A model generated the notes under the pieces. That model ran no database searches. It worked only from the letters and a program-made list of their open reading frames with translations, and had not been told where the DNA came from. 41,231 nucleotides of DNA from a virus. The number at the start of each line of letters is the position of its first letter. The stretch's first letter is position 1. The position numbers and the translations under genes were made by a program. The stretch spans positions 1-41,231 of the IMG/VR virus record IMGVR_UViG_3300034280_000763. The stretch is one strand, 5' to 3'. Shown piece by piece: positions 1 to 41,231 of this stretch.

Positions 1-174
1 GATGGCCGCCTATTCCCGCTCGATGGCCTCGAGGTGATCGCATGAGGGCCGCATGGGAGGAGCGCCCGGTCGAGGTAGTCCGGGAGGAGCATTACCGGAG
101 GATTAGGGATGCCCTGAACAGGCTCCGCGATCCGGAGGGTATGGCACGGCTCCTCGATGCCCGCTACCTGAAGA
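1..174. repeat. Left copy of terminal redundancy (circular overlap)
   Basis: Bases 1-174 match bases 41058-41231 with a single difference (G47 versus C41104). This is the signature of a circular or circularly permuted genome whose assembly was not trimmed. The unique unit is 41,057 bp. Confidence 0.97.
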
Positions 175-584
175 ATGGCGAGGGTTCATGGACTAATGCG
201 GCGCTAATGGCGGAACAGGCACCCGGCCAGATGGTCGAGAATCATTACGGATGGGTGAACCTTCACGGCATCCTAGTGCCTAAGGATCGGACGGCCGATG
301 TGTTCCTATCCGATGGCCGGATGTTGCCTAAAGCGTGTTGGTCACAGTTGCGGCTCGGCCTCGGAGGTGACTACCTCGAGACTCGAGGGGGCGGTCCCAT
401 CCCGGAATGGGATGGCGACTACTGCCGGATGCTTGCCGCCTCCTGGTCGAGCGCCGACGATCCCGAGGCCACCCCTGGGCGCCGCGTCCGGAGACTGAAC
501 CGATGGGCGCTCGAGGTCGAGCCTCGAGGAGTCGAGGGAACCCCGCTCGATAGGCCGGCGCTCGAGGATGCCATCCCATTCTGA
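42..584 (+). CDS. Hypothetical early protein with SSB-like C-terminal tip
   Basis: This 180-aa soluble protein belongs to no family I recognise. Its ATG overlaps the stop of the metallohydrolase gene that precedes it across the circular join (ATGA), so translation is probably coupled. The N-terminal third is rich in Arg and Glu; the middle is Gly-rich with several Trp. The last residues read LEDAIPF, which resembles the acidic -DDIPF tip by which bacterial and phage SSBs recruit partners; this is suggestive only. CTCGAG occurs about six times in the gene. The start of the right-hand copy (41099) encodes Ser instead of Arg at codon 2. A real gene is very likely; the function is unknown. Confidence 0.8.
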   Translation: MRAAWEERPVEVVREEHYRRIRDALNRLRDPEGMARLLDARYLKNGEGSWTNAALMAEQAPGQMVENHYGWVNLHGILVPKDRTADVFLSDGRMLPKACWSQLRLGLGGDYLETRGGGPIPEWDGDYCRMLAASWSSADDPEATPGRRVRRLNRWALEVEPRGVEGTPLDRPALEDAIPF

Positions 585-616
585 CCACGACAACAACGAG
601 AACAGGAGAACAGACC

Positions 617-940
617 ATGAACAGATACCGACTAGTGCGATCCGAAAAGCGGACAATCTGGAGCGGGAGCGGTGGCTCGATTCACCTCGAGAACCCGACC
701 ACCCTCGAGGAGGGAACACTCGCGGAGGTGATCGAGGCCGCGGTCGAGGAGGTGCGAGACACGCTCGAGTATGAAGTCGAGAGCGGCGACCTGCCCCGGG
801 CGGACCTGCCGAGGCCGGACAGTCTCCGGCGCTACCTAGGCCGGGAGATAGTCCGGATGGCGGGCGGCGATACCTACCCCCTGCCGCTGGACTCCGAGGG
901 ATTCTGGTGCCTGACGGTCGAGGAGGTGGAGAGCAACTAA
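617..940 (+). CDS. Hypothetical early protein, 107 aa
   Basis: The ATG at 617 follows an AGGAGAACAG ribosome site. The product starts MNRYRLVRSEKRT, has an acidic middle (TLAEVIEAAVEEVRDTLE, a likely helix) and ends EEVESN. No family is recognised. The stop TAA lies inside a copy of the dispersed motif AACTAAGACAA, and the gene is followed directly by the first tRNA-arm-like intergenic element. It sits second after the genome join in the rightward small-gene operon. Confidence 0.75.
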   Translation: MNRYRLVRSEKRTIWSGSGGSIHLENPTTLEEGTLAEVIEAAVEEVRDTLEYEVESGDLPRADLPRPDSLRRYLGREIVRMAGGDTYPLPLDSEGFWCLTVEEVESN

Positions 941-945
941 GACAA
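931..945 (+). repeat. 15-bp direct repeat, upstream copy
   Basis: GAGCAACTAAGACAA is repeated perfectly at 1031-1045, exactly 100 bp away. This copy spans the stop codon of the 617-940 gene and contains a perfect AACTAAGACAA. Confidence 0.9.
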
Positions 946-951
946 CAGCCC

Positions 952-1014
952 GGGGCGGTGGTTCCCCTGCTCGAGGTTCGATCCCTCGAGGCCCCCTTCC
1001 CGCAATACCGCGGG
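952..1014 (+). ncRNA. tRNA acceptor/T-arm-like RNA module 1 plus hairpin
   Basis: The outer stem GGGGC (952-956) pairs with GCCCC (991-995). Inside are a 13-nt unpaired strand (957-969), a 7-bp stem CTCGAGG/CCTCGAG (970-976/984-990) and a canonical T-loop TTCGATC (977-983). The two stems abut with no spacer, giving 12 stacked bp as in a tRNA acceptor/T-arm. A second hairpin follows, CCCGC-AATACC-GCGGG (999-1014), and then the shared leader. Module 3 keeps the inner 35 nt identical while both outer stems change with compensation, which supports a folded RNA. There is no anticodon arm and no CCA end, so it is not a tRNA. The role is unknown; processing or attenuation are candidates. Confidence 0.65.
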
Positions 1015-1033
1015 AGTCAATCCGAAACAGGAG
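1015..1033 (+). promoter_or_regulatory. Shared early leader, copy A (ribosome-binding leader)
   Basis: AGTCAATCCGAAACAGGAG precedes the 1045 gene. Related leaders stand at 1828, 2866, 3466 and 40195. The element ends in the Shine-Dalgarno core. No promoter is evident just upstream of this copy, only the RNA hairpin. Confidence 0.75.
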
Positions 1034-1045
1034 CAACTAAGACAA
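1031..1045 (+). repeat. 15-bp direct repeat, downstream copy
   Basis: Perfect copy of 931-945. It contains GGAG as the ribosome site, and its last base is the A of the start codon of the next gene. Confidence 0.9.
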
Positions 1046-1272
1046 TGACACGCAAGCACTACAGGCAACTAGCGGACACTCTGGGCCGGGCATACGCGGC
1101 CGGAGTCATGGCAGACAAGACCACCCCGGAGGGGGCCGGCCGATTCTTCGAGATACTCGAGGAGCTGGAGTCCTTCTGCCGGGCGGAGAACGCATCCTTC
1201 GACCGGACCCGGTTCCGGGAGGCGGTCGGCGTGGCGATCCGGGACGAGCAAGGCGAGGAGGTGGCGGCCTAA
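1045..1272 (+). CDS. Small conserved phage protein, MTRKHY type
   Basis: This 75-aa protein begins MTRKHYRQLADTL and has a FDRTRFREAVG segment near its end. The layout (Thr-Arg/Lys-Lys-x-Tyr start, central Glu-rich helix, FDRxRF end) resembles a short protein of unknown function common in actinobacterial and other phages. The ATG at 1045 is chosen because GGAG lies 9 nt upstream and the open frame further left runs through the structured intergenic element. Its TAA overlaps the next ATG (TAATG). Confidence 0.75.
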   Translation: MTRKHYRQLADTLGRAYAAGVMADKTTPEGAGRFFEILEELESFCRAENASFDRTRFREAVGVAIRDEQGEEVAA

Positions 1273-1514
1273 TGTCCACCTTCAGCATCAGCGTTAGCGG
1301 CATCCGAGTCGATTACGGGTTCAGTTACACCTACGACGAGACCATCGACGAGCGGCTCGAGCAAGCCCTCTATCACTACGGGGCGGCGCGGCTCGAGGAT
1401 GAAGTCGAGGCGGCCCTCGAGGAGGAGATCGCGGCCCTCGATGCGAAGGCTGCGGCTGCGGCCCGCACGATCCTCGAGACCTGGGCGCGGTCCCTCGAGA
1501 AGGGGGGCGAGTGA
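1272..1514 (+). CDS. Hypothetical early protein, 80 aa
   Basis: The ATG shares one base with the upstream TAA. The N-terminal part has a beta-like pattern (MSTFSISVSGIRVDYGFSY). The rest is a strongly acidic, Ala/Glu-rich helix that could form a coiled coil (about residues 30-78). CTC-GAG pairs recur in frame as Leu-Glu. No family is recognised. The stop TGA overlaps the next ATG. Confidence 0.7.
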   Translation: MSTFSISVSGIRVDYGFSYTYDETIDERLEQALYHYGAARLEDEVEAALEEEIAALDAKAAAAARTILETWARSLEKGGE

Positions 1515-1771
1515 TGCCCGGCCCCTTTGTCTGGATCAACACGAGCGGCGAGACCGCCTGCGGCGAGCGAGGTCACGGCGGCGGGGCGCTCGAGGCTGCG
1601 CTCGAGGCCGGCCTAGCAACCCCGATGGCCGGAGACCCCGGGCACCTCGAGGTAGCCACGGGCCTAAGCCATTGGATCGGGTTCCCTGGGGGGCGGTCGG
1701 TCCTGGGGCACGAGCGGCTCGAGTGCGAGTGGTGCGAGCGAGAGAGGGAGGAGGCGACGACCGGAAACTAA
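1514..1771 (+). CDS. Hypothetical early protein with CxxC near C-terminus
   Basis: The 85-aa product starts MPGPFVWINTSG. The ATG at 1514 is preferred over a GTG three bases earlier because it overlaps the previous stop (TGATG). Near the end, LECEWCERERE places two cysteines as CxxC after an upstream His, a possible partial metal site, but a complete zinc finger is not visible. It is the last gene before hairpin 1778-1810 and the internal promoter. Confidence 0.6.
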   Translation: MPGPFVWINTSGETACGERGHGGGALEAALEAGLATPMAGDPGHLEVATGLSHWIGFPGGRSVLGHERLECEWCEREREEATTGN

Positions 1772-1777
1772 GCGAGG

Positions 1778-1810
1778 CCCGGGGAGCGGTCGAGGTGGCC
1801 GCTTCCCGGG
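1778..1810 (+). terminator. Strong hairpin, likely terminator before internal promoter
   Basis: CCCGGGGAGCGG (1778-1789) pairs with CCGCTTCCCGGG (1799-1810) around a 9-nt loop; all 12 positions pair, one as G-U. No T-run follows, as is usual in high-GC genomes. It sits between a stop codon and a promoter, so terminator or insulator is the natural reading. Confidence 0.6.
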
Positions 1811-1812
1811 TG

Positions 1813-1821
1813 TGGTATAAT
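1813..1821 (+). promoter_or_regulatory. Extended -10 promoter (TGG TATAAT)
   Basis: TATAAT at 1816-1821 is a perfect -10 hexamer preceded by TGn. No -35 match is seen 17 nt upstream, consistent with an extended -10 promoter. The shared leader CAGTCAATCC begins seven bases after the hexamer, the same spacing as at the main promoter (TAGGAT 40183), so the leader probably begins at the transcript start. Confidence 0.7.
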
Positions 1822-1827
1822 CCCTAA

Positions 1828-1850
1828 CAGTCAATCCGAAACAGGAGGTA
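1828..1850 (+). promoter_or_regulatory. Shared early leader, copy B
   Basis: CAGTCAATCCGAAACAGGAG followed by GTA sits directly downstream of the TATAAT promoter. The AGGAGG at 1843-1848 is 8 nt from the GTG at 1857 and only 2 nt from the GTG at 1851, which decides the start of the next gene. Confidence 0.8.
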
Positions 1851-1856
1851 GTGAAA

Positions 1857-2792
1857 GTGTATGAAGGCTACGAGATAGAGACCCGAGGTGGGCTGGTCGC
1901 GCTCGAGTATTCCGAGCAGGACTGGGAGAACCCGCTCACCTGGTGGAGCATCAAGGAGCGGGGCAAGTGTGAGATGGCCTCGGTCCCGGGCGTGAGGTCC
2001 GGCGACCCCGGCGAGGTGACCTGCTCGAGGTGCGAGGGTAACGGAACCCTCGAGGCCACCGATGGGGAGGAGCCGGAGTGCCCCGACTGCGAAGGCTACG
2101 GGGTGCGGCCGGCCAAGAGCGAGGCGGAATGGTGCGCGGATCACGGCGCGGTAGCGGCTGTGCCCGTGTCCTACAACATGAACACCTCGCAACCGTGGAT
2201 TCAGACGGTCGATTGGGAGAACCTCGAGGATGCCGGTTCGATCCTCTACCTCGAGGAAGGCTACGGCCATACGACCGAGGTTATCGAGGCCCGGATCACG
2301 GACCTCTCTTTCGCTCTCGAGTATGGCTACTCGATAGTGACGGTCGGGGTAGACCCTGACTCGGACCTGCCCGAGGATGCGCTCGATGGATGGACGGGCG
2401 GCGGGGTTGGGATGATCCTGGGCCAGACCTCTATCAAGGAGGAGGCAGATCGGCAACTCGAGGATGCCACCGCATACCTGCGGGCAGAGATGGCCCGGAG
2501 GGAGGCGCTCGAGGCTCGAGGCGTGAAGGCTGGCGGCAGCCCGGAGGCGCGGCGAGTGACGCTCGACCGGGCAGACCTGCTCGAGGTTGCGCGGCACCTG
2601 GTGGCGGACCTCGAGAGTAGCGATCCCTACTGGACGCGGTGGGACGAGGAGGAGGACGGCGCGGACTCGGAGCGAGCGGCCCTCGTGCGGGCGGTCGAGT
2701 CGATCCGGACGGCGCTCGAGGAGGGAGGGAGCCTCAGGGTTCCGAGCGGGCCGGCCCTCGAGGTGCCCCCGCTCGAGGAGGTGACCAACTAA
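1857..2792 (+). CDS. Hypothetical early protein with DnaJ-type CxxCxGxG motifs
   Basis: This 311-aa acidic protein is the largest of the rightward arm. Around residues 56-80 it carries CSRCEGNG and CPDCEGYG, two CxxCxGxG repeats of the DnaJ zinc-domain type, probably binding one zinc ion. There is no J domain, so it is not a DnaJ. The remainder is helical and Glu-rich with many Leu-Glu pairs encoded by CTCGAG. The GTG at 1857 is chosen for Shine-Dalgarno spacing; the in-frame GTG at 1851 would add two residues. The TAA lies within an AACTAAGACAA motif. Function is unknown; nucleic-acid or protein binding through the zinc site is plausible. Confidence 0.75.
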   Translation: MYEGYEIETRGGLVALEYSEQDWENPLTWWSIKERGKCEMASVPGVRSGDPGEVTCSRCEGNGTLEATDGEEPECPDCEGYGVRPAKSEAEWCADHGAVAAVPVSYNMNTSQPWIQTVDWENLEDAGSILYLEEGYGHTTEVIEARITDLSFALEYGYSIVTVGVDPDSDLPEDALDGWTGGGVGMILGQTSIKEEADRQLEDATAYLRAEMARREALEARGVKAGGSPEARRVTLDRADLLEVARHLVADLESSDPYWTRWDEEEDGADSERAALVRAVESIRTALEEGGSLRVPSGPALEVPPLEEVTN

Positions 2793-2797
2793 GACAA
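2787..2797 (+). repeat. Dispersed motif AACTAAGACAA
   Basis: Perfect copy overlapping the stop codon of the 1857-2792 gene, in the direction of transcription. Confidence 0.85.
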
Positions 2798-2802
2798 TGG
2801 CC

Positions 2803-2857
2803 GGGGCCTGCGGCACCTGGGCGGTTCGACTCCGCCCGGCCCCTTCCCCTTCGGGGG
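2803..2857 (+). ncRNA. tRNA acceptor/T-arm-like RNA module 2 plus UUCG hairpin
   Basis: The outer stem GGGGCC (2803-2808) pairs with GGCCCC (2838-2843). A 10-nt unpaired strand (2809-2818) is followed by a 6-bp stem GGGCGG/CCGCCC (2819-2824/2832-2837) with T-loop TTCGACT (2825-2831). The stacked stems again total 12 bp. A second hairpin CCCC-TTCG-GGGG (2846-2857) has a stable cUUCGg tetraloop. The sequence differs from modules 1 and 3 but the architecture is the same, followed by the same leader. Confidence 0.6.
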
Positions 2858-2865
2858 GTAGTGAA

Positions 2866-2888
2866 CAGTCAATCCAAATGAAAGGAAG
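2866..2888 (+). promoter_or_regulatory. Shared early leader, copy C (diverged 3' part)
   Basis: CAGTCAATCC is intact, followed by AAATGAAAGGAAG in place of the usual GAAACAGGAGG. The AAAGGAAG is the ribosome site for the ATG at 2896. Confidence 0.7.
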
Positions 2889-2895
2889 TAAGACG

Positions 2896-3387
2896 ATGGC
2901 AAAGGAACAATCGGGAGAGAGCGGGATGATCCCGGCAGGTGAGTATTGGGTGGGCGATCCGTGCTACTGCTTCACGGATCACAACCGCTGGATGGCGCTG
3001 CTCGAGTCGGCCGACTACATGGGCGACCATGCCATCCTCGAGGCGGAGGCGGGAGGCGCAATCTTCGTGGCCTCACGGACTGCCCACGGAGACGGGCGCT
3101 ACTCGGACCAACGAGGCAGGAGTTACCCGGTAGATGCCGGCCTGCTCGGTGTCGTCCCGGTCGGCATGGAGGAGGAGCCGGAGTCCTGGGCGCGCTCGAG
3201 AGACGAGCTGCTCGCTCGAGTGACCTTCGAGCAACCGTTCCGGATCACCTACGACTGGGGCACCGTTCAGATCGGCCACCTCGTGATCGAGACCGACAAC
3301 GAGGAGGACGAGGAGGACGAGGAGGAGTGCGAGGAGTGCGGCTGGCTGCTCGACGACTGTAACTGCGAGGAGGTGGTCCCTGCGTAA
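2896..3387 (+). CDS. Hypothetical protein with GDPCY motif and acidic Cys-rich tail
   Basis: The product is 163 aa. The N-terminal region reads GEYWVGDPCYCF, a glycine-Asp-Pro-Cys-Tyr motif I associate with small phage proteins of unknown function. The middle is a beta-rich fold. The C-terminal 30 residues are extremely acidic (runs of Glu/Asp encoded by a GAGGAGGAC repeat) and contain CEECGWLLDDCNCEE, four cysteines that could bind a metal. The ATG at 2896 is chosen because of AAAGGAAG upstream and because the longer frame would translate through RNA module 2. Confidence is high that it is a gene, low on function. Confidence 0.75.
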   Translation: MAKEQSGESGMIPAGEYWVGDPCYCFTDHNRWMALLESADYMGDHAILEAEAGGAIFVASRTAHGDGRYSDQRGRSYPVDAGLLGVVPVGMEEEPESWARSRDELLARVTFEQPFRITYDWGTVQIGHLVIETDNEEDEEDEEECEECGWLLDDCNCEEVVPA

Positions 3388-3394
3388 CCCTGCT

Positions 3395-3456
3395 GCCGGC
3401 GGTGGTTCCCCTGCTCGAGGTTCGATCCCTCGAGGCCGGCGTCCCCAATACCGGGG
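3395..3456 (+). ncRNA. tRNA acceptor/T-arm-like RNA module 3 plus hairpin
   Basis: The outer stem GCCGGC (3395-3400) pairs with GCCGGC (3435-3440). The inner part is identical to module 1: a 13-nt strand (3401-3413), a 7-bp stem (3414-3420/3428-3434) and T-loop TTCGATC (3421-3427). The second hairpin CCCC-AATACC-GGGG (3443-3456) keeps the loop of module 1 but changes the stem. Compensated changes in two helices with fixed loops are direct evidence of selection on RNA structure. Confidence 0.65.
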
Positions 3457-3465
3457 ATTAGTGAA

Positions 3466-3482
3466 CAGTCAAACAGGAGGTA
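3466..3482 (+). promoter_or_regulatory. Shared early leader, copy D (shortened)
   Basis: CAGTCAAACAGGAGGTA lacks the TCCG of other copies. The AGGAGG at 3475-3480 is 7 nt from the GTG at 3488, the likely start of the next gene. Confidence 0.75.
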
Positions 3483-3487
3483 GTGAA

Positions 3488-3979
3488 GTGGCAACTAAGA
3501 CAATGACAACCGATACCTGGACGAGGAGCGAGGCTGCCGCGCTGTGGCTGCCGCGCATGGAGGCAGACCTCGAAGCGGTGTGGCGGGACAAGCCCCGTGA
3601 CCCAGGCTCCGGGGTGTTTCTCTCCGATGCGCTGCCGAGCGGGGCGCGGGTGGTGTTCGGGATCACGAGCCTTACCCCGATGGGGCGGAGGTGGTATGGC
3701 GTGGACTACAGAATCATGCTCGGCCACGACCTCGAGTTCCTCTACGCCACCATCGAGACCAGGCAAGTGACGACTGCCGGCAAGTGGGCCCAGGGGTGGG
3801 GATTCACCACCCCGGAGGTGACGGTCTACGGGCCCAGAGACTACGGGCGGGAGCGAGAACCGCACCTCTCGCTGAGTAGCGGCGACGCATACCCAGACAA
3901 CCTCGAGGTATTCCGCGGCCAGCTCGAGCTCGGGGAGATACTGCTCGACAGGCTCAGGCACGAGGGGGTGGAGGCATGA
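3488..3979 (+). CDS. Hypothetical early protein, 163 aa
   Basis: The GTG at 3488 has ideal spacing to AGGAGG; an in-frame ATG at 3503 lies 22 nt away and is less likely. The reading frame opens V-ATKTMTTD, where ATKT is encoded by the dispersed motif. The protein is a mixed alpha/beta chain with aromatic clusters (RRWYGVDYRIMLGHDLEFLY) and no motif I recognise. Its TGA overlaps the following ATG. Confidence 0.75.
   Translation: MATKTMTTDTWTRSEAAALWLPRMEADLEAVWRDKPRDPGSGVFLSDALPSGARVVFGITSLTPMGRRWYGVDYRIMLGHDLEFLYATIETRQVTTAGKWAQGWGFTTPEVTVYGPRDYGREREPHLSLSSGDAYPDNLEVFRGQLELGEILLDRLRHEGVEA
3493..3503 (+). repeat. Dispersed motif AACTAAGACAA
   Basis: Perfect copy inside the first codons of the 3488 gene, in the direction of transcription. 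Confidence 0.85.
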
Positions 3980-4128
3980 GCGAACCGACCTCAATCACGG
4001 AGTGGGCGGAAAGCGTGGGGCTCTCGCTCGAGCAGGCCCTCGAGGGCGGTGTCAGCGAGGACGACAACGGCACGGTCCACATCCCGAGGGATGTATGGAA
4101 GTGGCTACGGGCCCAGGGCAGGGTGTGA
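3976..4128 (+). CDS. Small 50-aa protein, HTH/excisionase-like size
   Basis: The frame reads MSEPTSITEWAESVGLSLEQ and ends RDVWKWLRAQGRV. The ATG overlaps the upstream stop (ATGA), and the next gene starts 2 bp after its stop, so it fits exactly between neighbours. The helix-turn-helix-like cadence (ITEWAESVGLSLEQALEGG ... IPRDVWKWLRAQ) resembles small MerR/Xis-type DNA-binding folds. That assignment is tentative. Confidence 0.65.
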   Translation: MSEPTSITEWAESVGLSLEQALEGGVSEDDNGTVHIPRDVWKWLRAQGRV

Positions 4129-4130
4129 GT

Positions 4131-4331
4131 ATGAACATCACCCCGATCCGACCAGGTGATCTAGTCCGCTGCGATGTGCGCGGGCAGAAGTTCGTGGCCG
4201 AGGTGGTAGGGAAGGAGGGCGGGGAGCTGGCGCTCGAGCCGGTGAACCGCCCCTTCATCCCTGCCTACAAGGTCAAGGCGCGGCAGGTCGTCAATCATTG
4301 GCGGCTGGCCGGCAGGAGGCGAGCCTCGTGA
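4131..4331 (+). CDS. Small beta-barrel-like protein, 66 aa
   Basis: The product starts MNITPIRPGDLVRC and continues with alternating hydrophobic strands (KFVAEVVGKEGGELALEPV), an SH3/KOW-like pattern, ending in a basic tail (RLAGRRRAS). The fold call rests on pattern only. The ATG lies 2 bp after the previous stop; the TGA overlaps the GTG of the next gene (GTGA). Confidence 0.65.
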   Translation: MNITPIRPGDLVRCDVRGQKFVAEVVGKEGGELALEPVNRPFIPAYKVKARQVVNHWRLAGRRRAS

Positions 4332-4507
4332 GTGGCGTCGAGCCGGGCAACCTCGGCCTAGACCGGATAGACGAGGGGCTCGAGGCTGCGCTCGAGGCCA
4401 TCGAGAAGGCGGCTGCCGCATATTGGGAGGCGCCCCTCGAGCTAACCCAGGAGGCGAAGGCCCTCGACCAGGCAGCGGCCATACTAAGAAAGGTGGTGGT
4501 CCCGTGA
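4328..4507 (+). CDS. Small helical protein, 59 aa
   Basis: The GTG at 4328 overlaps the upstream stop as GTGA. The product is an amphipathic Ala/Glu/Leu-rich helix from about residue 12 to the end (LDRIDEGLEAALEAIEKAAA), probably a helical hairpin. No family is recognised. Confidence 0.6.
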   Translation: MSGVEPGNLGLDRIDEGLEAALEAIEKAAAAYWEAPLELTQEAKALDQAAAILRKVVVP

Positions 4508-4767
4508 GTGGCGACCGGCCCGACCTTCAGGCAATCATTCGAGGCGTCGTGCGCGAGCGGTTCGCGGGCGTCGAGCCTGAGGACCGGGACACATCGTGGG
4601 AGGTGGGTGTCTACCTCGAGGGCGAGGTGTTCGACCATGTGTGGGACAATCTCCCTCGAGGCTACTCCCGCACCCTGATCGAACAGGCGTTGGCCCTGGT
4701 GGACTGGGCTCGAGTAGCGGATCACGCTACCTGGGAGCTAGACGACGACCAGGAGGAGGCAGCATGA
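4504..4767 (+). CDS. Hypothetical early protein, 87 aa
   Basis: The GTG start overlaps the previous TGA (GTGA) and the stop overlaps the next ATG. The protein is acidic with two likely helices (LQAIIRGVVRERF, SRTLIEQALALVDWARVAD) and ends DDDQEEAA. No motif is recognised. Confidence 0.65.
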   Translation: MSGDRPDLQAIIRGVVRERFAGVEPEDRDTSWEVGVYLEGEVFDHVWDNLPRGYSRTLIEQALALVDWARVADHATWELDDDQEEAA

Positions 4768-4961
4768 AGGAGACCATCCTCCGCCTGCGAGAGGCGGAGG
4801 AAGCAAGGCAGGCAGCGAGGCGCGACCAGGCGGCAGCGAGGCGCGAGGTTCAGCGGCTAATCAAACAGGCGAGAGAGGAGGGAATGACGGTGGTTGCGAT
4901 TGCGGAAGCCACCGGGATTAGCCGGGAGAATCTTCACCAGCTTCTAAGGCAGCCGTCCTAA
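4764..4961 (+). CDS. Small HTH DNA-binding protein
   Basis: The product is 65 aa. Residues 1-40 form a charged helix rich in Arg/Ala/Glu. The C-terminal part VVAIAEATGISRENLHQLLRQ is a clear helix-turn-helix of resolvase/sigma type (turn at TGIS). Last gene of the rightward operon. Its 3' end overlaps the end of the convergent leftward gene by 44 bp, so there is no room for a separate terminator. A regulator of the early arm is the obvious possibility. Confidence 0.75.
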   Translation: MKETILRLREAEEARQAARRDQAAARREVQRLIKQAREEGMTVVAIAEATGISRENLHQLLRQPS

Positions 4962-5481
4962 TCTCCTCCGCCTCGCCCTCGATCACGACTCCCTCCACCT
5001 GAACTCCCTTAGCGGCGAGGGCCCGGAAGATTTCCGGCAGCTCCCGCTTGTTCAGGTGGATGGAGGTCGGGTCGCCGTTGAGAAGGGCGGCCTTGTCTAC
5101 ATGGACTGCCCCGGCGATGGCGACATTCCTTAGTAGGGCGGCCTTGTCCTTCCCTGAAAGTTCGGCTATCTCCTGCTCGAGCTCGTCTATGGTCGAGTGT
5201 TCGAGGGCGGCGAGGCGCTCGGCCAGGTCCGTGTGCGTGTCGGCAAGGCGGGCCTTGATCTTGGGTGCTACCTCGGCGCGAATCTCGGCATAGCGATCCT
5301 TGTAGGTGTCCGGCCATCGGGCAAAGGTCGAGGCCGGCGGCACCCTGTCGAACAGCTTCAGCTCGACCAGGCGCTTCCGGGCCCGGCCCAGGTTTCCAGA
5401 CTCGAGGGCCAGGACTGTGAGAGCGGCCTCGATTTCCTCGGCCGTGTGCTTTGCGCGGGGGTGGGGAACGAGTGTGGTCAT
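4918..5481 (-). CDS. Putative terminase small subunit / HTH DNA-binding protein
   Basis: This 187-aa protein has an N-terminal HTH-like region (NLGRARKRLVELKLFDRVPPASTFARW). A helical middle contains LAERLAALEHSTIDELEQEIAEL, and then comes AALLRNVAIAGAVHVDKAALLNGDPTS. That last segment, with a conserved Asp-Lys and Gly-x-Pro-Thr/Ser, recalls small-terminase-like or HTH proteins of phages. If it is TerS it lies far from TerL (34792-36279), at the end of the leftward early operon. The start ATG at 5481 lacks a strong ribosome site. It could instead be a general regulatory HTH protein. Confidence 0.5.
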   Translation of the reverse strand: MTTLVPHPRAKHTAEEIEAALTVLALESGNLGRARKRLVELKLFDRVPPASTFARWPDTYKDRYAEIRAEVAPKIKARLADTHTDLAERLAALEHSTIDELEQEIAELSGKDKAALLRNVAIAGAVHVDKAALLNGDPTSIHLNKRELPEIFRALAAKGVQVEGVVIEGEAEEIRTAALEAGEDSPG

Positions 5482-5510
5482 GGTCTATTCCAGCCGGCGG
5501 GAAAAGGGGT

Positions 5511-5554
5511 GCCAGGGCGTCGAGCCGGGGAGGGGGTCAGCTCGACGCCCTGGC
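5511..5554. repeat. Perfect 15-bp inverted repeat
   Basis: GCCAGGGCGTCGAGC (5511-5525) and its exact complement (5540-5554) flank a 14-nt spacer. It lies in the 186-bp gap between the 5668 gene and the putative small terminase. It could be an intercistronic terminator or a binding site; there is no T-run. Confidence 0.85.
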
Positions 5555-5667
5555 GCATCATCACGCGGCCCCTATCGGGGTGGGATGAAGTCTTAGTAAG
5601 CATGGGGAGGGCTACAGCGTCGGCCGCGGGCCTCCGGGTATGTAGCGGGAGGCGCGTTGCGCTGCGA

Positions 5668-5853
5668 TCATTGTTCCACTCCGGTCGGATGCGTTATCCG
5701 CTCGACATACCAGCCTCGAGCAGCGAAGCCAGCAGCGAACGCCGCGGCCTCGGCTGCCGTCAGCGGTTGGGCCACGGTGTAGGGGGTGCCATCGGGCCGG
5801 ATACCGCACACCCGGTAGCGACCCTCAGTATCGGTAGGGGCTGTCCCAGTCAC
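5668..5853 (-). CDS. Small hypothetical protein, 61 aa
   Basis: A GTG start gives MTGTAPTDTEGRYRVCGIRP. The phrase DGTPYTVAQPLTAAEAAAFAAGF followed by ARGWYVERI looks like a small alpha/beta domain. It overlaps the end of the upstream gene by 29 nt and the ribosome site is weak, so confidence is moderate. Confidence 0.5.
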   Translation of the reverse strand: MTGTAPTDTEGRYRVCGIRPDGTPYTVAQPLTAAEAAAFAAGFAARGWYVERITHPTGVEQ

Positions 5854-6100
5854 GCTCGACGCTGCTCACTTTCTCGACACAACCCAGGCCGTCCGCCTGG
5901 TAGCGACCGCTTCGGCTAAGGGTTCCGGGTGGATCGGGCTGCCGCTTTATCTCGCGGAAGTCCTGCTCCCCCAGGTGAACCTCTATGTCGCCGTCCGGAT
6001 CGGGGATGCGGACTACCCAAAGGCCGGCCCACCCCTTCTTGACCAACTCGCCTACCCGGTTGTATTGGTCGTGCTTGCTGTTGGTGACGATCACTTTCAC
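5825..6100 (-). CDS. Hypothetical protein, 91 aa
   Basis: The GTG at 6100 overlaps the upstream stop (GTGA) and has GGAGAGGAG upstream, so the shorter frame is preferred over an ATG at 6142. The product reads VKVIVTNSKHDQYNRVGELVKKGWAG, then beta-like segments (LWVVRIPDPDGDIEVHL). No family is recognised. Confidence 0.65.
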   Translation of the reverse strand: MKVIVTNSKHDQYNRVGELVKKGWAGLWVVRIPDPDGDIEVHLGEQDFREIKRQPDPPGTLSRSGRYQADGLGCVEKVSSVERDWDSPYRY

Positions 6101-6615
6101 GAGTCGCTCCTCTCCTGTAGTTGCGCGAGCTTGTAGCGGCACGACTCGATCACCGGGTCGAGCCTTGTCTTAGTTGCCTCCGACCCTCGAGCCCATCGGA
6201 CTAGGTGACGCTCGAGCTCTGCCTCCATTCGCCTGCGCTCCTGGATCAGCGTGTTCTTGGCCCGGTCCTCGGGGCCAGGCTCGAAGTGCTCGGCCTCCAC
6301 GCGGTCGAGGGCAAGGAAGGGATCGGATGTGTAGCCGGCCCCCCTCCTAAGAAAGGAAGGGCGGGGTGGTGGCGGGTCGTATTGCGTGATCCACCTGGCA
6401 CCATCGGCTGAGACCTTGACGACTTTGATCCACCGGCTCGGGTAGGTGAGGTTCACCCCTAGCTCCGGGTCCGAGCTTCGGCCCCACTCGAGGATCACGC
6501 GGTCGCCTGGGCGGAAGGGCGGGCGCTCGTCATGGATCAGCACCGGAACCCTGCCCCTAAGAATCCGCTCGCGTGTGGCATTGGGGATTGTGCCCTTCCA
6601 GGAGTGGTCAGCCAT
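6097..6615 (-). CDS. Hypothetical protein, 172 aa
   Basis: The ATG at 6615 has GGAGG 9-13 nt upstream; the longer open frame would run into the attP region. The N-terminal half contains FRPGDRVILEWGR and a beta-rich section (SRWIKVVKVSADGARWITQYD), suggesting a small barrel. The C-terminal half is a charged coiled coil (IQERRRMEAELERHL). Codons for ATKTR come from a perfect copy of the dispersed motif (6165-6175). It is the first gene beyond the integrase/attP side. Confidence 0.65.
   Translation of the reverse strand: MADHSWKGTIPNATRERILRGRVPVLIHDERPPFRPGDRVILEWGRSSDPELGVNLTYPSRWIKVVKVSADGARWITQYDPPPPRPSFLRRGAGYTSDPFLALDRVEAEHFEPGPEDRAKNTLIQERRRMEAELERHLVRWARGSEATKTRLDPVIESCRYKLAQLQERSDS
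6165..6175 (-). repeat. Dispersed motif AACTAAGACAA
   Basis: Perfect copy on the minus strand within the 6097-6615 gene, in the direction of its transcription. Confidence 0.8.
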
Positions 6616-6752
6616 CGACCCGGGCCTCCGAACAATCTCCGAACCAACAGACGCAAGCCCGCGCAAGTTCCAGCAACCGGGCTCGAGGACGCGGCGCTTG
6701 GTTATGCGGGTTTCCGGGGGCAACCTTGCGGCTGTTGGCACCCCGAACATCT

Positions 6753-6790
6753 GTGTAAAGCAGGTGCTCTACCATCTGAGCTAACCGCCC
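6753..6790 (-). other. attP-like core: 5' half of a tRNA-Val(TAC) gene
   Basis: Read on the minus strand, this is a tRNA 5' half: acceptor strand GGGCGGT (6790-6784), TA, D-arm GCTC-AGATGGTA-GAGC (6781-6766), A26, CCTGC (6764-6760), then anticodon loop TTTACAC (6759-6753) with anticodon TAC. The following bases AGATG do not pair with CCTGC, and no T-arm or acceptor 3' strand follows. The match thus ends at tRNA position 38. It lies 40 bp downstream of the integrase stop. A tRNA fragment beside a tyrosine integrase is the classic attP core; use of the 5' half is less common than the 3' half. Confidence 0.8.
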
Positions 6791-6830
6791 CCAGAGCTAA
6801 AAGTGGCCGTTGTCATGCTATCGCCGGGCG

Positions 6831-7940
6831 TCAAATCCGAACAGCCTCCGAACGGGGGGCATATCCCCTGGCCTCCCGGATGTAGTCATCCTCGCCCCAT
6901 CCCTCTCGAGGATCATCGGCGTAAAGGTGCTGGTAGGTGCGAAGCGATACGAGGGGCGAGTGGCCGAGCTGCGCGGCTACCCATGTATGGGTGCGACCGG
7001 AGGCGATGAACAGACTGGCCGCCGTGTGGCGCAGGGCGTAGGGCGTCAAGTCCCACCCGAGCCCCACCTCCTGCGCTGCCTTCTTGAATGACTTCCCTTC
7101 CATGCGGCCGCGCCAGTTGTTGTATTGCCCCTTGCTCCAGGGCTGGCCCTTGCGGTTCGGCCAGATCAGGTCGGAGCCGCTCGAGGTCTGAGACTGCCAA
7201 CCTCTTAGGTCGGCCTTCACGGTGTCCGGCACGAACACCCGCCGCCGGTAGTTCTGCCCCGTCTTGGAGCCGGCCTCGATTACCCCGTTCACATTCTTTT
7301 TGTTCACGGCGAGCCTATCCCCGAGGTCATCCCAAGTCAGGGCAAGGGCGTCCTGTGGTCGGATACCCACATAGGCGAGGACGGAGACGAGGGTGGCGGA
7401 GCCGAGGTCTCCTCGCTCGAGATACCAACCGCGGATAGCTTCCACATCCCGGGCGTCTAGCCACCTGGTCTGCTTCCGCTTGCGAACCGGGGAGGGCAGG
7501 GCCCTTACTGGGTTCGCGTCGAGGTATTGCCAGGGCAGGACGGCGTGATCGAGCACCTGGCCGAGTAGCGTCTGTGCCTTAGAGAGGGCGGTCGGGCCCG
7601 CGCCCGCGTCGATCCTCGAGGTCTGCCACTCCATGAGCATCGGCGGAGTCAGCTCCGAGACCTTGCGGTATCCGAGGAACGGGTCGATGTGGGTGCGAAC
7701 CAGCTCGGCGTATCCCCTGGTGGTAGACGGTGCCAAGTCCTTCGTCCGCTCCCATACCGGGATGAAGTCTCGAAGCGTCGGCACCTGGTGGCGGGGGATG
7801 GGGCCATAGCCGAGACGCTCCACCTCGAACTGTGCCTCCTGAGCCTGTCGCCGGTCGGCGTAGGTCCGGCTGCGGTTCCGGTTTCCCTCTCGCCAACGGA
7901 GTTCCCACTTACCGCTGCTTGTCTGATGGATGCTTGCCAC
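6831..7940 (-). CDS. int: Tyrosine-family integrase
   Basis: This 369-aa site-specific recombinase would integrate and excise the phage at the adjacent tRNA-like core. The N-terminus (SSGKWELRWREGNRNRSRTY) is the arm-type DNA-binding domain. A SAM-like core-binding domain follows (residues about 60-150). The catalytic domain shows GIRPQDALAL (first Arg), R304 in YALRHTAAS, H327 in LGHS and the nucleophile Y336 in TYQHLY. The usual His three residues before R304 is Tyr, a variant I recall from actinophage integrases. The GTG start has AGGAGG 6 nt upstream. It lies directly downstream of the excisionase-like gene. Confidence 0.95.
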   Translation of the reverse strand: MASIHQTSSGKWELRWREGNRNRSRTYADRRQAQEAQFEVERLGYGPIPRHQVPTLRDFIPVWERTKDLAPSTTRGYAELVRTHIDPFLGYRKVSELTPPMLMEWQTSRIDAGAGPTALSKAQTLLGQVLDHAVLPWQYLDANPVRALPSPVRKRKQTRWLDARDVEAIRGWYLERGDLGSATLVSVLAYVGIRPQDALALTWDDLGDRLAVNKKNVNGVIEAGSKTGQNYRRRVFVPDTVKADLRGWQSQTSSGSDLIWPNRKGQPWSKGQYNNWRGRMEGKSFKKAAQEVGLGWDLTPYALRHTAASLFIASGRTHTWVAAQLGHSPLVSLRTYQHLYADDPREGWGEDDYIREARGYAPRSEAVRI

Positions 7941-7951
7941 TTCTTCCTCCT

Positions 7952-8194
7952 TTACTGATTGACCAAATCTAGGATAGAGGGTTTCGGGGCAACGGTGGGG
8001 GGCATCGGGTCGGGGGCGGACCTTCTCTCGCCACGCTCTCCAGTCCTAACCCATTCGATCAGGTCGTCCTCTATAGCGATCCACTTACCCGCCCGCTTGC
8101 GGAAGGGAGCCTCGCCATTCTCGGCCAGGCGGTAGAGGGTCCACTTAGAAAACGGGAGAACCTCGGCGGCCTCGGTAATCGTGAGCACCTTCAT
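7952..8194 (-). CDS. Excisionase-like HTH protein
   Basis: The product is 80 aa. MKVLTITEAAEVLPFSKWTL followed by YRLAENGEAPFRKRAGKW is the winged HTH_17/MerR-like domain of phage excisionases and small regulators. A Pro-rich tail follows (APDPMPPTVAPKPS). The ATG at 8194 overlaps the stop of the HNH gene (ATGA), which fixes the start. Placement just upstream of the integrase supports a recombination directionality role; a transcription regulator is the alternative. Confidence 0.8.
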   Translation of the reverse strand: MKVLTITEAAEVLPFSKWTLYRLAENGEAPFRKRAGKWIAIEDDLIEWVRTGERGERRSAPDPMPPTVAPKPSILDLVNQ

Positions 8195-8517
8195 CGGCGG
8201 CCCTTCGGAAAGAGGAGTCCGAGGTCGGGGTGCGAGGTAGGGAACAATCGCTTGTGCGCGGCGTCGAGACCCAGGACTCGGACACACTCGGCTTGCTCCT
8301 CCCAAGTTAGGTGCGGCCCGAGGTCGAAGTCACGCTCGCGGTCGAACCGATTGTGGTGGTCACGGCAGAGAGGCACGACAGCCTCCGCCGCCTGTCCCCC
8401 GCCGAGTGATCGAGGGGCTATGTGCGCGGGGTCGTCTGCCGCCTTCTTACAGCCATTCACACGGCAGAGCCCTTCGCTGCGAACCTTCTCGTAGGCCGTA
8501 GTCCAGGAGCGACTCAT
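8191..8517 (-). CDS. HNH endonuclease
   Basis: The product is 108 aa. CRVNGCKK provides the first cysteine pair, DPAHIAPRSLGGG the HNH first strand and VPLCRDHHNRFD the second half with the metal-binding His residues. This is a short, single-domain phage HNH nuclease. Many phage HNH genes lie beside terminase and aid packaging; this one sits between replication and excisionase genes, so a homing or recombination role is also possible. Both ends overlap neighbours by ATGA. Confidence 0.85.
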   Translation of the reverse strand: MSRSWTTAYEKVRSEGLCRVNGCKKAADDPAHIAPRSLGGGQAAEAVVPLCRDHHNRFDRERDFDLGPHLTWEEQAECVRVLGLDAAHKRLFPTSHPDLGLLFPKGRR

Positions 8518-8780
8518 GCTGCCTCGTCCTCGAACTCGACCAGGTGGCGACCCTTCACGATCAGGTCATGGGGGATGGCGGTGAGGTGCGAGCCCCAACC
8601 CAACAGACAACAGACACGATCTACCGACTGCTCGCTGGCCCGCTCGCCCTGCTTCCAACGGTGGAGGGCTCGAGCGTAGGTATCGCCAAGCTCCCGGTGT
8701 GGGTGGGAGACCTTGGCCTCGATGAAGGCGGCGAGCCTGGGCCCGTCATACATCACATCCGATCCACCACGCCGGGTCAT
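8514..8780 (-). CDS. Small HTH-like protein, 88 aa
   Basis: The ATG at 8780 overlaps the upstream stop (ATGA); the longer open frame to the right is not needed. The product MTRRGGSDVMYDGPRLAAFIEAK... contains YARALHRWKQGERASEQSVDRVC. The WKxGxxAS phrase resembles the recognition part of phage XRE-type helices, followed by LLGWGSHLTAIP. Unrecognised beyond that. Confidence 0.65.
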   Translation of the reverse strand: MTRRGGSDVMYDGPRLAAFIEAKVSHPHRELGDTYARALHRWKQGERASEQSVDRVCCLLGWGSHLTAIPHDLIVKGRHLVEFEDEAA

Positions 8781-9103
8781 GCGGCGTCCCCACCTGGCCG
8801 GTAGCCAATCTGCGATGCCTCCCTGCCCTGGGCCCGTAGCCGCTCGAGAACCTTCTTGCGCGTCGGCTGCTCCCCGGCCATCTCGAGGGCGATCATGGCC
8901 GTTACACATAGGGCGGGGTGCTGGTCGCTGAGGTGGACCGCTGCCTTCTCGAACAGGTCTGCCCTTCGGTCGGACCATGCCGGCATCCCTTCCTGGTCTC
9001 GAGGCTTCCACTTCTCCACCTCCACCCTCGAACGCCTTACCCCCCTCGGGCCCCTATTGGTGTGGTCTGTGTATTGGTTTGGTTTGGTTTGGTTATTAGG
9101 CAT
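8777..9103 (-). CDS. Hypothetical replication-region protein, 108 aa
   Basis: The gene starts with MPNNQTKPNQ, encoded by the CCAAA tandem repeat, then a basic stretch (RGPRGVRRSRVEVEKWKPRD) and a helical domain (LFEKAAVHLSDQHPALC... VTAMIALEMAGEQPTRKKVLERLR). It follows the replication protein by 14 bp with no strong ribosome site, so it could be a downstream part of the same function or be reached by frameshifting. Its stop overlaps the next ATG. Confidence 0.6.
   Translation of the reverse strand: MPNNQTKPNQYTDHTNRGPRGVRRSRVEVEKWKPRDQEGMPAWSDRRADLFEKAAVHLSDQHPALCVTAMIALEMAGEQPTRKKVLERLRAQGREASQIGYRPGGDAA
9074..9094. repeat. Short tandem repeat (TTGGT)x4
   Basis: Four consecutive TTGGT units plus T. 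On the minus strand this encodes the N-terminus of the 8777-9103 protein. It is low in GC relative to its surroundings and lies within the replication genes; iteron-like, but the unit is very short. Confidence 0.7.
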
Positions 9104-9117
9104 GGGATTGTTTCCGG

Positions 9118-9558
9118 CTAGGTAATGGGTTCCGGATGGGATTCGGATGGCATCCCTAAGCGGTCTGCCAGCTTCGGCGCGTAGCGGTTCGCGGCCTCCA
9201 CGAAGTCATCCCAGAGGGAAGTGTCGGGCACCTCCTGAAGGGCGTTTATCGCCCCCTGAATCTGCTTGTCGGTAAGGGGCTGGTGATACTTGAGCGCCTT
9301 ACGAACTAAGACAACCTCGGCCATGAAGTCGTAGGAGAGGAAGCCCCGCTCCTCGAGGGCTGCCATCCGAACATCCACATCCATAGAGCTCCATCCGAGG
9401 TCCGCCTGGATGTAGGGCAGGGGGAGTCGGTAGAGGCCCTCGAGGTTGCGATGCTCTGAGGTCAGCAGGTAGAGCGCCAGGAGCTTTGTCTCGGCGTCGA
9501 GCTGCCTCACCTCGGAGTCACTCCAGAACAGCGGGGAGATTGGGTAATACCTAGCCAT
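9118..9558 (-). CDS. Phage replication protein (winged-helix N-terminal domain)
   Basis: The product is 146 aa. MARYYPISPLFWSDSEVRQL and the following LLALYLLTSEHRNLEGLYRL, then MAALEERGFLSYD, are typical of phage replication initiator or replisome-organiser N-terminal domains (winged helix). The usual C-terminal DnaD or primase-recruiting part is absent; the frame stops after PEPIT. The next gene may supply a partner. Likely role: origin recognition or helicase recruitment. Confidence 0.75.
   Translation of the reverse strand: MARYYPISPLFWSDSEVRQLDAETKLLALYLLTSEHRNLEGLYRLPLPYIQADLGWSSMDVDVRMAALEERGFLSYDFMAEVVLVRKALKYHQPLTDKQIQGAINALQEVPDTSLWDDFVEAANRYAPKLADRLGMPSESHPEPIT
9304..9314 (+). repeat. 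Dispersed motif AACTAAGACAA
   Basis: Perfect copy on the plus strand, inside the leftward 9118-9558 gene, so opposed to transcription here. Confidence 0.8.
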
Positions 9559-9560
9559 GC

Positions 9561-9893
9561 TCAGTAGTAGGGCGAGTCGTTGAGGTCACAGGCGAACATC
9601 TGTGGCTTAGGCAGATCGAACAGCGGCTCGGGTGCCGGGCCCTGCTCGTCTCCCGACTCCTCCTTCTTGCCGGCGTTGCCACCATCCCCGGAGGGTGTGA
9701 ACATCACGAGGCGGAACTCGAACAGCCCCCGCTTCAGGGGCACCGTGTCTATGGTGTAGCCCTCGTCCCGGAGTTCCGCGATCCTCGCTGAATACCTGAA
9801 CACATCGGCCCGAACGAACTCCCGGTTGGTCACGCCCCTGCCCCGCTCCGCTGCCGCCTGAAGCATGGAGAGCGTCGTGTCTTTCTTAGTCAT
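9561..9893 (-). CDS. Winged HTH protein (HTH_39-like)
   Basis: The product is 110 aa. TKKDTTLSMLQAAAERGRGV, TNREFV and YSARIAELRDEGYTIDTV form the compact helix-turn-helix plus wing found in small phage proteins of the HTH_39 type. The C-terminal 45 residues are low-complexity and acidic, then LFDLPKPQMFACDLND. The ATG overlaps the upstream stop by 8 bp. A likely DNA-binding factor of the replication operon. Confidence 0.75.
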   Translation of the reverse strand: MTKKDTTLSMLQAAAERGRGVTNREFVRADVFRYSARIAELRDEGYTIDTVPLKRGLFEFRLVMFTPSGDGGNAGKKEESGDEQGPAPEPLFDLPKPQMFACDLNDSPYY

Positions 9894-10119
9894 GGCTTAC
9901 CTCCTGGTTGGATTGACTGTCCTTGTAAACAACGGGTGCGTGGGGGAGCTGGCACAGGCCGGCCCCCGCCGCGTCAAGTTCAGAGTCGAGGGCGACCGTG
10001 AGAGCGTCGAGCGGCTCTGGCTCGCTCCCCATTTCGTGAAGGTCTCCGCTCGGGAGGATCACCTCCCATAGCCACACGCCTGCGGAATCACGCTCCACTC
10101 GGATTCGCGCCAGGTTCAT
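9886..10119 (-). CDS. Hypothetical protein, 77 aa
   Basis: The product starts MNLARIRVERDSAGVWLWEV and is a beta-rich domain. The ATG at 10119 overlaps the previous stop (ATGA), which fixes the start. No family is recognised. Its TAA stop uses the TAA of a CTAAGA motif that is also codons 2-3 of the next gene. Confidence 0.65.
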   Translation of the reverse strand: MNLARIRVERDSAGVWLWEVILPSGDLHEMGSEPEPLDALTVALDSELDAAGAGLCQLPHAPVVYKDSQSNQEVSHD

Positions 10120-10601
10120 GCGGCCTCCCTCTTGGGTGGCTTGATTGCCTGCCCGCACTCGGGGCAGATCGCTAGGTCTTGTGGCTCCTCGGGCCCGGGC
10201 TCGATCCCTCGATACTTCGCCCGTAGATCGCTCCTAGAGAGGGCCGTGGCATCGGCTAGGGCCTCGGCTGCCGGATGCCCTGAACGAACGGCAGAGAGCG
10301 TCTCAGACAGCTTTGACGCCTCGATGTATGCGAGGTCGTCTATGGGTATGCCGTTCTCCACCACGAAGGTCTGGAAGATCGAACTCAGGGCATACGCCTG
10401 GGACCGAGAGAGACCTATCTCCGGGGTGGCGATCCACTCGGTAAACCGCTCATACCCGAGCAGCTCATAGAGTCGCTCCGACTGGATTGCGTGGAGGGCG
10501 GCGGCCGTCTGAATCCATGCCCGCCTAGCAGACAGAGACCCGACGACCACCTCCCGCTCGAGCTCGAAGGCTCGCTCCGCCTTGTCCTCGACTCCCCCCA
10601 C
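10116..10601 (-). CDS. ParB/KorB-like helical protein with CxxC C-terminus
   Basis: This 161-aa protein starts at a GTG that overlaps the upstream TAG by one base. The N-terminal 30 residues are helical. The middle (LYELLGYERFTEWIATPEIGLSRSQAYALS) has the GYxxFxEW...LSRSQAY pattern seen in ParB-like and DUF3102-like phage proteins with an HTH. The C-terminus LAICPECGQAIKPPKREAA holds one CxxC, half a zinc ribbon. It lies beside the SSB. DNA binding is likely; the exact role is not known. Confidence 0.65.
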   Translation of the reverse strand: MGGVEDKAERAFELEREVVVGSLSARRAWIQTAAALHAIQSERLYELLGYERFTEWIATPEIGLSRSQAYALSSIFQTFVVENGIPIDDLAYIEASKLSETLSAVRSGHPAAEALADATALSRSDLRAKYRGIEPGPEEPQDLAICPECGQAIKPPKREAA

Positions 10602-11134
10602 TAGAAGGGAATGTCATCGAACGAGTCCCGCTTTGGGGCAGGCTCGTCGTTGTCCGTGTGTGGCGGCGGCTCCTCGGTCCTTCCCTCGGGGCTGAGGGTG
10701 ATTCCCTCCATGACCCGATTGAGGTAGAGGTTCTGATACTCGCGTCCATCGTTTCCCTTGCGGGTCTTGAGGACGACTTCGCACACCTTGTCGAGCGCCG
10801 TCTGGAGATTCGTCTCGAGTTCCTCGAGCGAGAAGGCGACCACACCGAGAGCCTCGAGGTGGCGCTTCGTCCACTTCAGGCGCTCGGGGTTCTCGAGCGG
10901 GTGGAATGTGGAGACCTTCCATCCCATGTTCGAGGGCCCCACAATCTCGAACTGAGTCCGGAGGGCGAGACCGCCCTTGCCATCGTGGAAGTCGAAGGAG
11001 TGAACCCTGGCCTGGTAGTCACCGTCCGGCGGGTTCTCCCACTCACGCTTCTCTTCTTTCGGCTCGTCGGCGTCGGCTGCCTTCCACGCGCTGTCCATCG
11101 CCTTGAGCCTTTCGGTCCTAGTATCCGGGGTCAC
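10601..11134 (-). CDS. Single-stranded DNA-binding protein, DUF669-like
   Basis: The product is 177 aa. NPPDGDYQARVHSFDFHDGK, followed by strands LALRTQFEIVGPSN and GWKVSTFHPLEN, matches the OB-fold-type DUF669 SSB-like family of phages. The C-terminal 30 residues are Pro/Asp-rich and end DSFDDIPF, the acidic SSB tip that binds partner proteins. It lies directly downstream of the Sak4-like recombinase, the usual SSB-Sak4 pairing in phage recombination modules. Confidence 0.8.
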   Translation of the reverse strand: MTPDTRTERLKAMDSAWKAADADEPKEEKREWENPPDGDYQARVHSFDFHDGKGGLALRTQFEIVGPSNMGWKVSTFHPLENPERLKWTKRHLEALGVVAFSLEELETNLQTALDKVCEVVLKTRKGNDGREYQNLYLNRVMEGITLSPEGRTEEPPPHTDNDEPAPKRDSFDDIPF

Positions 11135-11856
11135 TTGGTAGCCCCTCCCTTCTGCGGCTTGGCCGCGTCGGTGATTGCCTTCCTTACCGCCACCGCATCG
11201 AGCGGAAGCGGATCGGGCAGGGCCACTCGCCCGCCCGCGATGTATTCCTCTGCGGCGGCGGTTCTAAGAATCCGCTGCTCGCCCTCCTCGGTAGTCCTGA
11301 TGGGCTCGGCGTAGAGGATGTAGTCCACGAAGCCCTCGAGAAATGAGAAGGCCCGCTTGTCGAGAGTCGGGATGGTTCTCGTCCTGGTCCCCACTCGCGT
11401 CCTGAGTTCCGTTTCCTGCGCGTGGCTAATGAACCACACGCCCCGACCCAGGCCAGCCATCTTCCCGACACGAAGCCGGAACTCGTCGCGGGCAGACTGC
11501 CAACCCTTTCCCCACTCGGCATCGGCCAGGTGCGCTATCTCGAGCTGCTGGCAGACAGCATCGGCGCACATCCGATACAGCTCGTCCACCGTGTCGATGA
11601 CAACGATGGAGTGCTTGTCCGTCTCGGACAGCTCGGCACCCACCTTGCGGAATGTGTCCCACGAGTCGATCTCGACGGAGTAAGCGGACAGCCCCCCGAG
11701 CCCCGGCTCACACGCGAGGACTAGAACATCGTCCACGAGGTTCGCGGCTAGGGTCGTCTTTCCGATCTTCGGCTGACCGTAAAGGAGCACCTTCGCCTTC
11801 TCGAAGGTAAGGGTCGGCGGTGTTTTCTTAGTTGGTAGTAGCGTGGCTGTAGCCAT
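11131..11856 (-). CDS. Sak4-like RecA-fold single-strand annealing ATPase
   Basis: The product is 241 aa. Walker A is GQPKIGKTT (residues 27-35) and Walker B is HSIVVIDTVDEL (about 82-93). FISHAQETE and the following strands fit the RecA-like core of the phage Sak4/AAA_24 family, which pairs with SSB to anneal DNA. Stop and start overlap the SSB gene by ATGA. With the Cas4-like nuclease upstream it forms a compact recombination cassette. Confidence 0.85.
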   Translation of the reverse strand: MATATLLPTKKTPPTLTFEKAKVLLYGQPKIGKTTLAANLVDDVLVLACEPGLGGLSAYSVEIDSWDTFRKVGAELSETDKHSIVVIDTVDELYRMCADAVCQQLEIAHLADAEWGKGWQSARDEFRLRVGKMAGLGRGVWFISHAQETELRTRVGTRTRTIPTLDKRAFSFLEGFVDYILYAEPIRTTEEGEQRILRTAAAEEYIAGGRVALPDPLPLDAVAVRKAITDAAKPQKGGATK

Positions 11857-12802
11857 TCGCTCCCTCCTCTCTTGGTTGTTTCTCTTGGTAAAGGCTCAGG
11901 GCGTCGGGATCACCCAGGCAGAGCGGGAGAAACTCGCACCCGCCGAAATCGGTACAGGCCGAGGTGTTCCGCGTGAATAGAGCTCGCTTGCGTGAGGAGC
12001 GAACCTGCTCGGCCCACTCCCAGAGCTCGGCCTCCGAGCGCCAGAGAGAAGCCTGATCGCGGTAGATCACTTGCTCCTCGGCGTAGAAGTCCGGGCGGTC
12101 GAAGTAGTCCCGCTCCACGCGCACACAGAAGTCCCCGACTGACTCACCTTTCTTCTGGCGGATCGACGGCTTCCTGGTGAAGCGGTAGCGAATCTTCTCG
12201 ACCGGGCGGCCGGTGGCTCTCCATATGCCGTAGGCCGCAAGGCTTATCTGTCGGTCGAGCGGAAGGCGGCGGATACTCACCTCGCTTATCTGACCGACCA
12301 GCTTGTTCTCGACCAACACGAGCGAGCCGTCCTCTTCTCGCAGCTCGTCCGCAAAACCCAGAAGGTCAAAGGTCCGGGAGTAGGCCCCGGTCCAAGGATT
12401 CCTTAGACGAACCCGGTAGCCGTATTCCTTGACGCTCCCCTCCTTGTCAGATTCGTGGGGATACAGCGACAGATATAGGCGGGCTGCCGCCGTGACAATC
12501 GTGGAGTCAATCTCGGCCCGGTCCTGGTCAGACTGGTCTCGTATATCCCTCTCCTGAAAGATCGCGTGGGCGCCAGCCTCAGGGTCGCCGTATTCGATGG
12601 CCTTCTGGAACGCCTTACCCAGAGACAGGGCCGGGCGGAAGGCGATCGGCTCGAGGCGGTCCTGGTAAGAGAAGGCATATTTCTGCGGGCAGGCGAGAAG
12701 CGTCGAGACCTGACTCGCGGAAAGGTGCTCGCGGCCGGTGTCCTCCTCAATCAGGTTCGTAGCGTCAGACTCGAGTAGTTCCGGCCGGCTGGACTCGTTC
12801 AC
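11828..12802 (-). CDS. Cas4/RecB-like PD-(D/E)XK exonuclease with Fe-S cysteines
   Basis: The product is 324 aa. The N-terminal LSASQVSTLLACPQKYAFSY is the RecB-family entry helix with the first cysteine. FDLLGFADEL and LVLVENKL supply the catalytic Asp and E-x-K. The C-terminal CTDFGGCEFLPLC gives three more cysteines, as in Cas4/AddB iron-sulphur nucleases. It overlaps the Sak4 gene by 29 bp. A host-like CRISPR context is absent; end resection for Sak4/SSB recombination is the likely role. Confidence 0.85.
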   Translation of the reverse strand: MNESSRPELLESDATNLIEEDTGREHLSASQVSTLLACPQKYAFSYQDRLEPIAFRPALSLGKAFQKAIEYGDPEAGAHAIFQERDIRDQSDQDRAEIDSTIVTAAARLYLSLYPHESDKEGSVKEYGYRVRLRNPWTGAYSRTFDLLGFADELREEDGSLVLVENKLVGQISEVSIRRLPLDRQISLAAYGIWRATGRPVEKIRYRFTRKPSIRQKKGESVGDFCVRVERDYFDRPDFYAEEQVIYRDQASLWRSEAELWEWAEQVRSSRKRALFTRNTSACTDFGGCEFLPLCLGDPDALSLYQEKQPREEGANGYSHATTN

Positions 12803-13017
12803 TTCCGAGCCTCCAGATAATCGAGAAGGTCGTCTACGGCAAGGCGGGCGAACATCGCGTGATCCCGGCCCCGGCCATCACCTAGCCTGCTTCGAGTTTT
12901 CATCACCGAGCGCAGTAGGACGGCAACCTCGAGGACCGCTTGAATATCGGCGTCGTAGTGTGCCTCCCGCTCCTGCCGAACCCTGGCGAGCAGCTCCTCT
13001 ACATCAGCGGGCACCAT
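12799..13017 (-). CDS. Small hypothetical protein, 72 aa
   Basis: MVPADVEELLARVRQEREAH and VLEVAVLLRSVM suggest a helical protein. Its stop overlaps the GTG of the Cas4-like gene (GTGA). Unrecognised. Confidence 0.6.
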   Translation of the reverse strand: MVPADVEELLARVRQEREAHYDADIQAVLEVAVLLRSVMKTRSRLGDGRGRDHAMFARLAVDDLLDYLEARK

Positions 13018-13210
13018 GCGGCACCTCCCCGTATTCCGGCGGCTCTACGGTCTCGTCCACCAGGAGGCCCGGCCTAACCCACTTCCACCAGTAGTCATCC
13101 CACACGGCATCCTCGGCCGGCTTGGGGGGGATGGCGGGGATGTAACCCCGACCGGGCTTTCCCTCACCGTAGAAGTGGCGCCTCAGTCTCGGAGGTTTCC
13201 TACCGGCCAC
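13004..13210 (-). CDS. Small basic hypothetical protein, 68 aa
   Basis: The GTG at 13210 follows GAGGAGG by 6 nt and is preferred over an upstream frame to 13276. The product opens VAGRKPPRLRRHFYGEGKPG, with basic residues and then Pro/Trp-rich DDYWWKWVRPG. The next gene overlaps by 14 bp. No family is recognised. Confidence 0.6.
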   Translation of the reverse strand: MAGRKPPRLRRHFYGEGKPGRGYIPAIPPKPAEDAVWDDYWWKWVRPGLLVDETVEPPEYGEVPHGAR

Positions 13211-13433
13211 GAATAGCCTCCTCGCGGGCCGCCTTCCTATGGAAGTATTCGGCCACGGCGTCCCGGTAGTCGTCACCCATCAGGTCGTATTCCCTCTGAG
13301 GTAGGCGGGTATCAGGTCGCGGCCTAGCAACCGATTTATCCATAAGCCGTGTCACGAGCCACTCGGCCCCGGCGAGCAACACCGCGCCAATCAGAATCAC
13401 GGCGAGGTAAAACATGAATCCCTCAATCGGCAT
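13200..13433 (-). CDS. Small single-pass membrane protein, 77 aa
   Basis: Residues about 7-28 (MFYLAVILIGAVLLAGAEWL) form one transmembrane helix near the N-terminus; the rest is a charged cytoplasmic-type tail (DDYRDAVAEYFHRKAAREEA). It is second in the leftward early operon after the cro-like gene. Early membrane proteins of this type may act in superinfection exclusion, but nothing specific is visible. Confidence 0.65.
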   Translation of the reverse strand: MPIEGFMFYLAVILIGAVLLAGAEWLVTRLMDKSVARPRPDTRLPQREYDLMGDDYRDAVAEYFHRKAAREEAIRGR

Positions 13434-13668
13434 GATGGCCTCCCGCCGCGGGGCCCACGGCCCGCATCACAAAGTCGGACTCGATCCCCGTCAGTTCGAC
13501 CACCTTCGTTGCGATTCCCATACGAGACAGGTCCGGAACCTCGTGCTGGCCCTTCTCGTAGCGGATCAGCGTGGCGGTTGAAACCCCGAGCTTCCGAGCC
13601 ATTTCGACCTGTGAGAGCTGCCCGTATGCGCGGGCTGCTCGGATGCGCCTTCCTAGTTCACCATCCAC
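13423..13668 (-). CDS. Cro-like HTH repressor heading the leftward early operon
   Basis: The product is 81 aa from the GTG at 13668 (GGGAGG just upstream); an ATG at 13689 would add 7 residues. LGRRIRAARAYGQLSQVEMA followed by RKLGVSTATLIRYEKGQ is a classic XRE/Cro helix-turn-helix. It is transcribed divergently from the 13862 HTH gene, with which it shares RIRAARAY and the same helix order. The short length and position at the head of the replication operon fit a Cro-type regulator. Confidence 0.8.
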   Translation of the reverse strand: MDGELGRRIRAARAYGQLSQVEMARKLGVSTATLIRYEKGQHEVPDLSRMGIATKVVELTGIESDFVMRAVGPAAGGHHAD

Positions 13669-13861
13669 TTTTCCTCCCGTCTCCTTCATCGTTGGCCGCA
13701 ACATAACATTCTTCACGGACGGAAGATACGACACCGGGCGAGACTTTCCTGCTTGATGCGTTCTTTTTGTTCTGCTGCTACACTTACCGCCGCTTGAGCG
13801 GGCAGAATGAATCTGTGAGAGCAAAGCGGCACAGGTAGCTAGAACGACCAGGGAAGGGAAG
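13669..13861. promoter_or_regulatory. Divergent control region between two HTH genes
   Basis: This 193-bp gap must hold both promoters of the switch. Candidate operators are the palindrome CCGCTTGAGCGG (13790-13801) and the inverted pair TTCTGC/GCAGAA (13770-13775 and 13802-13807). Possible -10 boxes are TACACT (13779-13784, rightward, TGC before it) and a leftward TGTTATGTT; neither has a good -35. The region is less GC-rich than its surroundings. Confidence 0.55.
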
Positions 13862-14215
13862 ATGGGACTACCTAGAGGTATCGAGAGGTTCAGCAAGCTA
13901 GACGAGCGAGAGTTCGCTGGCAGGATTAGGGCGGCAAGGGCATATGCCGACCTGACACTCGAGGAGGCCGGGACAATGCTCGGTATCAGTCGGCAGGCGT
14001 TGAGCCGTCGAGAGAATCAGGCGGTCTCTGTCTCGACCCCTGAACGATTCATTATGGCGACGGTTTACTCAGAGGTAACGGGTTGGCCCGAGACTTTCTT
14101 CACGGAGGAGAGGATGCCCGATCTTCCGGTCCCACAACCCGAAGATGCGGAGCTCGAGCTGGAGGATGTTCCCCACCTCGTAGGTGAGCCGCCAGATGCT
14201 TCCGAGCTTCCGTAA
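13862..14215 (+). CDS. Putative immunity repressor, XRE-type HTH
   Basis: This 117-aa protein is the only plus-strand gene outside the rightward arm. EFAGRIRAARAYADLTLEEA followed by GTMLGISRQALSRRENQ is an XRE helix-turn-helix. A short C-terminal domain is acidic (EDAELELEDVPHLVGEPPD), without a peptidase signature, so no RecA-triggered self-cleavage is apparent. Its isolation, orientation and divergence from a Cro-like gene suggest it is the lysogeny repressor. AGGGAAGGGAAG precedes the ATG. Confidence 0.75.
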   Translation: MGLPRGIERFSKLDEREFAGRIRAARAYADLTLEEAGTMLGISRQALSRRENQAVSVSTPERFIMATVYSEVTGWPETFFTEERMPDLPVPQPEDAELELEDVPHLVGEPPDASELP

Positions 14216-14294
14216 GGCTCGGGTGTTCGTAACCAGTCTCCCTTAGCTGCCGCAGCGCAAAGTAGGCGGCGGCAAATCCGTATTGCCCTCTCAT
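14100..14294 (-). CDS. Small hypothetical protein overlapping repressor 3' end
   Basis: The 64-aa frame starts MRGQYGFAAAYFALRQLRET and has GGAGCGG 6 nt upstream. The first 40 residues look like genuine helical protein; the tail is Pro/Arg-rich. It overlaps the 3' 116 bp of the convergent repressor gene, which is unusual. It may be real and would run antisense to the repressor mRNA; confidence is moderate. Confidence 0.45.
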   Translation of the reverse strand: MRGQYGFAAAYFALRQLRETGYEHPSLTEARKHLAAHLRGGEHPPARAPHLRVVGPEDRASSPP

Positions 14295-14381
14295 ATTCGC
14301 CGCTCCTTGGCTAGTTGTCAGCTACCTGGTCCCTATAACGGGGGTTACCACAATACTGACTTTCGGGTAAGGGGCCCACAA

Positions 14382-14416
14382 CGACGAACGGCCCCCTTGC
14401 GGGAGCCGTTGCGTCG
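14382..14416. terminator. Long hairpin after the late operon
   Basis: CGACGAACGGC followed by CCC pairs with GGG and GCCGTTGCGTCG, with one bulged A and one bulged G around a short TTGC loop. It lies 3 bp beyond the stop of the last late gene (14419), so it is a good candidate terminator for the long leftward operon. No T-run follows. Confidence 0.65.
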
Positions 14417-14438
14417 AGTCAATCCGTGTCAGGAGGTA
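14417..14438 (+). promoter_or_regulatory. Orphan copy of the rightward-arm leader
   Basis: AGTCAATCCG-TGT-CAGGAGGTA matches the shared early leader (18 of 21 bases from GTC to GTA). Here it lies antisense to the C-terminal codons of the Hjc-like nuclease and follows the 14382-14416 hairpin, mimicking the hairpin-leader order of the rightward arm. A GTG at 14443 opens only a short frame. Confidence 0.6.
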
Positions 14439-14784
14439 AGTCGTGACACGAAAGGGTGAGGGTATCAGGTTGTGGCGGCCATTCTCGCTCGGGAATGAAC
14501 CGGGGCTCGGATCGCTTGGGCCACCAGCAGAGGAGGGCATCGGCTCCCGCTCGTTTCGCGGCCTCCGATAGGGCCCTTCGGTCAGCCGGGGGGAATCCCG
14601 ACCAGGGGGAGCGGGTAGTGCTTTTGCTCTCTATGAGCCTGGGGCGCTCGCCGGCCTTGAGTGCGACCACATCGGCTACACCGAGGCTTGCGGGGGCTCG
14701 CATGGCAAACCAGCCTTCCTCCCTAAGAGACCGAACTAGGTCTCGCTCCCGCTGGTGCCCCCTCCTTGAATCGGCCTTAGCCAT
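14419..14784 (-). CDS. Hjc-like Holliday-junction resolvase / PD-(D/E)XK nuclease
   Basis: The product is 121 aa. MAKADSRRGHQRERDLVRSL opens with the catalytic-Glu helix; GVADVVAL holds the Asp and LIESKST the E-x-K motif. Size and order fit archaeal-type Hjc or VRR-like resolvases found in phages. The ATG at 14784 overlaps the upstream stop by 8 bp. It is the last gene of the late operon; a role in resolving branched DNA before packaging is likely. Confidence 0.8.
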   Translation of the reverse strand: MAKADSRRGHQRERDLVRSLREEGWFAMRAPASLGVADVVALKAGERPRLIESKSTTRSPWSGFPPADRRALSEAAKRAGADALLCWWPKRSEPRFIPEREWPPQPDTLTLSCHDLPPDTD

Positions 14785-15109
14785 CGGCGGCCCGAAGCCG
14801 CATGAGGGCCCAATGAGCAAGGGCAAAGTGATGGGCGGCCGAGAGAGCCAGGTCACGCTTGTCCTCCTGCCCGTTGGCGGCCCGCCTAAGCGACTCCATG
14901 ATCGCGTAGTTGATGCCGTCTGCGGCCTCCTCCTGGCCTTCTGCTGCGTTGTCGCGGGTCAGGTAGGCCGGGTTTCCGTCCGGGCTAATGAAGGTCGTGA
15001 TCCCCGCGTCGTATCTGTCCTGGCACTGGTCGAGAACCTCGTCCGATACACCAGGGCACCGTGAAAGTTGCGTTAGAAGGCTCTCGAAGGTTGCCTCGGG
15101 ATCAGTCAT
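14777..15109 (-). CDS. Hypothetical protein, 110 aa
   Basis: The product starts MTDPEATFESLLTQLSRCPG. The ATG at 15109 is preferred over that at 15127 because GGAGATACAGCG lies just before it. The protein is helical with SAAHHFALAHWALMRL near the end. No family is recognised. It lies between the phosphoesterase and the resolvase-like gene. Confidence 0.65.
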   Translation of the reverse strand: MTDPEATFESLLTQLSRCPGVSDEVLDQCQDRYDAGITTFISPDGNPAYLTRDNAAEGQEEAADGINYAIMESLRRAANGQEDKRDLALSAAHHFALAHWALMRLRAADG

Positions 15110-16334
15110 CGCTGTATCTCCTTCCATCGGGCAGGAGCAGCCTCCCCGGTAGGTAGATGGCTGTTGCTACGGTGAAGTCATCTGAGGGAAGGTGAGACTT
15201 GGCGATCAGGAAGCCCTGCTGCCAATCCGGTTGGCCCCCAGATATGTAGCCGAGCCCGTCCTCGATTTCACAGGCACAGCCGGCCTCCGCTGCCAAGCGG
15301 GTCTCGGCTCCGGACTCAGGGTGCCAGGTCGTCCGATATTCCACAGAGAGCCGGTGGCTATGCCCCAGGGCGGTGCTACCTCCGAGGTCGGTTAGGGCCT
15401 TCTTGGTCGCGTTCCTGGTGGTGCTCAATCCATGCCGTGCGGCGAGTCGGTGATTGTCGAGGACCGTAATCTTCGAGCGATCCCAGGGCTGCTCGTCGTG
15501 GTAGGTGACGCCGAGCTCGTCAAGTCTTAGGAGCCTCTGGAGCGAGAGGGCCGGCACCTCGTCGTTTGCTGCTCGAACCCGGTAAAGGGCCGTGAGGTTG
15601 TCGATTAGGGCGTGTTCTAGCCTTTCATCATGGTTACCTCTTTGGATTGAGACTTCAGCATCGCAAGCCTCGCGGTAGTCACGAAGGATGCCGTAAGCGG
15701 CCTGGAGGCACTCGTTGATTGGATTGTCGTAGCCGCCTTCAGGGATTAGCCGGTGCCTCGAGAGCGTGGCCGCATCGAGCAGGTCGCCATTCACGATCAC
15801 CTGGTCGGGTTGCTCGTCGGCTAACCATTCGCAGAACAGACGGTGGAAAGTCTTGTCGTGGTGGGGGGCGTGGTGATCCCCGATGATCGCGGCTGTCCGG
15901 ACCTTTTGCTTTTTCCGCTTCTTGGGCTTGGGGAGGGGCTTCCACTCGGCCGGGTCGGGGAACTTGAAGGGCGGAGCGACCGGCTCCACATCTATCCGGA
16001 GCTGGATTTTTAGGTCGTCCTCGTCCCCCCATCTATTCGCTCGACACCGGACTACCCGCCACTCGTCGGCCTTGAGCCCGTGCGCGGCCAGGAGCCGCTC
16101 CGGAGTCCATTCTGACTCCGGAAGCTGGTCGGCCTCGAGGGTAAGGGTTCGCAGCCCAGGGCTCGGGCTGGAGGAGGGGCGCTTGGCCGTTGGGAGTCCG
16201 CGTCGGAGTAGGTGGGCCCGGAGGGTCGAAGTAGCGAGACCGAGTTCGGCCGCGACAGCGACACATCCTCGAGCCTCTACAGCCTCGAGGAGTTCCTCGT
16301 CACTTGGATATTCGTGGGACTGCTTGCCAGCCAC
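15102..16334 (-). CDS. Calcineurin-like phosphoesterase with N-terminal HTH
   Basis: The product is 410 aa. Residues 10-50 (DEELLEAVEARGCVAVAAEL, GLATSTLRAHLLRRGL) look like an HTH. The catalytic domain starts near residue 145 with GDHHAPHHD, then NGDLLD, RGNHDE and GHSHR: the D-x-H, GD, GNHD/E and GH-x-H metal ligands of the metallophosphatase superfamily (Mre11/SbcD relatives). A Lys-rich linker (PKPKKRKKQK) joins the two. A nuclease or phosphodiesterase acting on DNA is plausible. The GTG start lies close to AGGGGGGATGTT. Confidence 0.85.
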   Translation of the reverse strand: MAGKQSHEYPSDEELLEAVEARGCVAVAAELGLATSTLRAHLLRRGLPTAKRPSSSPSPGLRTLTLEADQLPESEWTPERLLAAHGLKADEWRVVRCRANRWGDEDDLKIQLRIDVEPVAPPFKFPDPAEWKPLPKPKKRKKQKVRTAAIIGDHHAPHHDKTFHRLFCEWLADEQPDQVIVNGDLLDAATLSRHRLIPEGGYDNPINECLQAAYGILRDYREACDAEVSIQRGNHDERLEHALIDNLTALYRVRAANDEVPALSLQRLLRLDELGVTYHDEQPWDRSKITVLDNHRLAARHGLSTTRNATKKALTDLGGSTALGHSHRLSVEYRTTWHPESGAETRLAAEAGCACEIEDGLGYISGGQPDWQQGFLIAKSHLPSDDFTVATAIYLPGRLLLPDGRRYSDD

Positions 16335-16361
16335 AACATCCCCCCTAAGCGTAGGTGTGGA

Positions 16362-16553
16362 CTACTCGGAGCCCCTGGGAAGCGGACGCTCGGGGGTTGT
16401 GAACCGGCGAACTATCGGGGCCGTGACGCCGATAGAGAGGGCAACAACCCAGGGTGTCACGATCCCCTCACTCGCCAGGACCGCGAGGGCAGCATTGACG
16501 ACTGCGGCGGCAATCACCGGCTCGTTCCATAGGACTTGTGCGATGCGCTTCAT
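16362..16553 (-). CDS. Putative holin / small membrane protein
   Basis: The product is 63 aa. MKRIAQVLWNEP is followed by two hydrophobic stretches (VIAAAVVNAALAVLASEGIV and VVALSIGVTAPIV) separated by a short turn, then a basic tail. It follows the endolysin directly, the usual place for a holin. The ATG at 16553 has GAGG upstream; a longer frame adds 12 residues. Confidence 0.65.
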   Translation of the reverse strand: MKRIAQVLWNEPVIAAAVVNAALAVLASEGIVTPWVVALSIGVTAPIVRRFTTPERPLPRGSE

Positions 16554-16629
16554 TGGACCTCGTTTCCGTTGCGTTCCAATATGTTCCACAACGGGTCGGA
16601 CGGTCTTTTACGCATTGTGCGGGATTGGC

Positions 16630-17127
16630 TTACCAGCTAGACCAACGGGCCTTATAGCCACGGGAGTCGGTATGGACGGAACCCCCAGGATATTCCCCCA
16701 CCCCGCCGTTCGCCCATATGTCCTCCACGGCTGCGAGGAAGCGGTCCCTGCCGAAACGATTGACCGTATCTACGGACCAATCGCAAGCGTCAGCCTTCAT
16801 ATGGCGGGACTGTGAGGCTCCACCCACGGCGGCGTTGTGTTCCGGGGAGCGGTAGTAAGAGAGCGCCCCAATCGGCTTGTCACCGAGCCTGTGGCGAAGG
16901 CGCTCGCACTTGAACGCCTGCCTCTGTGCGTTCTTTCGGAGCGAGTTCGGGACGGGGGTGCCGTCCTTCGAGGCCCACTCAGCCTTCGTGAAGTTGGGAG
17001 ACACATACCCCTGCTTCCAGCAGAACCGCTTGAAGCCACGGGATCGCTGCGCAAGCCTGCCGTATGGGTGCGACCACATATGGCGGTAGGGGTGGAGCTT
17101 CCCGTGGAAGCCGGGGAATCGAGCCAT
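16630..17127 (-). CDS. Endolysin, peptidase M15_3-like
   Basis: The product is 165 aa. YYRSPEHNAAVGGASQSRHM with KADACDW supplies the His and Asp zinc ligands, and GGVGEYPGGSVHTDSRGYKARW the final His, the pattern of the M15 D-Ala-D-Ala/L-Ala-D-Glu peptidases. There is no signal peptide, so it needs a holin for release. The N-terminal 75 residues are basic and aromatic, perhaps a wall-binding part. It lies between two small membrane-protein genes, giving a complete lysis cassette. Confidence 0.85.
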   Translation of the reverse strand: MARFPGFHGKLHPYRHMWSHPYGRLAQRSRGFKRFCWKQGYVSPNFTKAEWASKDGTPVPNSLRKNAQRQAFKCERLRHRLGDKPIGALSYYRSPEHNAAVGGASQSRHMKADACDWSVDTVNRFGRDRFLAAVEDIWANGGVGEYPGGSVHTDSRGYKARWSSW

Positions 17128-17147
17128 GAGAACCTTTCGGTTGAGGG

Positions 17148-17417
17148 TTACGGGAGGTATTGGACGACTACAGCCGTCGCAAAGGGAATCAGCGTGGCGA
17201 GAACCAGTAGACCGCCCTTGAGGGTGGCGAGCTGCTTCTCCGCCGAGGTCATGCGGCCATTGTGGAGCCGAGTCTGCTCCTCTATTCGGGCCAACCGCTC
17301 GCGGCTTTCGGCCTCGATTCTTTGGTGGCTTTCCTTGAGCTCTCGAGTGGCCTCGTGGAGGTCACCGCGTAGTGCCGTTAGCTCGGCCTGGAGGACTTGT
17401 ATCTCGCCGGAGGTCAC
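17148..17417 (-). CDS. Coiled-coil membrane protein, XhlA-like
   Basis: The product is 89 aa. Residues 5-55 form a coiled coil (VLQAELTALRGDLHEATREL). Residues about 67-86 (KGGLLVLATLIPFATAVVVQ) are a C-terminal membrane helix. This architecture matches the hemolysin XhlA-type phage lysis proteins. The ATG overlaps the stop of the 1344-aa gene (ATGA). Confidence 0.75.
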   Translation of the reverse strand: MTSGEIQVLQAELTALRGDLHEATRELKESHQRIEAESRERLARIEEQTRLHNGRMTSAEKQLATLKGGLLVLATLIPFATAVVVQYLP

Positions 17418-20400
17418 TTGGAAAGCGCCCTATCCCATCGGTCGTCAGCAGAGGAACCCCCAGACCCACCGCTTCCGGGCAGGTCGGAAGTGTTGCCGGC
17501 CTCTAAGTCGTTGATGATGGCCCGCTGCTTCTTCAGGTCATCGAGCGGAACGGTTCCGAGAATGTTTATGGCGGTTCGCCAATCCCTTCCGGGGTCGAGC
17601 TCACGGAGGGCCATAGAGGTCTTGCTACGCCCCCCAATCGTGGTGGGGTCGCCGGGCTCCCAGGTCCGTCTAGGGCGGAATCCGGAAGGCAGGTATTTCT
17701 TGTCAGCGTCCTGGTTGAGGAAGCTATCCGCTACACGGATTGGCCCGACCATGCTGGTAAAGGCGGCCAGGGCCAGGAGAAGATGCTCGTCCCAGGACTC
17801 GGCCACCTGCTCGCCGGTAAAGGTGTCTTGGCCCGAAACGCCCTGGAGCCCCACACCGATAATCGGGTTTATTCCGGAAAGGAGCCGCCGGATGTTGTCG
17901 GTGCCGACCGCCTCGACCACGGAGCTCAGGGCCGGCGTGAACCTCGTAGCGGACGGAGCTGCTTCCGGCTTCCCGTCCACATAGGTCACGGGGTAGGCGT
18001 AGTTCAGGAAGTCGAGGGCCTCGCCGTCCATGAATCTCTCGAGCTCATTCGCGTTCATCTGAGCGAAGAAGTAGAGCGCCGCCGCCTTGAACGGATGCCG
18101 CTTGGGGAATCCCCAGAAGGCAGTCTTGATCGAGTAGCGAACGAACGGGTAAAAGGCCGTGAGTGACGCGGGGCCCTTCTCGAGGCGGCTAATGGCCCTC
18201 CAGTTACCCATCACATCGTCCAGGTAAGACTCCATCTGGCGGGCGAGGTCGGGATTACGAGCGATAGCTGCCTGCTTCTCTGCGAGAGTCATGGCGCCCA
18301 TCTTTCGCTGTAGCTCGTCGTCCAGTTTGAGGACACCCCCGAGGCCCTTCATAAACCCGTTGAACTCCTTGTCCACCTGGGCGGCGACTACGAGTTTCCG
18401 AATCCCTCCTCCCTTCAGCCGGTCGAACTTTCCGAGGGCATCGCCTCGAACAACCGACCTAAGGAACTCTGCTGTTTGGTCTCCCCTGGTCAGAGGGTTA
18501 CTGTTTTCTGCGAGCGGCTGCTTGAGGCGATCCTTCTTTGTTCGACTGCTGTTCGGAAGCGAGGTGCCCTTGCTCTCAAAGCCAGGGACCGGAACGGGGG
18601 TCACGCCGGCCGACTGTCCGGCCAGGGCGTCTACCGCTGCTCGATCCTCGGGCGAAAGCTCGTCGTATTCCTTGCGGCGGGACTTGAGGATACGGGCCCA
18701 CCGAGCAGGGTTAGCCCCGATTGCGACGGCGGCAGGGAGTCCCTCCGCGAGGAGCTGCGCGGCAGCCCAGGCAGGGTTATAGCCGAGCAGGATTCGAGAG
18801 CCGAAGCGGTTGGCCTTGAGTGCGAAGTTGTCCTTCGACCCGAACTGACTCTCCATTTCCTTAGCAGCGTCCCGTCGAACAACGATGTATTTGTGGCCCT
18901 TGTCGAGGAGCCGGCCCTTGATTTCGGCATCAAACTTGCCTAGTTCTACAAGCGAGACCTGCCTCGAGCCCCCGGTAGACCGACTCCTCTTGGAGAGCTG
19001 GATAAACGCTCCTACATCCCGAACATCGGAGTCCTGGATGCCTCGACGGAAGTGTTGCGAGTGGAACACGGCCATCTGCTTCGGGTCGATCTGACCATCG
19101 AGGATTGCCTGCCGGATTTCCTCGCTGGTCAGGTAGCGGCGAGCCCCCCTAGCGGTCTGGACCGGGATTGCCTCACGAAGGGCAAAGTTGGTAATCAGGC
19201 TGTGAATAACCCTCTTCGCTCGAGGAGCGTAGATTGAGCTCCTGACCAGGGCATCGAAGGAGCGGTCGGCCTCTCCTGCCTGCCTGCGCTTGTCTTTATC
19301 CTGGAAGGTCCGGAAGGCCATCCGATTGAACGCCGGGTTCGCGGGGGCGGCCTCGAGCGAGGCGCGGGCCCCTGGCTCGGACTTCACATAGGCAGGGGTC
19401 TCGAGGCCCTCACGCTGGACGACGCCTTGAGCCTCTTTTACAAAGTCGGCGCGGGCCTTCTTCGCGGCCAGATTGTAAAGTCTTAGTTGCTCGGCCAGCT
19501 TGTCGGCTTTCCCCTTTGCCTCAAGGTATGCCTCGTTATCTCCGGCCTTGTTCGCGGCCCTTTGTTCACGCCTGAGCTTCTTCACCTGCTGGACTTTCTT
19601 CTCGAACAGGTCAGGGTCCATATCCTTCGCCTTGACTGTCCGGCCCCCAATCTCCACGCCCTCCTCGAGGCGCTCGGTCGGCGTCTTGAGCCCGTAATCC
19701 ACGCCGATTGCCAGGTATCGCTTTACTTCGCTGGTCGTAACCTTGTCCTGGGCTTTTCTCAGGAGGTCTACGCCTTGCCAGAAGGCAGGATCATCGAATA
19801 TTCCTGGATTGTTCTTGAGGAACTCGAAGTTGTCTCGGTCAGTAACAGCGGTGCGGTCGAGCGTCTTTCGATTTGGATTGCCAACCTTGGCTTCGGCCTT
19901 GGCAATCCGGGCCATCGCTGCTTCATAGTTCCGGGGTATGCCGTAGATCAGGACGGTAGATAGAGCATCGAAGGCCGACTTGCGGTAATCCTTCGTTTTG
20001 CGTCCGTCTGGGGCCTTGACTTGCCGAACCGCTCTCTGAATCGGCCGGAGCTCCTGAGTCGTCAAGGCTAGGGCGGCCGCCTTACCCCGGGCGGTCTGTC
20101 GTGACCACTCGACGCGGCGGCGGCGGTTCTCCAGGAGGTTCCCCAGGGGACGGATCACATACTCGCCTCCATCCACGCTGTCCTTGACTCTCGGGGTCCG
20201 GGCCTCGCCCTTAGCCTCCCGCTTGTTGTCGGCCTTGTCGAGACGCTTCTTATTGCCGGCGCGAATGGCGCGGGTGGCGGGCTTGCTTGCTTTGCGGACG
20301 CCTCCTAAGACTTTCGGAGTGAATACCAGGGGCAGGGCCCCAATCTCGTCCTTGACGGCCCTTGTCACATCTTCTTCCGAACCGCTGATGAAGGGCTCGA

Positions 20401-21448
20401 GCATCTGCCCGGTTTCCTTGACGCTCTGCTTGGTCGTGTCCACAACTGGCGACACGATTTCCTCGGCCGTGTATTTATCCGCTCCGGGGACGCCGGCCTC
20501 GGCTAGTCCGGTTTCGGCTGCCCGTCCTACCGACCGACTCCCGGCGACGATGGGCTTTGCTACCCCTGTCAGGATTCCGGGTATAGACCGCTTCGTGGTC
20601 TGAAGGGTATCGCCAATGTTGTCGGGCCCAAAAGCCTTGACGCTACCGCGAACATCCTTAGCGGCCTGGTCGATGATCGGGTTATCCATTCCCGCTTCGT
20701 CGGCCCCAACGACATACCCGCTCGTAGCGAGTGCCGGGTTCTTCCGAGGAACCTGGAGGGCCCGTTTGCCGGCCTGCTTTCGGCCCTGGCTGGTGGCAAC
20801 CGTCCGCTTGGCCTTCTTCCCAGCGTTTGCGGCTTTGGTTTTAGCCTTACCTGGGGCCGCCTTTGCCGCGTTCTTGATGCGGCTACCGGCCTTCCCCGAT
20901 TGCGCGGCTTTCTTTGCGGCTCCAGCCGCTTTAGCCCCTGCCTTTGCGCCCCTAACCGCCTTTGGGCCCACCGTCGCAGCCTTGCCCAGGATGCGGGCTC
21001 CGGTGAGAGCGCCCCCTCCTACGGGGAGAAGGGTGCTGCTGACTTCGGCAACCTGACCCGCGAGCTCTAGGCGGGTTAGTTCCTTCCCGTCCTCTCCCAC
21101 CACTTTCATCTTGTCGAGCGTCTCGTAATCCGGACGGGCTGCGGCCAGTCCAGCGGCTTCGCGGTATTTCTTAGGAAGGTTGGGCTGGCGGGCCAGCTCG
21201 TCTAGCGTCATCGAGTCATAGTCGATGCGCTTCGCCTTCCGGGGGGAAGGGCTCCGTGGGGTGCCGAACTTCGGCTTGGTGCGGGGTGCGCCTACGCGCT
21301 TGTTGCTACTGGATACCTTGTTCCCGGCCGCCGCCATCGACTGAGCGAGGCCGGCTTCAGACGGAGTTCTCCCGCCTTTTGCGGCCTTCGCCTTGCGACG
21401 GTCATTCTTGGCCTTGAGCTTGCGGTTGTAGGGAGAGGGTCCGGCCAT
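17414..21448 (-). CDS. Large internal virion / DNA-ejection protein
   Basis: At 1344 aa this is the largest protein. The N-terminal 250 residues are highly basic and Ala/Lys-rich (KAGAKAAGAAKKAAQSGKAG). The centre is helical with long charged coils. The C-terminal part includes AFYPFVRYSIKTAFWGFPKR, a hydrophobic stretch (LYFFAQMN) and LSGINPIIGVGLQGVSGQDT. The last residues are Gly/Ser-rich. Size, place after two basic structural proteins and before lysis, and lack of any tape-measure gene suggest a T7 gp16- or P22 gp16-like ejected internal protein. No catalytic motif is obvious. Confidence 0.7.
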   Translation of the reverse strand: MAGPSPYNRKLKAKNDRRKAKAAKGGRTPSEAGLAQSMAAAGNKVSSSNKRVGAPRTKPKFGTPRSPSPRKAKRIDYDSMTLDELARQPNLPKKYREAAGLAAARPDYETLDKMKVVGEDGKELTRLELAGQVAEVSSTLLPVGGGALTGARILGKAATVGPKAVRGAKAGAKAAGAAKKAAQSGKAGSRIKNAAKAAPGKAKTKAANAGKKAKRTVATSQGRKQAGKRALQVPRKNPALATSGYVVGADEAGMDNPIIDQAAKDVRGSVKAFGPDNIGDTLQTTKRSIPGILTGVAKPIVAGSRSVGRAAETGLAEAGVPGADKYTAEEIVSPVVDTTKQSVKETGQMLEPFISGSEEDVTRAVKDEIGALPLVFTPKVLGGVRKASKPATRAIRAGNKKRLDKADNKREAKGEARTPRVKDSVDGGEYVIRPLGNLLENRRRRVEWSRQTARGKAAALALTTQELRPIQRAVRQVKAPDGRKTKDYRKSAFDALSTVLIYGIPRNYEAAMARIAKAEAKVGNPNRKTLDRTAVTDRDNFEFLKNNPGIFDDPAFWQGVDLLRKAQDKVTTSEVKRYLAIGVDYGLKTPTERLEEGVEIGGRTVKAKDMDPDLFEKKVQQVKKLRREQRAANKAGDNEAYLEAKGKADKLAEQLRLYNLAAKKARADFVKEAQGVVQREGLETPAYVKSEPGARASLEAAPANPAFNRMAFRTFQDKDKRRQAGEADRSFDALVRSSIYAPRAKRVIHSLITNFALREAIPVQTARGARRYLTSEEIRQAILDGQIDPKQMAVFHSQHFRRGIQDSDVRDVGAFIQLSKRSRSTGGSRQVSLVELGKFDAEIKGRLLDKGHKYIVVRRDAAKEMESQFGSKDNFALKANRFGSRILLGYNPAWAAAQLLAEGLPAAVAIGANPARWARILKSRRKEYDELSPEDRAAVDALAGQSAGVTPVPVPGFESKGTSLPNSSRTKKDRLKQPLAENSNPLTRGDQTAEFLRSVVRGDALGKFDRLKGGGIRKLVVAAQVDKEFNGFMKGLGGVLKLDDELQRKMGAMTLAEKQAAIARNPDLARQMESYLDDVMGNWRAISRLEKGPASLTAFYPFVRYSIKTAFWGFPKRHPFKAAALYFFAQMNANELERFMDGEALDFLNYAYPVTYVDGKPEAAPSATRFTPALSSVVEAVGTDNIRRLLSGINPIIGVGLQGVSGQDTFTGEQVAESWDEHLLLALAAFTSMVGPIRVADSFLNQDADKKYLPSGFRPRRTWEPGDPTTIGGRSKTSMALRELDPGRDWRTAINILGTVPLDDLKKQRAIINDLEAGNTSDLPGSGGSGGSSADDRWDRALSK

Positions 21449-22489
21449 CTACCTACCCGACCGCTCCTTCTGCTTCTTGGCCCACGCTGCGCTGCCGATT
21501 GCGGGCCCCTGAGTGTTGAGCCTGATTAGGCGTCGGACGGCGACTCGAGCGGCCACGGGGTCAGCGCCTCGGCTGGTGAGTAGTGCGAACCAGGTGTTCT
21601 TGTTCCTGGCTACCTGCTTCCAGTTCTTCCCCCGGTTGGTCATTTCGGCTCGGAGGTAGTCCTGGGCCCGAAGCACATCGACGCCCTTGACGGTCTTGCC
21701 GTTGCCGGCGTTGTAAATCTTTGCCGACTTGATCTTGGCACCCGAGTAGAGCTGTGCCGCCCCGAGGGTCGCGTTTGCCGAGGTCTGCTTGCCTGCGAGC
21801 CCGAGCTGTGCCTGCGTGACCATCGCGCTCGAGTATTTGTTCTTCGAGTTGATCGTGCGGTTCTGGATGCTCCAGTCGCGCTCCTCGCCGCGCTTCTCGC
21901 CGGTTCGGGCAACCTTGAAGTCACCCTTCTCACGGGCAAGGTCGCGCTGCTTGGACCGGGTTTCAGCGATGGAGTTACGGATGCCCCTTACATCGGCCTG
22001 CCTGCCGAGCTCGGAGGCCGCGGTGACACCTCTTAGATAGCCCCCGGTGGACTCGCCAATCTGGGCGGCGCGATCACGAGAGGAGGCAAGGAGGGCCTGC
22101 CTCTGAGTGTCTGCGGCCTCGTCACGGCTTGCGGCGGTCGGGTCTGCCACGGCTCCACGGATGGCTGCCGAGCGGTCCTCTGCGGCTCCGGTGGCCTGCG
22201 ACTGGTTCTGGTTCCAGCCGCTCAGGTAAGAGGCGTTGTCCCTCATGCTCTGCTGAAGGGCGGCGGTGCCTGCGTTCTGCTCGGCCCTGACCGGGTTCAT
22301 CCGGTTCTGATACTGAGCGAACCAAGAGTTCGTGTTGCGAATGTCCTGCTTGTTGGCCCTAATGTCGCCCTGAAGGTCTCGGCCAAGCTCGCCGTATTTC
22401 AGTCGGGTCTCGGCCCCGACTTCCTTCTTGAGCCGTCCTGGGGTAAGCGGCGCGACTATGGAGTTGATCTTGTTCTTACGCTTTGCCAT
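21449..22489 (-). CDS. Virion internal/ejection protein, 346 aa
   Basis: A basic, Gln/Ala/Asn-rich helical protein starting MAKRKNKINSIVAPLTPGRL. It shares GAAQLYSGA with GAGQLYSGA of the neighbouring 257-aa protein, pointing to common ancestry or a shared docking motif. No enzymatic motif is seen. AAGGAAACG precedes the ATG. Presumed structural by position. Confidence 0.65.
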   Translation of the reverse strand: MAKRKNKINSIVAPLTPGRLKKEVGAETRLKYGELGRDLQGDIRANKQDIRNTNSWFAQYQNRMNPVRAEQNAGTAALQQSMRDNASYLSGWNQNQSQATGAAEDRSAAIRGAVADPTAASRDEAADTQRQALLASSRDRAAQIGESTGGYLRGVTAASELGRQADVRGIRNSIAETRSKQRDLAREKGDFKVARTGEKRGEERDWSIQNRTINSKNKYSSAMVTQAQLGLAGKQTSANATLGAAQLYSGAKIKSAKIYNAGNGKTVKGVDVLRAQDYLRAEMTNRGKNWKQVARNKNTWFALLTSRGADPVAARVAVRRLIRLNTQGPAIGSAAWAKKQKERSGR

Positions 22490-22497
22490 CGTTTCCT

Positions 22498-23271
22498 TTA
22501 CGGCCTCACGCCGCCGGTTGGTCCCGGTCCCTTGGGGCGGTTGATGGGGGGACGGATTTTCATAAACCTGGGCTTGAACACCTTGGGCTTGAACTTCTGC
22601 GGGGCGTTGTAACGGGTCACGGGGTTCTCGGCACCCGTGGTGGCGATTGACTTCCGCATCGCGGCTTCCTTCGCCTTGCCAAGCTGGTCGTTCGCGCCCT
22701 GCCTCTGAAGGTCGATCTGGCTCGTCCGAGCGCCAAAGTCCTTCTGAAGCGCGTCAGAGGACTGACCGAAGTTGAAGCGGTTGAAGTTGGCCGCACCTTG
22801 GGTCGCGCCCGAGTAGAGCTGTCCCGCACCGGCCATCGAGTTGATCGTGCGGCGCTGGTTCTGGTCGTAGGTGCGCTGAAGGAGGGCGGCGCGGGAGTAG
22901 GGGTTGCTCGCAAAGGAGCCGCCCATCTGCCCGAGTCCGTAGCTCACCCCGAGCTGCCGCTGCTGATCGTCCAGTCCGGCGAGGGTCTGGTTGTTGCGGT
23001 CTATCGCCCCGCCGAGTTCGCGCTGATAAGTCTCGTTGGCCGAAATGTCGGGAGCCTTGAACCGGTCGGTGTTGATCCGGTCGGCCCTTGCCTGACGGTT
23101 GGCATTGACCTCTTTGGCTTTCTCGCGCTGTGCCTTGTTGAAGGCTCTCGCCTTCCTGTTGTGTTCCTTCCGCGCCTTCTTCTTTTCCCAAGGGGCGAGG
23201 TCAATCGAGGACGGCCTGATGCCCCCGCCCGAGCCTTCCACTTGGTCTTTGATGCGGTCTTTTCTAGCCAT
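22498..23271 (-). CDS. Virion internal/ejection protein, 257 aa
   Basis: Opens MARKDRIKDQVEGSGGGIRP; a highly charged helix of Lys/Arg/Ala follows (residues 30-75). A Gln/Asn/Gly-rich region contains LGVSYGLGQMGGSFASNPYS and MAGAGQLYSGATQ. The C-terminus is Pro/Lys-rich. It looks like a small ejected or internal head protein, adjacent to a partner of similar composition. Confidence 0.65.
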   Translation of the reverse strand: MARKDRIKDQVEGSGGGIRPSSIDLAPWEKKKARKEHNRKARAFNKAQREKAKEVNANRQARADRINTDRFKAPDISANETYQRELGGAIDRNNQTLAGLDDQQRQLGVSYGLGQMGGSFASNPYSRAALLQRTYDQNQRRTINSMAGAGQLYSGATQGAANFNRFNFGQSSDALQKDFGARTSQIDLQRQGANDQLGKAKEAAMRKSIATTGAENPVTRYNAPQKFKPKVFKPRFMKIRPPINRPKGPGPTGGVRP

Positions 23272-23279
23272 AGTCCTTC

Positions 23280-24137
23280 TCAGGGAGTCTGATGCCCTGC
23301 CCCGACGCGCCGGAACAGAACATCTTGGTTGGTCGAGTTGTCAGCGATGTGGGTCCACTTGGACCGCCAAGGCTCGTAAGTAAGAGAGGCCATGAAGTGA
23401 AGTGCCTCGGTGAAGTCTGGATTTACGCCGATGGCCTGAAGGCAGGCGGCTCGGGCGGCATCGCCCTGGTGCTGGAACCACTCGGCCTTAGCGAGCGTCA
23501 GCCACGCCTCGGCTTCTTCGGCGGGAAAAGCGGGGCGGTTGAGGTAGCGCCGCATCCACGAAACCGCCTTGGCGTAGTCGCCAAGCTCGAAGTATTCGCG
23601 GCCCAAGTAGAACCGGGTCCGAGCGTTGTCGGGGGACTTCTGAAGGATTCGGAGGTTTCGCTTGGTATGCGGCTCCTCGCGTGGGCGCGTGACCTGTCTT
23701 ACGGAGGTTTCGACCGTGGCGGGGCGGCTCAGGACTTCGTGGACCCTGCCAACCCAATAGTTGTCGGGGGCGCTCTGGAAAAGCCACGCGGCGCTGTGGT
23801 GGTCGTCAATCGTGATCGAGGCAACCGAATGGTCTGCCTTCACCCGCTCGACCTCTGCCTTGACTTCCTCGATGGGGGTCAGGTTCAAGTGGTCAGCGTC
23901 AATCGAGTAAATCCACTCGCCCGAACAGTTGGCCCGAGCTACATTCCGGGCCGCTCCAAAGTCGTCGCCCCACTCGTAGAAAACGATGTTGTCCGTGAAC
24001 TCCTGGGCTATCTCCACGGTGCGGTCTGAGGAGCCGGTGTCTACCACCACGATCTCGTCCGCATCCTGAACGGAGGCTAGGCAATCGGGAAGGAACTCCT
24101 CCTCATCCTTGACGATCAGGGCTACGGAGAGGTTCAT
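23280..24137 (-). CDS. GT2-family glycosyltransferase with TPR-like C-terminus
   Basis: The product is 285 aa. [35 protein letters not shown] and SIDADH (the DxD-type metal site) are the signature of GT-A fold family 2 transferases. The region from about residue 175 (TRFYLGREYFELGDYAKAVSW, then WLTLAKAEWFQHQGDAARAA) is TPR-like. Inserted between tail-fibre and internal-protein genes, it may glycosylate a virion protein such as the collagen-like fibre. Its ATG overlaps the previous stop. Confidence 0.85.
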   Translation of the reverse strand: MNLSVALIVKDEEEFLPDCLASVQDADEIVVVDTGSSDRTVEIAQEFTDNIVFYEWGDDFGAARNVARANCSGEWIYSIDADHLNLTPIEEVKAEVERVKADHSVASITIDDHHSAAWLFQSAPDNYWVGRVHEVLSRPATVETSVRQVTRPREEPHTKRNLRILQKSPDNARTRFYLGREYFELGDYAKAVSWMRRYLNRPAFPAEEAEAWLTLAKAEWFQHQGDAARAACLQAIGVNPDFTEALHFMASLTYEPWRSKWTHIADNSTNQDVLFRRVGAGHQTP

Positions 24138-24313
24138 TCCTCGGGCGGGGTGAACTCACCCGTTTCGGCGTTGTAAGTCCAACCGATCCACGCGCCTGAA
24201 TCGCCACGCTCAACGAAAGCCAAGCCTTCGGACGGGGTGTATTCGGCTTCGCCGTCATATTGAATGGCATTGACGATCAGCCCGGAATCTGTTTTGTATT
24301 CAAGCCAGATCAT
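24134..24313 (-). CDS. Small tail-associated protein, 59 aa
   Basis: The product is [20 protein letters not shown] followed by a short beta domain and [20 protein letters not shown]. The ending resembles C-termini of small phage tail-fibre accessory proteins (G-W-x-Y-x2-x-G-x-F-x-P-P). The ATG at 24313 overlaps the stop of the collagen-like fibre gene (ATGA), so the pair is coupled. Confidence 0.65.
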
Positions 24314-26613
24314 CCATACACCCAAATCCTGACTTCGCCGCGTCCACCGGCTCCACCGGCTCCGCTGTTTGTGCCGTTGTAGATGCCACCGCCACCGCCA
24401 CCGCCACCGCCAACGCCGCCAGCACCGCCGTCATAGGCGTTCCCGGTGCCTGACCTTCCGGCACCGCCCCCGCCGCCCTGCTTCGCTGAACCCGCGCCGC
24501 CATTGGCTCCCGAACCAGCCGACCCACCACCGCCAGTAGATGAACTGTTGCTGTAAGAGATGGGCGAGTAGGTAATCGCGTCGGAGAGGACCGCCCTGTA
24601 AGAGCCACCGGCAGCGCCGTTAGAAACAAGCGGCAGCGTGGAACTGCCCCCTCCTCCGCCACCGCCGCCACACTTGACACCGGCTCCCTGCCATCCAGCC
24701 GATCCACCCGAACTGGCTCCCGCGCCCCCGCGCCCAAGGCTTATGGCTTGGGAGAAGTATCCGCTTATGGACGGGCTTGACGATGTAGATGTTCCGGTGC
24801 CGGTGCTGCCGCCCGATCCGGGCAAGCCACCTAGAACCGAAAGAGGTCCAAACCTTGACAGTCCCCCCACGCCTCCTGCGTCCCCCGCTCCGGTTGCTGT
24901 TTTCGCTGCGCCGCCAGTTCCACCAGCGCCAATCGTCACAGTCACCGATGCGCCTACGCCGCCGAGGTCTGCCGCGCTAAAAGTTTGAGTGAATATGTCG
25001 CCGCCGTTGCCGCCAGCAGCGCCGCCAACCGCTGTGCCGGAAGCGGTCTTTGCGCCTGCCCCTCCACCGCCCCCTGCGCTGATTACTTCGGCAACAACAA
25101 TCTGAGCGCCGGTAGGAATCGTGTAAGTGGTCGAACTAGACCAAGTTTGAGAGTCAATAAGGGCTACGGCTCCTGTCGCGCCCGTGGCACCTGTCGCCCC
25201 GGTAGGTCCGGTGCTGCCCGTGGCCCCCGTCGCGCCTGCGGCACCCGCCGCGCCGGTATTGCCAGTAGGCCCAGCGGGGCCAGTCGGACCCGTGGCTCCG
25301 GTCGCGCCATTCGTTCCGTTCGTGCCTGCCGGACCCGTGGCTCCCGTGGCTCCCGCGCTGCCCTGTGGCCCGGTCGGACCTGTTGCGCCTGTAGCGCCGT
25401 TCGTGCCATTCGTGCCTGCGGCACCTGTCGGCCCAGTCGGACCCGTGGGGCCAGTCGCGCCGCCGCCTCCGGTGATCCATTCAAGTTCAAAGTCTGAGTC
25501 CGTGGCCTTGGCGAGAACCTGACCTGTCGCCCCTGCTGGTGGGATCGGGTAGGTAAGGAGGCTTTCCCCACTTGCCGTCCAAGTGGTCCCGTCAGAGGTC
25601 CATATCTCCCATGTAACGGGCGCGGAGTCCAGTTCCACATAGGTCTGCCCGGAGTAGCCCGTCCCGGTCGGGCTGCCGTTGCCGTAGTAGAGGTCGCCCT
25701 GGCTGCCCGTGGCCCCGGTCGGTCCCGCTACCCCTTGGCTTCCGGTGGGGCCAGTTGGCCCGGTGGAGCCTGTGGCACCCGTCGAACCCGTCGCTCCGGT
25801 GGAACCGTTCGTGCCAGCCGCCCCGGTCGGCCCGGTAGGTCCGGTGCTGCCGTTTGCCCCCGCCGAACCCGTAGCGCCTGTGGAACCCGTGGCACCAGCC
25901 GGTCCGGTTGGCCCCGGCACCGTGGAGTCGGCACCCGTGGCTCCGGTCGGGCCTGTCGCGCCGGTTGATCCCGTGGTTCCCGTTGCTCCGGTGGCCCCCG
26001 TCCCCCCGGCAGGGGCAAAGGTCAGCGAGTAGGCACCCCCGCTACTAAGGTTGGACCCGCTTGGGGCCGAAATGTCCACCTTGTAGTAGCCCGTAGCTGC
26101 CGTAGTTCCTGTGACCTGCCGAACCTGAACCGCGTTGCCCCCGGAGTCCACGATGTAAAGTTGGCCCTTGGTAAAGGTCGCAAGCCAGTCGGTGACGGTG
26201 CTGCCGCCCGTGGCTTGGTTGTCTATGAAAAGCCTGGTCGCGCTTTCCTGGGTGGCATTGTTGAATCGAAAGTTTCCGCTGCCGGGATCGGAGTCGGTCG
26301 TGGTTGAGGAGAAGGTGTAGGGAACGCCGCCCCTTGCTCCTGCCGCTCCGGTTGCGCCGGTAGCACCCGTGGGGCCAACGCTTCCGGTTGCGCCCGTGGA
26401 GCCGGTCGGTCCACTCGGGCCCGCCGGACCCGTCGAACCGGTGGCACCAGTAGCGCCGCCGTTACCCGTGGCTCCGGTGTTGCCTTGGTTGCCGGTTGCC
26501 CCTGTTGCTCCCGTCGCCCCTGTGACTCCCTGAGCGCCCGTGGCTCCCGTGGGACCGGTCGGGCCTATGGCTGTTATCTCGGCACCCTCGGCACCGTAGA
26601 AGCGCCAGCTCAC
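24310..26613 (-). CDS. Collagen-like tail fibre / receptor-binding protein
   Basis: The 767-aa protein has three collagen-like blocks of Gly-X-Y (mostly GPTG, GATG) at about 17-98, 205-315 and 390-500, separated by short globular linkers. After about residue 500 comes [20 protein letters not shown] and a glycine-rich domain with GGGGG runs, ending [10 protein letters not shown]. Collagen triple helices plus a Gly-rich tip are typical of trimeric phage fibres. The DNA is a string of imperfect repeats and so prone to length change. Host adsorption is the likely job. Confidence 0.85.
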
Positions 26614-26927
26614 GAAATCTCCAATCCGTAGATCGTGACCGTGACCTGAGCGGCTGCGCTCGCCTGCCCGGAGAAGCTGTCAGAGGCTTCTAGGGTGATC
26701 GTGCCGTCAAACTCGGCCCAACCCCCCGCTCTTACAGAAGTAGCCGGAAGGATCACATTGGCCGCTGCGGTGCCGTCATGCCAGAGCTTGATCGTCCTGG
26801 CACTCGTATCGTTGTTCACGATTCGGATGTGCTTGATGATCGCTTGCGTGGCGCTAGGCACCGTGTAAAGCGTCGTTGCCGATGTTCCCGGCTGTCCTTG
26901 GTAAATCTTCTTATAGGTATCGGTCAT
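26610..26927 (-). CDS. Small beta-rich tail protein, 105 aa
   Basis: [20 protein letters not shown] and the following strands ([39 protein letters not shown]) suggest a small jelly-roll/beta-sandwich domain common in phage fibres and head decorations. It lies between two collagen-containing fibre genes. Stops and starts overlap neighbours. Confidence 0.7.
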
Positions 26928-27214
26928 CAGTCCATGAAGGTCGAGAAGGCGCGGGTTTCAATACCTGCCCCGGCAGGGCCGGTGGCACCCGTGGGGCCAG
27001 CGGGTCCAGTCGGGCCGGTCGGTCCCCCGCTTGGGCCGGTAGGTCCGGTCGGCCCGGTGGGTCCGGTGTTGCCCCCTACGCCGTTGGCGACATTTTCCTG
27101 CTGGATGGGGAACGCCTGAGCGATGGCCTCGAAGTTTCTCTGGATGGATTCCAGGGCTTCTTTGAGGTCGCCCCCCGCTTTCTCTATCTGCGGGTCAGGA
27201 AGGCGTAGGGTCAT
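26927..27214 (-). CDS. Short collagen-like fibre protein, 95 aa
   Basis: The N-terminal 48 residues are helical (GGDLKEALESIQRNFEAIAQ). A collagen block [10 protein letters not shown] with GPAG repeats follows, then a short end (TRAFSTFMD). It may be a fibre adaptor or trimerisation module linking the 215-aa fibre base to the distal fibre. Confidence 0.75.
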   Translation of the reverse strand: MTLRLPDPQIEKAGGDLKEALESIQRNFEAIAQAFPIQQENVANGVGGNTGPTGPTGPTGPSGGPTGPTGPAGPTGATGPAGAGIETRAFSTFMD

Positions 27215-27861
27215 CAGCCGATGCGGATAGCAACGATTGAGGCGGCGCTTCCGGGGACCGTCAGGCTCACGGCAGAAGCGCTATCCGGGCCAAACCGAAC
27301 CCCGATGGTCCCCGTAGTCGTTAGCGTGAGGGGGCTAACGAGAGTCACAAAGCGCCTTACGATTGTGCTTCCATCCCTCTGGATGGTCGGCTTATCGCCA
27401 ACATCGGTAGAGGTTGTCTGGTTGTAAAGCCACACCGCACCAGTCGCGTTATTGCTGATCTGAACCTGAACCTGCGCGATCAGCAGGTAGGTTCCCGCCG
27501 AGAGGGAAACCGAGAGGTCAGCAACATTTGCCGCCGAACTCGTAGCGCTTGTCTCAGAGTTTGCGCTATCCGAAGTAATCGTCAGATTGAGCTTCGGAGA
27601 AGTAACCGCGTCGTCGGCAATCTCAGCGGTGTCCACGGCACTCGCGTTGATCTTTGCGTTGGTAACGGAGTCGGTGCCGAGTTTGGCGGCGGTGATCGAG
27701 CCGTCCAGAAGCTTCGAGGCGTTTATGTCGGCTGCCGACTTGATGTTGCCATCGTCAAGGTTGCCATTGACCACATCGGCAATAGCGTCGTCGTTGTCCT
27801 CGACCTGCGACCAAAGGTTGTCGCCTGTGATGTTGCGGTTAGGAAGTGTTACCTGCGTCAC
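27214..27861 (-). CDS. Tail fibre protein, 215 aa
   Basis: MTQVTLPNRNITGDNLWSQV is followed by repeated short units (NIKSAADINASKLLDGSITA, AKLGTDSVTNAKINASAVDT), the fibre-shaft pattern with Asp-Gly-Ser-Ile-Thr-like repeats seen in phage tail fibres. The second half is a beta-sandwich (LSAGTYLLIAQVQVQIS). The GTG overlaps the nozzle stop (GTGA). A proximal fibre, likely anchored on the nozzle. Confidence 0.8.
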   Translation of the reverse strand: MTQVTLPNRNITGDNLWSQVEDNDDAIADVVNGNLDDGNIKSAADINASKLLDGSITAAKLGTDSVTNAKINASAVDTAEIADDAVTSPKLNLTITSDSANSETSATSSAANVADLSVSLSAGTYLLIAQVQVQISNNATGAVWLYNQTTSTDVGDKPTIQRDGSTIVRRFVTLVSPLTLTTTGTIGVRFGPDSASAVSLTVPGSAASIVAIRIG

Positions 27862-29369
27862 GAATCGTCCTCAATCCCTGGTTGTCTGACTTGTCTTACT
27901 TGGTGGGTTGCGCGGTGGACCGCCCACGCTGCGGTCCCGCGAATGAGCATGGAGAAGGTCGTCCCGCGAGCGGCCCTACGGCGCTGCCTCGGAGCAAGGC
28001 CGCGTGGCTCGGCCCAGTAGGAGGTATTCCACGCCTCTGAGCCTGGGGAGTTCCATTGGGGGTCGGTTCCCGACTCGGTGAAGGCAACCGCGATCACATT
28101 CCCTTCGTCCTCCTCAAAGTCCGTGGACATTCCGATAAAGGTTTCCCCGGCTCCCCACAGCTTCGATGCCCGAACTACCTTTATGTCGGGGCTGTTGAAG
28201 TCGAGCCACCCCGAGCGCCACTTGGCCTCAATCGCGGTGCCGTTGTCGTCGGGATCGGTGCGGCGGTGTTCGGCAAGGATCGTGTCTCCGAACCAGAGCT
28301 TTCCGTCGAAGCCGTGAACCCACTTGGCGGGGAGGTCGTAAAGCGAGAACCAACCCGCATCCGTGTCGTGAACTAAGACTCGCTGCCCTGCCGTAGAGGT
28401 AAAGGCCATGTAGATCGTGTCGTCCACGGCGGCAAGCCGGCAAGAGGTTATGTCGCTGATCGTGCCGCCCGTGTAGTAGCCAGAGGTATTGCCGGTCCAC
28501 AGCGGCTCGACGGCATCAGACACCTTCTCGGCGCTCGAGCCCGTGGTCCGGTAGAGCCCGTCAGGGCCTACGAAATAGACACCGTTTCGTGTGGTGGCAA
28601 TACCGAACGGCGAGGCAAGCCCCACGCCGCCCTCCACAGGGCGGTAGTTGAAGATCGGGTCGCCTGCGGCGTTTTGAGAGTTGCCGTAGAACACGAAGAA
28701 CTTGCTCTCCTTGAATACGAATACGAGCTCGCGCCATCCGACTGCTCCTTGAATCTTTTCTCCGTCGCCGGGGGTTAGCTGGACATAATCGAGTGCGTTC
28801 CAGGTCGCCGGGTCGCCGGGGTCCGAGAACCAGACATGGGAAGGGCTGGTGGTGGCTGCTGCGGGGCCATCGGTCGCCCCGAGAAAGCCGGTGGAGACAA
28901 GGCGGTTATCCGCGGACTGGACGGCTAGGTAGCGCCCCTTGGGGACGACGATGGACGACGAGTTGGGGTTGGTGAAGGCGCTGCCGTTGTAGTAGCGAAC
29001 ATCGGTGCCGTTGGAGGCATAGATGCGCTCTGAGGATGGGGTGCCGTAACGGGCAAAGGAGAAGGCAACCGTGGGAGTGGTGAGGCTTCCCGACGCGCCC
29101 TGGGTGCCGCCGCTTGTGTCGTAGCCCCTGAGCTGGCTGCTAACGGTCGTAAGGATGCGCTTGGACCCTGCGGTAGTGCTAAACGATCCAAGGCCCAGGA
29201 TCGTCGCGTTGAGCCTTTCCACGAACCCGCCACGGGTGACGATGGCTCCGCGCTCGGAAAAGCCGACATTCATCGCGTCTATGGCCTCTGCCGCGTCCAC
29301 GGCATCGGGCTTGTCTCTTAGATTCAGCCCCCTACCGAACCCCTGATACGGGAAGGACTGGTAGGCCAT
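27858..29369 (-). CDS. Tail nozzle protein (podovirus type)
   Basis: The product is 503 aa. MAYQSFPYQGFGRGLNLRDK and SERGAIVTRGGFVERLNAT resemble the start of podoviral nozzle or P22 gp10-like proteins, which form the tip of the short tail. Repeated beta segments (YASNGTDVRYYNGSAFT, YFVGPDGLYRTTG) fit a beta-propeller. It lies directly after the adaptor gene with a one-base overlap, the standard podovirus order. Confidence 0.75.
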   Translation of the reverse strand: MAYQSFPYQGFGRGLNLRDKPDAVDAAEAIDAMNVGFSERGAIVTRGGFVERLNATILGLGSFSTTAGSKRILTTVSSQLRGYDTSGGTQGASGSLTTPTVAFSFARYGTPSSERIYASNGTDVRYYNGSAFTNPNSSSIVVPKGRYLAVQSADNRLVSTGFLGATDGPAAATTSPSHVWFSDPGDPATWNALDYVQLTPGDGEKIQGAVGWRELVFVFKESKFFVFYGNSQNAAGDPIFNYRPVEGGVGLASPFGIATTRNGVYFVGPDGLYRTTGSSAEKVSDAVEPLWTGNTSGYYTGGTISDITSCRLAAVDDTIYMAFTSTAGQRVLVHDTDAGWFSLYDLPAKWVHGFDGKLWFGDTILAEHRRTDPDDNGTAIEAKWRSGWLDFNSPDIKVVRASKLWGAGETFIGMSTDFEEDEGNVIAVAFTESGTDPQWNSPGSEAWNTSYWAEPRGLAPRQRRRAARGTTFSMLIRGTAAWAVHRATHQVRQVRQPGIEDDS

Positions 29370-29962
29370 CAGGCGATGTAATCCTCGAAGATGCCGGACT
29401 GAACGAGGGTCTGCGGGTTCTGGTAGTTCCTGACCATCTGCGCGTCCCTCATGGCCTGAATGTCGCGCTCGATGGAAACCTGAAGCGCCTGAGCGGTGTC
29501 GTATTCGTCGTTGTCCTTCAGGCCCCGCATCACCGCGCCGTCAATGATGGTTTCCTGGTAGGCGCTCGGAATCAACGGCTCGTCGGTATCGGTGTAGGTC
29601 GGGGGCTTCTGGATAAACCGGACATACAGGGTCTTATCGCTGGTCGGCCAGGTCTTGATCGTGTCGCCGTCGAGATACCAATGGGTCGGATCGCCCGTGT
29701 CGTCAAGGTCGGGGTCGCGGTCCCGAATGTCCCTTAGGTCGGTGCCCCGGAGCGTGACATCCTCGTAGCCAACCCAGAGGACTTGCGAAAGGTTGCTGAT
29801 CGTAAGCGGCGCAGCGCCCGTGGTTTCGGTCTCGAGGAACGGCCAGGGCTCCTGAGCGCAGACATACTCGTATGCCTGCTTGATCCACTTGTCGAGTCGA
29901 GCCTGAGGAATGTATTGGTAACCGCGATCTTCGACCTCGGCACGAATCTCCTGGAAGGTCAT
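29369..29962 (-). CDS. Head-tail adaptor protein
   Basis: The product is 197 aa. MTFQEIRAEVEDRGYQYIPQ, then RLDKWIKQAYEYVCAQEPWPF, is the helix pair of SU10/T7-type adaptor (tail tubular A-like) proteins. It binds the portal's lower face and carries the nozzle. Position between the capsid block and the nozzle agrees. ATGA overlap with the upstream gene. Confidence 0.75.
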   Translation of the reverse strand: MTFQEIRAEVEDRGYQYIPQARLDKWIKQAYEYVCAQEPWPFLETETTGAAPLTISNLSQVLWVGYEDVTLRGTDLRDIRDRDPDLDDTGDPTHWYLDGDTIKTWPTSDKTLYVRFIQKPPTYTDTDEPLIPSAYQETIIDGAVMRGLKDNDEYDTAQALQVSIERDIQAMRDAQMVRNYQNPQTLVQSGIFEDYIA

Positions 29963-30453
29963 TTCTTGAACATCTTCCTTTTCTTGAGCCCTCCGCTTCC
30001 GAATACGCGGCTGCCGGCACGAATGTCCATAGCCGCAACATCTATGTTCTGTTCACGGGCGAGCTCGGCGTCCTTCTTGGCCTGCTCCGATTGTCTTAGT
30101 TGTCTCTCCCTGAGCTCCTGGAGCGCCCCCTCTCGCCATAGGTCGGCCGCCTTCATATCCTCGATGATCCCCAGAGAGGGCTCCACATACTCCTTGTCCG
30201 GCCCCATGATCGGCCAGTAGGAGTGAATGAGTCCTGGAGGGGTGCGGCGGATATGCCACCTTCCCGGCACGATGCCGGCGATTACCCCTTCCTCGGCCTT
30301 GGGGCCGATCCAGACCAGCTCGAGGTATGGGTCCAAGCCCTTGAGCTCTGCGTTTATCTGTTTGACGAGCGGGGAGTAAGGCGGTCCCTGCTCTACGGCC
30401 TGCTCTCGCATCGCGTTTAGCGGCACGATCAGGCCCGATGAAGTCTTTGGCAC
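29959..30453 (-). CDS. Hypothetical structural-region protein, 164 aa
   Basis: GTG start after GGAGG. The product starts MPKTSSGLIVPLNAMREQAV, has a beta region (LELVWIGPKAEEGVIAGIVP) and a charged helical C-terminus ending GGLKKRKMFKK. The codons RQLRQ come from a dispersed-motif copy (30091-30101). It lies between capsid and adaptor genes; a head-related role is likely by position only. Confidence 0.65.
   Translation of the reverse strand: MPKTSSGLIVPLNAMREQAVEQGPPYSPLVKQINAELKGLDPYLELVWIGPKAEEGVIAGIVPGRWHIRRTPPGLIHSYWPIMGPDKEYVEPSLGIIEDMKAADLWREGALQELRERQLRQSEQAKKDAELAREQNIDVAAMDIRAGSRVFGSGGLKKRKMFKK
30091..30101 (-). repeat. Dispersed motif AACTAAGACAA
   Basis: Perfect minus-strand copy inside the leftward 29959-30453 gene, in the direction of transcription. 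Confidence 0.8.
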
Positions 30454-30474
30454 TTGTCCTCCTAAGAGAATCCC

Positions 30475-30500
30475 CTCCCCCGCCCGGAGGCGGGGGAGGA
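30475..30500 (-). terminator. Short GC hairpin after capsid gene
   Basis: CCCTCCCCCGCC (30475-30486) pairs closely with GGCGGGGGAGGA (30488-30499) in the 60-bp gap below the capsid stop. It is a likely attenuator or mRNA 3' end that would favour capsid over downstream genes. Confidence 0.6.
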
Positions 30501-30513
30501 TGATTCATCCGGT

Positions 30514-31728
30514 CTAGGCTGCCGGCGCGGTCAGGCTCAGGTTGGTGAGCTTGCCGTGGGCCGAACGCCTGTTGGTGGCCAGCTGGTTGTAATACTCCAG
30601 CGCTCCGACCAGGTTGGTCGATCCCTGCTTCCACTCGAGGATCGAACCACCATACTTCTGCGTGACCCAGTAGGGCTTGTCCGTTCTGACGCAGAAGAGG
30701 TGCTTCTTCGTGAGCATGAACCACTCATCGTCGGGCGTGTCGGGCTGGGCGTCGATCTTCATGCCCGACCAGGTTGCCCCGGTGTCGTTGCCGGCACCGA
30801 TGCCGGAGTCACCCGAGAACCGGGCCTGCGACTGAAGCAGCAGGTAGAAGAGCTGCTGCTGAAGCGGCGAGGTCAGGTTCCAGTCGGGACGACCGCCCCT
30901 CTGCTGGAAAATCTTCCTCTGAATGTTGAGGAGCTTCTCCAGAGACAGATCCTCGGCCGAAGCCGGGGAGTCGATGGCGAACGACTGCCACCTCTCATCA
31001 GTCAGGCCACCGAAGGCGCCCGTTCCGATGATGTTGTTCAGACCGTTCATCCCGTAGAAAGTGCTGCCGCTACGGGAGTTGGCGATGCTGATGTAGTGGG
31101 ACGAGGTGGTGGTCACGGCCGTAGCGACCGTGATCGTGTTGTTGTCCAGATCAACACCGGTGATGGTGTTGCTGGCAGACTGAGAATCTTCATCGGCGGT
31201 AGTGCCAATGTCGATGGTCAGGCCGGGGTAGAGATACCCGCGCTGAAGCGCCCAGGTGTCGCCAGAGGCGAGGTTCACCGTAGTTGAGCTGGAGGTGGTC
31301 GCACACCGCGCCAGGTTTCCGGTGCCGTCACCGAACGCCTGAGCTGCGACCTGGTGCCGGGTGTTCTCGATGGCACCTGTGACTTCGGAATCCATCGCAG
31401 ACGCGACAGCAAGCGGTCCCTCGGACGAGGTGATCGCGTTGGTGTCGAGCTGAACCTGGAACCAATGCCGGGTGTGGTTGAACTCCGCAACGCCAACCTT
31501 CTGGTTGTCGGCGGGGTTGAGGGCACTCGAGCCGGTGTCGGGAACGATGGTGTAACCGCCCGAACGGTCGAGGTGAACCGGGACTTTGGCAACTTTGCCA
31601 ACCCGATACTTCGAGGTTTTCTCGATCTGATCGAGAAGGAGGTTCTGGTCGTAGAACTGCTTTTCGAGCCTGTCCTGGGTCCAGACCTCCTTGAGAACAT
31701 CTGAGTAGGTGTCGATATCGACGGCCAT
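30514..31728 (-). CDS. Major capsid protein
   Basis: The product is 404 aa. MAVDIDTYSDVLKEVWTQDR and the following VGKVAKVPVHLDRSGGYTIV fit the N-arm and core of HK97-fold capsid proteins. The P-domain-like part includes NLTSPLQQQLFYLLLQSQAR. The Ser/Thr-rich insertion (residues about 145-215) may be an extra surface domain. It follows the scaffold gene and precedes the adaptor region. A GC-rich hairpin lies in the 60-bp gap downstream (30475-30500). Confidence 0.85.
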   Translation of the reverse strand: MAVDIDTYSDVLKEVWTQDRLEKQFYDQNLLLDQIEKTSKYRVGKVAKVPVHLDRSGGYTIVPDTGSSALNPADNQKVGVAEFNHTRHWFQVQLDTNAITSSEGPLAVASAMDSEVTGAIENTRHQVAAQAFGDGTGNLARCATTSSSTTVNLASGDTWALQRGYLYPGLTIDIGTTADEDSQSASNTITGVDLDNNTITVATAVTTTSSHYISIANSRSGSTFYGMNGLNNIIGTGAFGGLTDERWQSFAIDSPASAEDLSLEKLLNIQRKIFQQRGGRPDWNLTSPLQQQLFYLLLQSQARFSGDSGIGAGNDTGATWSGMKIDAQPDTPDDEWFMLTKKHLFCVRTDKPYWVTQKYGGSILEWKQGSTNLVGALEYYNQLATNRRSAHGKLTNLSLTAPAA

Positions 31729-31756
31729 TCAGATTCCTTTCTTGGAGAGTGAAGCC

Positions 31757-32464
31757 CTACTCAGCTTCCGCCGCCGCGATGCGGTCAGCGATGAACTGAA
31801 CTCGGGCCTCGTCGTTGTTGAGGTCAGCCGCTCTGTCAGCGGCGATACCGGACCCTGGGCGGCGAGCCGCCTTCTTCGATTCAACCCATGCGCTCTGTCG
31901 GTCCTTGAGGAGCTCGGAGAGGTGTGCGTGGGCGATCTGAAGGTCAGGCAACCCCTGTTCGTTGGGGTTCGCCCTTGCTACGGAGGCGAGGATGGCGATT
32001 TCCTGGTCAGAGAACTCGCGGCCTTCGGACTGCTCCAAAGACTCGATTCCTTCTGTCAGGAACTCAGTTTCGGCCTCGACATACGCTTCCTGCTCGGCGG
32101 CTGCCTGCTGTTCTTCCAGCATGGCCTCCAAGCGATCTATGCGAGCGTCGGGGTCGAACTCGTCCAGTTCATCGAACTGAGCGGCTTCTTCTTCCTCCAG
32201 CTCAATGCCGAATCGTCTGAGGATTTCGGCCTGGGCTTCGGGTCCAGCCTGTCCCGCGAGCATCGCCTGAAGCTGTTCGGCTTCGGAATACTGCTGGTTG
32301 CGACGGTCGAACTCAGAGCGGAGGTCGTTATACCTCTGCTCGTAGTCAATCGCGGGACTGTCTGCGGGTGTCCCGTTATCTTCGGGGCCGCCTATGGGTC
32401 CGGGTGTCTCCTCTGTCTGAGGGGCCGGGACTTCGCCCTCTACGGGCGTGGCTTCATCTGGCAT
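31757..32464 (-). CDS. Scaffolding protein
   Basis: The product is 235 aa and strongly acidic. The first 45 residues are disordered (Pro/Thr/Glu-rich). Coiled-coil segments follow (RYNDLRSEFDRRNQQYSEAE, RLEAMLEEQQAAAEQEAYVE). The C-terminus has a helix (ARVQFIADRIAAAEAE) that could bind capsid. Composition and place between portal and capsid are those of a phage scaffold. Confidence 0.8.
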   Translation of the reverse strand: MPDEATPVEGEVPAPQTEETPGPIGGPEDNGTPADSPAIDYEQRYNDLRSEFDRRNQQYSEAEQLQAMLAGQAGPEAQAEILRRFGIELEEEEAAQFDELDEFDPDARIDRLEAMLEEQQAAAEQEAYVEAETEFLTEGIESLEQSEGREFSDQEIAILASVARANPNEQGLPDLQIAHAHLSELLKDRQSAWVESKKAARRPGSGIAADRAADLNNDEARVQFIADRIAAAEAE

Positions 32465-32553
32465 TTCTGCCTTTCGTGAGTGTGGGGCCGGTGTCCGGCG
32501 TGTCCACGGTTTCTGTGCTTATCCGGGCGCTCTCTTAGTAGAGCGGTGTCCGG

Positions 32554-34542
32554 CTAAGATGGGAGGGCGGGGAGCGAGGACTGCGGCGTTCCCATATCGG
32601 GCTTTGCCGCGTTCATCATGCCCTGAGACATGGCTTCTTCCGCCTGAAGTTGTTTTGCTCTCTCGGCCTGTCGAGTCTCAATCTCAACCAGGGCAGAGAA
32701 GTAAAGGAGGGAGGCTTCCTTGTATTCCGCTGGGAGGTTGTCCCATCCGTCCGTCTTGAACCAGTCCGAGAATACGGCCTTGTGGACGGCCACATTGTCC
32801 ACCATTTCGCGGGGCATCCATCCCGGAACCTGAGTAAGCGGTTGGCCGGTGTCGGGGTCCATCGCTTCCTCGCCGGGGAACACCGGGCGGGGCGGCTCCT
32901 TCAGGAACTCGCCCGATCTGATCTTGCCGATAATCAGGTTGGCCCTGGCTATGTCGAGTTCGTAGGACTCGACCAGCTTTTCGGCGGTTCCGCCGTCAAT
33001 AGCCGCCATCGCCGCCTCAGGGCTCACCCATCCGAGCTGCGCGTAGTTCATCACCCGCTGCTCGATGGCCTGCCTGGTGCGAGGCTCGAGGGAGCCGGGG
33101 GCCACCCTCACATCGGTCTGATTGCGAAGGTTTATTCCCATGAAGTCCTGAATGGACTCCCAACCCGTCCTACCCCGGAACTGAATGATGCGCGGCTCGG
33201 TGTAGTGGCGCTGAACTAGGGTCAGGCAATCCCGCATCACGGCGGAGTGCCAGTCCGCGAGCTTCACGATGAAGTTGCCCCAGGCGAGGCGGTCGCGCTC
33301 GAGGAGCGCCTGAATCCCCTTGCCCGACTCCACCTGCGAGGGAACCTGGTTGTCTGAAGAAATGAAGCCCATGAGCCGCTCCATACGGTCGGCAAGGGCG
33401 AACAGCTCGGAAGGTATCGGCGGGACTGGCCTCCACTTCGGCTCATGGCCGACAATGGGGTTGTAATAGACCACGCTCCCCGGCTCGTCGGAGGGCCGGG
33501 TGCGGCTATCTAGCGAGCCTACGGGAGCGAGAATCTGCGGCGAGAGGGCGACATTCTTCCACTCGGAAACCTTGTTGAGAGCGTCGTTGAAGGTCCGCAT
33601 CGGCTCGATCAGTTGCCGCACGAGTCCCTGATCGCGGTCAGAATCGGGACTAATCATGTAGGACAGACGGTGAATACAGGGGGCATCCACGGTGTTTCCC
33701 TGCGAGTCCTTCAGCGGGTATTCACCTTCGGGGAACGCGAGCTTGCCGTTAGCAATCGTCAGCCATCGTCCGTTCGGATACTCCGGGGTCGGACGCTCGA
33801 GGTAGTCGGTAACGACGACCATCTGCGAGGGCTCGGTCTTTTCACCGCGCCAGTCAATCTCGGCATCGGGGGTGAGCTTGATCCCCAGGAAGCCCTCTTC
33901 GTTTTTCACGGAGTCAATGGGGCGGGCGTGTTGGATCACATAGAACGGGGAGTCATCGAACTGACACCCAGGCTCCCACGAGACTTCAGGTGCGCCGTAG
34001 ACCTTGACTCTCACATCGCCCACGCCGATCACTCCCTGTTCGGTTTCCACGAAGGGCCCGACGCCGGAATCCCAATACGGGAAGGCAAAGGCTTCTCCGC
34101 AGGCGAGTGCGTAGTAGACGGCGGTTTCGGTAGCCCTTCTAAGACTCCAGGACTCATAGCCGGCCAGGGCGATCTTCTCCGCGAGCTTGGCTCCGGATAT
34201 GTCCTCTGAGTCCGTGGTGGACGGGACTACTTCGTAGCCCGGGACGCGCTGAGTGGCGGCGCTAATCTTGCCGTCGAGGATTGCGAAGATGAGGTTGCGG
34301 GACTGACGAACCCTCCACTTGGGCTTACCCTTGCCATCGTAGGATTCCTTGGTGGCCTGGTGGGTGAGCTTGTTCCGGGAGTTGATGTAGGCGTAGTGGT
34401 TGCCTCGAGCGAACTCGAGGGCTTCCTTCCACTCGGGAGTGAGGTCGTCTGCCTGCTGCCGGGATCGCCTGATTCGGTCCATGACGGACTTCTCGGGGGC
34501 CGAGGGCCCGGTCAGCTTGTCGATAAGGCTAGTTTCTGCCAT
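32554..34542 (-). CDS. Portal protein
   Basis: The product is 662 aa. The N-terminal DKLTGPSAPEKSVMDRIRRS and WKEALEFARGNHYAYINSRN fit the wing start of P22-like portals. The middle has QNLRNQTDVRVAPGSLEPR-like stem/crown residues and MAAIDGGTAEKLVESYELDI. The Gln-rich C-terminal tail (LQAEEAMSQGMMNAAKPDMG) resembles a crown or barrel end. It lies between the terminase block and the scaffold gene. Confidence 0.8.
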   Translation of the reverse strand: MAETSLIDKLTGPSAPEKSVMDRIRRSRQQADDLTPEWKEALEFARGNHYAYINSRNKLTHQATKESYDGKGKPKWRVRQSRNLIFAILDGKISAATQRVPGYEVVPSTTDSEDISGAKLAEKIALAGYESWSLRRATETAVYYALACGEAFAFPYWDSGVGPFVETEQGVIGVGDVRVKVYGAPEVSWEPGCQFDDSPFYVIQHARPIDSVKNEEGFLGIKLTPDAEIDWRGEKTEPSQMVVVTDYLERPTPEYPNGRWLTIANGKLAFPEGEYPLKDSQGNTVDAPCIHRLSYMISPDSDRDQGLVRQLIEPMRTFNDALNKVSEWKNVALSPQILAPVGSLDSRTRPSDEPGSVVYYNPIVGHEPKWRPVPPIPSELFALADRMERLMGFISSDNQVPSQVESGKGIQALLERDRLAWGNFIVKLADWHSAVMRDCLTLVQRHYTEPRIIQFRGRTGWESIQDFMGINLRNQTDVRVAPGSLEPRTRQAIEQRVMNYAQLGWVSPEAAMAAIDGGTAEKLVESYELDIARANLIIGKIRSGEFLKEPPRPVFPGEEAMDPDTGQPLTQVPGWMPREMVDNVAVHKAVFSDWFKTDGWDNLPAEYKEASLLYFSALVEIETRQAERAKQLQAEEAMSQGMMNAAKPDMGTPQSSLPALPS

Positions 34543-34771
34543 TCATCTGCTCTCTTGCGAGGAAGGCTTCCTCGTCGTCGTCAAAGGGAATGTGAAGGGT
34601 TAGTTCACCCTGGCCCGTGGAGTAATCCACGATTGCCTGTTCGGGCGCCTGGATTCGCTGGAGAAGTGCCTGCCGCTCGGCGGCCCACTCCTGCTGCTCG
34701 CGGGCCATCTTCCACTCCTTTACGAGTAGGACGAGCCCCAGGATCACAGCTATAGCGATTGTCTCCGTCAC
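34529..34771 (-). CDS. Small membrane-anchored coiled-coil protein
   Basis: The product is 80 aa. Residues 4-18 (TIAIAVILGLVLLVK) are a membrane helix, then a coiled coil (EWKMAREQQEWAAERQALLQ) and an acidic tail (FDDDEEAFLAREQ). The gene overlaps the portal start by 14 bp. The position between TerL and portal is unusual for a membrane protein; role unknown. Confidence 0.65.
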   Translation of the reverse strand: MTETIAIAVILGLVLLVKEWKMAREQQEWAAERQALLQRIQAPEQAIVDYSTGQGELTLHIPFDDDEEAFLAREQMNGRN

Positions 34772-34791
34772 GATCTATCTCCGTTCATTTC

Positions 34792-36279
34792 TCAACTCAT
34801 TGACCCCATCGGCGCCGTGTCGGTCTCAAACGGTTCGTAGTCGGCGGGCGGGGCAGTCCCAGGAACCCATCGGCGGCGGCGCTCCTTCAGCTCCGGATGA
34901 ATCAGCGGGCGGCTCATAGCCACATACCTAAGGCAATCCATCGCGTGATCGTTCCGCTTGACCACCGCAAACTTTCCATCCGAACTAGGGGCAAGGCGGT
35001 AACGCTCGCGCTCCCAAAGAAGGTTCTGACAGTTCCGAGCCACGGTGAGCAAGCCCTTCTCGAGCCGTCGCTTCACCTCGAAGATTCCGGTTTCTACATC
35101 GTTCTGCGCCGGCACGACCGGGAGGCCGGCCTTCTGGAAGGCAGACTCGACCCGCTCGGCGTCGGTGAGGGATCGGTTCCGGGCTGCCGGGTCGATCAGG
35201 TAGAAGGCGTTCTTGACTCCCCACAGGCGTTCCTTCTTGCGAATCTCCGCGACGGTTCGCTCCGGCGTGTGGCCCTGGAGCAGGAGCTCGTCGTAAATGA
35301 GAAGGTGGTTGTCCTTGTCAAAGGCGGCGAACAACACGGCTGTCTTTGCGATCCCGGGGTCAATCACAATCTGGAAGGTCTGATCCCTTAGGTGGCTCTT
35401 CTCGACCGGATCGCACACATGACGGCTCGAGTCCCACTCCGAGTAGACGAGCCCTTGGAAGTGAACAAAGTTTCCTTCCTTACGGGCCGCCCGATACTCC
35501 TCGGGGATCGCGGCAAGGGCCGCCTTCTTGCCCTCCTCCGAAAGGTTGGGGTTGTCGTCCATATCCACTCGAACGACACACAGCCCCTCGTCCTGCCATA
35601 CATCCGGGGCTATCTCTGGGCCCTTGTTCTCCCAGAGTTCATCGAAAGTCCAGGTCAGGCCGAGAAGCGGGGTGAAAGTGAATACCTCGTCCCCGTTGTA
35701 GTCGGCAAGCCGCATATTACATTCCTGCCGAACTAGCTCGCCCTTCTCTCCGGGCGGCTCCTCGTCGTAATGGATGCGGTGACGGGCGGAGCCGCCGAAC
35801 TTATCGAGCTCCTGCTCATACGACATAAACTCGAAGAAACTCCCATTGGCAAAGCGAAGGATGCGCTGCGACTTTTCGTAGGCGGTATCCCATCCCCCGC
35901 CCTTGAGCTGAGACCTGGGGCACCAGCGGCGGATTGCCTCCTGGACGGCGATCATGGTCCGGGTGAAGTCGGGGGTAACGATTCGGCACTTGAAGGGGGC
36001 GTCCCACTTCTTGTAGGGCTTGAGGTGTTCCGGGATCGCGTCCGGGTCGATGGCCTGAATGATGTTGTCGCAGATGCCGCCGGTCGTCTTGCCGGAGCGG
36101 TTGCCTCCTAAGAAAACTTTGGTCCGGCCTCGGAAGGCGTGGAAGGGGCGCTGCTTCTCGTGAGGCATGTAGCCCTGGAGGGGGTTAGCCGCGAGTATTT
36201 CGTCGGCTTCGGCCAGTAGGCGCTTTACCTCTGGATCGTCCAGTAGAGCGGCGTCGGCGGAAACCTTGAGCTGGCTCAC
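34792..36279 (-). CDS. terL: Terminase large subunit
   Basis: The product is 495 aa. Walker A GGNRSGKTT (residues 58-66) and a Walker B-type HRIHYDEEPPGE define the ATPase packaging motor. The C-terminal nuclease contains FQIVIDPGIAKTAVLFAAFD with the first Asp and NDHAMDCLRY at the end. It cuts concatemers and drives DNA into the prohead. The GTG start overlaps the upstream stop (GTGA). Confidence 0.93.
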   Translation of the reverse strand: MSQLKVSADAALLDDPEVKRLLAEADEILAANPLQGYMPHEKQRPFHAFRGRTKVFLGGNRSGKTTGGICDNIIQAIDPDAIPEHLKPYKKWDAPFKCRIVTPDFTRTMIAVQEAIRRWCPRSQLKGGGWDTAYEKSQRILRFANGSFFEFMSYEQELDKFGGSARHRIHYDEEPPGEKGELVRQECNMRLADYNGDEVFTFTPLLGLTWTFDELWENKGPEIAPDVWQDEGLCVVRVDMDDNPNLSEEGKKAALAAIPEEYRAARKEGNFVHFQGLVYSEWDSSRHVCDPVEKSHLRDQTFQIVIDPGIAKTAVLFAAFDKDNHLLIYDELLLQGHTPERTVAEIRKKERLWGVKNAFYLIDPAARNRSLTDAERVESAFQKAGLPVVPAQNDVETGIFEVKRRLEKGLLTVARNCQNLLWERERYRLAPSSDGKFAVVKRNDHAMDCLRYVAMSRPLIHPELKERRRRWVPGTAPPADYEPFETDTAPMGSMS

Positions 36280-38096
36280 TTGATCCCGTAACGCTCCCGC
36301 ATCTGAGACAGGGTTTCCTCGGGCTGCTCGGCCTTGTTGTCAATCTTGGTGATGCCCTTGGAGTTCACGCGGTAGCCAAGCGCCCGGAGCTGCTGGATGA
36401 TCCGCTGCTGGCGTGTCTTACGACCCACGGGGCCGGATGACGGTGTTGCGCCGCCGCTAGTCGTGGTGCTGCCCGACGATAATCCGCCGCCGCTTGACGG
36501 GTAGCTGCCCCCGCCTCCGGTTGAAACAATGTTGCTGGCCGCGTCACCCACCAGCTCCATGTGCCAGTCCTCGCCGCTAACCGGGAAGCCAAGTCCAAAC
36601 TGCGGGGCAAGCTCGCGCTGACGGGCGGTGAGGTTCACATCGACCGCCGCGCCGTGGTTGTGGTTTGACTGACCAGGGGGCGCGGCAAGGTTGCCGGTTC
36701 CGTTTAGGTAAGCCGCGTAAAGGTCGGCCTGCTCCTCGTTGCTCCGGTAGCCAGAGTTCACCTGAATAGGCTCACCGCTTGCCTTGGCGAGTGCGATCAT
36801 GGCTTCGGCAAGGGGGCGCTGGAACTTCAGGACTTCGTTACCGCCGGTAGGGACGAGCCATTCGGTGCTGCTGGTTCCCGCTCCGTCCTGCGAGTAGTTC
36901 ACGAACCGGGGCTTGCCTTCCTTCGCAATCTTGTTCGGTCCCTCCCCGCGAACCCCCTGAAGGCCCAGGCTCTCCGCTTTGCCGCTCACCCTGTTAGCGC
37001 GAGCCTTAGCCCGTTCAAGCCTGCGCTTCGCTCCGGGGGAAGGGGGCTTGTAGGAGATGAGGTCGCGGGTGCCTCTTAGGGAGTCGCCACCTTCGTAGCC
37101 AGAGGAGGCCCAACCGGAACCGGCTATGGCCTGAATCTGTGTTTCGTCAGATGCGCCCCTTGCCTGCGGAAGAATGTTCTGGATTCCCTGCGAGGCTCCA
37201 AACCGCTTGCCCTTCAGGAAGTCTGCCGATGCCTTGGCTGCCGACTCGGGACTACCCCACACCGCGTCTTTAGTGATCGCTCCGGGGCCAGAGTCGAAGT
37301 AAGCGATGTTCAACCAGTTGTGGTTACCCTCGGCCTCGCGTCCGGTTGCGTAGGAACCGCTCATCTCTGCGAGAACCCAGGCACCGGCAACGCGGGGGTT
37401 GATCCCGGTGCGCTTGGAAAACTGCTGGACAAACTTCTTCTGTCCGGGGGTCAGCGGTCCCTCGACACCGGACCTAGCCTGCGCCCTAGCCTTACGAACC
37501 TCTCTCTTGGCTCGCCTTACCTTGCGGCGGGTCTGACGGACCTCGGGGGTGGTGAACCTCTTGCCGTCGCGTCTTAGTTTGCCGTCACGGGCCGCTCGGG
37601 TTGTCTCCCCTACCCTCGGGGTTCCTACGGGCCTTCTTCCCCGGTAACGCTCGACGGTCGTGCCTTCTGCGTTTAGCCGAGTGTTCTGCCTGATCTTAGG
37701 CTCGGCTGCCAGGGCCTCGGGCCGGGTGGGGAAACTCCTGAGTGCGGCATCCTCGAGCCTGCGCTCGGCGGCGTTTCGCTCGGTCTGAAGGCCCATGTTG
37801 TCCTTCAGGTCTTGCTCGCTGCGAGTCCTTCCAGGGGGCGTGTAACGCTTCCTGAGGTTGTCTAGGGCTCTGCCTACCTCAGGTGTTGATAGCGGGCCCC
37901 GACGCGCTCTCGGAGCCTTAGGGGGCTTCGGGGAGGACGAGGAGGACTTGCCAAGGTTCGTTCGGGATACCGCGTTTCCAGCAGCCTTCTGACTCTTAGC
38001 AAGCCCGAGCTCTGACTTCGTTCTTCCGAGGTTCGGCTTTTTGTTTCGGTTCGGGTATCTCCCAAGTCGAGCTTCCTTTGATGAACGGGACGGCAC
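36276..38096 (-). CDS. Two-domain virion peptidoglycan hydrolase
   Basis: The product is 606 aa. The N-terminal 200 residues are basic and disordered. Residues about 215-330 (LTPGQKKFVQQFSKRTGINP, GNHNWLNIAYFDSG, AAKASADFLKG) resemble a lysozyme/glucosaminidase-like domain. Residues about 430-530 carry SGYRSNEEQADLYAAYL, SNHNHGAAVDV and GEDWHMELVG, the zinc ligands of M15 VanY-type D,D-carboxypeptidases. A virion-associated cell-wall-degrading protein for DNA entry is likely. It sits upstream of TerL rather than in the lysis cassette. Confidence 0.8.
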   Translation of the reverse strand: MPSRSSKEARLGRYPNRNKKPNLGRTKSELGLAKSQKAAGNAVSRTNLGKSSSSSPKPPKAPRARRGPLSTPEVGRALDNLRKRYTPPGRTRSEQDLKDNMGLQTERNAAERRLEDAALRSFPTRPEALAAEPKIRQNTRLNAEGTTVERYRGRRPVGTPRVGETTRAARDGKLRRDGKRFTTPEVRQTRRKVRRAKREVRKARAQARSGVEGPLTPGQKKFVQQFSKRTGINPRVAGAWVLAEMSGSYATGREAEGNHNWLNIAYFDSGPGAITKDAVWGSPESAAKASADFLKGKRFGASQGIQNILPQARGASDETQIQAIAGSGWASSGYEGGDSLRGTRDLISYKPPSPGAKRRLERAKARANRVSGKAESLGLQGVRGEGPNKIAKEGKPRFVNYSQDGAGTSSTEWLVPTGGNEVLKFQRPLAEAMIALAKASGEPIQVNSGYRSNEEQADLYAAYLNGTGNLAAPPGQSNHNHGAAVDVNLTARQRELAPQFGLGFPVSGEDWHMELVGDAASNIVSTGGGGSYPSSGGGLSSGSTTTSGGATPSSGPVGRKTRQQRIIQQLRALGYRVNSKGITKIDNKAEQPEETLSQMRERYGIK

Positions 38097-38416
38097 TAGA
38101 CGGCCCTCCCCCTTGCCTTGGCTGCGATGGCCTGGGCCTGCTCACGGGTCTTGGGAACGGGTTCACCCCAGGCGGTAGCCATGAGTGCTAGGCGTGTGGG
38201 CTTTCCGTTCTTGACCATTGGACCCTTTGGGTTCGTGTAGAAGCGAGTGGCCCAGTTTCTCCACCGAGCTTTATCGCGGGGTGAGGCAGAGCCGTAGTTC
38301 GTGACTCCTGCCTTCAGGTTCGCGCCTTGGGCGTTGTAAGCCCTTCTCCCGGCCTCCGACAGTCCACCACGGGGGTTCTTGTGGATCGCCCTACCGATGG
38401 CCTCAGAACGGCGCAT
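38096..38416 (-). CDS. Small basic protein, DUF6321-like
   Basis: The product is 106 aa. GGLSEAGRRAYNAQGANLKA and GVTNYGSASPRDKARWRNWA resemble a DUF6321-type domain common in podovirus-like phages. The isoelectric point is high. TAG overlaps the next GTG (TAGTG). Function unknown; a head-internal or DNA-binding role is possible. Confidence 0.7.
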   Translation of the reverse strand: MRRSEAIGRAIHKNPRGGLSEAGRRAYNAQGANLKAGVTNYGSASPRDKARWRNWATRFYTNPKGPMVKNGKPTRLALMATAWGEPVPKTREQAQAIAAKARGRAV

Positions 38417-38422
38417 ATGGGT

Positions 38423-39121
38423 CTAGCGGCGCTTCCTAAACGATTTCATTTCGTCAATGCGACCCCTTAGCTCGGACTTGCCAACCCACGGCGGGTCCAT
38501 GACCTCGCCTTCTTCCTGCCGATTCAGGTCGCGCATCCTCTGGTTGTAGCCACGGCCACGGTCCCTGCGCTCGGCCCTGGCTTCTGCCCTTCGGTTCGGA
38601 CGGTCGGCAGCCTTCTTCGCCTTGGCCTCTCTGCGAGCTACGGCTTTCTTGGCCGCTTTGCGAGCGGGGACCGCCGACTTCAGGCCACTAACGCCCTTGA
38701 CGGTTGCGCCCTTCAGCATCCCGACGCTCGGGATCAGGGCCGTGAGCGGGGCTATGCCCTTCTCAAAGTCCGTCTTAGGCTCTGCCGTGACGACCTCTGC
38801 GACCTTGGCGAGTGCGTCACCGACGAAACCAAGTGCTTCCTGGTTGGTCTTACGGGTGTCCTGCTGCTCGGCAATCTCGCGGGTGATGGCCTCACGGCGC
38901 TGCCTGCGAGGGCTAATGCCTACGGGACCAATCGGACCCGCTGCCTTGCGGATACTCGACCTACGGCCTGCCTTAGAGGGGGCGGGTGGGGAAGCCTGAG
39001 GAACGGCAGGAGCGGCCTGTTCCTTCGCGGTGAGCTTCGACCAACCCTTCCCGCCTTCATACTTGCGGGGGGCAGACTTCTTGACCTTGCCCTTCTCGGT
39101 GTATCGAACTGGACCCGGCAT
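38423..39121 (-). CDS. Basic virion-region protein, 232 aa
   Basis: MPGPVRYTEKGKVKKSAPRK, a Pro-rich linker, then a helical middle (VGDALAKVAEVVTAEPKTDF) with a hydrophobic stretch (IAPLTALIPSVGMLKGATVK) and an Arg/Lys/Ala-rich tail. The composition resembles the N-terminal domain of the 1344-aa internal protein. No enzyme motif is visible. Confidence 0.65.
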   Translation of the reverse strand: MPGPVRYTEKGKVKKSAPRKYEGGKGWSKLTAKEQAAPAVPQASPPAPSKAGRRSSIRKAAGPIGPVGISPRRQRREAITREIAEQQDTRKTNQEALGFVGDALAKVAEVVTAEPKTDFEKGIAPLTALIPSVGMLKGATVKGVSGLKSAVPARKAAKKAVARREAKAKKAADRPNRRAEARAERRDRGRGYNQRMRDLNRQEEGEVMDPPWVGKSELRGRIDEMKSFRKRR

Positions 39122-39124
39122 TGG

Positions 39125-39271
39125 TCAGCCTACGAAGTACTGCTCGTCGCTCATGGGCTTGGCCTTCTTGACCTTCTTCTTGCCCTTCTTCGGCGGCGGC
39201 TTCTTCTTCCCGCGCTTCTTCTTGCCCTTCTTCAGGGCTTCCATGATTTCTGCCTTGCGGTTGCCGAACAT
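39125..39271 (-). CDS. Very Lys-rich 48-aa protein
   Basis: The frame reads MFGNRKAEIMEALKKGKKKR, then a run of Lys/Pro (GKKKPPPKKG), and ends PMSDEQYFVG. The ATG overlaps the upstream stop (ATGA), and the stop lies 3 bp from the next gene, so it fits an otherwise empty slot. About 40% of residues are Lys. It may condense DNA or bind RNA. Although very short, its operon fit supports it. Confidence 0.7.
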   Translation of the reverse strand: MFGNRKAEIMEALKKGKKKRGKKKPPPKKGKKKVKKAKPMSDEQYFVG

Positions 39272-39525
39272 CAGCGAGGAACCCGCTTGATCGGGAAGGG
39301 GCGCTTGCCGTAGCCAGGGTCAATCGGACGACGCTTTGGAGGCGTGGCGCCGCCTACGGGCCGCTGTGCGCCGACCTTGACGCCACCGGAGGGCTTGCCG
39401 ATGTTGATGGGCTTGACTCCGTTGGAGGGTCGAGTGACCTTCTGGCTGATCTGCTTCTTGATCTGCTGGTAGCGCTGCTTACCGGCAGGGGTGTAGGGGA
39501 ACTTCATCCCGTTGAGGTTGGGCAT
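39271..39525 (-). CDS. Small basic protein, 84 aa
   Basis: MPNLNGMKFPYTPAGKQRYQ with Pro/Lys/Gly-rich sequence to the end (RPIDPGYGKRPFPIKRVPR). AGGAG precedes the ATG. Mostly disordered and very basic; it resembles the small unstructured proteins beside it. Function unknown. Confidence 0.7.
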   Translation of the reverse strand: MPNLNGMKFPYTPAGKQRYQQIKKQISQKVTRPSNGVKPINIGKPSGGVKVGAQRPVGGATPPKRRPIDPGYGKRPFPIKRVPR

Positions 39526-39536
39526 GTGTCTTGCTC

Positions 39537-39734
39537 CTATCGAGGCCGAATGGCCTGCTTGATCTTCTGTTTGCGCCCCTTATTCTTCCCCGGCTTGTAG
39601 GGGAAGCGGTCGGGCAGACCGGCTACCGAATCTATGTAGCTCGGTCCCCATGAGCCGCCCTTTCCGGGGCTTAGGTGGCCCAGCTCGGGAAACTCTGCTC
39701 GTCCCGGCTTCATGCCTTTCTTTCGGTTGCGCAT
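39537..39734 (-). CDS. First late-operon gene: small basic protein, 65 aa
   Basis: MRNRKKGMKPGRAEFPELGH with SYIDSVAGLPDRFPYKPGKN and a basic tail (KGRKQKIKQAIRPR). AGGAG lies 9-13 nt upstream of the ATG. It heads the 25-kb leftward operon, right beside the divergent C-rich region. No known family. Confidence 0.7.
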   Translation of the reverse strand: MRNRKKGMKPGRAEFPELGHLSPGKGGSWGPSYIDSVAGLPDRFPYKPGKNKGRKQKIKQAIRPR

Positions 39735-39962
39735 CTGTCTTTGCTCCTGGTAGTTGTCTGCCCCGCTGGAAAGGGGCCTTTACGCTGCTAAATCTGTGAG
39801 GGGGGCTGTTATGTAAAAGCGGGGCCGGCCCCCGGCCGCGCCCCCTCCCCCGTCCCCCCCGGCCCCCGCGCTCGAGGATCACCCGGCCCCGCGGATTCCG
39901 TTCGGCCCCCGTTCGGCCGGGTCTCCGCCCCTCGAGTCCGGCCCGCATGATGACTGGCCGCG

Positions 39963-39973
39963 TTGTCTTAGTT
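39963..39973 (-). repeat. Dispersed motif AACTAAGACAA
   Basis: Perfect minus-strand copy in the divergent intergenic region. Confidence 0.8.
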
Positions 39974-40158
39974 GGCCCCCTCGATAGCCTGACCCCCCGG
40001 CAGGTGATCCGGCCCCCTCGATCCGGCCCCCGCGGTTTAGGTCCGTGCGCCCCGCTCGAGACCGTGCCATTCACCCCCCTCGATCCTGCCGGCCTGATCC
40101 TCCGGCCTGATCCCTCGAGGTGCGCGATCCCTGATGCCATGCCGGATTCACGGATCGC

Positions 40159-40188
40159 TTGACAACCTGCCCCGGTATGTGTTAGGAT
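40159..40188 (+). promoter_or_regulatory. Main rightward early promoter
   Basis: TTGACA (40159-40164), an 18-nt spacer and TAGGAT (40183-40188): a perfect -35 and a good -10. It drives the small-gene arm that crosses the circular join. The shared leader CAGTC begins at 40195, seven bases after the -10. Confidence 0.85.
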
Positions 40189-40194
40189 GCCTAC

Positions 40195-40226
40195 CAGTCA
40201 ATCCGTTGTATCCGAAACAGGAGGTA
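40195..40226 (+). promoter_or_regulatory. Shared early leader, copy E (with insertion)
   Basis: CAGTCAATCCG, then an extra TTGTATCCG, then AAACAGGAGGTA. The extra bases partly repeat ATCCG. AGGAGG is at the usual distance from the ATG at 40231. Confidence 0.8.
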
Positions 40227-40230
40227 TCGC

Positions 40231-40476
40231 ATGATCCGATTCTCGATGACTCACGCCATCCGGGGCACCGCGGCCCGGTGGTCCGCCTTCCATGTGCGGG
40301 AGGAGAACGCGGTGTCGGCCCTCGAGTCAATCCTCGAGGACTGGCCGCTCGATCCGGACGACTGCCACCTCGAGGATGCGCTCGAGCGGCTCGAGGCAGG
40401 GCGGTGGCAGATGCTCCGCCTGATCGCCCCGGCCGGCCACGCGGTCCTGCTCGAGGTCTCGAGGGTGGCCGACTGA
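40231..40476 (+). CDS. Hypothetical early protein, 81 aa (first rightward gene)
   Basis: MIRFSMTHAIRGTAARWSAF then an acidic/helical stretch (ALESILEDWPLDPDDCHLED, ALERLEAGRW) and a beta end (AGHAVLLEVSRVAD). It is the first gene after the main promoter. CTCGAG occurs about six times in 246 bp. No family is recognised. The TGA overlaps the next ATG (TGATG). Confidence 0.75.
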   Translation: MIRFSMTHAIRGTAARWSAFHVREENAVSALESILEDWPLDPDDCHLEDALERLEAGRWQMLRLIAPAGHAVLLEVSRVAD

Positions 40477-41102
40477 TGGCCGCCCGTAAGACAATCCCGG
40501 GCCGGACCATCCGAGACCGCTACCGGGTGTCACCTACACGGGGCCTATTCACGGGGCCGGAGCCGGTCCTGATCCGTGAACGCGACATTCAGCAGACCGC
40601 GGTTTACCGTGCGGAGCGGGTGCTATGGGACCAATACCCCGCACCCGAGTTGTCATGGGAGGAGACCGTCGCTTTCGTGCGGGGCCTCGAGGAGTCTGAC
40701 TGGTGGATTCACTCCGCCCAGACCGCCATACAGGAACAGGCCGCCCGGGAGTATGCGATCACGCTCCGGAAGGGCTCGGCCCGGGAACAGTCCGCCTCGG
40801 CCCGCCCCGATGTCTGGGAGTTGCGTATTCCGGATCACTTCCGGCGACGGTGGATAGTCATTCACGAGATGGCGCACCTGATCTCCCCTGACTGGGGGCA
40901 TGGTCCGGTATGGGTCGAGACCTACCTCGACGGACTGGCCGCTAATGGCCTCGAGGATGCCGCGGCCAACCTTGCCGCCTCGATGATCCGGGGCGGGGTT
41001 AGGGGTGCTAAGGCTCCGGACCATTACCGGGCCGCCCCGGTCGAGGAATACCCTGCCGATGGCCGCCTATTCCCGCTCGATGGCCTCGAGGTGATCGCAT
41101 GA
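40476..41102 (+). CDS. HExxH putative metallohydrolase (Rv0185-like)
   Basis: The product is 208 aa. RRWIVIHEMAHLISPDWGHG carries HEMAH (HExxH) and a third His in WGHGPVWVETY. The arrangement HExxH-x6-7-GHG-x-x-W matches a putative zinc metallohydrolase family found in actinobacteria and their phages (as in Rv0185). The N-terminal half is helical and Arg/Glu-rich with many aromatic residues. The ATG overlaps the upstream stop, and its own stop overlaps the ATG of the next gene at the circular join. Substrate unknown. Confidence 0.8.
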   Translation: MAARKTIPGRTIRDRYRVSPTRGLFTGPEPVLIRERDIQQTAVYRAERVLWDQYPAPELSWEETVAFVRGLEESDWWIHSAQTAIQEQAAREYAITLRKGSAREQSASARPDVWELRIPDHFRRRWIVIHEMAHLISPDWGHGPVWVETYLDGLAANGLEDAAANLAASMIRGGVRGAKAPDHYRAAPVEEYPADGRLFPLDGLEVIA

Positions 41103-41231
41103 GCGCCGCATGGGAGGAGCGCCCGGTCGAGGTAGTCCGGGAGGAGCATTACCGGAGGATTAGGGATGCCCTGAACAGGCTCCGCGATCCGGAGGGTATG
41201 GCACGGCTCCTCGATGCCCGCTACCTGAAGA
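41058..41231. repeat. Right copy of terminal redundancy
   Basis: Same sequence as 1-174 apart from C41104 (G at 47). It holds the end of the metallohydrolase gene and the start of the 180-aa gene. Confidence 0.97.
41099..41231 (+). CDS. Truncated second copy of the 42-584 gene
   Basis: The first 44 codons of the same gene as at 42, cut by the window end. Codon 2 is AGC (Ser) instead of AGG (Arg). It is not a separate gene but the circular overlap. Confidence 0.9.
   Translation, partial: MSAAWEERPVEVVREEHYRRIRDALNRLRDPEGMARLLDARYLK

What the first reader, a model, noticed from the sequence alone, without database searches (positions are those of the whole stretch)
935..945. Dispersed 11-mer AACTAAGACAA, stoperator-like
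Eight perfect copies in 41 kb (935, 1035, 2787, 3493 plus; 6165, 30091, 39963 minus; 9304 plus) where well under one is expected by base composition, and several near copies (for example 11823, 19471, 28373, 37574). Most run in the direction of transcription, both within genes and at stops or starts. Cluster A mycobacteriophages silence prophages with repressor bound to oriented 13-bp stoperators; these sites may serve one of the HTH proteins (13862-14215 or 4764-4961).
Basis: partly seen in the sequence, partly recalled or inferred. Interest (0 to 1): 0.7.

Follow-up and report, generated by a model that had tools for sequence, protein, structure and literature searches.

The report
Phage's repeated, direction-marked 12-letter DNA tag
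A temperate soil phage carries the same one-way 12-letter DNA word over and over along its genes although the word is almost absent from bacteria of its probable host group, so it is very likely a docking site for one of the phage's own proteins, perhaps one that blocks transcription as in some mycobacterial phages.

Summary
AACTAAGACAA occurs 8 times at the stated places; a third-order Markov model expects 0.005. It is the top-ranked 10-, 11- and 12-mer of the window. The true word is CAACTAAGACAA (7 exact, 3 with one mismatch). The same pipeline run on known cases ranks Bxb1 stoperators and TM4 start-associated sequences first, with similar scores. Four early-operon copies (935, 1035, 2787, 3493) sit at gene ends beside a repeated intergenic cassette and may be partly related by duplication. 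Four others (6165, 9304, 30091, 39963) are unlinked to it and rule out chance. Nine of ten sites point with transcription. The word occurs in only 2 of 232 genomes of the host-like order. The stoperator reading is partly supported. No site lies at the early promoter or in the divergent repressor region, no Bxb1-type repressor homologue was found, there are only about 10 sites rather than 20-30, and 80-89% identical relatives lack the word. I conclude that it is a phage-specific, asymmetric recognition site, probably for a DNA-binding regulator that acts like stoperators, but not a demonstrated member of the cluster A system. The binding protein is unknown.

The parts
934..945 (+). exact site CAACTAAGACAA, overlaps stop codon of gene 617-940
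1034..1045 (+). exact site, runs into ATG of gene 1045-1272 (AACTAAGACAATG)
2786..2797 (+). exact site, overlaps stop codon of gene 1851-2792
2886..2896 (+). degenerate site AAGTAAGACGA running into ATG 2896
3492..3503 (+). exact site in codons 2-5 of gene 3488-3979 (GTG start), ends on an in-frame ATG
6165..6176 (-). exact site near the 3' end of gene 6097-6750, upstream of gene 5825-6142
9303..9314 (+). one-mismatch 12-mer (exact 11-mer), antisense inside DnaD-like helicase-loader gene 9118-9558; forces a TTA codon (10 in the listed genes, 1% of Leu)
11823..11834 (-). one-mismatch site CAACTAAGAAAA just after the start of gene 11131-11856
27891..27902 (-). one-mismatch site CAAGTAAGACAA 30 nt before the end of gene 27858-29369; second weak copy at 27882
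30091..30102 (-). exact site inside gene 29959-30453; absent from the homologous position of 3 of 3 relatives at 72-82% local identity
39963..39974 (-). exact site in the non-coding stretch between the late (-) and early (+) operons
946..1034 (+). intergenic cassette A: T-arm-like stem-loop (GGTTCGATCC), second hairpin, leader AGTCAATCCGAAACAGGAG
2798..2885 (+). intergenic cassette C: same layout, different stem (GGGCGG/CCGCCC)
3388..3491 (+). intergenic cassette D: same layout, 94% identical to A over 48 nt
40159..40188 (+). early promoter candidate TTGACA-18-TAGGAT with TG; no site with up to 2 mismatches nearby; 11-bp inverted repeat at 40124-40158 abuts the -35
13423..13689 (-). XRE-type HTH gene (88 aa from the internal ATG), candidate repressor; the longer ORF reaches 13896
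13862..14215 (+). divergent XRE-type HTH gene (117 aa)
4764..4961 (+). small HTH protein (65 aa, phrog_686) at the end of the early operon

Best explanation
CAACTAAGACAA is an asymmetric recognition site for a phage-encoded DNA-binding protein, present about ten times in the temperate phage genome and mostly pointing with transcription, often at gene ends. The most likely mechanism is stoperator-like: in the lysogen the protein sits on the sites and stops RNA polymerase that leaks into the early, recombination and late operons. Shown: sites, enrichment, asymmetry, orientation, positions, near absence from host-like genomes. Inferred: that it is read as DNA, that a phage protein reads it, and that the outcome is transcription block. 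Which protein does it is unknown.
For: 8 exact 11-mers against 0.005 expected, top word of the window; 12-mer classes 7/3/3 at 0/1/2 mismatches against simulated means 0/0.15/1.4, that is, a sharp site and not a soft bias. In-gene copies use rare codons (TTA 1%, AGA 5.6%, CTA 10.6%, ACA 10%) and do not arise in synonymous shuffles. Found in 2 of 232 genomes of the host-like order (4 copies; reversed-word control 27). Orientation 9 of 10 with transcription; 7 of 10 within 35 nt of a CDS end. The same pipeline ranks Bxb1 stoperators and TM4 SAS first, at similar scores. The phage is temperate by gene content: tyrosine integrase, excisionase-like HTH, part of a tRNA gene beside int. Two AACTAAGACNN copies lie antisense to genes, which favours DNA over RNA recognition.
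Against: No site with up to 2 mismatches at the early promoter or in the divergent HTH region, where a repressor's sites are expected; a separate inverted repeat stands at the early promoter. About 10 sites, not 20-30. Of 8 exact copies, 4 are intergenic or overlap a gene end, 1 lies 5 nt inside a start and 3 lie inside genes, whereas 23 of 28 Bxb1 sites are intergenic or overlap ends. None of 4 relatives' contigs (about 54.6 kb) holds the 11-mer with up to 1 mismatch, and the position of site 30091 is not conserved in 3 of 3. No repressor of the L5/Bxb1 type found.
Confidence: 0.45

Rival explanations
1. The word is a site for another phage DNA-binding protein, with a role in replication, DNA partition, recombination or packaging, and the orientation bias is incidental.
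For: One copy lies inside the DnaD-like helicase-loader gene; copies lie in all operons including late structural genes; no copy at the promoters.
Against: Copies are spread singly over the genome and not clustered as in origins, centromeres or integrase arm sites; the partial tRNA-Val at 6753-6792 (likely attP) has no copy closer than 6165. Gene-end and orientation bias would be unexplained.
Confidence: 0.25
2. It is a start-associated RNA element: part of a repeated leader that tunes translation or mRNA processing of early genes, as proposed for SAS/ESAS of cluster K phages; distant copies are secondary.
For: 1035 and 3493 (and degenerate 2886) run into an ATG behind AGGAG-type ribosome sites; pairs 935/1035 and 2787/2886 are 100 and 99 bp apart and enclose cassettes with stem-loops; the linked leader word AGTCAATC itself occurs 11 times against 1.06 expected.
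Against: 2 of the 8 exact copies overlap stop codons, 2 lie at starts, 4 are elsewhere; one exact copy is antisense. The word has no ribosome-binding complement by inspection. Cassette folds are not more stable than shuffles (z -0.79, 0.81, -0.23). The TM4 SAS consensus has 0 matches.
Confidence: 0.18
3. No function as a set: recent duplication of the intergenic cassette plus chance copies.
For: Cassettes A and D are 94% identical over 48 nt, so some early copies may share descent.
Against: Four copies have no cassette nearby; P = 3e-11 for four by chance, still about 1e-4 after allowing for all 4.2 million 11-mers.
Confidence: 0.04

Closest known systems
Operators/stoperators of cluster A mycobacteriophages (L5, Bxb1)
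   Same: Short asymmetric word, many dispersed copies, oriented with transcription, often at gene ends; recovered by the same k-mer test.
   Different: Fewer sites; none at the early promoter or repressor region; many in genes; no homologous repressor found; a divergent XRE pair is present, whereas cluster A has no Cro analogue or divergent CI/Cro arrangement (passages of PMC6550527).
Start-associated sequences (SAS/ESAS) of cluster K mycobacteriophages
   Same: Dispersed 13-bp asymmetric word next to early gene starts, some with an upstream inverted repeat, nearly absent from the host (passages of PMC3203893).
   Different: SAS lie almost all immediately upstream of starts; here only 2 of 8 exact copies do. 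No sequence match. The separate AGTCAATCC...CAGGAGG leader of this phage fits SAS better than the 11-mer.
Arm-type integrase sites
   Same: Short direct repeats bound by a phage protein.
   Different: Arm sites cluster around attP (cluster K example); here the nearest copy is about 580 bp away and the rest are spread over 41 kb.

Membership tests
Cluster A stoperator system | Short asymmetric site strongly over-represented genome-wide | tested here: met
   8 against 0.005 expected; score 50.6 between Bxb1 (60.6) and TM4 SAS (44.5)
Cluster A stoperator system | 20-30 sites per genome | tested here: not met
   10 sites with up to 1 mismatch, 13 with up to 2, of the 12-mer; 20-30
Cluster A stoperator system | Sites oriented with transcription | tested here: met
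   9 of 10 (up to 1 mismatch), 9 of 11 (AACTAAGACNN); Bxb1 27 of 28; weak statistics here
Cluster A stoperator system | Sites mostly in short intergenic gaps | tested here: inconclusive
   4 of 11 AACTAAGACNN sites intergenic or overlapping a gene end, against 23 of 28 in Bxb1
Cluster A stoperator system | Same site at the early lytic promoter | tested here: not met
   nearest site with up to 2 mismatches is 39963, about 190 bp from the -35 and on the other strand
Cluster A stoperator system | Conserved site upstream of the repressor gene | tested here: not met
   none with up to 2 mismatches in 13690-13861, if the XRE gene is the repressor
Cluster A stoperator system | Repressor homologous to L5 gp71 / Bxb1 gp69, two DNA-binding domains | tested here: not met
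   Bxb1 gp69 against 62 window ORF translations: no phmmer hit, best blastp E 0.087 to a protein without HTH match; XRE candidates show one HTH match each; L5 itself was not held
Cluster A stoperator system | Site-bound repressor blocks elongation in one orientation only | not testable with these tools
   needs reporter assay
Cluster K SAS/ESAS | Copies immediately upstream of start codons | tested here: not met
   2 of 8 exact copies, plus degenerate 2886
Cluster K SAS/ESAS | Consensus GGGATAGGAGCCC | tested here: not met
   0 matches with up to 2 mismatches
Cluster K SAS/ESAS | Near absence of the word from the host | tested here: met
   2 of 232 host-like genomes, 4 copies; the host itself is inferred

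The most novel reading that the evidence does not exclude
A stoperator-type prophage-silencing system that arose independently of cluster A: a temperate phage of a Solirubrobacterales-like host scatters a 12-bp one-way site through all operons, read by a regulator unrelated to L5/Bxb1 repressors, while its promoters are controlled by a separate XRE switch.
Probability: 0.3. Interest if true: 0.65.

Novelty: new variant of a known kind. Interest (0 to 1): 0.48.

Why it matters
Transcription-stopping repressor sites are, as far as I recall, characterised mainly in cluster A actinophages. A second, unrelated case would show that silencing a prophage at many elongation sites is a general strategy and would give a regulator-site pair to test. 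The word also gives a specific handle for finding this phage's immunity group in soil metagenomes.

Tried and rejected
Chance or base composition: rejected. L5 stoperator consensus in the window: 2 matches with 2 mismatches against 1.66 expected, rejected. Host regulator site: rejected as unlikely, the word occurs in 2 of 232 host-like genomes. Relatives carrying the same word: IMG/VR pattern scans for word plus GGTTCGA gave 15 stretches, each in a contig with a single copy, taken as chance; word pair at cassette spacing gave 4 stretches of 32-37% GC, taken as chance; leader pattern gave 0; protein scans with gene 1851-2792 and HTH 13862-14215 gave none. Over-represented words of the relative G003 proved mostly to be repeats inside a tail gene. 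tRNA or Rfam elements for the T-arm-like cassettes: none. Structure models of 13862-14215 (pLDDT 62.6) and 4918-5481 (53.9) were too weak for a fold search, and none was run. Text searches: no phage paper among the 10 of 15 listed papers holding the 11-mer; Solirubrobacter/Thermoleophilia phage papers: listings only, nothing on regulation seen.

Full report
What the window is. The 41,231-base record has a 174-base terminal repeat with one mismatch, so it is close to a complete circular or redundant phage genome of about 41,057 bp. It encodes a terminase and other large structural genes shared with related contigs, a tyrosine integrase, an excisionase-like HTH, a PD-(D/E)XK nuclease, an AAA ATPase and a DnaD-like helicase loader. 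The closest terminase among bacterial genome contigs is from a Solirubrobacterales MAG (33%), and integrases 47-57% identical occur in genomes of that order next to tRNA genes. The window holds the 5' half of a tRNA-Val-like sequence at 6753-6792 beside the integrase, a likely attP. The host assignment is therefore an inference. Genes form an early rightward unit (from promoter-like 40159-40188 through the end repeat to 4961), a leftward unit from 13.7 kb down to 4.9 kb, and the late leftward unit below 39.7 kb (unit borders inferred).

The observation. All 8 copies of AACTAAGACAA are present. Expected number under a third-order Markov model is 0.0053. Among words of 10, 11 and 12 bases it, or its overlapping versions, ranks first. 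Allowing a flanking C, the 12-mer CAACTAAGACAA has 7 exact, 3 one-mismatch and 3 two-mismatch copies, against simulated means of 0, 0.15 and 1.37 in 60 order-3 simulations. In genes, 4 exact copies are seen against 0 in 400 synonymous shuffles; this count includes 3493, which lies at the start of its gene. In-gene copies use rare codons, most clearly TTA at 9304, one of 10 TTA codons counted in the listed genes.

Independence of the copies. Copies 935/1035 and 2787/2886 (the last degenerate) are 100 and 99 bp apart and enclose intergenic cassettes; cassette D ends near 3493. A and D are 94% identical over 48 nt. C has the same layout with a different stem. These early copies may partly descend from duplication. 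Copies 6165, 9304, 30091 and 39963 have no cassette, and four such copies by chance have P = 3.3e-11, about 1e-4 after allowing for all 11-mers.

Controls. The same counting on Bxb1 (50,000 of 50,550 bases) puts its stoperators first (at 11 bases: 10 copies, score 60.6; 8 copies, 51.7), and on TM4 (50,000 of 52,797 bases) its SAS first (score 44.5); the window word scores 50.6. In Bxb1, 27 of 28 sites GTTACGNNTCAA have one orientation to transcription and 23 of 28 are intergenic or overlap a gene end; in the window 9 of 11 AACTAAGACNN sites are co-directed and 4 of 11 are intergenic or overlap an end. Of the ten sites with up to one mismatch, 9 are co-directed (11823 and 27891 read from their strand and gene) and 7 lie within 35 nt of a CDS end (base rate 0.168, P = 2.8e-4); among the exact copies with cassette-linked ones collapsed it is 2 of 5, P = 0.20. 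The gene list behind these figures is my own choice of ORFs. In 232 genomes of the host-like order the 11-mer occurs 4 times in 2 genomes; the reversed word occurs 27 times by my count of the table.

Results against the stoperator reading. No site with up to 2 mismatches lies at the early promoter or between the divergent XRE genes. At the early promoter there is instead an 11-bp inverted repeat (40124-40134/40148-40158) and a direct repeat CCGGCCTGATCC, whose words occur nowhere else in the window. No window protein resembles the Bxb1 repressor (62 ORF translations; two of these had misplaced ends). Published cluster A systems have 20-30 sites, with operators at Pleft and no divergent CI/Cro arrangement (passages of PMC6550527) and a monomeric two-domain repressor (passages of PMC9283540). 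Four contigs from related phages (80-89% nucleotide identity over most of the aligned structural genes) hold no copy with up to one mismatch (4 of the 9 records; the near-identical contig of L009 keeps the 30091 copy), and the position of 30091 is changed in 3 of 3. Upstream of the late genes, homology to L013 weakens from about 39838, before the 39963 site. Distinct words in heteroimmune relatives are known in cluster A, so this does not exclude immunity-type sites, but conservation gives no positive support.

SAS comparison. Cluster K SAS lie immediately upstream of starts and may have an upstream inverted repeat (passages of PMC3203893). Only 2 of 8 exact copies of the 11-mer fit. A second repeated element, AGTCAATCC...CAGGAGG, precedes ribosome-binding sites at 1015, 1829, 2867, 9911(-), 14417, 40196 and, shortened, near 3462, and fits that idea better.

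Verdict. The word is a genuine, phage-specific, asymmetric site. A stoperator-like DNA site is the best single explanation (0.45), but several defining links (promoter operator, known repressor type, site number) were tested and not met, so it is not filed as a member of the cluster A system.

Noticed in passing
946-1034, 2798-2885, 3388-3491: Three intergenic cassettes with a tRNA T-arm-like stem-loop (GGTTCGANYCC) on an outer stem plus a second hairpin; A and D are 94% identical over 48 nt and C keeps loop and layout with a different stem. No tRNA or Rfam match; folding energy no better than shuffles.
   Followed up: partly
1015, 1829, 2867, 3462, 9911(-), 14417, 40196: Leader word AGTCAATC(C) before ribosome-binding sites; 11 copies of AGTCAATC in the window against 1.06 expected, an SAS-like element.
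   Followed up: partly
whole window, densest 1-5000: CTCGAG occurs 124 times (66 expected at order 3); 53 of the copies lie in the first 5 kb.
   Followed up: no
6753-6792 (-): 5' half of a tRNA-Val(TAC)-like sequence next to the integrase, ending after the anticodon loop; likely attP core.
   Followed up: partly
1-174 and 41058-41231: Terminal repeat of 174 bases with one mismatch (position 47): the record is circular or terminally redundant although classed linear.
   Followed up: yes
1760-1860: Strong hairpin (z -3.93) followed by an extended -10-like TGGTATAAT between genes 1511-1771 and 1851-2792.
   Followed up: no
40124-40158: 11-bp inverted repeat abutting the -35 of the early promoter, a candidate operator unrelated to the dispersed word.
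   Followed up: partly
L040 9741-10901: A related contig carries a gene of repeated RCC1-like units (label recalled) among its tail genes.
   Followed up: no

Follow-up and report, generated by a model that had tools for sequence, protein, structure and literature searches.

T-element-like RNA modules between the early genes of tailed phages, putative sites of cleavage by host RNase P and/or RNase Z

The window, i.e. the whole 41,231-nt stretch of DNA analysed here (an IMG/VR record), belongs to a temperate tailed phage with genes for an integrase (6831-7940), Sak4 (11131-11856), capsid (30514-31728), portal (32554-34542) and terminase (34792-36279). Its first 5 kb form an operon of small genes on the + strand, in which three early spacers, each of ~100-115 nt, carry one RNA module each. 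Module 1 lies between an ORF for 107 residues without an assigned family (617..940, +), the stop of which is 11 nt 5' of the module, and an ORF for 75 residues (1045..1272, +), which begins 49 nt 3' of it and has a Shine-Dalgarno AGGAG at 1029-1033. A 313-residue ORF with a weak zinc-ribbon-like match (1851..2792, +) stops 10 nt 5' of module 2, and modules 2 and 3 flank a 163-residue ORF (phrog_20074; 2896..3387, +) that starts 52 nt 3' of module 2 and stops 6 nt 5' of module 3. An alternative ATG at 2797 would enclose module 2 in frame, but comparison with homologous spacers favours 2896 as the start. The early ORF after module 3 (3488..3979, +) starts at GTG 3488, 46 nt downstream of the module, or at ATG 3503.

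Modules 1, 2 and 3, all three matched by a mechanical descriptor, span 952..995, 2803..2843 and 3394..3441, respectively, on the + strand. The outer helix of module 1 (952-956/991-995, GGGGC/GCCCC) is followed by a D-loop-like linker (957-969) and by a T-stem (970-976/984-990) bearing the T-loop TTCGATC (977-983). The corresponding elements of module 2 are the outer helix 2803-2808/2838-2843 (GGGCGG/CCGCCC), the linker 2809-2818, the T-stem 2819-2824/2832-2837 (GGGGCC/GGCCCC) and the T-loop 2825-2831; those of module 3 are the outer helix 3395-3400/3435-3440 (GCCGGC/GCCGGC), with an extra G-U pair 3394-3441, the linker 3401-3413, the T-stem 3414-3420/3428-3434 and the T-loop 3421-3427. In all three a T-loop of the form TTCGAYY is carried on a stem of 6-7 bp, with the outer helix stacked directly on it. 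A second hairpin follows each module on the + strand, i.e. TCCCGC-AATACC-GCGGGA (998..1015), CCCC-TTC-GGGG (2846..2856) and TCCCC-AATACC-GGGGA (3442..3457); those with the AATACC loop had already been recognised in a preliminary description of this DNA.

The same description assigned to modules 1 and 3 an identical core of 35 nt; the identical run is in fact 40 nt (954-993 / 3398-3437), and because of this identity the two are a duplication. Its proposal that their outer helices differ with full compensation applies to two exchanged pairs (G952-C995 and G953-C994 for C3396-G3439 and C3397-G3438) but not to the inner three pairs, which are the same in both, module 3 having one pair more. Module 2 is an independent copy, with both stems wholly different and with the T-loop and a conserved GG retained. 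The descriptor, which demands a stem of 5 bp or more closed by the T-loop TTCRANY, an outer helix of 5 bp or more stacked directly on it, a linker of 6-24 nt and a total of at least 11 bp, matches the window exactly three times, compared with a mean of 0.01 matches in dinucleotide-shuffled windows (maximum 1, 200 shuffles) and 0.0005 in shuffles of the first 5 kb (+ strand). A caveat is that the T-stem of modules 1 and 3 consists of CTCGAG words, of which this genome has a huge excess; the evidence from relatives, described below, is independent of this. CTCGAG occurs 124 times in the window, with 53 occurrences within the first 5 kb, mostly as in-frame Leu-Glu codons of early genes; the counts are 82, 73, 72 and 48 in the module-bearing relatives G016, G017, G021 and G020, and 13 and 12 in the module-less relatives G014 and G030.

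The single-sequence folding energies of the window modules are not remarkable (z -1.4 to +0.4), and their pair probabilities on whole-context folding are only moderate (0.39-0.87). At gathering score, Rfam yields nothing in the window or in its relatives, and ARAGORN detects no tRNA in the window or at nearly all of the module sites, the one ambiguous call being in L162. No CCA follows the outer helix of the modules, the next two bases in the window being CT, TT or TC, and there is no T-run 3' of any window module. The reported absence of an anticodon arm and of CCA is thus borne out, and the possibility that the modules are tRNA genes is rejected, there being no cloverleaf with an anticodon arm.

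Other elements are present in the early region. A fourth early spacer (1772-1850) has no module, but a plain 15-bp hairpin (z -5.0), followed by an extended -10 like TGTGGTATAAT and then by a shared leader ACAGTCAATCCGAAACAGGAGG; it is possibly an internal promoter behind a terminator-like hairpin. A start-associated repeat, CAACTAAGACAATG (933-950, 1033-1050, 2785-2802, 2884-2901 and 3491-3508), surrounds early gene starts, also precedes modules 1 and 2, and is alike in concept to the SAS of cluster K phages. Searches of viral contigs with the early-region proteins, integrase and exonuclease of the window gave no relatives; phage records gave no match to its early region by megablast, or to that of a relative by BLASTN. 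A terminase scan of genome contigs was likewise negative, and the host of the phage remains unidentified.

Alignment of the terminase identified 68 relatives in viral contigs, in three of which the descriptor, applied blind to position, finds the module. Scanning of whole records gave two modules in G016, two in G017 and one in G021, with G020 having one with a T-stem mismatch. These modules are located in the early region, where they directly follow a stop codon, often a UAG with its G opening the outer helix, and are separated from the next start by ~35 nt. G016, G017 and G021 lack the second hairpin. No module was found in the records scanned for G014 and G030 (terminases 50% and 38% identical), so that phages of this group can do without the element. 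T-loop elements of another type, in which the linker is longer (e.g. CCTGTGAGCAACTCGGGAG), were observed in three relatives, at L121 6081-6126 (+), L123 ~18809 (-) and L127 ~14797 (-), in each case 5' of a homologue of window gene 4918-5481.

The preliminary description had also proposed a covariance-model search, and homologues with extensive compensatory change have indeed been found. A word scan, using GGTTCGATTCC preceded by TGGNNTTG with a spacing of N4-6, a word that demands no pairing, yielded 72 viral and 95 genome stretches. Both helices form at 24 of the 56 distinct word sites in viral contigs, against 0.57 expected (maximum 3) from 200 shuffles in which 3' sides were exchanged between sites, and at 13 of 90 sites in genome contigs, against 0.55 expected. 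Eighteen gap-free phage modules (set A5), from which a 39-nt covariance model, R2, was built, have a covariation score of 0.829, compared with 0.189 for shuffles and 0.10-0.16 for slid partners, and both sides have changed in 9 of 11 pairs. The pairing percentages for A5, and for the 19 actinophage modules considered below, are inflated, the members having been picked by a folding descriptor; the word-site folding test is the control that is free of this selection bias. R2 scores module 2 at 41 bits (E 5.6e-9), a value that is not independent as module 2 belongs to the training set, and the covariance-model E-values are in general rough. Matches in the tRNA-array phages L158, L176 and L195 were left out as real tRNAs, as were those in G032 and the jumbo phage L005. 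Plasmids gave no close copy of the consensus used. Modules were also observed in bacterial genome contigs, at L225 399-437, L275 261-299, L276 5687-5725, L292 2947-2989 and L302 5138-5176 and 3430-3473; these contigs (Eubacteriaceae, Eubacteriales MAGs and others) are possibly prophages.

Cultured actinophages are also detected by the 39-nt covariance model. BLASTN of the module consensus against phage records gave 844 places in 220 records, by far the most being of Streptomyces phages (113 records), with 30 of Mycobacterium phages; among the matches listed (60 rows), all are outside annotated features and there are mostly 4-9 places per record. Some lower-ranking records, e.g. Klebsiella, may represent ordinary tRNAs. 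In Mycobacterium phage Send513 all 10 of the early same-strand spacers that are 60 nt or longer contain a module, for the most part 8-15 nt behind the stop and 39-47 nt ahead of the next start. Modules occupy 7 of 9 spacers in Joe and 6 of 8 in Konstantine, and none of the three phages has an antisense module. Placement is similar in Predator and Yosif, and Konstantine, Predator and many Streptomyces phages have 3-9 modules each, all unannotated. The 19 modules from Send513, Joe and Konstantine have a covariation score of 0.813, against 0.173 when shuffled. No modules were found in phiC31 or lambda. In Predator gp49 (L359 6169-6627) and Yosif gp67 (L360 13402-13956) a module lies inside the annotated 5' end; both starts have probably been called too early, with the real starts lying further downstream. 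In Corynebacterium phage PSonyx a module (L355 ~2996-3035) is directly upstream of a gene for an RtcB-like RNA ligase. The initial impression of an isolated element thus does not hold, since it is widespread in actinophages and has archaeal and mitochondrial counterparts. We did not find the phage element described in the open-access literature; an earlier description elsewhere is not excluded.

The summed length of the two helices in 63 distinct modules, measured with up to 8+8 bp permitted, is 11 bp in 35, 12 bp in 16, 13 bp in nine and 14 bp in three, while the split between T-stem and outer helix slides from 5+7 to 8+4. The summed length is thus maintained, as in the acceptor/T rod of tRNA (7+5=12), consistent with the early observation that the abutting stems come close to the 12 bp of a tRNA, though many stacks have 11 bp rather than 12. 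RNase P uses the length of this rod as a ruler. A GG is present in the linker of 63 of 63 modules, compared with 44 expected after shuffling; some of the modules had been selected for TGG, but the GG is also kept in those found without this word. In actinophages it usually stands in a D-loop-like context, e.g. ACUGGCAGA. Of 41 actinophage modules, 38 begin with a G-C pair and 40 have R-C as the two bases directly 3' of the helix, both being features that RNase P favours in pre-tRNA. The window modules differ in this respect, having no R-C after the helix. A contact of RNase P with the RCCA of pre-tRNA has been described (PMC11143913). A second hairpin is present no more than 14 nt downstream in 30 of the 63 modules, against 5.3 expected, and is missing in the other 33. 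With respect to placement, the modules are strictly intercistronic and on the sense strand. The upstream stop codon usually lies no more than ~20 nt 5' of the module or includes its first base, and the next start, preceded by a Shine-Dalgarno sequence, is usually 25-60 nt downstream.

We consider it probable that these modules are phage t-elements that punctuate the early mRNA through cuts made by host RNase P and/or RNase Z, with cleavage being an inference. The observations on which this proposal is based are a structure supported by covariation, conservation of the T-loop and GG, tRNA-ruler length, intercistronic sense placement and the match to an archaeal element; that transcripts run through the modules and are cut there, and the effect of this on gene dosage or mRNA stability, are inferred. 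In the absence of transcript data, the same applies to the identity of the cutting enzyme and to whether cutting raises or lowers expression. The modules have the acceptor-like helix on a T-arm, the canonical T-loop and the lack of a cloverleaf that are expected of a t-element, and share a profile (R2) with the archaeal one. They also border RNA that needs release from a longer transcript, co-transcription being inferred from gene order. The outer helix and T-stem would stack into an acceptor/T rod of ~12 bp under the canonical T-loop, with the 5' linker standing in for the D and anticodon arms and keeping the D-loop GG, which may pair with the T-loop to form the elbow. That the homologues covary, and that the stack length, T-loop and GG fit a tRNA elbow, supports the acceptor/T-arm mimicry suggested at the outset, as does the match to the archaeal element; that description had also inferred a tRNA-reading factor such as RNase P, whose action on the modules likewise remains an inference here. 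Host RNase P would cut at the 5' end of the outer helix, in the window at 951/952, 2802/2803 and 3394/3395, and host RNase Z at its 3' end, predicted as one base after 995, 2843 and 3440. The message would thereby be divided into its cistrons. A cut at the 5' border would fall at or shortly behind the stop codon of the preceding gene, and one at the 3' border would leave the ribosome-binding site of the following gene on a leader of ~25-60 nt; in many copies the second hairpin may cap the new 5' end of the downstream mRNA. Against the t-element proposal are the lack of CCA, the lack of R-C in the window, the 11-bp stacks, the moderate pair probabilities and unremarkable energies, the absence of modules in G014 and G030, and the unknown set of RNase P and RNase Z in the window host.

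The occurrence of two adjacent hairpins in many spacers (in the window, Predator and Konstantine), and the location of copies in early operons, could also point to an antitermination or transcription-regulatory RNA, in which module and second hairpin act on RNA polymerase for read-through of the early operon in the manner of the put sites of phage HK022, a promoter-proximal two-hairpin RNA that modifies RNA polymerase. We regard this as unlikely, because it leaves unexplained the canonical T-loop, the D-loop-like GG, the tRNA-ruler length and the archaeal t-element match, because one copy per spacer right after each stop is not the expected promoter-proximal position, and because 33 of 63 copies have no second hairpin. 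Neither the T-loop sequence nor a conserved unpaired GG would be needed if the modules were intercistronic terminators or attenuators, or simple hairpins protecting mRNA 3' ends, for which we see very little room: they are GC-rich hairpins between genes, and hairpins do stabilise messages, but no window module is followed by a T-run and ten terminators in succession would silence the Send513 operon.

An RNA decoy, in which the modules do not mark cut sites but bind and tie up host factors that act on tRNA (RNase P, T-arm modifying enzymes, the CCA enzyme or elbow-reading defence proteins), would be in keeping with the retention of elbow features and the many copies per genome (among the matches listed, mostly 4-9 places per actinophage record). 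Such a role would not require the exact once-per-spacer position between stop and next start, and anticodon nucleases cannot be decoyed without an anticodon arm, such that we think it very improbable. Degenerate tRNA genes or att-like recombination repeats, without RNA function, are barely tenable. The T-arm and acceptor regions of tRNAs often serve as att sites, and modules 1 and 3 are near-identical repeats; decay or DNA-level homology is, however, contradicted by the compensatory changes in both helices and the pairing kept in homologues, by the several copies per operon in a single orientation, and by an anatomy common to unrelated phages and archaea. A DNA operator was rejected, as the stem sequences differ between copies with pairing kept.

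Extending the t-element proposal, tailed phages of actinobacteria and other hosts may have evolved a mitochondria-like tRNA punctuation of mRNA, together with a switch-off that removes stop codons, a hypothesis to which we give an even chance. With a tRNA mimic that lacks an anticodon behind almost every early gene, the operon could be divided into single messages by the tRNA maturation enzymes of the host and, where the first base of the module is the last base of the stop, the cut at the helix would remove the stop, leaving an upstream message that is directed to ribosome rescue as a built-in switch-off. If the t-element assignment is correct, an RNA processing signal of haloarchaea and plant mitochondria is also standard in phage early operons, the regular ~90-nt spacers of actinophage early operons are explained, and phage gene expression is tied to host tRNA maturation. 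Misplaced gene starts could then be corrected, and a ready-made processing part would be available for bacterial synthetic operons.

With respect to known systems, the best weak Rfam match of module 3 is mascRNA-menRNA (RF01684; 17.6 bits, gathering score 42.5), a tRNA-like element that RNase P and RNase Z release from a longer RNA; it is an animal nuclear RNA, and the likeness is by analogy only. Closer in architecture, hairpins of acceptor stem and T-arm (AT1, pMini) are RNase P model substrates that are cut at the canonical site (PMC11143913). They share with the phage modules the minimal acceptor and T-stem rod with T-loop, but are laboratory constructs with a 3' CCA, whereas the modules lack CCA and have a D-loop-like linker. 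Phage transcripts handled by host RNase P include C4 antisense RNA and M3 RNA (PMC11143913; the latter is not our module 3); these are single RNAs, unlike a repeated operon punctuation. The SAS/ESAS of cluster K mycobacteriophages (PMC3203893) resemble the modules in being repeated elements that contain inverted repeats and lie a short distance 5' of early gene starts; ESAS differ in being 17-bp imperfect repeats, conserved in sequence and joined to the start-associated sequence, and identity of the module with ESAS is rejected, as the ESAS phage TM4 has no module by descriptor or model in its right part (25000-52797).

The t-element itself is known from haloarchaea and plant mitochondria, the new aspect being the copies in phage early operons, which are unannotated in many Streptomyces and Mycobacterium phages. 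In plant mitochondria, t-elements are tRNA-like structures that mark intergenic cleavage sites of polycistronic mRNAs (PMC8003010); these are organellar, and are likened to the phage modules only as tRNA-like structures between genes. The phage-trained model R2 matches haloarchaeal contigs with E 1e-12 to 1e-6 and, in the contigs checked, the matches end 3 nt before the Rfam 5S rRNA; they are the t-element. T-elements are in general RNase P and tRNase Z substrates, and that of Haloferax is a tRNA-like structure upstream of 5S rRNA that is processed by tRNase Z (PMC4326828), an enzyme that acts on pre-5S rRNA (PMC3296008). The haloarchaeal t-element resembles the phage modules in its outer helix, GG linker, T-stem, T-loop TTCGATT and lack of an anticodon arm. 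It is, however, present as one copy before the 5S rRNA gene of an archaeon, whereas the phage modules, cleavage of which is inferred, occur in many copies that punctuate protein-coding early operons.

Follow-up and report, generated by a model that had tools for sequence, protein, structure and literature searches.

A tRNA-like minihelix with a trailing hairpin ahead of genes in tailed phages, a candidate t-element of phage mRNA

The left end of a virus record of 41,231 bases (IMGVR_UViG_3300034280_000763), taken here at its full length as the window, carries three intergenic modules, M1 (952-1014), M2 (2803-2857) and M3 (3394-3457), located ahead of plus strand genes. The large terminase of the window is similar to terminases of bacterial phages, Cellulosimicrobium phage DS1 being one of the two best, one window protein includes a bacterial endolysin-type peptidase domain, and the proteins overall are not halophile-acidic. 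From its sequence, we take the virus for a temperate phage of a bacterium. Its integrase is encoded at 6831-7940, the three modules lying 3.4-6 kb from it, and no close relatives of the window were found in nucleotide, protein and leader searches.

Anatomy of the modules and chance controls

The elements of the three modules, all on the plus strand, are the following:

2803-2808, plus strand: M2, 5' strand of the outer (acceptor-like) stem, GGGGCC, from its pairing and from covariation in relatives
2809-2818, plus strand: M2, one-sided strand of 10 nt, TGCGGCACCT, from alignments
2812-2813, plus strand: M2, GG at positions 4-5 of that strand, placed like G18G19 of the tRNA D-loop
2819-2837, plus strand: M2, T-arm GGGCGG-TTCGACT-CCGCCC, with a 6-bp stem (2819-2824/2832-2837) and a loop (2825-2831)
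2838-2843, plus strand: M2, 3' strand of the outer stem, GGCCCC; a putative RNase Z cut is predicted shortly 3' of it
2846-2857, plus strand: M2, trailing hairpin CCCC-UUCG-GGGG (in DNA CCCC-TTCG-GGGG)
2867-2895, plus strand: M2, shared leader AGTCAATCC... with Shine-Dalgarno-like AAGGAAG, before the start codon (2896) of a PHROG 20074-like protein
952-995, plus strand: M1, tRNA-like minihelix with an outer stem of 5 bp, a 13-nt strand GGTGGTTCCCCTG, a T-stem of 7 bp and the loop TTCGATC
998-1014, plus strand: M1, trailing hairpin CCCGC-AATACC-GCGGG, adjoining the leader (1015-1033); gene start at 1045
3394-3441, plus strand: M3, tRNA-like minihelix with an outer stem of 6-7 bp, a 13-nt strand, a T-stem of 7 bp and the loop TTCGATC
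3442-3457, plus strand: M3, trailing hairpin TCCCC-AATACC-GGGGA; leader from 3467, gene start at 3488

Every module thus consists of an outer stem, a one-sided strand of 10-13 nt, a T-arm with the loop TTCGACT or TTCGATC, a trailing hairpin of 4-6 bp and a leader that starts with AGTCAA and carries a Shine-Dalgarno-like sequence, and all three sit ahead of this sequence and a start codon. Outer and inner stem together come to 12 bp in M1 (5+7) and M2 (6+6) and to 13-14 bp in M3. The modules are tRNA-like minihelices, with an acceptor-like stem stacked on a T-arm and the anticodon arm absent. An earlier note on this DNA had described M2 as an outer stem, a 10-nt strand, a 6-bp stem, the loop TTCGACT and a UUCG hairpin just ahead of the shared leader; every part was found where the note had placed it, with the leader beginning at 2867. 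The note had also proposed that shape is kept with little common sequence, and M2 does differ in sequence from the near-duplicates M1 and M3 while having the same form. M1 and M3 share 94% identity over 48 nt, presumably by a duplication of which M2 is not a part, so the modules count as two independent sequences, not three.

The shuffling control put forward in the earlier note has been run. Elsewhere in the 41 kb the composite structure occurs only as M1 and M3, and these three copies compare with a mean of 0.017 in 300 dinucleotide shuffles of the window; when the trailing hairpin was required, the three copies stood against none in any of the 300 shuffles. The hexamer CTCGAG is present 124 times in the window versus about 14 expected, with the highest density at 1-6 kb and 40-41 kb, mostly in coding sequence, and since the T-stems of M1 and M3 have it as their core, the control was repeated with Markov chains of order 3-5. 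They gave means of 0.01-0.035 copies per window and never reached three in 200 runs, and in the corresponding control on bases 1-6000 each of 1000 runs contained at most one copy, so that high-GC composition did not reproduce the structure at a similar frequency. Folding-energy z scores were -1.45 for M1, 0.19 for M2 and -2.16 for M3, and the minimum-energy fold of M2 keeps the T-arm and pairs the outer strands otherwise; as the M2 value is not significant, minimum free energy was dropped as evidence.

The leader AGTCAATCC is preceded by a module and its hairpin at M1-M3. Upstream of its copy at 1829 is a promoter-like -10 box (1816), and the copy at 40196 follows TTGACA-18-TAGGAT (40159-40188), so that a module and a promoter seem able to stand in for each other in generating a 5' end, as if the module replaced the promoter as its source. 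Other observations made on this leader are that copies of the form AGTCAATCC...AGGAGG occur with no tRNA-like module at 9918 (minus strand), 14417 and 40196, and that a 12-bp hairpin CCCGGGGAGCGG/CCGCTTCCCGGG (1779-1821, with two G-T/A-T pairs inside) stands directly before the extended -10 sequence TGTGGTATAAT and the leader at 1829.

Relatives in haloviruses and haloarchaeal 5S leaders

A pattern scan with the strand of M1 and M3 led to one halovirus contig (L002), which was the one real locus for the pattern GTGGCGACC, the remaining matches being due to chance; the matches of the M1/M3 strand pattern in bacterial and archaeal genomes, mostly chance matches in coding sequence, were discarded. 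A structure scan revealed elements of the same layout ahead of genes in L002, HRTV-11, HHTV-2 and HCTV-2, and a covariance model (R1) built from M2 and four haloviral copies added HF2, HRTV-7, HRTV-8, HSTV-2 and HCTV-15. Among 16 aligned copies from the window and the haloviruses, double compensatory changes were found in 11 of 13 pairs, with 58 double-change cells versus 15 in shuffles. These copies were partly picked by structure, and more weight is therefore given to the features that were not selected. One of them is the GG, located at one fixed position of the strand in 15 of the 16 copies; the exception (L002, 6792-6834, minus strand) has AG for GG together with the T-loop TGCAACT, possibly a joint change on both sides of the elbow. 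The other is the trailing hairpin, present in 16 of 17 copies not selected for it against a background of 12%, in a sample that is effectively smaller since related copies are included. Loci fetched by the hairpin pattern itself had a hairpin in 4 of 15 cases, because many of them resemble ordinary tRNA 3' halves, and this set was left out of the hairpin statistic.

The compensated variation bears on whether the modules act as DNA, as an operator, a stoperator-like site or a recombination site whose RNA fold is incidental. Many copies, in one orientation and intergenic, are also typical of the repressor sites of cluster A mycobacteriophages (PMC3029335), but the stem bases vary and compensate each other, so that RNA pairing is constrained rather than a DNA motif, and this explanation is very improbable.

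An origin as a tRNA gene remnant, or as an attP copy derived from the 3' end of a tRNA, would account for the identical T-loop, and haloviruses do carry a tRNA-like attP, as HF2 does. ARAGORN detected no tRNA or tmRNA in the window or in the actinophage copies described below, however, and the 5' outer strand pairs and covaries with the 3' strand, several copies are present per genome and the modules are away from the integrase. Remnants are thus a most improbable origin, and attP was specifically rejected for the window modules, with three copies, paired 5' strands and 3.4-6 kb to the integrase. The HF2 attP and the 58-bp and 29-bp intergenic repeats of HF2 were found to be features distinct from the element. 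Rfam gave nothing above cut-off at the window elements (gathering and relaxed thresholds) or at the actinophage copies, and no intrinsic terminator, with a T run behind its hairpin, was found at the modules. As a separate observation, two IMG/VR contigs (L045 and L046) contain, near a match to GGTGGTTCC, odd tRNA-like genes with a large arm at the place of the anticodon arm.

In cellular genomes, R1 matched 54 of 145 Halobacteria versus 2 of 98 Actinomycetes, and 13 of the best loci were directly 5' of 5S rRNA, the 23S/5S context being confirmed by Rfam in five. The 5S rRNA of H. volcanii has an upstream tRNA-like t-element, which is reported to be processed by tRNase Z and so to give the 5' end of 5S rRNA; t-elements generally are described as substrates of RNase P and tRNase Z, and engineered copies free a crRNA in vivo (PMC4326828). 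In the reverse direction, a model made from the 13 cellular 5S t-elements only (R3) ranked M2 (E 0.0004), M3 (0.003) and M1 (0.007) first to third in the window, matching M3 over its full length with all helices, M1 partially, and M2 in the D-like strand and T-arm, with the outer stem not covered, which is counted against reading M2 as a t-element. A t-element stands directly 5' of the RNA to which it gives a 5' end, and this position was found for the three modules and for 14 of 14 copies in the actinophages Joe and Konstantine. In structure, the phage element belongs with the t-elements; we propose this kinship on sequence comparison, short of proven membership, with cleavage as an inferred property. 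Other haloarchaeal matches stand ahead of protein genes, and in several of these a trailing hairpin and an ATG come next. Among chromosomal copies just 5' of protein genes (L126, L131-L133, L145 and L150), several are ahead of signal-peptide-like starts.

Copies in phages of bacteria

A scan of viral contigs for T-arms with a GC hairpin behind them revealed several contigs, each having between one and three elements ahead of a Shine-Dalgarno sequence and ATG. One of them (L188) has a 43-bp stretch in common with cluster R mycobacteriophages and Streptomyces phages, and the element in these is the same one, with the copies GGGTG-actggcagcca-CCGGGG-TTCAAGG-CCCCGG-CACCC (Send513) and GGGTG-actggcagaca-CCAGGG-TTCGAGT-CCCTGG-CACCC (phiScoe2). 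BLAST with the phiScoe2 copy matched 794 places in 141 phage records, among them phages of Streptomyces, Mycobacterium and Gordonia, and the matches listed coincide with no annotated feature. A model built from window and haloviral sequences only (R2) found 8 copies in Joe, 7 in Konstantine and 11 in Send513 (26 in three cultured actinophages), the whole-record matches lying on one strand per genome. By structure scan, all the copies of Joe (7/7) and Konstantine (7/7) were intergenic, in sense orientation and 34-53 nt 5' of the next start; under the rule of the script, a trailing hairpin follows 7 of 7 in Konstantine and 3 of 7 in Joe. The actinophage stems showed double compensatory changes in 9 of 13 pairs, with 41 double-change cells versus 12 in shuffles. 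The shape with freely varying stems is therefore found in haloviruses, haloarchaeal 5S leaders and actinophages. Although M1 and M3 are near-duplicates, this supports the suggestion of the earlier note that duplication alone does not explain the modules. Elements of this type were also seen in two actinobacterial genomes (L152, 1501-1543; L153, 272-312 and 1501-1544), the two copies of the latter within one 2.6-kb contig, and these copies are perhaps mobile elements.

Proposed processing and comparison with known systems

The most probable explanation, in our judgement, is that the modules are t-elements in phage mRNA that would be cut by RNase P and RNase Z, so that the message of the next cistron would start with the hairpin. 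The module, with a short substitute for the D-loop, would be transcribed between cistrons in a polycistronic phage mRNA; host RNase P, recognising the elbow and the coaxial helix of about 12 bp, would make its cut at the base of the outer stem on the 5' side, and the RNase Z cut would come just past the 3' strand of this stem. Excision would part the upstream from the downstream cistron. The trailing hairpin would then form the start of the downstream mRNA, ahead of the leader and ribosome-binding site, and in this way the new 5' end may be protected and the start codon accessible. This explanation is based on the structure, the covariation, the fixed GG and T-loop, the position before start codons, the orientation on one strand and the trailing hairpin, and on identity at the model level with haloarchaeal 5S t-elements; from these we infer that phage mRNA is cleaved, by which enzymes, and that a hairpin end is of benefit. 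In model hairpins that consist of acceptor stem and T-arm, RNase P cuts at the canonical site (PMC11143913); it requires a T-loop-like loop, the D-loop being dispensable (PMC4919913), and it gauges the stack of T-stem and acceptor stem from the elbow to the cut (PMC4919913, PMC11143913).

Several results are counted against the proposal. No element ends in CCA, the outer stem being followed by CTT (M1), TTC (M2) and GTC (M3), and as CCA aids bacterial RNase P its absence weighs against the RNase P/RNase Z reading. The lack of a trailing hairpin in 4 of 7 Joe copies and the ordinary folding energy of M2 weigh against the mechanism. In HF2, a 5' end mapped by primer extension at nt 4384 was read as a transcription start (PMC8707807), and this end (T-4384) falls within the tRNA-like copy at 4375-4414 (NC_003345.2, L083), ahead of HrrHF2_035; either a promoter uses the site, or the end speaks against processing of that copy, and it is counted against processing.

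The distance of 34-53 nt to start codons and the conserved elbow (GG and T-loop) would also suit a tRNA mimic that stays uncut in the 5' leader and controls translation by binding a tRNA-recognising partner, such as the L1 stalk, EF-Tu, a modification enzyme or a phage protein, and the interdigitated T-loops of the L1 stalk likewise read tRNA elbows (PMC4919913). However, the element matches the cellular 5S t-element, which is reported to serve in processing, the distance to the start varies and a hairpin intervenes, which makes an uncut mimic unlikely. Distinctly unlikely is a mere mRNA-stability barrier, in which minihelix and hairpin would stop exonucleases or the entry of RNase E/J with no specific tRNA enzymes: GC-rich helices at gene boundaries, with a hairpin behind them, agree with such a role, but a plain hairpin would suffice, and the T-loop, the GG of the strand and the match to the 5S t-element are left unexplained.

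Taking processing as the preferred explanation, we lean towards a general tRNA-punctuation system of bacterial and archaeal tailed phages, widespread and unannotated, in which a minimal substrate of RNase P and RNase Z plus a hairpin, set between genes, would let the tRNA maturation enzymes of the host divide polycistronic phage mRNA into single messages that start with a hairpin. If this were true, host RNase P and RNase Z would routinely process phage mRNA in both bacteria and archaea, acting on a natural tRNA mimic of very small size; many structured intergenic repeats of actinophages (the 794 places in 141 records) would be accounted for, annotation would gain an RNA family that is new to it, and polycistronic mRNAs could be split with a part taken from nature.

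Some known RNAs are similar in part. The tRNA-like domain of tmRNA has an acceptor stem, a T-arm and a stemless D-loop; in the modules the coding part, the partner half and CCA are all absent, and both ARAGORN and Rfam were negative. A paper on marine methylophages that was considered deals with a tmRNA and a riboswitch, not with a phage minihelix. mascRNA/menRNA (RF01684) is a small tRNA-like RNA freed by RNase P and RNase Z; M3 scored 17.6 bits with a gathering cut-off of 42.5 and this identity was rejected, the RNA having, unlike the modules, a larger clover shape and a location at the 3' end of a long noncoding RNA. Plant mitochondrial t-elements are tRNA-like processing signals at mRNA ends, generally 3' ends, and they resemble the modules in being tRNA-like within mRNA, although they belong to an organelle and are likened by description, not by sequence. 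The C4 antisense RNA of phages P1/P7 and the M3 RNA of a phage are processed by RNase P (PMC11143913), but they are single regulatory RNAs rather than repeated punctuation, and they too are likened by description only.

The closest known system is the haloarchaeal 5S t-element, which has the same helix layout, a 10-nt strand with GG at positions 4-5, a 6-bp T-stem, the loop TTCGAYT and no anticodon arm. The phage elements differ from it in being located in phages, 5' of a protein gene and not of rRNA, usually with a trailing hairpin, and in an outer stem often of 6-7 bp versus 5. The t-element kind itself was thus already known, at haloarchaeal 5S rRNA; what is new, with respect to the open-access literature, is its presence in many copies in bacterial and archaeal tailed phages, usually trailed by a hairpin and before protein genes.
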